From Chromatiaceae bacterium (GTDB lineage: Bacteria; Pseudomonadota; Gammaproteobacteria; SZUA-140), in the NCBI GenBank assembly GCA_003232725.1, contig QIJH01000199.1, positions 1 through 33,224 on the forward strand: a DNA stretch of 33,224 nt, in the 5' to 3' direction. The notes under the pieces are model-generated. The model saw only the letters and a program-made list of their open reading frames with translations, searched no databases and had not been told where the DNA came from. Every line of letters begins with the position of its first letter. The first letter of the stretch is position 1. Below are positions 1 to 33,224 of the stretch, piece after piece. The translations under genes were made by a program, and so were the position numbers.

Positions 1-212
1 GAACGGGAAAAATTAATATTCGTCTGAAACTGCTCATTAATTTTTAAGTTTTGCTCCAGACCGACTATTTTGGCCGCTGCGGCAGGATCATCAGCCGGAC
101 TCAAGATACGCTTTTGCGTCGACAGTTGCTGTTGTGTTCTCAGTAGCTCCGCTTGCTGCGCCAACATGCGGTTTAAGCCGCTTAACTGTATCTGCCCCGT
201 CGATATACGCAT
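1..212 (-). CDS. flgL: Flagellar hook-filament junction protein FlgL (partial, N-terminus only)
   Basis: FlgL (HAP3) joins the hook to the filament after export through the flagellar type III system. Only the first 70 codons are visible; the rest lies beyond base 1. The reading frame starts MRISTGQIQLSGLNRMLAQQ and continues through a heptad-rich D0 helix with the flagellin-family motif LSPADDPAAA around residues 37-46. The ATG is at 210-212, two bases after the flgK stop (215-217). Its Shine-Dalgarno (AGGTAA) overlaps the flgK stop, so translation is probably coupled to flgK. It is the last visible gene of the minus-strand flg operon. The identification rests on the motif plus position after flgK. 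Confidence 0.9.
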   Translation of the reverse strand, partial: MRISTGQIQLSGLNRMLAQQAELLRTQQQLSTQKRILSPADDPAAAAKIVGLEQNLKINEQFQTNINFSR

Positions 213-214
213 AT

Positions 215-2518
215 TTACCTGCCGATGCTATTTAGCAATGTTTGAAACATGGAATCTGCCGCCGAAATAAGCTGAGCCGCGGCCTGGAAGGCCTGCTGAT
301 ACTGCATCAAGTTGGCCGCCTCTTCATCCAGGTTAACCCCCGCAATAGAGGCGCGCTCTTCAAGGTTTGCCTGCAAAATGCTATTGTTAGCCTTACTACT
401 AATATTGGACTGATATGTTTGCGAAGCCACGTCCGCGACCATTGTACCAAAGGCATCTTCAAAACTGGCAGTACCCCCCTCAAGTGACAGGTTTGTTTGC
501 AATGCAGCCAACAATAAGGCATTACGGTTATCACTCACGCCACTGCTGTTATGCACAATACTAAAATTATCACCACTGTTCACTGCGCCACTAACAGTAG
601 CCTCAATCCCATTAAAGGTAATCGGATCACCCGAGGTGTAGGTGCCGCTGGCCTCTGTATTTCCGCTACTATCGAGTACAATATAGCTATCAGCAGCGCC
701 ACCATAAGTCACCGTGTTTGATGGTGCTGCACCTGTTAACGCCGCACCAAAATAGCCAGTAACCGCATCAGCCGCATCCATCGCCGTCGGCCCTGTATCA
801 AGCAACGCCTCTGTTACCGTAAAAGGCAGCGCACTGCTCGGATCTTGTGCCATATAAAGCGTACCACTGACACCATCCACATACGCCCTTACACCGGTAG
901 TCGCCGTGCTAAGATTGATCTGAGTAGCTAACGCATCCTGATCAGCCAATAACGGATCACCTTCATTTTGTGTATAGACCGCAGTGCCATTAATCATTAA
1001 ACGATACTGAAGTGCATTCGCTGTTCCAGCATCATCAGTAATGACACCAATGGTTGCCCCATCTGCAACACCACTGGTGGTATCGGCCATCACCACAGAA
1101 TAAGAATCGGCAATATAAGCGCTTGGATCGGTCACCCTGCCCGAATCTATCGAACCACTGCCCGTATTATCCAATGAGCGTGTTGCACGTACAGGAACAG
1201 CCATTGCAATATTTTTAGGGTCTGTAATCTCTAGCCCCATATCTTGCGCGGCATTGCGCACCGGTCTAATCAAAAAACTATCGCCATCCGCAATTGTACC
1301 AACCATTAAATCCAGCGTGATGCCATCAACTGTTTCACTACTCCCCGGAAAAGAGGTCAACATCACAGCACGGTTACTATCAAGATTGGTTAAACTATAA
1401 TTTGTGCCTATTCGGTCTAGCCGATAGTTACTGCCGGTCAATTGGCTGACATCCGTGACACTCACATTAATTTGAGAAGCGGCACTCGAATTATTCTGGT
1501 TTCCCAGAATTTCCGGCGTGTTTTCTCCCAATGAATTAAAATAGTCACCGCCCAATGCGCCGTTAAGATCAACACCCAGTCTATGCTGTTGATTAAAGAC
1601 TTCTGCCAGTCCCATTGCAATACGACCCAGGCTATCTTGTGCAGAATCAAGCAACTCCGACCTGAAATTCAATAATCCGCCCAGAGATCCACCCCTGAGT
1701 TGGGCCGAAAGTTCAACAGCACCTGCCCCAGCTGCAAAACCAATTTCTAGTTGCTCGGGATCATAGGCATTATTCATCGATAACAGGTCACGAGATTCAA
1801 ACCCAACGACCACCGCCTGACCTGTTCCAATGAAGACATTAAGCCCACCATTACCATCTTCCACCGTTGAAACTGAGATATTCCTTGAAAGTTCTAATAT
1901 CAATTGATCACGCTTATCCAGCAGATCATTAGGAGAGTTACCGTTACCGGATGAAATCGCACTTGAAATTTCTCGATTGATATTTCCGATCGCAGTCGTT
2001 AAACCATTGATCTCCGCAATTTCTGTCTGAATCGTTTGATTAAGGCTTTCTCGTGTATCCGACAGTCCCTGGTTAAAACGTTGAAAACGCGCCACCAATG
2101 TTTCACTATCACTCAGCAATACTTGGCGGGCAACGTTATCACCAGGTGATTCTGAAACTAACTGCACTGAATTAAAAAATGCTTGCATGCTAGGCATCAA
2201 GCCTGCATCAGCATCAACCAACAAGTTATTAACACGACTTGCCAGCTTATTAAATTCACTGGCCTGCTCACTAGACGAGGTACTGGAACGTAACTGAGAG
2301 GTCACAAAGGCATCAAAGCTGCGCTCAATTGAACTGATTGTTACCCCGTTGCCAACAAAGCCATAACCAGTAGCATCTGGGGTTCGAGTGGCAAACTCAA
2401 CACGTTGTCGACTATACCCTTCAGTGTTAACGTTACTGATATTATTGGCGGTGGTAGCTAACGCACGCTGTGCCGCTAGCAGGCCTGAAACCCCTGACGC
2501 CAATATCCCGCCCGCCAT
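215..2518 (-). CDS. flgK: Flagellar hook-associated protein FlgK (HAP1), enlarged
   Basis: FlgK forms the first junction layer between hook and filament. At 767 residues it is much longer than the roughly 550 residues of the enterobacterial protein. The conserved ends are intact: the N-terminal D0 region has ANNISNVNTEGYSRQRV, and the C-terminus has a helical D0 segment rich in A and Q ending SMFQTLLNSIGR. The extra length sits in the central surface-exposed part (about residues 330-680), which is rich in G, S, T, A and D. The start is supported by a strong ribosome site (GGGAGG, 6 bases before ATG). The 79-base gap to flgJ is the largest within flgB-flgL. No clear separate promoter was found there, although a 12-base palindrome is present. 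Confidence 0.96.
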   Translation of the reverse strand: MAGGILASGVSGLLAAQRALATTANNISNVNTEGYSRQRVEFATRTPDATGYGFVGNGVTISSIERSFDAFVTSQLRSSTSSSEQASEFNKLASRVNNLLVDADAGLMPSMQAFFNSVQLVSESPGDNVARQVLLSDSETLVARFQRFNQGLSDTRESLNQTIQTEIAEINGLTTAIGNINREISSAISSGNGNSPNDLLDKRDQLILELSRNISVSTVEDGNGGLNVFIGTGQAVVVGFESRDLLSMNNAYDPEQLEIGFAAGAGAVELSAQLRGGSLGGLLNFRSELLDSAQDSLGRIAMGLAEVFNQQHRLGVDLNGALGGDYFNSLGENTPEILGNQNNSSAASQINVSVTDVSQLTGSNYRLDRIGTNYSLTNLDSNRAVMLTSFPGSSETVDGITLDLMVGTIADGDSFLIRPVRNAAQDMGLEITDPKNIAMAVPVRATRSLDNTGSGSIDSGRVTDPSAYIADSYSVVMADTTSGVADGATIGVITDDAGTANALQYRLMINGTAVYTQNEGDPLLADQDALATQINLSTATTGVRAYVDGVSGTLYMAQDPSSALPFTVTEALLDTGPTAMDAADAVTGYFGAALTGAAPSNTVTYGGAADSYIVLDSSGNTEASGTYTSGDPITFNGIEATVSGAVNSGDNFSIVHNSSGVSDNRNALLLAALQTNLSLEGGTASFEDAFGTMVADVASQTYQSNISSKANNSILQANLEERASIAGVNLDEEAANLMQYQQAFQAAAQLISAADSMFQTLLNSIGR

Positions 2519-2597
2519 CTCAAACCTCCCAAAATGCGCATTTCATCGCATTCTGAAATCTGAGTTTTAATACTAAATCATTCATCATCAACCCTTC

Positions 2598-3527
2598 CTA
2601 TATTAGCGGCTGGTAGCCTGATTCCTGAACCGCTTCTGGCTTCTGTTGAATCACGCTAGACTCCATTATCTTACTGATTTTTGAAGCATATTTTGGATCT
2701 GTCGCGTAACCAGCCTGCTGTAGACCTGCCAGATATTGCTGAGGAATAGCCACCATCGACAAGGCATTTTCATAACGCGGATTTGACTGAATAAAATTGG
2801 CATAATCATTAAAGCTCTCCTCATAAGAGCCATATGCACGAAACATATGAACCTCTTTTCTGGCAACACCGTTCTCATACTCAATAGTCGGTACGGCGAC
2901 CCGTTCGCCCTGCCAACGGTTATCCGCTTTAATCCCAAACATGTTATGACTATTGTTGCCATTGGGATCTTGAATGATCGCCTTACCCCATCCTGTCTCA
3001 AGTGCCGACTGAGAAATCAGTACATCGGGTGAAACACCTAATTTTTCTGCTGCGCCTTCAGCTGCAGGTCTCATGCGCTCAACAAATTCACGTGGTGACT
3101 CAATGCGCTCAGATCGGTATTCAATCTCTGTCACGCCAGACGTCGCATCAACAGCATTGTGAGCTGGCATCCGTTCAGGCAAAGGATTGAATTTCATCTC
3201 ACCATCAAGCGCAGTCGAAGCACCACCCGCTGTACCACCCAGCTGGCGAATCAACATCTCTTTTAAGCCAATACCTCGCCCTTCTGACATGGTCAGTGAG
3301 AGCTGCTTATCGAACATTTCACGGTACATCTTGCTCTGGTCATTGTCGAACAAGCCGCCATCAGTAGGGGCTGCATCTCGCATGCTCTTTAGCATCATCT
3401 GGGTAAAGATTGATTCAAATTGACGCGCCACCTGCTCAATCGACTCATTCGAAGTTTCATTGCGCACATCCGCCTTTAACTGGGACAGGCCATGAAAATC
3501 AGTATAAACAGATGAGGTTGCAGTCAT
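2598..3527 (-). CDS. flgJ: Flagellar rod assembly protein / peptidoglycan hydrolase FlgJ
   Basis: FlgJ caps the growing rod and opens the peptidoglycan in the periplasm. This 309-residue protein is the two-domain form. Residues about 25-100 are the rod-binding domain (VARQFESIFTQMMLKSMRDA). Residues about 145-295 form a glucosaminidase-type domain with the catalytic Glu in SALETGWGKA (E177), followed by NMFGIKADNRWQGE and the conserved AGYATDPKYASKI. Length matches the usual two-domain FlgJ (about 310). It lies 22 bases after flgI. The ribosome site in front of ATG is weak, so translation may depend partly on coupling. Export is through the flagellar apparatus; no Sec signal is visible, as expected. 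Confidence 0.96.
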   Translation of the reverse strand: MTATSSVYTDFHGLSQLKADVRNETSNESIEQVARQFESIFTQMMLKSMRDAAPTDGGLFDNDQSKMYREMFDKQLSLTMSEGRGIGLKEMLIRQLGGTAGGASTALDGEMKFNPLPERMPAHNAVDATSGVTEIEYRSERIESPREFVERMRPAAEGAAEKLGVSPDVLISQSALETGWGKAIIQDPNGNNSHNMFGIKADNRWQGERVAVPTIEYENGVARKEVHMFRAYGSYEESFNDYANFIQSNPRYENALSMVAIPQQYLAGLQQAGYATDPKYASKISKIMESSVIQQKPEAVQESGYQPLI

Positions 3528-3549
3528 AATGTTATTACGCCAGTCCCTT

Positions 3550-4662
3550 TTAAATCACAATCAGTTCGGCACGCAATGCACCCGCTTCTTTCAATGCCTC
3601 AAGGATCGCGATCAAATCACCCGGCGCTGCACCAACCTGATTCACCGCCTGCACAATTTCATTTAATGAAATACCAGGGTTAAACATAAACATACGATTA
3701 GTCTCCTGGCTAATTTCTATATCAGAGGCTGGCACCACTACCGTAGCGCCACCAGAAAGCGGTCCGGTGGGTTGACTAACTGCAGTTTGTTCAGCAATCG
3801 TGACTGTCAGGCTACCATGTGCAACCGCAGCGGAAGTCACCCTGACATGCCGTCCAATCACAACCGTACCCGTGCGAGAATTCACAATAATTCTGGCCGA
3901 GGCCTCACCGGGTTCTAACGTAATATTCTCAACAATTGATAAAAACATCACACGCTGCGAAAGTGATTTAGGCGCATTCACTTTAATCGATGATGCATCA
4001 ACTGGATAAGCAGTGCCCATGCCAATCGCACTATTTATCGCTTCAGCAACACGTTTTGAAGTGGTGAAATCAGGGCCATGAAGATTCAATACAATGCTAT
4101 CCTCTGCACCAAAAGGTGTCGGTGCCGCACGTTCTACCGTCGCGCCACCTGGAATTCTGCCCACACTGGGTACATTAACGGTAATCCTGGAGCCGTCACT
4201 GCCACCCGCACCAAAACCACCTACCACCAGGTTGCCTTGCGCAATGGCGTAAATTTTGCCATCTGCACCTTTTAATGGCGCCATTAACAGGCTACCACCA
4301 CGCAGGCTTTTAGAATTACCCAGTGATGACACAGTGACATCGAGCAACTGCCCCGGCTTTGCAAATGCGGGCAGATTCGTGTGTAGTGACACTGCAGCAA
4401 CATTCTTTAACTGTGGATTGCTACCCGGTGGCAGGGTAATACCAAACTGAGCCAACATACTTAGCATGCTTTGAATGGTAAATGGGGTCTGACTGGTTTG
4501 ATCACCCGTTCCGTCCAGGCCCACTACCAGACCATAGCCAACCAGTTGATTTGAGCGCACACCGGCTACATTCGCAATATCTTTGATTCGTTCTGCCTGC
4601 GCAGCACCCGCCATAAAAACAGTCGCAAACAGAAAGGGAGTTAATAGCCATTTTTTATTCAT
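3550..4662 (-). CDS. flgI: Flagellar P-ring protein FlgI
   Basis: FlgI builds the P-ring around the rod in the peptidoglycan layer. The frame is open further upstream (to 4932), but that extension overlaps flgH and looks like noise. The start at 4660-4662 is chosen because it begins with a Sec signal peptide ([20 protein letters not shown], cleavage likely after AQA) and has AGAAGGAA upstream. This gives 370 residues, the family norm. The mature part begins [20 protein letters not shown], the typical FlgI start, and continues with [10 protein letters not shown] and [11 protein letters not shown]. The end, [20 protein letters not shown], is also characteristic. It sits between flgH and flgJ. 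FlgA, encoded divergently, is its expected assembly chaperone. Confidence 0.97.
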
Positions 4663-4702
4663 TACATAAATTCCTTCTAGTGCTAAAGATGGTTTGCATA
4701 TC

Positions 4703-5401
4703 TTAGAAAGGCCACCAAATACTGTTAAACATCTTAGCCAACCACCCCATGTCATTGGCACTGGCAACAACCCCGTCACCGCCATAAGAGATCTCAGCAT
4801 TCGCCACTTGTGTTGAGGAAATAGTGTTATTTGAACGAATATCAACCGGACGAATAATCCCTTTGATGCGCACATACTCATCACCCTGATTGATGCTGAT
4901 ATTCTTTTCACCTTCGATCCGAAGATAACCATTCGGTAGCACCGCCGTTACCAACGCAGTAACACTACCGGTTAGCTGATTACTTTGCGCACTGTCCCCT
5001 TCACCTGAAAAAGATTTATTTGAGTCTAATGAAGATGCAAGCGTCATCGGGCGGTTACTCAGTAGCGTGCTATTGATCACGCCCGGCAATCCCAATAAAA
5101 CAGGATTAGTAATATCAACATTATTATCTTTTGATGTGCTGGTACTGGCAGAGGTGGTGGCATTGGTCTGTTCTGACAGCACGATGGTGATCATATCACC
5201 CACGTTACGCGCTTTAATATCCTCGTACAGTGCCATCCCTTGAGCTGGCTGAAAGATTGAGCCATTATCGATTCGCTGTGGTGCAGACATCGCAAAGATC
5301 TCTTCTGCCGTGGCGATCTTGTCTTTTGGCGCTGAGGCACATCCGGCTAATAACAGTACTACCATCACACCTGCCATCAATTTAGTATTTTCAGCGTTCA
5401 T
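4703..5401 (-). CDS. flgH: Flagellar L-ring lipoprotein FlgH
   Basis: FlgH forms the outer-membrane L-ring and is anchored as a lipoprotein. The N-terminus carries a lipoprotein signal: hydrophobic [10 protein letters not shown], with the lipobox Cys at residue 21 from the chosen start. The body has the FlgH hallmarks [19 protein letters not shown] (residues about 60-80) and a C-terminal [17 protein letters not shown]. Two in-frame ATGs lie just upstream (to 5422). The start at 5399-5401 is preferred because AAGGTG lies six bases before it, giving 232 residues. The true start could be 21 bases upstream without changing the mature protein. Spacing to flgG is 39 bases. Confidence 0.96.
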
Positions 5402-5440
5402 ATACATCACCTTTTCATTCAAACCATCTATCGCGTCAGA

Positions 5441-6229
5441 TCAAAGATTGTTGTTAATAAATTGCAACATACGATCAGATGCGGAGATCGCCTTTGAATT
5501 CATTTCATACGCGCGCTGCGCTTCAATCATACCGACCAACTCCTCCACCACATTGACATTTGATGTCTCCAGTGTGCCCTGCGATAAAGAGCCAATTCCG
5601 GTAATACCCGGTGTACCTGTTTGCGGTGAGCCGCTCGAAGCTGACTCCAGCAACAAGTTCTGCCCCATTGGCTGCAATCCTGTCGGGTTAATAAAATCAG
5701 CCAGCTGGATGTTGCCAACATTAGTGGGCGCAGCGTTACCCTGCTGAACCACGCTAACGCTGCCGTCAGCACCAATGCTAATGCTCAATGAATTCTCTGG
5801 AATGGTAATCGCAGGCTGTAATACATTGCCGCTTGCGGTCACAATTTGTCCCTGCGCATCCAGGTGAAAAGAACCATCCCTGGTATACGCTTGCGTTCCA
5901 TCTGGCAGTTGAATCTGAAAAAAACCACGCCCTTGAATACCAAGATCTAACGGGCTTTTAGTTTCAACACTGTTACCTTGTGTAAAGAGTTTCTCTGTCG
6001 CCACGGTGCGCACACCGGTACCCAACATCAAACCAGTCGGAAGCTGTGTATCCTGAGAAGACTGCGAGCCTACCTGGCGTACGTTCTGATAGAGCAAGTC
6101 TTCAAAAACTGCCCTACCGCGCTTAAAACCAGTGGTGTTAACGTTCGCAAGATTATTGGCAATCACCGACATCCGCGTCTGCTGTGCATCCAATCCTGTC
6201 TTCGCTATCCAAAGTGCCTGACTTGTCAT
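5441..6229 (-). CDS. flgG: Flagellar distal rod protein FlgG
   Basis: FlgG forms the distal rod that crosses the periplasm. It is 262 residues long, the usual FlgG length. The N-terminal rod/hook motif is [20 protein letters not shown], followed by [11 protein letters not shown]. The central part has [20 protein letters not shown]. The C-terminus ends [18 protein letters not shown] plus [14 protein letters not shown], typical of FlgG and distinguishing it from FlgF. Genes on either side (flgF upstream, flgH downstream) fit the standard rod/ring block. Confidence 0.97.
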
Positions 6230-6268
6230 AACATCATCCTCTTTAATCTCTGAATTCGTTGCCGTCTA

Positions 6269-7012
6269 CTAACTCATACGCAATAACTGTGCCGACGCTT
6301 TGTCATTATCTTCCGCAGACTTCATCATTTTCACATTCATCTCAAATTGTCTTGATAGCGCAATCATCCCGACCATCGAATCAATCGCATTCACATTACT
6401 GCTTTCCAGCATGCCGGATGACAACGTCACTACAGCATCCGCCACGCTAATAGAACCATCATTAAGTCGCATCACACCATCATTGCCTTTCTGCATCGTA
6501 GCGGGATCAGGATTAACCATTTTTATCCGGTCAACCACCACCAACGTAGAAGCTGCCTGCCCAACCGGGCGTGCTGAGACCGTGCCATCTGACGCGATCT
6601 CAATCTTTTCCGAAGGCGGAATAATAATGGGCAGACCACTATTGCCTAATACCGGCTGACCACGATCAGTCTCAAGCTGACCACTAGCAGTAATACGAAA
6701 ATTACCGGCACGGGTAAAACCTTCGTTGCCATCTTTCGCCTGTATCGCAAACCAGCCATCACCGTTAATGGCGACATCTAATTCACGCCCTGTCGTCAAC
6801 ATTGCACCCTGAGAGAGGTTGATACCATTTTCTTGCGCAACACTATAAACACGGCTATCGTACCCTGCACCCTCTAAAGGCACACTCTGAAAAGCCGCTA
6901 GATCCGCGCGAAAACCAGTAGTGTTCACGTTTGCCAGGTTATTTGCATTCAGCGCCTGCGCCTTCATTGTGTGGCTGGCGCTAGACATCGCAAGATAGAG
7001 CATACGGTCCAT
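6269..7012 (-). CDS. flgF: Flagellar proximal rod protein FlgF
   Basis: FlgF is one of the proximal rod subunits exported through the flagellar system. The 247 residues begin MDRMLYLAMSSASHTMKAQA, the family-typical start, then [20 protein letters not shown]. The C-terminal D0 helix contains ESSNVNAIDSMVGMIALSRQ and FEMNVKMMKSAEDNDKASAQ. The start has a good ribosome site (AGGAGA, 7 bases upstream). It follows flgE by 29 bases and precedes flgG by 39. No internal promoter could be recognised in the short gap. In P. aeruginosa, flgF begins a separate transcript, which cannot be excluded here. Confidence 0.97.
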   Translation of the reverse strand: MDRMLYLAMSSASHTMKAQALNANNLANVNTTGFRADLAAFQSVPLEGAGYDSRVYSVAQENGINLSQGAMLTTGRELDVAINGDGWFAIQAKDGNEGFTRAGNFRITASGQLETDRGQPVLGNSGLPIIIPPSEKIEIASDGTVSARPVGQAASTLVVVDRIKMVNPDPATMQKGNDGVMRLNDGSISVADAVVTLSSGMLESSNVNAIDSMVGMIALSRQFEMNVKMMKSAEDNDKASAQLLRMS

Positions 7013-7041
7013 TGGTGGTCTCCTAAGTGATCAATAGTGAA

Positions 7042-8682
7042 TTAACGGATATTGATAATTGCCTGAGTAATGGTGTCTGCGGTTGAGATCACCTGCGCAT
7101 TCGCCTGAAAATTACGCTGCGCGGTAATCATGCCAACCAGCTGCTCGGTGAGATCCACATTCGAACCCTCTAGTGCTCCTGATTGCACCAGCCCTAAACC
7201 CGATGAACCCGGCTGAGCGATAACCGCCTGACCCGACTCAAACGACTCCGCCCAAGTGGTATCACCTAACTGGCGCAGCCCTTGTGGATTGGTAAAATTA
7301 GCCAGTCGAACCTGCCCCAGAATTTGCGTTTGGCCATTTGTAAATCGTGACAGCACAATGCCAGTATCACTGATATCGATGCCACTCAGCTGACCCGTTG
7401 AAAAACCATCCTGTGTGAGTGATGAAATACTAAAAGAACTACCAAACTGAGTGACACCTGAGATATCAACACTCATGGTAATCTGTGCTGCACCGCCACC
7501 CGGATTAAATGATATGGCGGGTAGATTAGGGCTTGGTGACTGCAACTGCCCTGAAGTATCAAACTGAACTGTCTGTCCCGGCTGGCCAACAGCCGCATCG
7601 ACTCGATTACCTTCTCTAAAGGTAAATACCTCCCATTGGTTTGCCTGTGTCGACTTTCGATAGTACTGCGTCAAGAGGTGTGGTGTGCCCTGAGAATCAA
7701 AGATCGTCATGGAGGTTGAATGGCTATAGGTCGTTGCATCATTTTCGCTAAAGGGTACTTGTGCGGCACCATTGTTCACCGTAGAAGCTGTACCGGCTGA
7801 AGTATCACCATCGGCAGCAGCCGCCAGCAGTGTGATGGCGGAAATATTAGTAGCGACAATAATCGGATCTTGCGCACCGCTGCCCGTTTGAGGTACCCAG
7901 CCAAAGTCAACCGAGCTTGGAGATGGATTAGCACCGCTTGTATCTATCGGTGAAGAACCAGGAAAAGTATTGCCTGAAACATTGTCACGCAGAGTAGCCG
8001 TCCAGGTATTAGCTGCCGTGTGGATATATTCAATCTGCACTGAGCGCTCAATACCATAATTATCGCGCATATTAAATGGCGTACCGATAATAGTAGAACC
8101 TACGGCCGGCGCTATTGGCGCATCTTCATCAAGAATCGTTGTAGCAGGCACGGTTAAACTCGAGGATGGAGTTGCACCTGGCACAGGTAACGATGAATTC
8201 AGGTTCAATGCAATCTCTGCCGTCGAAGTCGCTTGCGGTTCAATGTTATCAAAATTCAATTGCAAGTCACCGGTGGTATTGGTCAGATTGCCATTCGAGT
8301 CGGCAATATCACCCTGCAGGACCTGCCCCTGACTATTGGCAATAAAGCCATTGCGATCCACACCAAAGGCACCCGCGCGGGTATAAACACTCACACCACT
8401 ATCATTAAGTACAAACATCCCCTGTCCACTCACCGCCAGATCAAGGTTATTATCGGTAAAACCAATATTGCCCTGTGAAAACTGCTGTGTCACCGATGAA
8501 AGCTTTACACCACTACCAATAGCATTGGCTCCCGACCCCAGGTTCGATGAGGCAAAGATATCAGCAAACTCTGCACGAGCCTTTTTAAAACCCGTGGTGC
8601 TGGCATTGGCCACATTGTTACCGATAACACGAAGCTCTGATGATGCAGCGTTTAGCCCACTTAAGGCGATACGAAATGGCAT
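7042..8682 (-). CDS. flgE: Flagellar hook protein FlgE
   Basis: FlgE polymerises into the hook. At 546 residues it is longer than the enterobacterial protein (about 400), like many polar-flagellum hooks. The N-terminus (MPFRIALSGLNAASSELRVI, then NNVANASTTGFKKARAEF) and C-terminus (TEQLVGMITAQRNFQANAQV, ISTADTITQAI) are the conserved axial D0/D1 parts. The middle is a G/S/T/P-rich insertion of about residues 165-300, likely a solvent-exposed hook domain. A FlgE-type YSHSTSMTIFDSQGTPHLLT motif is visible near residues 318-337. The start has AGAGGAG about 8 bases upstream. FlgD, the hook cap, is encoded just before it. Confidence 0.97.
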   Translation of the reverse strand: MPFRIALSGLNAASSELRVIGNNVANASTTGFKKARAEFADIFASSNLGSGANAIGSGVKLSSVTQQFSQGNIGFTDNNLDLAVSGQGMFVLNDSGVSVYTRAGAFGVDRNGFIANSQGQVLQGDIADSNGNLTNTTGDLQLNFDNIEPQATSTAEIALNLNSSLPVPGATPSSSLTVPATTILDEDAPIAPAVGSTIIGTPFNMRDNYGIERSVQIEYIHTAANTWTATLRDNVSGNTFPGSSPIDTSGANPSPSSVDFGWVPQTGSGAQDPIIVATNISAITLLAAAADGDTSAGTASTVNNGAAQVPFSENDATTYSHSTSMTIFDSQGTPHLLTQYYRKSTQANQWEVFTFREGNRVDAAVGQPGQTVQFDTSGQLQSPSPNLPAISFNPGGGAAQITMSVDISGVTQFGSSFSISSLTQDGFSTGQLSGIDISDTGIVLSRFTNGQTQILGQVRLANFTNPQGLRQLGDTTWAESFESGQAVIAQPGSSGLGLVQSGALEGSNVDLTEQLVGMITAQRNFQANAQVISTADTITQAIINIR

Positions 8683-8708
8683 ATTACTTCTCCTCTACTT
8701 AAATTCAA

Positions 8709-9371
8709 TTAAAGTACTTGTTTAATGCCAGACATTGGCACCGAGCGATCACTGGCAAGATCAAGCGTGATGCCTCCACTTCCTAATGTGACACTCTCCA
8801 CTCTCTCAGCCAGTAACGTACCCAGCTCAATACTTTCATTACTGGTGGTTGCAATAGCCTTAATGGTGTAATCACCTTTAGGCATTAATTCACCCGCTTC
8901 ATTACGTCCATCCCATGAAAAATCAACCACGCCGGCATCTCTAGTCCCCATATTCATAGTTTTCACAACTTGCCCGCTATCATCTATCACATTAATGAGT
9001 AATTGATTGGTTGCATCCGGCACCGCGACCTTTCCAACCACGGGATCTGCGCCGTTAAACACCGCTTCACCCGAAGGAATCATCACCGTACGTCCCACCA
9101 TGGTGGATGCCTGCAAGGCCTGGTTAGATTGCAATGCCGTCGCGACCTGGCTAAATGAATTTTGTAAATCCTGAATCCCGGCAACGCTGCTAAACTGCGC
9201 AATCTGAGTGAAAAATTCGCCGCTTTCCATTGGTTTGGTCGGATCCTGATTATTCATTTGGGCAGTCATCAGCGTTAAAAACCCCTCCTGGCCAATCTTG
9301 TCGCCAGCGGATGCCGCTGGCCGCTGTGAAATATTCAGATTATCCAGTACACTCTGTTCTATTGCTGACAT
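8709..9371 (-). CDS. flgD: Flagellar hook capping protein FlgD
   Basis: FlgD sits at the tip of the growing hook and directs FlgE insertion; it is not kept in the finished structure. The 220 residues include the N-terminal FlgD motif GQEGFLTLMTAQMNNQDPTK (about residues 27-46) and FFTQIAQFSSVAGIQDL. The C-terminal half is a beta-rich FLIG/Tudor-like region with FSWDGRNEAGELMPKGDYT, a typical FlgD hairpin. The length is normal. It lies between flgC (29-base gap) and flgE (26-base gap). The start is supported by TGGAGA about 8 bases upstream. Confidence 0.96.
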   Translation of the reverse strand: MSAIEQSVLDNLNISQRPAASAGDKIGQEGFLTLMTAQMNNQDPTKPMESGEFFTQIAQFSSVAGIQDLQNSFSQVATALQSNQALQASTMVGRTVMIPSGEAVFNGADPVVGKVAVPDATNQLLINVIDDSGQVVKTMNMGTRDAGVVDFSWDGRNEAGELMPKGDYTIKAIATTSNESIELGTLLAERVESVTLGSGGITLDLASDRSVPMSGIKQVL

Positions 9372-9400
9372 GTTAAATCTCCAAAATCACGCGAAAAGGG

Positions 9401-9808
9401 TTATTGGCCAAGCCTTAAAGTGCTCATTAACATCTCTTTTGAGGTGTTCATCACCTGAACATTATTTTGATATGAACGAGAAGCGGAAATCATATTGGCC
9501 ATCTCCTCCATTGCATTGACATTAGAGCGGTAGATATAGCCTTCTTTATCTGCCATCGGATTACCCGGTGAATATTGTTTCATCACCGCGGCTTCACTTT
9601 TAACTACATCCGCCACGGTTACCCCTTGCACTTCGCCGGTAAAATTATTCAGCACCGTTTCAAAAACGGGCTGACGGGCACGATAAGCATCCGCCTCGCT
9701 ACTGCTAACGCTCTCTGCATTAGCAAGATTACTCGCGGTGGTATTGAGCCTGATTGACTGCGCATTCATCGCAGAACTGGATATATTAAAGACACTCATG
9801 AGTGACAT
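9401..9808 (-). CDS. flgC: Flagellar proximal rod protein FlgC
   Basis: FlgC is a proximal rod subunit. Its 135 residues match the family length. The N-terminus reads NISSSAMNAQSIRLNTTASN followed by LANAESVSSSEADAYRARQP. The C-terminal helix is MEEMANMISASRSYQNNVQV then MNTSKEMLMSTLRLGQ. Two Met codons occur close together at the start. The first (ATG at 9806-9808) has AGGAGAG at good distance and is preferred. It begins two bases after the flgB stop, with its ribosome site inside the end of flgB, so the two are probably translationally coupled. Confidence 0.97.
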   Translation of the reverse strand: MSLMSVFNISSSAMNAQSIRLNTTASNLANAESVSSSEADAYRARQPVFETVLNNFTGEVQGVTVADVVKSEAAVMKQYSPGNPMADKEGYIYRSNVNAMEEMANMISASRSYQNNVQVMNTSKEMLMSTLRLGQ

Positions 9809-9810
9809 GA

Positions 9811-10212
9811 TTACTCTCCTTTAAGCGCGGTCATCAGACCTTTAATTCGTCCATTCAGGAAGCTGAATGACGCCTGATATTCCACCGTATTTTTGGCAAA
9901 TGCAGCTTGCTCAATTTGCGCATTGACAGTGTTGCCATCAAGTGAGGGTTGCAGTGGAATTCGATACAACAGTGGTGCAACAGGCGTACTGCTACCGGAT
10001 GATGAGAGATGGCCGGCCTGAGTACGCGTCATTGTAGAGGCACCATTTACTTGCTGCACCTGCTTCATCGCGGCCTGAAAATCGATGTCTTTAGCCTTGT
10101 AATTTGGCGTATCAACATTAGCAATATTTGCAGCCAATTGGGCCGTACGCTGAGCACGCAATTTAAGTGCGTCTGCGTGAATTCCAAATGCATTGTCCAG
10201 ATTAAATGCCAC
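9811..10212 (-). CDS. flgB: Flagellar proximal rod protein FlgB (GTG start)
   Basis: FlgB is the first-encoded proximal rod subunit. The 133-residue protein has the family signature TAQLAANIANVDTPNYKAKD (about residues 22-41) and a C-terminal FAKNTVEYQASFSFLNGRIK helix. The start codon is GTG at 10210-10212, with AGGAG seven bases upstream, so the site is strong despite the rarer start. It heads the rod/hook block. A sigma-54 type promoter (10251-10266) lies about 40 bases upstream, so flgB onward can be transcribed separately from cheV-cheR. Confidence 0.97.
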   Translation of the reverse strand: MAFNLDNAFGIHADALKLRAQRTAQLAANIANVDTPNYKAKDIDFQAAMKQVQQVNGASTMTRTQAGHLSSSGSSTPVAPLLYRIPLQPSLDGNTVNAQIEQAAFAKNTVEYQASFSFLNGRIKGLMTALKGE

Positions 10213-10250
10213 AACCTTGCTCCTGTTTATTTCGCTTTCTCACGATACAA

Positions 10251-10266
10251 AGCAATGCGCATGCCA
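10251..10266 (-). promoter_or_regulatory. Sigma-54 (RpoN) type promoter of flgB
   Basis: Read on the minus strand this is TGGCAT-GCGCA-TTGCT. It keeps the invariant GG and GC with exactly ten bases between them, and differs from TGGCAC-N5-TTGCT at one position. The predicted start is near 10240, giving a leader of about 28 bases before the flgB GTG. In Pseudomonas and Vibrio the hook-basal-body genes are sigma-54 dependent through FleQ/FlrA and FleR/FlrC type activators, so the assignment fits. No experimental start is available. Confidence 0.8.
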
Positions 10267-10333
10267 AAGACAATTAAAAGTATTAATTCAACTAGTTACA
10301 TAATAATCAACAGATTAAGAATAGACAGAAAAG

Positions 10334-10345
10334 GCAATATATTGC
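10334..10345. promoter_or_regulatory. Perfect 12-base palindrome upstream of flgB, possible activator site
   Basis: The sequence GCAATATATTGC is a perfect inverted repeat centred about 100 bases upstream of the predicted sigma-54 start of flgB. That is the normal distance for an enhancer-binding activator. Its core CAAT-N2-ATTG is the core of the FleQ-type box, although the flanking bases differ. The same 12-mer recurs inside flgM (13516-13527), so chance occurrence cannot be ruled out. Confidence 0.35.
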
Positions 10346-10390
10346 AGTAGGCGGCAAGCTTTGTTAGCCAAGCTCGACGATAGAAATCGG

Positions 10391-11230
10391 CTATTTTAAC
10401 TGATATACCAAACCACTTTTTAAGCGTACTACATCAAAGCTTTCGGTATAATTTGCGATAGACTCTGCACCACCGAGTATAAGATAGCCTTTTGGATTTA
10501 AAGTGCTGGCAATGCGAGCAAGAATATTTTTTTTAGTCTCAACAGAAAAATAGATCAGTACATTACGACAAAAGATAACATCAAACGTACCTAATGATGC
10601 ATAGCTGGTCAGTAAATTAAATTCGCGAAAAGTGATTCTTTTTTTGATCTCATCATTTATTTTCCAGGACTCACCATCTAGCTCAAAGTGATGATTGATA
10701 CGGGCCAGAGACATCCCTCTATCAAGCGACATTTTATGGAAAACACCTTCTTTGGCATTGTTCAATATCGCCTGAGATATATCAGTCGCAACAATATTAA
10801 CTGGTTTGAGTGTACTCTGCTTATGCCTTAAAAACTCCTCTACCATAATACTAATAGAATAAGCTTCCTGACCAGATGATGAGGCAGCTGACCAGATACG
10901 TAACGATTTATTTTCAGTAATCGCTTGCGGTAATAACGCTTCGGTAAGAAATTCATACGGATAACTATCACGAAACCAGGATGTCTCATTGGTGGTCATC
11001 GCATCAACAACAGCAGTGTAAATTGGCGAGCCTGGTCTATTTTTCAGATGACTCACTAATTCGGCAAGTGATTCAATACCATGCTCATCCATTAAGTTAT
11101 CAAGACGACTACTCACCAGGTACTGCTTATTTCCACCTAAAACGATGCCACAGATCGTTACTAAAAGCTGGCAAAAATCATCATACCCCTGCTGATCAGT
11201 AAGTTTTTTAGTGAAAAAGTCGCCTGGCAT
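10391..11230 (-). CDS. cheR: Chemotaxis methyltransferase CheR (flg-operon copy, tether-independent type)
   Basis: CheR methylates glutamates of chemoreceptors using S-adenosylmethionine. The 279 residues have the N-terminal helical domain (about 15-100, with MTTNETSWFRD) and the SAM-binding domain starting RIWSAASSSGQEAYS (111-125), then ATDIS and the CRNVLIYF motif. The beta-subdomain (FELDGESWKINDEI, 182-195) is about four residues shorter than in the second CheR of this window and lacks its glycine-rich loop. Tether-independent methyltransferases typically look like this, so the enzyme probably serves ordinary receptors and the main chemotaxis system. It is encoded between cheV and flgB, as in Pseudomonas and Vibrio. 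The ribosome site is GGAG, 8 bases before ATG. Confidence 0.94.
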   Translation of the reverse strand: MPGDFFTKKLTDQQGYDDFCQLLVTICGIVLGGNKQYLVSSRLDNLMDEHGIESLAELVSHLKNRPGSPIYTAVVDAMTTNETSWFRDSYPYEFLTEALLPQAITENKSLRIWSAASSSGQEAYSISIMVEEFLRHKQSTLKPVNIVATDISQAILNNAKEGVFHKMSLDRGMSLARINHHFELDGESWKINDEIKKRITFREFNLLTSYASLGTFDVIFCRNVLIYFSVETKKNILARIASTLNPKGYLILGGAESIANYTESFDVVRLKSGLVYQLK

Positions 11231-11323
11231 TGTTTATTGCTCCTTGTAAAACATAACTAATACAACCTGAATCAGCATCGCGCCTTCTTTCCAGGAAGAA
11301 TTTTGCAAGGTTACTACAGCCAT

Positions 11324-12274
11324 TCATGCAGCCGTATCATGCGCATCAGAAAATCGTTTTATTTGTCCAAGCACCGCCGCACCTAAGATATCAGGATCAT
11401 ATTTTGAAATAAATTCATTAGCACCAACCTTCTCAACCATTGCGGTATTAAATACCCCGCTCAATGAGGTATGTAGCATGATATAGAGTGGCGCGAGACG
11501 TGCGTCCTTTCTAATCTCAGTCGTTAATGTGTAACCATCCATTTCAGGCATTTCCACATCTGAAATCACCATCATAAGATGGTGCTCTATTTTATCAGGC
11601 TCATTGTCAGCCCATCTCTGGAGCAGGTCTAACCCTTCACGACCATTTTTTGCCACCACTGAGGCAACGCCAAGCTGATCTAGCGTGCGCTGAATTTGTT
11701 TACGTGCAACTGCAGAGTCATCAACCACCAACATAAATCTTTCAGTCAGGTTAAAACAGCTACCTTCTTCAATTTTATCTTGAGATACATCCATCCGCAT
11801 ACCGATCACATCAGCCAGGACCTTCTCTACATCGATAATCTCGACAAATTCATCATCAACAGAGGTAATTGCCGTCAGATAGCAGGCAGATCCCATCATT
11901 TTCGGTGGCGGTTTAATCTCCTCCCAGTTCATGTTGACGATTCGATCCATTCCACTCACTAAAAAACCTTGAATAACACGGTTATATTCAGCAACCACTA
12001 AAAAGCAATCTTTTTCATCTGCTAGCGGTCGTTTACCTATCGCCATCGCCAGATCAATCACAGACAGCGTCTTGCCTCGAATATTCACAATTCCCCTGAC
12101 AATTGGATTAGCGTTTGGCAACTTAGTCAAAGGCGGACACTGAATCACCTCCTGTACCTTAAAAACATTAATCCCATAGCGCTGCTTACCACCTAGGCGA
12201 AACATCAAAATTTCGAGTCGGTTATACCCCGCTAGTTGGGTATGTTGATTAACATCATCGAGCAGGCTACTCAT
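11324..12274 (-). CDS. cheV: Chemotaxis coupling/response-regulator protein CheV
   Basis: CheV combines a CheW-like adaptor domain with a receiver domain and adjusts receptor-kinase coupling. The CheW part spans about residues 15-160 (FKVQEVIQCPPLTKLPNANP, GIVNIRGKTLSVIDL). The receiver spans about 180-312 with LVVDDSAVARKQI and phosphoacceptor Asp 239 in SDVEMPEMDGY. An in-frame ATG lies 12 bases upstream (to 12286). The start at 12272-12274 is preferred because GGAG lies six bases before it, giving 316 residues. It is followed by cheR. A sigma-28 type promoter (12310-12336) precedes it, in agreement with the late, FliA-dependent class of cheV-cheR in P. aeruginosa. Confidence 0.95.
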   Translation of the reverse strand: MSSLLDDVNQHTQLAGYNRLEILMFRLGGKQRYGINVFKVQEVIQCPPLTKLPNANPIVRGIVNIRGKTLSVIDLAMAIGKRPLADEKDCFLVVAEYNRVIQGFLVSGMDRIVNMNWEEIKPPPKMMGSACYLTAITSVDDEFVEIIDVEKVLADVIGMRMDVSQDKIEEGSCFNLTERFMLVVDDSAVARKQIQRTLDQLGVASVVAKNGREGLDLLQRWADNEPDKIEHHLMMVISDVEMPEMDGYTLTTEIRKDARLAPLYIMLHTSLSGVFNTAMVEKVGANEFISKYDPDILGAAVLGQIKRFSDAHDTAA

Positions 12275-12309
12275 CAGTTTCTCCATTTAAGGCATCATTT
12301 ATATTTTGG

Positions 12310-12336
12310 ATATCGTCCTGCCGACGCTGAACCTTA
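12310..12336 (-). promoter_or_regulatory. Sigma-28 (FliA) type promoter of cheV
   Basis: On the minus strand the site reads TAAGGTTC-N11-GACGATAT, matching six of eight bases in each half of TAAAGTTT-N11-GCCGATAA with exactly the consensus spacer. The -10 half is identical to that of the stronger site at 14193-14219, which supports a shared sigma factor. The predicted leader to the cheV ATG is about 30 bases. A competing sigma-54 reading of this strand (GG-N10-GC with a poor -12 box) is weaker. Confidence 0.6.
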
Positions 12337-12361
12337 ACAGCTCAAAGTAAACCAGATGGCA

Positions 12362-12377
12362 TGGCATAATAATTGCT
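12362..12377 (+). promoter_or_regulatory. Sigma-54 (RpoN) type promoter of flgA
   Basis: The site is TGGCAT-AATAA-TTGCT, with GG and GC exactly ten bases apart. It uses the same variant -24 hexamer (TGGCAT) and -12 box (TTGCT) as the flgB promoter. Transcription would start near 12388, only about 12 bases before the first flgA ATG. It lies in the same 126-base gap as the oppositely directed sigma-28 type promoter of cheV. Confidence 0.75.
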
Positions 12378-12400
12378 AAAAACAAACAACAACCCCAATA

Positions 12401-13141
12401 ATGGCGTTCACCACAATGAATAAAAAAATGACAAAAACAATCGCTGCATTAGTTTGCACAAGCCTCATGTTATTACATGCAACACCATCATTTTCCCAAA
12501 ATTTTCAATCACATGAATCAATCAAATCAAGTGCCGAAAAATTCTTAATGGGAAAACTGGCCAACAGCTCTCGTGGCGAAATTGAGATTAACGTAACCAC
12601 TAGTCGGCTCGACCCGCGCCTTAGATTGCGGCAATGTAAGCGATCACTAGAACCATTTTTGCCGACAGGGGCAAATCTTAACGGCAATACAAGTGTTGGC
12701 ATTCGTTGCCAGGACAACAAACCATGGTCTCTCTATGTTTCAGCAAAAATCATCAAATATGCAGCGGTATTTGTGACCTCACGCTTCCTACCACGTGGCA
12801 CACAGCTAACAGCCAGTGATTTCTTACTTGAAAAACATGACATCAGCAACCGATCCATCGGCTACATCACTGATATTAGCGCCATTGAAGGGAAAATATT
12901 ACGCCGCCCATTGCGCCATAACAGCATCATTCCGCCCAACGCACTGGCTGAAGCGATGCTGATTAAAAGGGGTGACAATGTCACCATATTAGCTCAGAAC
13001 ACAAGCGTAAAGGTTCATATGAAGGGCAAAGCCCTCAAAAATGGCTCAAAAGGTGAAATCATTCGTGTTCGGAACCTCAGTTCCAAGCGAATAATTGAAG
13101 GAAAGGTACTCTCCGAAGGGGTTGTTGGTGTCCGCTTATAA
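12401..13141 (+). CDS. flgA: Flagellar basal body P-ring formation chaperone FlgA
   Basis: FlgA is a periplasmic chaperone needed for P-ring (FlgI) assembly. The 246 residues carry a Sec signal peptide (NKKMTKTIAALVCTSLMLLH, probable cleavage after SFS). A basic stretch RLDPRLRLRQCKRSLEPFLP follows at about residues 68-87, then a SAF-type domain (RFLPRGTQLTASD, GKILRRPLRHNSIIPPNAL). The C-terminal segment has VKVHMKGKALKNGSKGEIIR and ends VLSEGVVGVRL, typical of FlgA. The start is uncertain: ATGs occur at codons 1, 6 and 10, and none has a clear Shine-Dalgarno. The predicted mRNA leader is very short. It is divergent from cheV and followed by flgM. Confidence 0.92.
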   Translation: MAFTTMNKKMTKTIAALVCTSLMLLHATPSFSQNFQSHESIKSSAEKFLMGKLANSSRGEIEINVTTSRLDPRLRLRQCKRSLEPFLPTGANLNGNTSVGIRCQDNKPWSLYVSAKIIKYAAVFVTSRFLPRGTQLTASDFLLEKHDISNRSIGYITDISAIEGKILRRPLRHNSIIPPNALAEAMLIKRGDNVTILAQNTSVKVHMKGKALKNGSKGEIIRVRNLSSKRIIEGKVLSEGVVGVRL

Positions 13142-13168
13142 ATTACATTTGGCACGAGCGGGGTTTCT

Positions 13169-13195
13169 TAAGCGAGCTTCCTTGCAGGCCGATAT
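13169..13195 (+). promoter_or_regulatory. Possible sigma-28 type promoter of flgM
   Basis: GCCGATAT at 13188-13195 matches seven of eight bases of the sigma-28 -10 consensus. The -35 half at the correct 11-base spacing (TAAGCGAG) matches only its first three bases. The predicted start is near 13202, just before flgM. In related bacteria flgM is transcribed both by read-through from flgA and from its own FliA promoter, so this site is plausible but weak. Confidence 0.4.
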
Positions 13196-13217
13196 TAGTC
13201 ACATGAGGTTTTAAGTT

Positions 13218-13550
13218 ATGCCAATCGAAATTATTAATTTACCAACAGCACAACGCGCCAACGCCACCACAGGCACCAATGAAGGGGCAGCAACAGGGCG
13301 AGCTCAAGCTAACACCCCCTCTTCAAATCGACCTGAGAATGAAACTGACAACACCTCTAATATCGACACAGTCACATTCACTGAAACTGCGACACAATTG
13401 CAAGCAATCGCAACTGAAATTGAAGATATCCCCGTAGTAGACATGGCACGCGTCGAAGCGATTCAATATCGTCTTGAAAGTGGTAAATTCGAGATTGATA
13501 GCCAACAGCTGGCAGGCAATATATTGCGCCTTGAAAGACAACTATTTTAA
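13218..13550 (+). CDS. flgM: Anti-sigma-28 factor FlgM
   Basis: FlgM binds sigma-28 (FliA) in the cytoplasm and holds late flagellar genes off until it is exported through the completed hook-basal body. The 110-residue protein has a low-complexity, N/T/A-rich first half, expected for this largely unfolded family. Its C-terminal sigma-binding helices read VVDMARVEAIQYRLESGKFE followed by IDSQQLAGNILRLERQLF. The pattern D-x-x-R-V-x-x-I...G-x-[FY]-x-I-D is diagnostic. It lies between flgA and flgN. It gains interest because an HsbA-like protein, known in P. aeruginosa to act on FlgM, is encoded about 11 kb downstream. Confidence 0.94.
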   Translation: MPIEIINLPTAQRANATTGTNEGAATGRAQANTPSSNRPENETDNTSNIDTVTFTETATQLQAIATEIEDIPVVDMARVEAIQYRLESGKFEIDSQQLAGNILRLERQLF

Positions 13551-13581
13551 CTGAAACAATTAAGGAAAAGGTATCACTGCG

Positions 13582-14031
13582 ATGAAGAGCAATAACCAAT
13601 CATTCAAAGAAAACTTAATCAATGAAGAACTGAGAGGCGCTAGCGAGTTGCTTTCTTTACTCAAGAAAGAACATCTAGCACTTTCTAACCCGAAAACAAG
13701 CGCAGCAGAAATTTTCAGCCTTGCCAGACAAAAAGAGCATAAAATAAGCACTTTAGAGCAAGCGAGCCAGAATAGAATGGCACAACTCTCCTCCAGCGAC
13801 CCTGAGCTACTCACTCCACCGCTTAAATCTCAATGGCAGCAACTACAAGTACTGGCACACGATTGTCAGCAACAAAACCAGATTAATGGCATCATTATCC
13901 ATTCGACAAAGAATTTCATCGAACAGGCTAGCGCCATCCTTATAGGAAAGGGTCCCACGATAGAGCTCCAATACGGTCGTTCAGGTAAAACCGTCAAGCA
14001 AAGTCAAACACGCACGATCGCTAAAGCCTAA
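13582..14031 (+). CDS. flgN: Flagellar export chaperone FlgN family
   Basis: FlgN is a cytoplasmic chaperone that holds FlgK and FlgL for export. The 149-residue protein is predicted almost wholly helical. It has the family pattern of an N-terminal leucine-rich helix (ELLSLLKKEHLALSNPKTSA, about residues 22-41), a central K/E-rich helix (IFSLARQKEHKISTLEQASQ) and a C-terminal Q/N-rich helix ending in basic residues. Sequence conservation in this family is low, so the call relies on helix pattern, length and position directly after flgM. The start has AAGGAAAAGG upstream. No long hairpin-plus-U terminator was seen after it. Confidence 0.85.
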   Translation: MKSNNQSFKENLINEELRGASELLSLLKKEHLALSNPKTSAAEIFSLARQKEHKISTLEQASQNRMAQLSSSDPELLTPPLKSQWQQLQVLAHDCQQQNQINGIIIHSTKNFIEQASAILIGKGPTIELQYGRSGKTVKQSQTRTIAKA

Positions 14032-14192
14032 ATATTCATGCGACACAGATAAGTAAGCCTCAAACCCACTACCTTATTCCCCAAGCATATCAATAAGCCT
14101 TAAAGATAGCCTTCAAACTGTCGACACAGACTCAGTCAGAACTGCCTCCTTATGCAATTTCAGACCACGAATATCACGGACTTGACATTCGT

Positions 14193-14219
14193 TAAAGTTT
14201 TAGATTTGACTGACGATAT
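14193..14219 (+). promoter_or_regulatory. Strong sigma-28 (FliA) type promoter of the chemosensory operon
   Basis: The site reads TAAAGTTT-N11-GACGATAT. The -35 half is an exact eight-of-eight match to the FliA consensus, the spacer is exactly 11, and the -10 half matches six of eight with the core CGATA intact. The predicted start is near 14226. The promoter lies inside the longest open frame of the following STAS gene, so that gene must begin downstream, at 14251 or 14275. It places the STAS-cheY-cheA-cheW-MCP-cheR-cheD-cheB operon in the late flagellar gene class. Confidence 0.8.
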
Positions 14220-14274
14220 CTGGATTGAAGTAACAACCAAATATTGTCGCATGATCACCAAGGACGAAAAATCA

Positions 14275-14592
14275 ATGGCTAAAAATACCAAAAAAAATAA
14301 GTCTACACAACAAGATAACGTGATTGACTGCGGCGACCTGCTAGATATTTCGATGGTCAATGAGATCAATCAAAAGCTAAAAGACTCCCTTAGCTCCGGC
14401 TATGACATCTCCATTAACATATCAAACATAGAACGCATTGACACAGCAGGTGCTCAAATGTTGTGTGCATTTTATCAAGATGCGAAGTCAAAAAAAATCA
14501 AATGTGAATGGACTACCCCGTCAGATATATTTTCAAAATCAATAGAACAATTAGGCCTTAGTGAACATCTTGGGATTTCAGCCAGCCGTTAG
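14275..14592 (+). CDS. STAS-domain protein at the head of the che operon
   Basis: STAS domains act in partner switching or as small binding modules. From the chosen start the protein has 105 residues, of which about 15-103 form one STAS domain (VIDCGDLLDISMVNEINQKL, then the signature IERIDTAGAQMLCAFYQDA). The position usually phosphorylated in anti-sigma antagonists is Thr57 (DTAG) rather than the DSS of the second STAS protein in this window. The frame is open back to 14152, but a near-perfect sigma-28 promoter (14193-14219) lies within that extension. AAGGA is present ten bases before the ATG at 14275. An ATG at 14251 is the alternative. Function in chemotaxis is not established; it could bind the operon's kinase or receptor. 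Confidence 0.8.
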   Translation: MAKNTKKNKSTQQDNVIDCGDLLDISMVNEINQKLKDSLSSGYDISINISNIERIDTAGAQMLCAFYQDAKSKKIKCEWTTPSDIFSKSIEQLGLSEHLGISASR

Positions 14593-14645
14593 TCAAGTAT
14601 TAAGACCTTATTTTAAGTATCAAAATGTGTGAAGGAGATTAAATT

Positions 14646-15008
14646 ATGGCAAGTATTCTAGCAGTGGACGATTCGGCATCAATGCGTCAAATGGTCTCTT
14701 TTGCGTTAAAGAATGCAGGGCATGATGTCGTAGAAGCTATTGATGGCGTTGATGGCCTGAAAGCAGCTCAGGCAAATAAAGTAAACCTGGTAATCACAGA
14801 CGTCAATATGCCTAACATGGATGGTATTGCGCTAATCAGAGAATTACGTAATCTTCCCGATTACAAATTCACTCCAATATTAATGCTCACAACTGAATCT
14901 GCTCCTCATAAAAAACAGGAGGGGAAAGATGCTGGTGCCACTGGCTGGATTGTTAAGCCATTTGACCCGGATCAACTACTGGCAACCATCAATAAAGTGC
15001 TGGGGTGA
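14646..15008 (+). CDS. cheY: Chemotaxis response regulator CheY
   Basis: A 120-residue stand-alone receiver domain. The acidic pair is D8/D9 (ILAVDDSASMRQMV), the phosphoacceptor is D52 (TDVNMPNMDG), the conserved Thr is T82 and the Lys is K104 (WIVKPF). Trp occurs where E. coli CheY has Tyr106. It would receive phosphate from the CheA encoded next. It may either act on the flagellar switch or serve as a phosphate sink for another CheY; the sequence does not decide. The ribosome site (AAGGAGATTAAATT before ATG) is identical over 17 bases to that of cheW in the same operon. No cheZ occurs in the window. Confidence 0.94.
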   Translation: MASILAVDDSASMRQMVSFALKNAGHDVVEAIDGVDGLKAAQANKVNLVITDVNMPNMDGIALIRELRNLPDYKFTPILMLTTESAPHKKQEGKDAGATGWIVKPFDPDQLLATINKVLG

Positions 15009-15014
15009 TCTGAA

Positions 15015-17081
15015 ATGACAATAGACATTACACAGTTTCACGAGACTTTCTTTGAAGAGAGCTTCGAAGGACTAGACATCATGGAATCGGGGTTATTAAA
15101 CCTGGATATTGGCGCAGCAGATAATGATACCGTCAATTCAATTTTCCGCGCGGCACATTCAATTAAAGGTGGCAGTGCAACCTTCGGGTTTAGCGAGGTC
15201 GCAGAGTTTACCCATGGCATGGAAACACTGCTGGATGAAATGCGCGACGGCAGCCGTGATGTAACACAAGGGTCTGTTGACACACTCCTCCAGTCCGTTG
15301 ACTGTTTACGTGAAATGCTGGCGGCATCAAGAGACAAAACACCGATCGACACAGAACGTGCTGCTGTAGTAAAAGGTGAATTAGAAGAAATTTTAGCCTC
15401 AGGCAACAACAATGCCGAAACTAACAGCGTTAAAAAACCTGAAACTGCTGACACACCAGAAGCATGTGGAAATCGCGCAGGGTGGCAGATAAAATTCAAA
15501 CCCCACCATGATATGCTGAGAACGGGAAATGACCCGGTTAGAATGTTTAGAGAGCTAGCAGAGCTAGGTGAGCTTGCAGTTGAAGTTAATATTTCACAGC
15601 TACCAATACTAGATGACCTTGACCCAGAGGAGTCATATTTATCATGGGCATTGACACTCAAATCAAATGTTGAAATTGAAAAGGTTAAGGAAATTTTTGA
15701 ATGGGTTGAAGATGAATGTGACTTTGAGATAACTGAGATCGAAGTTGATGCTCCTCACGCTAATGAAGTAGGAAAAAGGGGAGGTATTACAAGTAAGGCA
15801 GAAGTGACACCCGTCACAGCAGCAAAACCAGCGGGGAGTAAGGCAACGGTCAATACTGATAGTGCATCCATTCGAGTCAGTATCGATAAGGTAGATGCGC
15901 TTATTAATATGGTTGGTGAGCTGGTTATAACACAATCAATGATTGGACAGCTCGACTGTGATTTTGATGACTTTGATATCAGCCGTATGGAAAAACTTCG
16001 CGATGGCCTGACATTACTAGAGCGAAATACCAGAGAGCTTCAAGAGAGTGTCATGCGTATACGCATGTTGCCAATCAGCTTTGCATTTAACCGATTTCCA
16101 AGAATGGTACATGATCTTTGCCAAAAACTAGATAAAAAAATAGAGCTAAAAACTACTGGGGAACAAACCGAATTAGATAAAACTGTGATGGAGAAAATCG
16201 GTGACCCACTTGTCCATCTGGTTAGGAATTCAATCGATCATGGTATTGAAATTCCAGAAGATCGCTTAAAAGCGGGTAAGCCCGAATTTGGTACGATTGA
16301 GTTGAATGCATTCCATAAGGGTGGAAACATTATTATAGAGATTAAGGATGATGGCGCAGGGTTTAATAAAGAAAGAATAAAGGCAAAGGCGATTGAAAAA
16401 GAACTGATCGGAAGTGATGAAATACTTTCAGATGAAAAAATATATGACCTGCTTTTTCAACCAGGATTCTCAACCGCCGAACAGTTGAGCGATGTATCAG
16501 GGCGCGGTGTTGGCATGGATGTGGTGAGAAGAAACATTAGAGAACTCGGTGGAAATATTGACGTGACATCAGAAGAAGGCATTGGTACCACATTTACAAT
16601 AAGGCTGCCATTGACACTTGCCATTCTTGATGGACAGCTTGTTTGTGTCGGCGATGAGATTTACATCACCCCACTGGTTTCAATCGTTGAATCACTACAA
16701 ATTAAACAAGAATTTGTGAATAACATCGCAGGTCAGACTGAGCTTTATAAAGTTCGCGATGACTATATTCCTATCGTGAGAATGCACGATATGTTCGGCA
16801 TTAACATCAAAAGAAAAGGCCTTGAAGGTGGCTTACTTGTCGTTGTTGAAGGTGATGGAAAAAAAGCAGGTTTACTGGTCGATGAATTACTTGGACAACA
16901 ACAAGTCGTGATTAAGAGTTTAGAAACTAATTACAAACGTGTCGATGGCGTTTCAGGGGCAACCATTCTGGGAGATGGAACAGTTGCATTAATTCTGGAT
17001 GTAGATGGATTAATTGATTTATCACGAAACCCACCTACATCAAGTAGCACTCCAGAAAATAGTGTAAGGGATGTTGCGTAA
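15015..17081 (+). CDS. cheA: Chemotaxis histidine kinase CheA
   Basis: CheA is the central kinase of the receptor array. Its 688 residues contain P1 with the phosphorylated His48 (RAAHSIKGGSATFGF), then a linker and a P2-like region (about 155-245, ending DECDFEITEIE). The P3 dimerisation helices follow (about 285-370, VDALINMVGELVITQS). The P4 ATP-binding domain has an N box (VHLVRNSIDHGIE, 400-412), DDGAGF (445-450) and GRGVGMDVV (497-505). The P5 CheW-like domain runs from about 535 to the end. The domain layout is complete, so it should be an active kinase. It begins six bases after cheY. Gene order matches the P. aeruginosa Che2 cluster. Confidence 0.96.
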   Translation: MTIDITQFHETFFEESFEGLDIMESGLLNLDIGAADNDTVNSIFRAAHSIKGGSATFGFSEVAEFTHGMETLLDEMRDGSRDVTQGSVDTLLQSVDCLREMLAASRDKTPIDTERAAVVKGELEEILASGNNNAETNSVKKPETADTPEACGNRAGWQIKFKPHHDMLRTGNDPVRMFRELAELGELAVEVNISQLPILDDLDPEESYLSWALTLKSNVEIEKVKEIFEWVEDECDFEITEIEVDAPHANEVGKRGGITSKAEVTPVTAAKPAGSKATVNTDSASIRVSIDKVDALINMVGELVITQSMIGQLDCDFDDFDISRMEKLRDGLTLLERNTRELQESVMRIRMLPISFAFNRFPRMVHDLCQKLDKKIELKTTGEQTELDKTVMEKIGDPLVHLVRNSIDHGIEIPEDRLKAGKPEFGTIELNAFHKGGNIIIEIKDDGAGFNKERIKAKAIEKELIGSDEILSDEKIYDLLFQPGFSTAEQLSDVSGRGVGMDVVRRNIRELGGNIDVTSEEGIGTTFTIRLPLTLAILDGQLVCVGDEIYITPLVSIVESLQIKQEFVNNIAGQTELYKVRDDYIPIVRMHDMFGINIKRKGLEGGLLVVVEGDGKKAGLLVDELLGQQQVVIKSLETNYKRVDGVSGATILGDGTVALILDVDGLIDLSRNPPTSSSTPENSVRDVA

Positions 17082-17093
17082 GGAGATTAAATT

Positions 17094-17606
17094 ATGAGTA
17101 CAGCACAATATGTCGATACAAACACCTCAGTTGATGTCATGACAGATACAGATCAATACCTCACATTTATTCTTGCAGGTGAAGAGTATGGCGTCGATAT
17201 TTTACGCGTACAGGAGATAAAAGGCTGGGACAGTGTGACCCCTATTCCCAATACACCCAACTATATTAAAGGGGTCATTAACCTTCGCGGTACGATTGTA
17301 CCAATCATCGATTTAAGGCACCGATTTTCACTCGATGAAATCCCTTATGGGGCAACAACGGTTGTAATCGTGCTAAAAGTCACCGGCGAAAATGGCAATA
17401 GAATAATGGGGATCGTCGTTGATGCTGTTTCCGATGTATATAACGTAGCTGCCGAAGAGATGAAGCCACCACCTGATTTTGGAGCAATTAGCATTGACTA
17501 TGTTAAAGGCCTTGCAACGGTAGAAGAAAAAATGGTGATCGTGCTTGAAATCGATAAATTACTGAATAGTGGGGTAATGGATACAAGCGAAGCATTACCT
17601 CAATAA
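17094..17606 (+). CDS. cheW: Chemotaxis coupling protein CheW
   Basis: CheW links receptors to CheA. The 170-residue protein is a single CheW domain: YLTFILAGEEYGVDILRVQE, VTPIPNTPNYIKGVINLRGT, VPIIDLRHRF, and a C-terminal MVIVLEIDKLL strand. The short N-terminal extension (about 24 residues) and C-terminal tail are unremarkable. It follows cheA by 12 bases with a strong AAGGAG ribosome site. It presumably couples the large soluble receptor encoded about 275 bases downstream. Confidence 0.96.
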   Translation: MSTAQYVDTNTSVDVMTDTDQYLTFILAGEEYGVDILRVQEIKGWDSVTPIPNTPNYIKGVINLRGTIVPIIDLRHRFSLDEIPYGATTVVIVLKVTGENGNRIMGIVVDAVSDVYNVAAEEMKPPPDFGAISIDYVKGLATVEEKMVIVLEIDKLLNSGVMDTSEALPQ

Positions 17607-17632
17607 GGAGCGTTGTCAGCAGAGCTTTAAAA

Positions 17633-17809
17633 ATGAACAACTTGAAAAATATAAAAGGTAGCAACACACATCAAAAATGTCAAAAACAGCATCATGATAA
17701 CGGAAATGATCATGCTGATAATAAAGATTGCAATGATGAAGTACGATCAAACAATGAAAATAGTCACATACTGGAACAGATACTTTCAGACATGGCATGG
17801 TACGGCTAA
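17633..17809 (+). CDS. Small 58-residue hypothetical ORF between cheW and the chemoreceptor
   Basis: The frame runs ATG to TAA for 58 residues and is very rich in Asn, His, Asp and Lys (KCQKQHHDNGNDHADNKDCN) before a more ordinary tail HILEQILSDMAWYG. I do not recognise it. Points in favour: it nearly fills the cheW-to-receptor gap on the operon strand, has no stop, and ends in a hydrophobic/aromatic segment that could be a docking peptide. Against: the ribosome site is poor (AAGGAG is about 20 bases too far upstream) and the composition is low complexity. The two Cys and several His could bind metal, but that is speculation. Confidence 0.4.
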   Translation: MNNLKNIKGSNTHQKCQKQHHDNGNDHADNKDCNDEVRSNNENSHILEQILSDMAWYG

Positions 17810-17830
17810 CGTAGCCAGGGAGATTGTAAA

Positions 17831-17884
17831 ATGCCGATTAAAACAGCAATAGAATTATCTTCAAATGGAGTAGTGATAAGATGA
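17831..17884 (+). CDS. 17-residue leader peptide overlapping the chemoreceptor start
   Basis: This tiny frame ([17 protein letters not shown]) has a better ribosome site than the gene it precedes: GGGAGA six to seven bases before its ATG. Its TGA stop overlaps the receptor's ATG as ATGA. This arrangement is typical of translational coupling, so the peptide may exist mainly to deliver ribosomes to the receptor gene. The receptor also has its own weaker GGAG ten bases upstream, inside the leader. Confidence 0.45.
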
Positions 17885-20691
17885 AATCATCACTCAAAAA
17901 ACCAGATGAAGTAGTGGAATTAGATATTTTATTAATTGAAAGTAGCTTTGAGAAACTAGCCCCCAAAGCGGCTCAAATATCAAAACTATTCTATAAAGAA
18001 CTGTTTATAAGGCATCCAGATGTAAAGCCTTTGTTTAAAAACACCCGCATCAAAGAACAGGAAAAAAAACTTGTATCAGCACTCTCCACTGTCGTTAGCA
18101 GCCTGAGAAAACCTGATGAACTAAAGGCCGTACTATCCTCTTTGGGTGAAAAACATATTCAATATGGTGCAGAACCTGAACATTATGAGGCAGTGGTAGC
18201 CACATTACTTGATGTAATGAAACAAGTTGCCGCAGATGAATGGTCAGGAGAAATCGAAAATGTGTGGCAACAGGCATTAAATAGCGTCGCGGCTACAATG
18301 ATAGGTAATCACAGGAAAATGGAGAATTCAACCATGGCATCAGCTACAAAATCAGTAAAATCTGGAATTAATGCAGTCAAAGATATCAATACAATGCGCA
18401 TGCAGGCAGCAGTTGATAACGCCATGACACCATTCATGATGATTGATTTAGACCTAGTCATCACATATGCAAATGAAGCAACTATCAAGTTATTGAAAAA
18501 AAATGAAGCAGCATTAGTCTCTCTTTTTCCGGGATTTTCAGTTGATAGCATTGTAGGTACGTGTATTGACATATTTCATAGGGATCCATCTCATCAAAGA
18601 AAGATTTTAGGAAATCCTGCAAACATGCCTTACTCTACCGATATTCAGGTCGGCCCATTAAAATTCAACATCAATGCCAGCGCAATTGTAGACCATGATG
18701 GAAATCACTTGGGAAATTCGCTTGAGTGGGCTGATGTCACTGAAGTAAGAGAAAAAGAAAATGGCGTAATGCGCTTACAGTCGACCATTGATAATGCCAT
18801 GACTTCCATCATGATGATCGATAGAGACCTCGTGATCACCTATGCTAATGACTCAACCGTCGCCTTATTGAGATCTCATGAAAGCGCGCTCAGGTCTGTC
18901 TACCCAGGGTTTGAAGTCAGTAACATCATTGGCACCTGTATCGATATATTCCATGCAAACCCAGCACACCAGAGACAGATGTTAAACAACCCTAATAACC
19001 TGCCCTACTCCACTGACATTGCAGTGGGCCCATTAAAATTTAGAATCAATGTCAGTGCCATGCTTGATAGCAGTGGCGAATATATCGGAAATTCACTTGA
19101 ATGGTCCGATGTAACAGAGCAACGTAAAAAAGAACTAGAGGTGGCTAGATTACAATCAGCCATTAATGGTGCACAAACGAATATGATGCTGTGTGACACA
19201 GACCTCACTATTACATACGTCAATCCAGCAGTGGTTCAGATGCTGATCAAACGTGAAACAGAACTTCGTGCCGCATTCCCAGGATTTGACCCACACAATT
19301 TGGTCGGTCAGTGTATTGATCAATTTCATAAGAACCCTTCACACCAACGTGCACTGCTTGGTAATAAAAACAACCTTCCAGCTAAAGCTGAAATACGCGT
19401 GGCAGATCTCGAATTCGAGGTTAATGCAACAGCAATTATCGACGGTGAAGGGAATTTAATGGGCAATATGGTTGAATGGCGAGACATCACCGAACAAAAA
19501 GATGCTGAACGCCAAATGCAAGCGCTGATTAATGCGGCATCTGCTGGTGACCTGTCTCAGAGAATTGACTCTTCCTCATATGAGGGTTTCATGAAAACCC
19601 TTTCCGATGGTATCAACCAGATGTTAGATGCAGTGGTTGCCCCTGTACAAGAAGGCACCAGAGTGATGAAAGCACTTGCAGAAGGTGATCTCTCTCAAAA
19701 CATGAATGGTGAATATGAAGGTGATTTCGCTATATTACAGGAGGCGATAGATACCTCAGTTAATAACCTTCGTAATATGGTCGGTGATATAAGAGAAGCA
19801 GCGTCTGCCATCACATCTGGCGCGGGAGAAATCGCACAGGGTAATCAAGACTTGAGCCAGCGTACAGAAGAGCAGGCTTCCTCACTCGAAGAGACAGCCT
19901 CAAGCATGGAACAGCTAACAGGGACAGTAAAGCAAAATGCTGATAATGCAAACCAGGCAAATCAGCTTGCTAGTGGTGCACGGGAACAAGCAGAAAAAGG
20001 TGGAAAAGTTGTTGGAAATGCAGTATCAGCGATGTCTGAAATCAATGCCAGTAGTAAGAAAATTGCTGACATCATCAGTGTCATTGATGAAATTGCCTTC
20101 CAGACGAATTTACTTGCACTAAATGCTGCCGTTGAGGCTGCCCGTGCAGGTGAACAAGGAAGAGGCTTTGCAGTAGTCGCTGGTGAAGTCAGAAACCTGG
20201 CACAACGTAGTGCCGCTGCTGCTAAAGAAATTAAAGCATTAATTAACGATAGTGTTGAGAAGGTTGATGAAGGAAGCAAACTGGTTGATGAATCAGGAAA
20301 AACACTAGAAGAGATCGTAACTGCCGTGAAAAAGGTAAGTGATATTATTGCCGAAATTGCCGCAGCCAGTCAGGAACAATCCACCGGAATAGATCAGGTC
20401 AATAAAGCGATCATCCAGATGGATGAAGTAACGCAACAGAATGCCGCCCTGGTTGAAGAGGCCGCAGCTGCAAGTGAGTCAATGGATGAACAGTCTAAAG
20501 GGCTATCGCAACTCATGGCATTTTTTGGTTCAGATGATGATCATGAAAGTACACCAGCAAAAGAAAAAGCAAAAATCAAGGTTAACAGCAGCATGCCAAA
20601 ATCACGAGTAAGTGCACCGAGAAAAGAGACAGCTCCACGCTCAAAACAGAAAAGTCCCTCCCTCGACAGTGACGAATGGGAAGAGTTCTAA
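17881..20691 (+). CDS. Soluble globin-PAS-PAS-PAS-HAMP chemoreceptor (Aer2-like MCP) with EWEEF tether
   Basis: A 936-residue cytoplasmic chemoreceptor without membrane segments. Residues about 20-145 form a globin: FYKELF (Tyr38, B10), HPDVKPLF (Phe52, CD1), Gln60 (E7) and [14 protein letters not shown] with proximal His92. Three PAS repeats of exactly 125 residues follow (about 174-548). Each has FH-x2-P-x-HQ and [LV]EW, so His233/Trp283, His358/Trp408 and His483/Trp533 correspond to the heme-binding pair of Aer2 PAS domains. HAMP-like repeats ([16 protein letters not shown]) span about 545-640. The signalling domain has its hairpin tip at 735-775 ([20 protein letters not shown]). The C-terminus EWEEF is a CheR/CheB-binding pentapeptide, like GWEEF of P. 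aeruginosa Aer2. Likely ligands are O2, CO or NO (inference). It is probably methylated by the next-encoded CheR and deamidated by CheD/CheB. Confidence 0.93.
18400..19524 (+). repeat. Three tandem PAS-coding repeats, 375 bases each
   Basis: Residues 174-298, 299-423 and 424-548 of the chemoreceptor are successive copies of the same PAS domain with no length change, so the coding repeat is exactly 375 bases. Shared landmarks are DLVITYAN, the PGF segment, ID-x-FH, HQR, VGPLKF and the EW motif. Copies 1 and 2 are closest at protein level; copy 3 is more diverged (VADLEF, VEWRDI). DNA identity is moderate, indicating an old duplication. Confidence 0.85.
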
Positions 20692-20725
20692 ATCACATCA
20701 ACATAACCGATGAGTTCATAATAAC

Positions 20726-21559
20726 ATGGAAAAAGTTCGCGATTTCGACTTTACTGACAGGGATTTCGAGAAGGTAAGAACCCTTGTCAAAAATCACACA
20801 GGAATCTCATTATCTGATGCAAAAAAGGACATGGTTTACAGTCGCCTATCCAGACGGCTGAGAAGCCTTGAAATTGATCGGTTTTCAGATTATTGCGCTC
20901 TTGTTGAAGGTGGTGATGATGCTGAACTTATTAAATTCACGAATGCCATCACAACTAACCTGACTGCATTTTTCAGGGAAGATCACCATTTCCAGCACCT
21001 CGCAAAGACACTCATCCCGGCGCTGATTAAATCCAACAGTGATAAACGGATTAGAATTTGGTCTGCAGGCTGTTCGACAGGAGAAGAGCCTTATTCACTC
21101 GCAATTGCGATGAAAGAGGCCATTCCATCGATTGATTCATGGGATGTGAAAATATTGGCAACCGACCTCGATTCTGATGTATTAAATACAGCTAAAAATG
21201 GTGTCTACAACAGTGATCGAATTGACGGTTTGAGCAGTGGACGAAAGAAAAAATGGTTCCTCAAAGGAAAAGGTGATAACGCTGGCACAGTACGAGTGAG
21301 AACTGAACTTCAGGATTTGATCACCTTCAAACAACTTAATCTATTAAATGAATGGCCAACAAAAGGACCATTTGATTTTATATTTTGCAGAAATGTCGTT
21401 ATCTATTTCGATAAAGAGACACAGAAAATTCTATTTGACAGGTATGCCAATATTTTAAAAAATGATGCACATCTATTTATAGGCCACTCTGAATCACTCT
21501 TTAAAGTATCTGATCGATTCAATCTACTTGGGCAAACTATCTATAAAAAAATAAAATAA
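20726..21559 (+). CDS. cheR: Chemotaxis methyltransferase CheR (tether-dependent type)
   Basis: The second CheR of the window, 277 residues. The N-terminal domain has TNLTAFFREDHHF, and the SAM pocket is RIWSAGCSTGEEPYS (110-124), followed by ATDLDSDVLNTA and FCRNVVIYFD. The beta-subdomain loop FLKGKGDNAGTVRV (178-191) aligns without a gap to the loop of E. coli CheR that binds the receptor pentapeptide. The flg-operon CheR is about four residues shorter there. It is encoded directly after a receptor ending in EWEEF, so a dedicated enzyme-receptor pair is likely, as with CheR2 and Aer2/McpB of P. aeruginosa. Its start has no strong ribosome site and lies 34 bases after the receptor gene. Confidence 0.94.
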   Translation: MEKVRDFDFTDRDFEKVRTLVKNHTGISLSDAKKDMVYSRLSRRLRSLEIDRFSDYCALVEGGDDAELIKFTNAITTNLTAFFREDHHFQHLAKTLIPALIKSNSDKRIRIWSAGCSTGEEPYSLAIAMKEAIPSIDSWDVKILATDLDSDVLNTAKNGVYNSDRIDGLSSGRKKKWFLKGKGDNAGTVRVRTELQDLITFKQLNLLNEWPTKGPFDFIFCRNVVIYFDKETQKILFDRYANILKNDAHLFIGHSESLFKVSDRFNLLGQTIYKKIK

Positions 21560-21574
21560 GGGAAGGAAATTCTG

Positions 21575-22207
21575 ATGACATTATGCAGCGAAAAAGATGT
21601 CCAGATGGAAAAATGCCTGCCTGGATTTTCTCATATCAATCGTTACTGGGATAAGCAGAATGAAACTATTTCTGCAAAGATACTACCAGGTCAATTTTAT
21701 GTCACCAAAGAAAATGAAGCCATTGTAACGGTTTTAGGTTCCTGTATTTCGGCATGCATACGTGACCCTCAGGCGGGAATAGGTGGCATGAACCATTTTA
21801 TGCTGCCAGCTGATAATAGTGGGAATGGCACCAAGATCAGTGAATCGGCACGCTATGGGAACTTCGCCATGGAAATGTTAATAAATGAAATATTAAAGAA
21901 TGGCGGAAAAAAGGAAAACCTTGAGGTAAAGGTTTTTGGCGGTGGGAAAATCTTAAGAAACATGACTGATGTAGGAGAACGGAATATTGAGTTCGCTGTG
22001 ACTTATATAAAAACTGAAGGGCTAAACCTGCTCTCAAGTGATGTGGGGTCACCTCACCCAAGGAAAGTGTATTATTTTCCCGATTCCGGTCGTGTGCGCA
22101 TTAAAAAATTAAGAAAACTTCATAATGAAACTGTCATTGATCGTGAAAAAGACTACATGAAAGATCTCATCAAGAAACCAGTCACAAGTGATATCGAACT
22201 ATTCTGA
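21575..22207 (+). CDS. cheD: Chemoreceptor glutamine deamidase CheD
   Basis: CheD converts receptor glutamines to glutamates. The 210-residue protein has the catalytic Cys57 in VTVLGSCISACI and His74 in GGMNHFML, with the same 17-residue spacing as in characterised CheD. It also has the family segments ESARYGNFAMEMLINEILK, VKVFGGGKILRNM and VGSPHPRKVYYFPDSGRV. The N-terminus is somewhat extended (about 30 residues before the core). The C-terminus ends SDIELF, closely resembling EVELF at the end of the MCP-like protein encoded from 23386. The ribosome site GGAAGGAA is strong. It sits between cheR and cheB, nine bases before the cheB start. Confidence 0.95.
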   Translation: MTLCSEKDVQMEKCLPGFSHINRYWDKQNETISAKILPGQFYVTKENEAIVTVLGSCISACIRDPQAGIGGMNHFMLPADNSGNGTKISESARYGNFAMEMLINEILKNGGKKENLEVKVFGGGKILRNMTDVGERNIEFAVTYIKTEGLNLLSSDVGSPHPRKVYYFPDSGRVRIKKLRKLHNETVIDREKDYMKDLIKKPVTSDIELF

Positions 22208-22216
22208 GGGGATGTA

Positions 22217-23308
22217 ATGAGCAATAAAATAAAAGTACTCATCGTTGATGACTCATCTCTGATTCGCAAGCTTCTTGGGGAAATACTATCAACTGATAAA
22301 GGTATCGAGGTTGTTGGAACGGCACAAGACCCATTCGCAGCTAGAGAAAAAATAAAGAAACTCAAACCAGATGTGATTACGCTTGATGTTGAGATGCCGC
22401 GTATGGATGGCATCACATTCCTCAAAAATCTAATGCGATTACACCCCATACCAGTCATTATGATCTCATCACTCACCGAAAAGGGGGCAGATATAACACT
22501 AGAAGCACTTGAATCGGGTGCGGTTGATTTCATCTCTAAACCAAAATTAGACATTGCACATTCATTACCTGATTATAGCTACGAAATTATCAGTAAAGTA
22601 AAAGCAGCCTCAAATGCAAATGTCCATGCCATGACACAATCTACCTCGTCAATTGGCGAAGTAATAGCCAAGAATTCAGCAGATGTCATCTTAGAAAAAA
22701 ACAGTCGTACGACTAAGCGTCATTTCAAAACTACCGATATCATTATTGCACTAGGTGCTTCAACAGGTGGTACTGAAGCAATTAAAGAGGTTCTGATGAA
22801 AATGCCGGCAGATGCACCTGGAATGGTCATTTCACAACATATACCAGAAGCCTTTAGCGCTCCTTTCGCTAAAAGGATGAACAGCTGTTCTGCAATGACA
22901 GTATATGAAGCTCACGATGGACAACAAATACTTCCTGGCCATGTATATATTGCACCGGGAAGCCACCATTTACTGATTGAACGAGATGGTGCACGTTTTG
23001 TCTGTCGTTTAAATGATGGTCCAGCTGTCAACAGACATCGTCCCTCTGTCGATGTTATGTTCCGCTCAGTCGCTCAAAATGTCGGCCACAATGCCATTGG
23101 GGTGATACTTACTGGCATGGGTGATGATGGTGCAGCAGGTATGAAAGAGTTAAATGAAGCAGGTGCGGCAACTATCGCTCAGGATGAAAAAACAAGTGTT
23201 GTATGGGGCATGCCTGGTGAGGCCGTAAAAGCAGGTGGCGTGGATAGTATACTGCCGCTTAATTCTGTATCAGCAAAGATAATCACACTTGCCAAGAGAA
23301 TCAAATAA
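22217..23308 (+). CDS. cheB: Chemotaxis methylesterase/glutaminase response regulator CheB
   Basis: CheB removes receptor methyl groups when phosphorylated by CheA. The 363 residues comprise a receiver domain (D11/D12, phosphoacceptor D57 in TLDVEMPRMDG) and a linker with a poorly conserved stretch (about 130-170). The C-terminal methylesterase domain has the catalytic triad Ser182 (ALGASTGGTEA), His208 (ISQHIPEAF) and Asp304 (LTGMGDDGAAG). The spacing of the triad (26 and 122 residues) equals that of E. coli CheB. It closes the cheY-to-cheB block; the next gene has its own promoter. Confidence 0.96.
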   Translation: MSNKIKVLIVDDSSLIRKLLGEILSTDKGIEVVGTAQDPFAAREKIKKLKPDVITLDVEMPRMDGITFLKNLMRLHPIPVIMISSLTEKGADITLEALESGAVDFISKPKLDIAHSLPDYSYEIISKVKAASNANVHAMTQSTSSIGEVIAKNSADVILEKNSRTTKRHFKTTDIIIALGASTGGTEAIKEVLMKMPADAPGMVISQHIPEAFSAPFAKRMNSCSAMTVYEAHDGQQILPGHVYIAPGSHHLLIERDGARFVCRLNDGPAVNRHRPSVDVMFRSVAQNVGHNAIGVILTGMGDDGAAGMKELNEAGAATIAQDEKTSVVWGMPGEAVKAGGVDSILPLNSVSAKIITLAKRIK

Positions 23309-23317
23309 TTAATTATA

Positions 23318-23344
23318 TAAAGTTCCATTTTTTGAGACCGATAA
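23318..23344 (+). promoter_or_regulatory. Sigma-28 (FliA) type promoter of the MCP-like gene
   Basis: The site is TAAAGTTC-N11-ACCGATAA. Each half matches seven of eight consensus bases, and the spacer is exactly 11, making this the closest overall match to the FliA consensus seen in the window. The predicted start is near 23351, about 35 bases before the ATG at 23386. It would let the MCP-like gene and the hsbA/hsbR/hybrid-kinase block be expressed independently of the che operon, but still as late flagellar genes. Confidence 0.78.
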
Positions 23345-23385
23345 ATATTTACAATAGTTGTGATTGATAGGCACATTGACAAAAA

Positions 23386-24609
23386 ATGAGCGCATACTTT
23401 AAAAATTACTTTTTACCAATTACCGCAAGCATTATTCTTACCGCACTACTAATGAGTGGTGGCTACGAATCAGCAGAGATTCCTGTCCTCGCCATTGCGT
23501 TATCCTTATGGGTCTACGCCTCGTTAAAATTTCAGTCATTTGTCAGCACGAATGTAGCAGCCAAAGAAGAAAAAAACCAATCTGAAACATCAAACCATGA
23601 AAACTTGGTCGACTTCGTAACCATTATAAATGATGCACTCAATACAGAAGTTGAAAGCTCATGTAAAGAGCTAAGACAGGCTCGAGGCGTTGTTGGTGAT
23701 GCGGTCTCGAAGCTGGGAGGTAGTTTTAGCGGCTTAAATAATGACATACAGAAGCAAAAAGGCATGGTTGTTTCACTAATTGACAATGTATCGGGGGCAT
23801 CTCTAAAAGGGACTGGTGGCGATGAGAAGGCTATCGGTATCAAGGAATTTGCAAATGAAACCTCTGAAATCCTCACATACTTCATTGATCTTTTAGTCAA
23901 TGTTAGTAAACAGAGTATTGAAACAGTACATAAGATAGATGACATGGTCTATCAAATGGATGAAATATTTAAGCTCTTGGAAGATATTAAGACCATTGCT
24001 GACCAAACTAGCTTACTTGCACTTAATGCCGCCATTGAAGCTGCACATGCAGGTGAAGCTGGTCGTGGCTTTGCAGTGGTAGCAGATGAAGTTAGAAAAC
24101 TATCCCAGCATTCAAATAAATTTAATGATGAAATCAGAAGCCATGTAGAAAAGACTAGAGTATCAATTTTTGATGCGAGAAAGATTGTGGGTGACGTCGC
24201 ATCTAAAGATATGAATATGGCAATATCCGCTAAAAGCAGAGTGGATATGATGCTTGATGAGGTGGGAAAAATGAATAGCCGCGTCTCTGACAATCTTGGT
24301 GAAGTTTCATTAATCTCAGACAACATTAATAACAATGTAAATCAGGCTGTACGAGGCCTTCAGTTTGAAGATATTGTTAGCCAGCAAATCGATTCATCTC
24401 AAAAATACCTTGAAAAGCTAAAAGGATTTTCAAATAATATACTCAGTAGTCTTTCTGATATGAACACTGAAGAGAGTCAAATTACATACGATGAATCTAT
24501 TAATGAACTAAAGTCGAAGCTGCAAGAATCAAGATCAAATTTAAACCATGAACGAGATAAACCAGCACACCAGGAATCAATTGTTGAAGGTGAAGTCGAA
24601 CTCTTCTAA
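23386..24609 (+). CDS. Short membrane-anchored MCP-like protein without a sensor domain
   Basis: A 407-residue protein. Two adjacent hydrophobic segments at about 8-25 and 31-48 form a membrane hairpin with only a few residues between them, so there is no periplasmic ligand domain. After a variable helical region comes an MCP signalling core with the conserved tip [20 protein letters not shown] and [15 protein letters not shown] (about 206-240). There is no HAMP or PAS. The C-terminus ends GEVELF, resembling the CheD tail and unlike the EWEEF tether. Possible roles are an array organiser, a sensor of membrane or electron-transport state, or a scaffold; none is shown. The ribosome site is weak. 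A strong sigma-28 promoter precedes it. Confidence 0.85.
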
Positions 24610-24657
24610 TTATTATCAATGTAAGCACTAGCCTTACAAAATAATAGGTAAATAAAT

Positions 24658-24966
24658 ATGGCGTTAACAACTCAATTATCTAATGATGGCTCATCTCTCA
24701 CCATTTCGATCACTGGCCGTTTTGATTTTAATTTATATAAAGATTTCAGAGATGCATATGAAGGGGGCCTAGAAAAAGGCAACATAAAGTTCATCATCAA
24801 CCTTTCACAGACTGAATATATGGATAGTTCAGCCCTCGGTATGCTTCTAGTGCTAAAAGAACGGATAGGAGGTGGAGACTCTGCTGTTGTCCTTAAAAAT
24901 TGTAACAAAGAGATAAAAAACATTCTATCAATCTCAAATTTTGACAAGCTTTTTAGCATAGAATAA
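24658..24966 (+). CDS. hsbA: STAS anti-sigma-factor antagonist, HsbA-like
   Basis: A 102-residue single STAS domain. The conserved phosphorylation motif is EYMDSSALGMLLVLKE, with Ser57 as the likely site. The N-terminal part (ITGRFDFNLYKDFRDAYEGG) and the end (IKNILSISNFDKLF) resemble P. aeruginosa HsbA as I recall it. In that species HsbA is phosphorylated or dephosphorylated by HsbR. Unphosphorylated HsbA promotes flagellar gene expression by engaging FlgM, and phosphorylated HsbA acts with a diguanylate cyclase. The HsbR-like gene follows after 45 bases, which strongly supports the pairing. The ribosome site is AGGTAA, six bases before ATG. Orthology is inferred from sequence recall and context. 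Confidence 0.82.
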   Translation: MALTTQLSNDGSSLTISITGRFDFNLYKDFRDAYEGGLEKGNIKFIINLSQTEYMDSSALGMLLVLKERIGGGDSAVVLKNCNKEIKNILSISNFDKLFSIE

Positions 24967-25011
24967 AACCATATTTATCACCACTACGACAGCAATAAAT
25001 AAAAACAAATC

Positions 25012-26748
25012 ATGGATGATGTAGGTATTAACATTACTGGCGTGGCAAGTGCGAATAATAAAGACGCCCTTTCAGTCCTTATCGTTGATGACGATAAGAC
25101 AAATAGACTGATTCTCTCTACACTCATTAAAAAATTAGGCTATACCGTTATTTCTGCCATCAATGGGGAAGAAGCGGTGGAGATGTATGCTAATAATCAT
25201 CCCGATATTATATTAATGGATGTCATGATGCCCGTCATGAATGGCTATGATGCGGCGGTAGAGATAAAGCGAATATGCTGCGAAGTGTTTGTCCCGATTA
25301 TTTTTCTGACAGCAATAACAGATGAAAATGCATTAGCAAAATGCATCGAATATGGCGGTGATGATTTCATAATAAAACCATACAACAGCATCATCATAAA
25401 GGCTAAAATTGATGCGATGGTACGCGTACGTGAATTGTATAATCATATCGCCGATAGTAAATCAGCATTACAAGAGCATCACAGTCGTCTGCAATTAGAA
25501 CATGAAATTGCAGAAACAATATTTACGAACATTACTAATCCAAAGAACCTTGAGATAGAGAATATTAAATACCTGCTCAAGCCTATGTCAATTACCAGTG
25601 GTGATATATTACTTTGCTCACGAACACCATCGGGTGGCATGCATGTAATGCTAGGTGACTTTACCGGCCATGGCCTTTCCGCTGCCATAGGTGCTATTCC
25701 TGTGTCTGACACCTTTTATAGTCTTTCATCTAAAGGCTACTCTATCGGTGACATTGCATTCAATATCAATAAACGCCTAAAAGAGACATTACCGTCAGGT
25801 TTTTTTTGTGCGGCATGCCTGATAGAGGCGGATGAAGCATTCAGGACTGTTGCGGTTTGGAACGGTGGAAACCCAGATATTATTATTACAACAAATGACG
25901 GCCCGCCAATCAAAATCCCATCAAGCCACCTCCCCTTAGGTGTTCTGAATAGTGACAACCTTGATAGAAGTGTAGAATTTATTGAACTTGGCCCCAATGA
26001 TAAGATTTACATGGTATCTGATGGTATCATCGAAGCTCAAAACAGTCAGGGTAATATGTACACACAGCAGAAGCTGGACAACGTAATACTTGAAGCGCAA
26101 AAAAGTAGCAATCCATTTTCTACTATAGAAAACTCTATCAATGAATTTTGCATAAATGCCGAACAGTTTGATGATATTACACTGATAGAAATCACTGCAA
26201 AACCACTTGATATTTACGACAATACACAGACTGAAAATAATAACCAGGCACTGGCAGTAGTCAATTGGGGGCTGTCAATAAAATTAGGCGCAGGAGCATT
26301 ACAACAGACCAATCCATGCCCACTTATTACTCAATCTATAATGGAAATCCAGGGCTTATCAGAACACCGCGAAAGGATATACACAATACTTTCAGAATTA
26401 TATTCAAATTCACTAGAACACGGAATACTTAAACTGGATTCCTCTATCAAAGAAAACCCACAAGGATTTATTCAGTACTATAATGCTAGAGAATTGGCTC
26501 TATCAAACCTCCAGGACTCCTCGATTGAGATTTTAGTTGAGCATCACCCACTACCTTCTAATAGCGGTGGAAATATCATCATAATTATTGAAGATACAGG
26601 TACTGGATTTGATATATCAAGCAGTCATAGCTCACTAATAGACAATAAAAATTCTCATGGCCGAGGCATTAACCTTGTTAAATCACTCTGCACCTTTCTT
26701 TCATATACTAACGGAGGAACCAGGGTTGAAGCACATTATCAGTGGTAG
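25012..26748 (+). CDS. hsbR: HsbR-like response regulator with PP2C phosphatase and anti-sigma-type kinase domains
   Basis: The 578 residues have three parts. A receiver spans about 20-140 (LIVDDDKTNRL, phosphoacceptor Asp70 in LMDVMMPVMNG, Lys122 in IIKPY). A SpoIIE/PP2C phosphatase spans about 185-395 with all metal motifs: SGD at 196-198, GDFTGHG at 215-221, SDGIIEA at 336-342 and QFDDITL at 385-391. A C-terminal RsbW-like HATPase spans about 435-575, with SELYSNSLEHG (461-471), EDTGTGFD (527-534) and GRGINLV (550-556). This architecture is that of P. aeruginosa HsbR (about 570 residues), which sets the phosphorylation of HsbA. Its receiver would be fed by the Hpt protein encoded 3 kb downstream. 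No clear ribosome site precedes the ATG. Confidence 0.9.
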   Translation: MDDVGINITGVASANNKDALSVLIVDDDKTNRLILSTLIKKLGYTVISAINGEEAVEMYANNHPDIILMDVMMPVMNGYDAAVEIKRICCEVFVPIIFLTAITDENALAKCIEYGGDDFIIKPYNSIIIKAKIDAMVRVRELYNHIADSKSALQEHHSRLQLEHEIAETIFTNITNPKNLEIENIKYLLKPMSITSGDILLCSRTPSGGMHVMLGDFTGHGLSAAIGAIPVSDTFYSLSSKGYSIGDIAFNINKRLKETLPSGFFCAACLIEADEAFRTVAVWNGGNPDIIITTNDGPPIKIPSSHLPLGVLNSDNLDRSVEFIELGPNDKIYMVSDGIIEAQNSQGNMYTQQKLDNVILEAQKSSNPFSTIENSINEFCINAEQFDDITLIEITAKPLDIYDNTQTENNNQALAVVNWGLSIKLGAGALQQTNPCPLITQSIMEIQGLSEHRERIYTILSELYSNSLEHGILKLDSSIKENPQGFIQYYNARELALSNLQDSSIEILVEHHPLPSNSGGNIIIIIEDTGTGFDISSSHSSLIDNKNSHGRGINLVKSLCTFLSYTNGGTRVEAHYQW

Positions 26749-26821
26749 TCAGGAAATGAATGTAACCAATATATTTTGACATTCGCCTCAAGAAAGACAT
26801 CAGCTTCAACGGATCCTGAAG

Positions 26822-29800
26822 ATGAAAAAACATGACATAAAAAGAGTGGCAGTGTTGATAACAATTTTAGTTATATCATCACTATTAGTTTCGCTATCAG
26901 AGGGTATTAATCAAGAATCACAATTACACCTGACATTGTTAATTTTTCTGTTAATAATAACGGCATCAGTCTATATAACGTTACAAAAAATAAAACCCTC
27001 CCGCATTCCAGACACTATTGATTCTCCAGAAATTGAAAATAGACAAGAATTCAATGAGATAAAAGAAGATAATATCAAGCTAACAGCATTAATTCAAAAT
27101 ACTGTTGATGGAATAATAACAATCGACAGCCAAGGTATCATCACCTTTTTCAGCAGGTCATCCGAGATAATATTTGGATATTCCGAAAGTGAAGTGATTG
27201 GAAAAAACATCAATATCATCATGTGTGATGATCATAAATCAAATCATGATACCTACTTAAGATACTACAGAGAAACGAAACAGCCTGGCATGATTAATAA
27301 TGGATCCAGAGAGTTTAAGGGCAGAAGAAAGGATGGTTCTAGTATTGATATAGAAATATCGATTAATAATATAGCAGGTAGTCACAATAATGAATACGTT
27401 GGCATTATTAGAGACATATCGGAAAGATTATTTGCAGAGAAAATGCTGGCGTCATCAACAATTCGATTTATTAATTGCATAGAGCAGTTTCCATTCAGTA
27501 TTCAGATATTTAACACTGAAGGCATCTTGACCAATGTCAATGGCGCATGGAAATCACTATGGGGCATTGACGATAGCGTGATAGGAAAATATAACATATT
27601 GAAAGACGAAAACCTTAAACGGCAGGGTTTGATGAATCATATCCAAATGGCATTTAATGGAAAATCATCTACCATTCCAGTCACCCTCTTCGACCTGATA
27701 AATTCAATTGGCAGTAACCGCTGGATACAGAGCCACATTTTTCCTGTTTACAATGGCGATGGGAATATTGATGAAGTTGTATTGATTAGTGAAGATACAA
27801 CTGAACGAATGAGAGCCGAAGATGAACGAATGAAATTGAACCGGCATATCAGGATGCTTCTCGAATCAACCGATCAGGGTGTATTTGGTATCAACCTAGG
27901 TGGCGTGTGTACCTTTATAAATGAGTCTGCTGTAAAATTATTAGGGTACTCTAATCCAGATGAACTTCTTGGTGAAAGACTATTAAAAATGATCATCAAT
28001 AGTAATGATGATATAGAAAAAAACCCTATATTTAGAACATATACAGAGGGCGAATCAGCTCATATAGATAATGCATTGTTCATAAAAAAAGATAATCTAG
28101 TGATTCCGATTGAATACTCTACTCGTCCAATTCTAGATGGCAGGCTAATTACAGGCTCTGTTGTCGTATTTAATGATATAACAAAAAGAAAGTACTCAGA
28201 AAACAGGCTAAAAGAAAATGAAGAAAAATATAGGCAGCTTTTTAGAGCCGTATCAGATGCCATTATAATCTTTGATGCAAAAAACCAGGTAATAATCGAG
28301 GTTAATAACGCAGCATTAGAATTGTATGGTCACTCGCACGAAACTATTTCAGGGTTAAAATACCATACGCTGTTCAATGATAAATTAACATCCGATGAAA
28401 TTATTCAGCTAATAGATAACAATAGAAACTCACCACTTCCTGAAATGAAGCATATTGATATTTCAGGAAAAGTATTCGATGTTGAAGTTTCATTTGGTTC
28501 ATTTTTAATTAACGATACAACCGTAATATGCGCTGCAATAAGGGATATCACTGAACGTAAAAGCTATGAACTCGAATTAAAAAGGGCCAGAGATTCTGCA
28601 ATCACTGCTTTCAAAGCAAAATCTCAATTTTTAGCTAATATGAGTCATGAGATACGAACCCCTATGAGTGGAATACTTGGTTCGCTCGAACTTTTATCAG
28701 ATGGTCCGCTCACCGATGAGCAGGCAGAATATTTAAACACATCAAAAGAGTGTGGAAATAACCTGATGGGTATCCTCGACGATCTGCTCTGTTTTACAAA
28801 ATCTGAGTCTGGTAAACTGATCTTCGAGTCAATTCCATTTAACATGCAAAACCTTATTAAAAAGATCATTTCTCACCAAACCCCCTTAGCAACTAAAAGA
28901 GGCTCTGAGATAAATATAGATATCTCTAAAAAGTTCCCCGAAATCCTCATTGGTGACCCAACCAGGATTCAACAATTGCTCACAAATCTTTTGAGTAATG
29001 CAATTAAGTTCACAGAAAATGGCAGTATTACCTTGCATATAAGCACTTATCTCACTAACCACAACAATGACCATATTCATATTGAAGTTAAAGATAACGG
29101 TATCGGAATCAAGTCTGAGTTACACGCATCAATATTTGAAACATTCATGCAAGGCGACGCATCAACTACTAGAAATTACGGTGGAACTGGCCTGGGGCTT
29201 TCTATCTGCAAGCAATTAGTCTCAAGAATGAATGGAAATATAGGGGTCATTTCAAGTGAACAGGCTGGCAGTATTTTTTGGGTAGACTTTTGTTTAACTC
29301 ACCAGGTTCCATCAGCACCACCTATCAATAGTGATAAAGAAAATCCTAGTACTGTGAATGCCACTAATCCAAGTGTGCTGCTTGCAGAAGACAATCTGGT
29401 CAATCAGAAAGTCGCTTTTGCCATGCTGAAAAAATTAAATTGTGTTGTTACCATCGCTAATGATGGCGAAGAAGCCCTTCAAAAAGCACGTAATGAAAAA
29501 TTTGATCTTATATTAATGGACTGCCAGATGCCTAAAATGGACGGCTATGAAACAACAAGTAATATTCGGCAGGAGAAAGGGCCAAACCAGCAAACAACCA
29601 TTATTGCGCTAACAGCGAACGCACTTCATGGCGATGACAAAAAGTGCATTGCAGTCGGAATGAATGACTACATGTCAAAACCAATCAATAAAGCGACACT
29701 GATTTCTAAGATCAATACATGGACCAGCATTGAATCAGCCTCATGGACAGATGCAAAAATAGAATTAGTCAACAATCGTAAAACAAACAAAATAGAGGTT

Positions 29801-29824
29801 ACTCATGATGAACGTATTAAATGA
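26822..29824 (+). CDS. Membrane hybrid sensor histidine kinase with multiple PAS domains, the first FixL-like
   Basis: A 1000-residue hybrid kinase. Two membrane segments lie at about 9-25 and 36-54, with almost no periplasmic loop. PAS modules follow at about 83-200, 212-330, 342-455 and 467-580. The first closely resembles the FixL heme PAS: the segment around SNHDTYLRYY places His142 at the FixL proximal-His position, and Arg163 falls near the distal Arg. The kinase core has His609 (FLANMSHEIRTPMSG) and ATPase motifs NLLSNAIKF, DNGIGI and GGTGLGLSI. A C-terminal receiver has Asp900 (LMDCQMPKMDGY). There is no attached Hpt; the next gene, overlapping by 20 bases, supplies one. It therefore likely feeds the Hpt-HsbR relay. 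Confidence 0.9.
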   Translation: MKKHDIKRVAVLITILVISSLLVSLSEGINQESQLHLTLLIFLLIITASVYITLQKIKPSRIPDTIDSPEIENRQEFNEIKEDNIKLTALIQNTVDGIITIDSQGIITFFSRSSEIIFGYSESEVIGKNINIIMCDDHKSNHDTYLRYYRETKQPGMINNGSREFKGRRKDGSSIDIEISINNIAGSHNNEYVGIIRDISERLFAEKMLASSTIRFINCIEQFPFSIQIFNTEGILTNVNGAWKSLWGIDDSVIGKYNILKDENLKRQGLMNHIQMAFNGKSSTIPVTLFDLINSIGSNRWIQSHIFPVYNGDGNIDEVVLISEDTTERMRAEDERMKLNRHIRMLLESTDQGVFGINLGGVCTFINESAVKLLGYSNPDELLGERLLKMIINSNDDIEKNPIFRTYTEGESAHIDNALFIKKDNLVIPIEYSTRPILDGRLITGSVVVFNDITKRKYSENRLKENEEKYRQLFRAVSDAIIIFDAKNQVIIEVNNAALELYGHSHETISGLKYHTLFNDKLTSDEIIQLIDNNRNSPLPEMKHIDISGKVFDVEVSFGSFLINDTTVICAAIRDITERKSYELELKRARDSAITAFKAKSQFLANMSHEIRTPMSGILGSLELLSDGPLTDEQAEYLNTSKECGNNLMGILDDLLCFTKSESGKLIFESIPFNMQNLIKKIISHQTPLATKRGSEINIDISKKFPEILIGDPTRIQQLLTNLLSNAIKFTENGSITLHISTYLTNHNNDHIHIEVKDNGIGIKSELHASIFETFMQGDASTTRNYGGTGLGLSICKQLVSRMNGNIGVISSEQAGSIFWVDFCLTHQVPSAPPINSDKENPSTVNATNPSVLLAEDNLVNQKVAFAMLKKLNCVVTIANDGEEALQKARNEKFDLILMDCQMPKMDGYETTSNIRQEKGPNQQTTIIALTANALHGDDKKCIAVGMNDYMSKPINKATLISKINTWTSIESASWTDAKIELVNNRKTNKIEVTHDERIK

Positions 29825-30155
29825 AGATTCTCTTGACGATACAGCAGTGGCAGCACTGAAAGAGGCAACAGAAGAGATGTTTTCTGAGATTATCGAGGTC
29901 TATCTAGAAGACACACCCAAGCGGCTATCATTACTTATGAAAGCTTTTGAAACAAATAACGTTAATGCAATGCAGGAAGAGTCACATTGCCTAAAAGGAA
30001 GCAGTGGGAATATTGGCGCATTGAAGTTATCAAAGATTTGTGCCGAAATCGAAAGCCAATCTAAAGCTGGGGTTATCACGAATCAGAATGAATACATACA
30101 ACATGCATTTAGTGAATTTGATTATATTAAGAAAAAACTCATAGCTCTTGTATAA
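29805..30155 (+). CDS. hptB: Histidine phosphotransfer protein, HptB-like
   Basis: A 116-residue stand-alone Hpt domain of four to five helices. The phosphorylated His is His61 in EESHCLKGSSGNIGALKL. The frame starts with tandem ATGs (29805 and 29808) inside the last codons of the preceding hybrid kinase gene, a 20-base overlap that suggests coupled translation; AGAGG lies six bases upstream. In P. aeruginosa HptB collects phosphate from several hybrid kinases and passes it to HsbR, and its gene is next to hsbR and hsbA. Here hsbA-like, hsbR-like and this Hpt gene are in one run flanked by two hybrid kinases. The symbol is assigned on context as well as sequence. Confidence 0.82.
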   Translation: MMNVLNEDSLDDTAVAALKEATEEMFSEIIEVYLEDTPKRLSLLMKAFETNNVNAMQEESHCLKGSSGNIGALKLSKICAEIESQSKAGVITNQNEYIQHAFSEFDYIKKKLIALV

Positions 30156-30207
30156 AGCATGAAATAACAATAACATTACATTAAACATATGAGGTTGGAC
30201 TACTCTC

Positions 30208-32280
30208 ATGGACAAACGTCATAACAAGCACATCAATGATAGCACCACGCCTCATAAAAATGGAAAAGGAAAATCTATTCTGGACCCTGAAAAGCCAAGA
30301 AGTATAAAAAATAATATTTACTTGCGCATAATAGATAAAACTCTGGAAGATGAATTATCTCAGTATGTCCTCGACAATGGTTACAACGTCATAATCCTGG
30401 AAGACCCGGTTGAGTTTGATACAGAGCTTCTCTATGAAACACACTCCATTTTACTAATCTCATCAGAGCTCGCAAGCGATAACATAGCATCAAAGACCTC
30501 TTCTTTAGCCATCCCAGTGATCACAATATCAACCGAAGATACAATTGAGTCTCGAATTGAGTCTACCAAAAATAATGGAAGTTATTACCTGGCACAACCA
30601 ATTGACAAAGAATTACTACGTAGCACTATCGATAAAGCGATGATTCCTCACTCACCGCACACCTATAAAATATTAATTATAGATGATGATCATATGCTTG
30701 CTTCATTTCATGAGATGATACTACGCAGAGCAGACATGAAAACTAAAATAATCAACTCACCACTAGATTCCTTTACAGCCATCAATGAGTTCAAGCCTGA
30801 CTTAATCCTGATGGATCTATATATGCCGATATGTTCAGGTTCTGAACTTTCCAAAATAATAAGACAAAAAGAAGAATATTCAGGGATACCCATTATATTT
30901 TTATCAACGGAATCAGACCTCAACGAGCAGATGGCCGCAATGGAATTTGGCGGCGATGATTTTTTATCAAAACCTGTCAGTCATGAACGATTAGTCGCTA
31001 CCGTATCCAATCGCGCCAGACGAGCAATTGAAGCCAATATCGTATCGTCAGACCTTAAGGTGATTGCTTCTGAATTAAAAACAAAGACCCTTGATCTCGA
31101 TATCGCGCTGACAACTGCCAAATCTGCTGAGGCATTAAAGAGTCGGCTGATTGCCACAATGAGTCATGAGATCCGAACACCCATCAATGGCATGCTTGGT
31201 ATTCTGGACAAGCTCATACAGACAAAACTGAACTCTGAACAAAAGGAGTTTGCTGAAATCATTCTTGGTTCAACAGAGTCATTACTCAACATACTGAATG
31301 ATACCCTCGATCTTTCTAAGCTCGAAGCAGGTAAAATGAGCCTGGAAAGTATTGAATTCTCCCCAGTGAAAACAATTAACCAGGTCCATAAACTATTTGA
31401 AGAAACAGCTTTATCTAAAGGGATTAACTTAATAATTGAACATGAAATTAATATTCCATGTAAATTATATGGTGATCCAGTACGGCTAAAACAAGTATTA
31501 ATCAACCTCATTAATAATGCAATAAAATTTACTGATCATGGTGAAATAATAACTAGTGTTTCAGTCAAAAGTAACGATGATAACGTGTTAGTTTTGTTAT
31601 TCAAAGTAATCGATCAAGGTATCGGACTAACAATTGAACAGCAAAATAGTATTTTTGATGAATATTCACAAGCAGATGCTTCAACGAATCGAACACATGG
31701 CGGTACCGGTTTAGGACTATCCATTTGCCAAAAAATTTCAAAAATTATGGGTGGAGAGATAGGTGTAACCAGCGTTCCAGAGAGTGGTAGTATATTCTGG
31801 TTCACCGCAGTATTCTCAGAACAGCCGGCCAATTCTGTTGCAGATAACGTCGATCCCAAAACTAACATACCCCCTATTGACTACGGCCCGCAGAAGCGGC
31901 TGGCATTAATTGCTGAAGATAATGACGTTAATCAAATGATTATTTCATCATATTTACAGAAACATGGCATCAACTCACACATCGCAAATAATGGTGAAAT
32001 AGCCGTTACAAAAATGCTCACTGGCCACTATGACATCATCTTCATGGACTGCCAGATGCCTGTACTTGATGGTTATCAAGCAACACTCATGATACGGAAC
32101 CAAGAAGAAAGTTCCGATGACATTAAAATACCGATTATTGCCATGACAGGCAATGCATTATCTGGTGACCGCGAAAAGTGCCTGGATGCAGGAATGGATG
32201 GCTATTTAAGCAAGCCTATCAACAAAACGGAACTGGCTGTTTTACTTGAAGAGTTCCTGGCTAGCCCGAAAAAACCTTGA
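30208..32280 (+). CDS. Cytosolic hybrid histidine kinase with pseudo-receiver and receiver input domains
   Basis: A 690-residue soluble hybrid kinase. Residues about 36-145 look like a degenerate receiver: fold pattern and the Lys-site region (YYLAQPID) remain, but the phosphoacceptor region reads ILLISSEL and the acidic pair is missing. Residues about 153-270 are a full receiver (KILIIDDDHM, Asp203 in LMDLYMP, Lys255). After a short coiled coil come the kinase core (His320, LIATMSHEIRTPINGM; NLINNAIKF; DQGIGL; GGTGLGLSI) and a C-terminal receiver with Asp614 (FMDCQMPVLDGY). There is no membrane segment and no Hpt domain, so it probably exchanges phosphate with the Hpt protein encoded just upstream. 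The internal receiver suggests input from another kinase. The ribosome site is weak (GAGG about 13 bases upstream). Confidence 0.9.
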   Translation: MDKRHNKHINDSTTPHKNGKGKSILDPEKPRSIKNNIYLRIIDKTLEDELSQYVLDNGYNVIILEDPVEFDTELLYETHSILLISSELASDNIASKTSSLAIPVITISTEDTIESRIESTKNNGSYYLAQPIDKELLRSTIDKAMIPHSPHTYKILIIDDDHMLASFHEMILRRADMKTKIINSPLDSFTAINEFKPDLILMDLYMPICSGSELSKIIRQKEEYSGIPIIFLSTESDLNEQMAAMEFGGDDFLSKPVSHERLVATVSNRARRAIEANIVSSDLKVIASELKTKTLDLDIALTTAKSAEALKSRLIATMSHEIRTPINGMLGILDKLIQTKLNSEQKEFAEIILGSTESLLNILNDTLDLSKLEAGKMSLESIEFSPVKTINQVHKLFEETALSKGINLIIEHEINIPCKLYGDPVRLKQVLINLINNAIKFTDHGEIITSVSVKSNDDNVLVLLFKVIDQGIGLTIEQQNSIFDEYSQADASTNRTHGGTGLGLSICQKISKIMGGEIGVTSVPESGSIFWFTAVFSEQPANSVADNVDPKTNIPPIDYGPQKRLALIAEDNDVNQMIISSYLQKHGINSHIANNGEIAVTKMLTGHYDIIFMDCQMPVLDGYQATLMIRNQEESSDDIKIPIIAMTGNALSGDREKCLDAGMDGYLSKPINKTELAVLLEEFLASPKKP

Positions 32281-32284
32281 TATT

Positions 32285-32318
32285 AAATAGACGGCGTACA
32301 GAACTACCCGCCTATTTT
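32285..32318 (+). terminator. Probable intrinsic terminator after the last kinase gene
   Basis: Five bases after the stop, AAATAGACGG can pair with CCGCCTATTT across a 13-base loop (one A-C mismatch), followed by a short T run. The A-rich left arm and T-rich right arm would allow weak action on both strands. The stem is modest, so efficiency is uncertain. Confidence 0.45.
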
Positions 32319-32846
32319 ACATCATCTCACCTTATTCGTTATGTAACCGCCCATGCCTGATAGCAGCACATCAAGCTTTCGCATCCCTTCATGAAATACA
32401 CCTCATTTTTTAGCCATGGTATAGCTAACCATATTATGAAAATATTGTCAGGTATAGGTGATCTTTCAAACGTTCGTTGTTTCTATCAATCATACTCACA
32501 TGATTCATCTAAAATTAGGTGGAGGGTTACAGCGAATAGCTCAAGTCGACCTATTTGCTGAATAGCACACAGCAGATGATTTAAGCTTACGTTCAAGCCA
32601 GAACTACACCTAATATTTTGACGTATAGCCACAAATCATATCGATGATCATATGGTCTTTTAAGTATCACCTGATTAATTATGCCACTACAACTACAGTG
32701 AGGGCATTATTTTAGGGTTAAACGATTGATAACAGTTATTTATTTTGCTCTGGCTTGGTAAGGTGATTAATATAATTCGATTTGCCGTATCGTAAAATAA
32801 CATATTGTAAAACGAAATTCGTACAAATAGCAGGGATGCTATCATC

Positions 32847-32912
32847 ATGAATAATAACGCATCAAAATCAGCCAATACGGCCATCAAATTCTGGGATAGC
32901 TATGAGTTGTGA
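32847..32912 (+). pseudogene. Possible remnant of a methyltransferase N-terminus (21 codons)
   Basis: The short frame encodes MNNNASKSANTAIKFWDSYE plus one Leu, then TGA. The segment AIKFWDSY resembles the first helix of class I SAM-dependent methyltransferases (typically K-F-W-D-x-x-A-x-x-Y), and AGGGA lies upstream. No continuation of such a protein could be found in any downstream frame. It may be a decayed gene start or a chance match; evidence is thin. Confidence 0.2.
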
Positions 32913-33012
32913 GTATGTCGTTTTATTTTAAACGATGAATAATGGCACTCGATTTGCATTACACATAATAAGGTGATGAAATAATTCTATCATTCAATTA
33001 AAAAAACGAGCC

Positions 33013-33040
33013 TTGATTAAAGATGGTTGTTCACAATAAT
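33013..33040 (+). promoter_or_regulatory. Possible sigma-70 promoter of the thiolase gene
   Basis: TTGATT and AATAAT are separated by 16 bases, matching four and five of six bases of the -35 and -10 consensus. The start would be near 33047, with a leader of about 86 bases. In AT-rich DNA such matches are frequent, so this is tentative. Confidence 0.3.
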
Positions 33041-33132
33041 GATGGGGGTACCAGCTAGTTAACAGCTATAACGGTTCAAATAACGCTGACTCATCAACAC
33101 TAGGGAAAACTGACACATTAAGGAGAGGTCTT

Positions 33133-33224
33133 GTGAAGCCAGAAGAGATCGTTATTGTCGCTGCAAAACGCACCCCCATTGGGGCTTTTCTCGGTCAATT
33201 TTCAGGCACTTTAGCGCATGAACT
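33133..33224 (+). CDS. Acetyl-CoA acetyltransferase (thiolase), partial N-terminus
   Basis: Thirty codons are visible before the window ends. The frame starts at GTG with GGAGAGG four bases upstream. It reads EEIVIVAAKRTPIGAFLGQF then SGTLAHEL, the characteristic first strand of thiolases (acetyl-CoA C-acetyltransferases), which condense or cleave acetoacetyl-CoA and act in polyhydroxyalkanoate, ketone-body or fatty-acid metabolism. The catalytic Cys and His are outside the window. It follows a long gap and a probable terminator, so it belongs to a separate unit unrelated to motility. Confidence 0.88.
   Translation, partial: MKPEEIVIVAAKRTPIGAFLGQFSGTLAHE

Follow-up and report, generated by a model that had tools for sequence, protein, structure and literature searches.

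A predicted sigma-28 promoter upstream of an F7 chemosensory operon and its recurrence before STAS-headed F7 operons of Gammaproteobacteria

A predicted sigma-28 (FliA) promoter, P1, lies directly ahead of an F7 chemosensory operon in a 33,224-nucleotide stretch of Chromatiaceae DNA (hereafter the window). Our reading, to which we assign a probability of about 0.9, is that P1 drives the operon from its head gene STAS1 onward, with translation starting at ATG 14275, that a second sigma-28 promoter precedes mcpA, that the operon is expressed with the late flagellar genes, and that this arrangement is widespread. In the proposed mechanism, transcription of the F7 operon would proceed from P1 through STAS1 and beyond, the second promoter would serve mcpA, and the Aer2/oxygen-sensing array, together with the partner-switch genes, would first be expressed once the hook is complete and FlgM has been exported. 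What is new is the association, recurring across the class, of a predicted flagellar promoter with the array, rather than the single site. Coordinates are collected in Table 1.

Table 1. Predicted promoters and genes of the F7 operon and its flagellar neighbours (window positions).
Feature	Positions	Strand	Remarks
Sigma-28-like site of cheV	12310..12336	-	12/16; 23 bases 5' of cheV start
flgA, flgM (anti-sigma-28), flgN	12401..14031	+	Same strand, directly 5' of F7 operon
Possible weaker second site, P2	14101..14127	+	TAAAGATA-N11-GTCGACAC, 11/16; tentative
Sigma-28 (FliA) promoter P1	14193..14219	+	-35 TAAAGTTT 14193-14200, N11 14201-14211, -10 GACGATAT 14212-14219
Shine-Dalgarno-like AAGGA	14260..14264	+	10 bases 5' of ATG 14275; GGGA in relatives
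STAS1, operon head gene	14275..14592	+	105 aa; STAS/STAS_2 domains
F7-type CheY	14646..15008	+	
CheA, F7 type	15015..17081	+	
CheW	17094..17606	+	Single copy
Aer2-like soluble receptor	17881..20691	+	N-terminal globin, PAS, HAMP, MCP signalling domains
CheR	20726..21559	+	
CheD	21575..22207	+	
CheB	22217..23308	+	
Second sigma-28 promoter (predicted), intra-operon	23318..23344	+	TAAAGTTC-N11-ACCGATAA, 14/16; 41 bases 5' of mcpA
McpA-like receptor	23386..24609	+	
STAS2, CrsA/HsbA-like	24658..24966	+	DSSALG phosphorylation motif
CrsR/HsbR-like protein	25012..26748	+	Receiver, SpoIIE/PP2C phosphatase, weak HATPase_c_2

P1 matches the E. coli sigma-28 consensus, TAAAGTTT-N11-GCCGATAA, at 14 of 16 positions, its two mismatches reflecting a -10 element that reads GACGATAT rather than GCCGATAA, and the predicted transcript start is at approximately 14225-14228. 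The fliC promoter of six congeners, TAAAGATT-N11-TCCGATAA, likewise scores 14/16 and serves as a yardstick for the genus. With up to three mismatches allowed, the consensus occurs three times in the window, against 0.41 expected from shuffles, and the pattern TMAAGTTT-N11-GMCGATAW has two exact matches in the 2.66 Mb assembly, one of which is P1. The other (G000:C68:1998-2024, L005) lies 115 bases upstream of a gene for a 164-residue receiver-domain protein. When the window species was aligned with five congeners carrying the orthologous operon (six species in total), none of the 16 box positions varied, whereas 29% of the neighbouring columns were invariant, a pattern with a chance probability of about 2.5e-9 if columns are assumed to be independent. 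The genome encodes FliA (TIGR02479, 273.6 bits, above cut-off), and its anti-sigma factor FlgM is encoded within the window. The placement of a sigma-28 promoter inside the apparent STAS gene, made in an earlier sequence-only reading, is borne out by the 14/16 match, the N11 spacing, and the invariance of the boxes in six species. P1 is thus well supported, at the level of sequence, as a real sigma-28 promoter, and transcription from it would depend on FliA. A TTGACA at 14182-14187, considered as a sigma-70 -35 element, was rejected as unconserved and lacking a partner -10.

P1 falls within the longest ATG frame of the STAS gene, 14152-14592, and 55 bases upstream of ATG 14275. Were the longest frame correct, STAS1 would begin at 14152 and the boxes would be promoter-like coding sequence, a reading with which the frame itself agrees insofar as it is open back to 14110 in the window and is also open upstream in two relatives (L047 and L049). 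However, ATG 14275 directly follows a TAA in L050 and L051, and L048 carries a frameshift, so that the frame is disrupted in three of the five relatives; no upstream ATG is conserved, and every base position of the promoter is, which together make a start at 14152 scarcely credible. ATG 14275, by contrast, is kept in all six species. Because the upstream frame is unconserved whereas this ATG is present throughout, a start at ATG 14275 is well supported, and the conserved stretch preceding it would represent promoter and leader and not protein. Of the two starts previously put forward, 14275 therefore stands and 14251, whose ATG is missing from the relatives, was rejected, as was 14152 owing to the disrupted frame.

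The position of P1 behind a flagellar gene cluster raises the question of read-through. STAS1 begins 243 bases after the end of flgN (14031), which lies on the same strand, and no terminator-like site was found downstream of flgN in this gap, as would suit an operon transcribed mostly from the class II/III flagellar promoters of flgAMN, with the site at 14193 being minor or a relic. Under such an arrangement the invariance of both P1 boxes would be hard to reconcile with the conservation of just 14% of columns in the gap between flgN and P1. Moreover, L047 and L050 keep P1 although a YcgR/PilZ gene intervenes between it and flgN (7045-7782 and 6973-7701, respectively), and in most other families the site is present without an adjoining flgN. 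Read-through as the main source of the transcript is therefore very unlikely, although it could contribute to expression. The intervening gene in L047 and L050 indicates that P1 occupies an intergenic space of its own and is not by design part of the flgN transcript. This YcgR/PilZ flagellar brake gene is missing between flgN and STAS in the window (14032-14192) and in L049.

Additional sigma-28-like sites were identified nearby. The tentative P2 recurs with equal spacing in L047, L050, and L051 (11-12/16), is weaker in L048, and is absent in L049. The sequence-only reading had counted a transcript beginning upstream of 14152 as evidence against P1; given P2 and possible read-through from flgAMN, such a transcript would not carry that meaning. 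The site preceding mcpA is kept in L070, L071, and L072, and that of cheV is kept in L047 and weaker in the other relatives; none was found upstream of flgM or of the F7-operon cheY. As to the earlier proposal that the Aer2-like operon belongs to the flagellar regulon, P1 and the pre-mcpA site speak for it, and co-expression with the late flagellar genes is likely, judged from these predicted promoters.

The gene order equals that described for stage 1 F7 systems by Ortega et al. (2020, PMC7184735), namely, anti-sigma antagonist, cheY, cheA, cheW, aer2, cheR, cheD, cheB, mcpA, anti-sigma antagonist, and serine phosphatase, and, as in stage 1 genomes, an F6 set with cheZ is located elsewhere (a fliA, cheY, cheZ, cheA, cheB run on contig C3). 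The operon is stage-1-like rather than strictly stage 1, in that it has one cheW where stage 1 has two, and its assignment to F7 is based on the order of its genes together with CheD and Aer2. It further differs in adjoining flgAMN and in carrying predicted sigma-28 promoters; the words "FliA" and "promoter" occur zero times in the main text of PMC7184735. The Aer2-like receptor scores 1064 bits against the aer2 model, under the cut-off of 1200. Its globin spans residues 37-140, N-terminal to PAS and HAMP, and approximately 26 of the 60 F7 loci surveyed below encode a related globin stretch, so that haem sensors of two kinds may coexist in one F7 array. Downstream of the operon on the same strand (26822-32280), the window encodes a PAS hybrid kinase, an Hpt protein, and a second hybrid kinase, a set that resembles HptB-type relay inputs.

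To place P1 in a broader context, 60 F7 cheA loci, taken from genomes sampled evenly across the Gammaproteobacteria, were surveyed by scoring the 250 bases upstream of the head gene, with 200 dinucleotide shuffles and the reversed pattern as the null. Among the 36 STAS-headed loci (window included), 25 carried a site of at least 12/16, compared to a shuffle mean of 0.69 and maximum of 3, and 18 one of at least 13/16 (shuffle mean 0.08); the reversed pattern had no matches upstream of these 36. Sites were found in 6 of 17 cheY-headed and 1 of 6 cheA-headed loci. A prediction stated beforehand was then applied to 12 unused STAS-headed loci, seven of which reached at least 12/16, against 0.27 expected. 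With both sets combined and spacers of 10-12 bases, 35/48 STAS-headed operons reached at least 12/16 (2.6 expected from shuffles) and 24/48 at least 13/16 (0.32 expected). The site-bearing operons span about 20 gammaproteobacterial families; about a quarter of STAS-headed F7 operons lack the site. Of the 60 survey genomes, 55 encode FliA; the site is absent from four of the five that do not, although these numbers are small; in G136 (L115), the site is present and the assembly contains no FliA. STAS-headed F7 operons of Gammaproteobacteria thus widely carry a predicted sigma-28 promoter. The possibility that the wiring is peculiar to organisms with F7 genes beside flagellar genes was rejected, as such adjacency (L093, L103, L107, L127, L136, and L138, with fliA beside F7 in L089 and L122) is uncommon and the promoter common.

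P. aeruginosa Che2 and V. cholerae cluster III, described as stage 2 and stage 1 F7 systems, respectively, share with the operon analysed here the core proteins and an Aer2-type oxygen receptor, but both are associated with stationary phase in the literature, and the V. cholerae cluster is RpoS-dependent (PMC7534058). No sigma-28 site was found before STAS in the F7 cluster of Vibrio sp. THAF64, which fits the reported RpoS control in V. cholerae (PMC7534058). With STAS-headed F7 operons in about 20 families carrying the predicted promoter, P. aeruginosa, known here from the literature alone, and Vibrio look like departures from sigma-28 wiring. The contrast with P. aeruginosa drawn in the sequence-only reading thus holds according to the literature, but its direction is reversed: the well-studied models seem to be the unusual ones. 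A search of open-licence papers turned up no earlier account of stage 1 F7 operons being controlled by sigma-28.

The che operons of E. coli, a stage 5 F7 system, are FliA-dependent. F7-class genes would thus be under sigma-28 in both organisms, with FliA dependence being predicted for the operon described here. E. coli, however, has lost the STAS genes, the Aer2-type receptor, and cheD and has gained cheZ, whereas the present F7 operon retains these ancestral parts and coexists with a separate F6 set. The E. coli chemotaxis array is a descendant of F7 systems, and a sigma-28 promoter on most STAS-headed F7 operons would mean that the ancestral system was made during completion of the flagellum. 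This suggests that F7 was in the flagellar regulon prior to taking over the motor, so that some of the regulatory change behind its repurposing may be older than the mechanical change. We infer the ancestral status of the sigma-28 tie from its wide recurrence, a quick CheA tree being poorly resolved at its base. More generally, the role of F7 in stages 1 and 2 is considered unclear in the literature, where work on Vibrio, Shewanella, and Pseudomonas has looked to stress responses for it; the predicted promoters suggest that this presumed stress system is turned on along with the flagellum. This cautions against generalising from RpoS-controlled model species, and expression in the flagellar phase would render F7 function testable.

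An alternative would be that the operon serves stress responses under RpoS control, as in V. cholerae, with the sigma-28 site only contributing on top of this. Two precedents point in this direction, the reported RpoS dependence of V. cholerae cluster III (PMC7534058) and the tie between S. oneidensis Che1 and RpoS via CrsR-CrsA (PMC9855816). Against them, no RpoS over the family cut-off was found in the source genome (92% complete) or seven congeners, of which two are 99% complete; the search yields only RpoD- and RpoH-like matches. Moreover, four other genomes that lack RpoS (G179, G209, G278, and G089) likewise have an F7 operon with the sigma-28 site. RpoS control is accordingly highly improbable for this operon, and the reading of an F7 operon driven from P1 is preferred. 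The genus (G000 and its fellow members) appears to be without RpoS altogether, even though a CrsR/HsbR-like partner switch is present.

The receiver and SpoIIE domains of the CrsR/HsbR-like protein are clear, whereas its HATPase_c_2 domain scores 20.5 bits, under the cut-off of 27.4; STAS2 has a phosphorylatable serine motif. In STAS1, the phospho-serine position is alanine in 30 of 36 STAS1 proteins, including that of the window (DTAG), and the protein scores 25.3 bits against the anti-anti-sigma family TIGR00377, under the cut-off of 53.45; with the serine missing and the score below cut-off, STAS1 is probably not a classical switch protein. The HsbA-HsbR and CrsA-CrsR systems (PMC6482189) likewise combine a STAS2-type protein and a receiver-PP2C protein with an Hpt protein nearby, but here the pair lies inside the F7 operon itself, and RpoS, the target of CrsR and HsbR, was not found. 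In Shewanella and Pseudomonas, the partner switch is known to act on RpoS (PMC9855816, PMC6482189). The four RpoS-less genomes named above keep the STAS2/receiver-phosphatase pair as well as the site, and, as RpoS is absent from them, the pair needs a different target. The homologue HsbA of P. aeruginosa, when unphosphorylated, binds FlgM and frees FliA (PMC6482189); a hypothetical circuit in which sigma-28 activates the F7 operon, whose partner switch acts back on FlgM, is therefore possible. A more far-reaching proposal, which we consider doubtful, would hold that the ancestral sigma tie of F7 is to the flagellum and not to stress, that STAS2 and the receiver-phosphatase return an oxygen signal to FlgM/FliA as the sole sigma output in RpoS-less lineages, and that the RpoS link in Vibrio, Shewanella, and Pseudomonas is secondary.

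Two further arrangements were observed among the surveyed loci. The F7 operon of L107, without a sigma-28 site of its own, is located directly downstream of flgI-flgJ-flgK-flgL, a second way of joining the flagellar regulon. An extra fliA gene lies beside F7 in L089 (541-1206, minus strand) and L122 (7245-7997, minus strand), whose genomes, G054 and G242, encode two FliA proteins each; these could represent an F7-dedicated sigma-28 or part of a second flagellar system.
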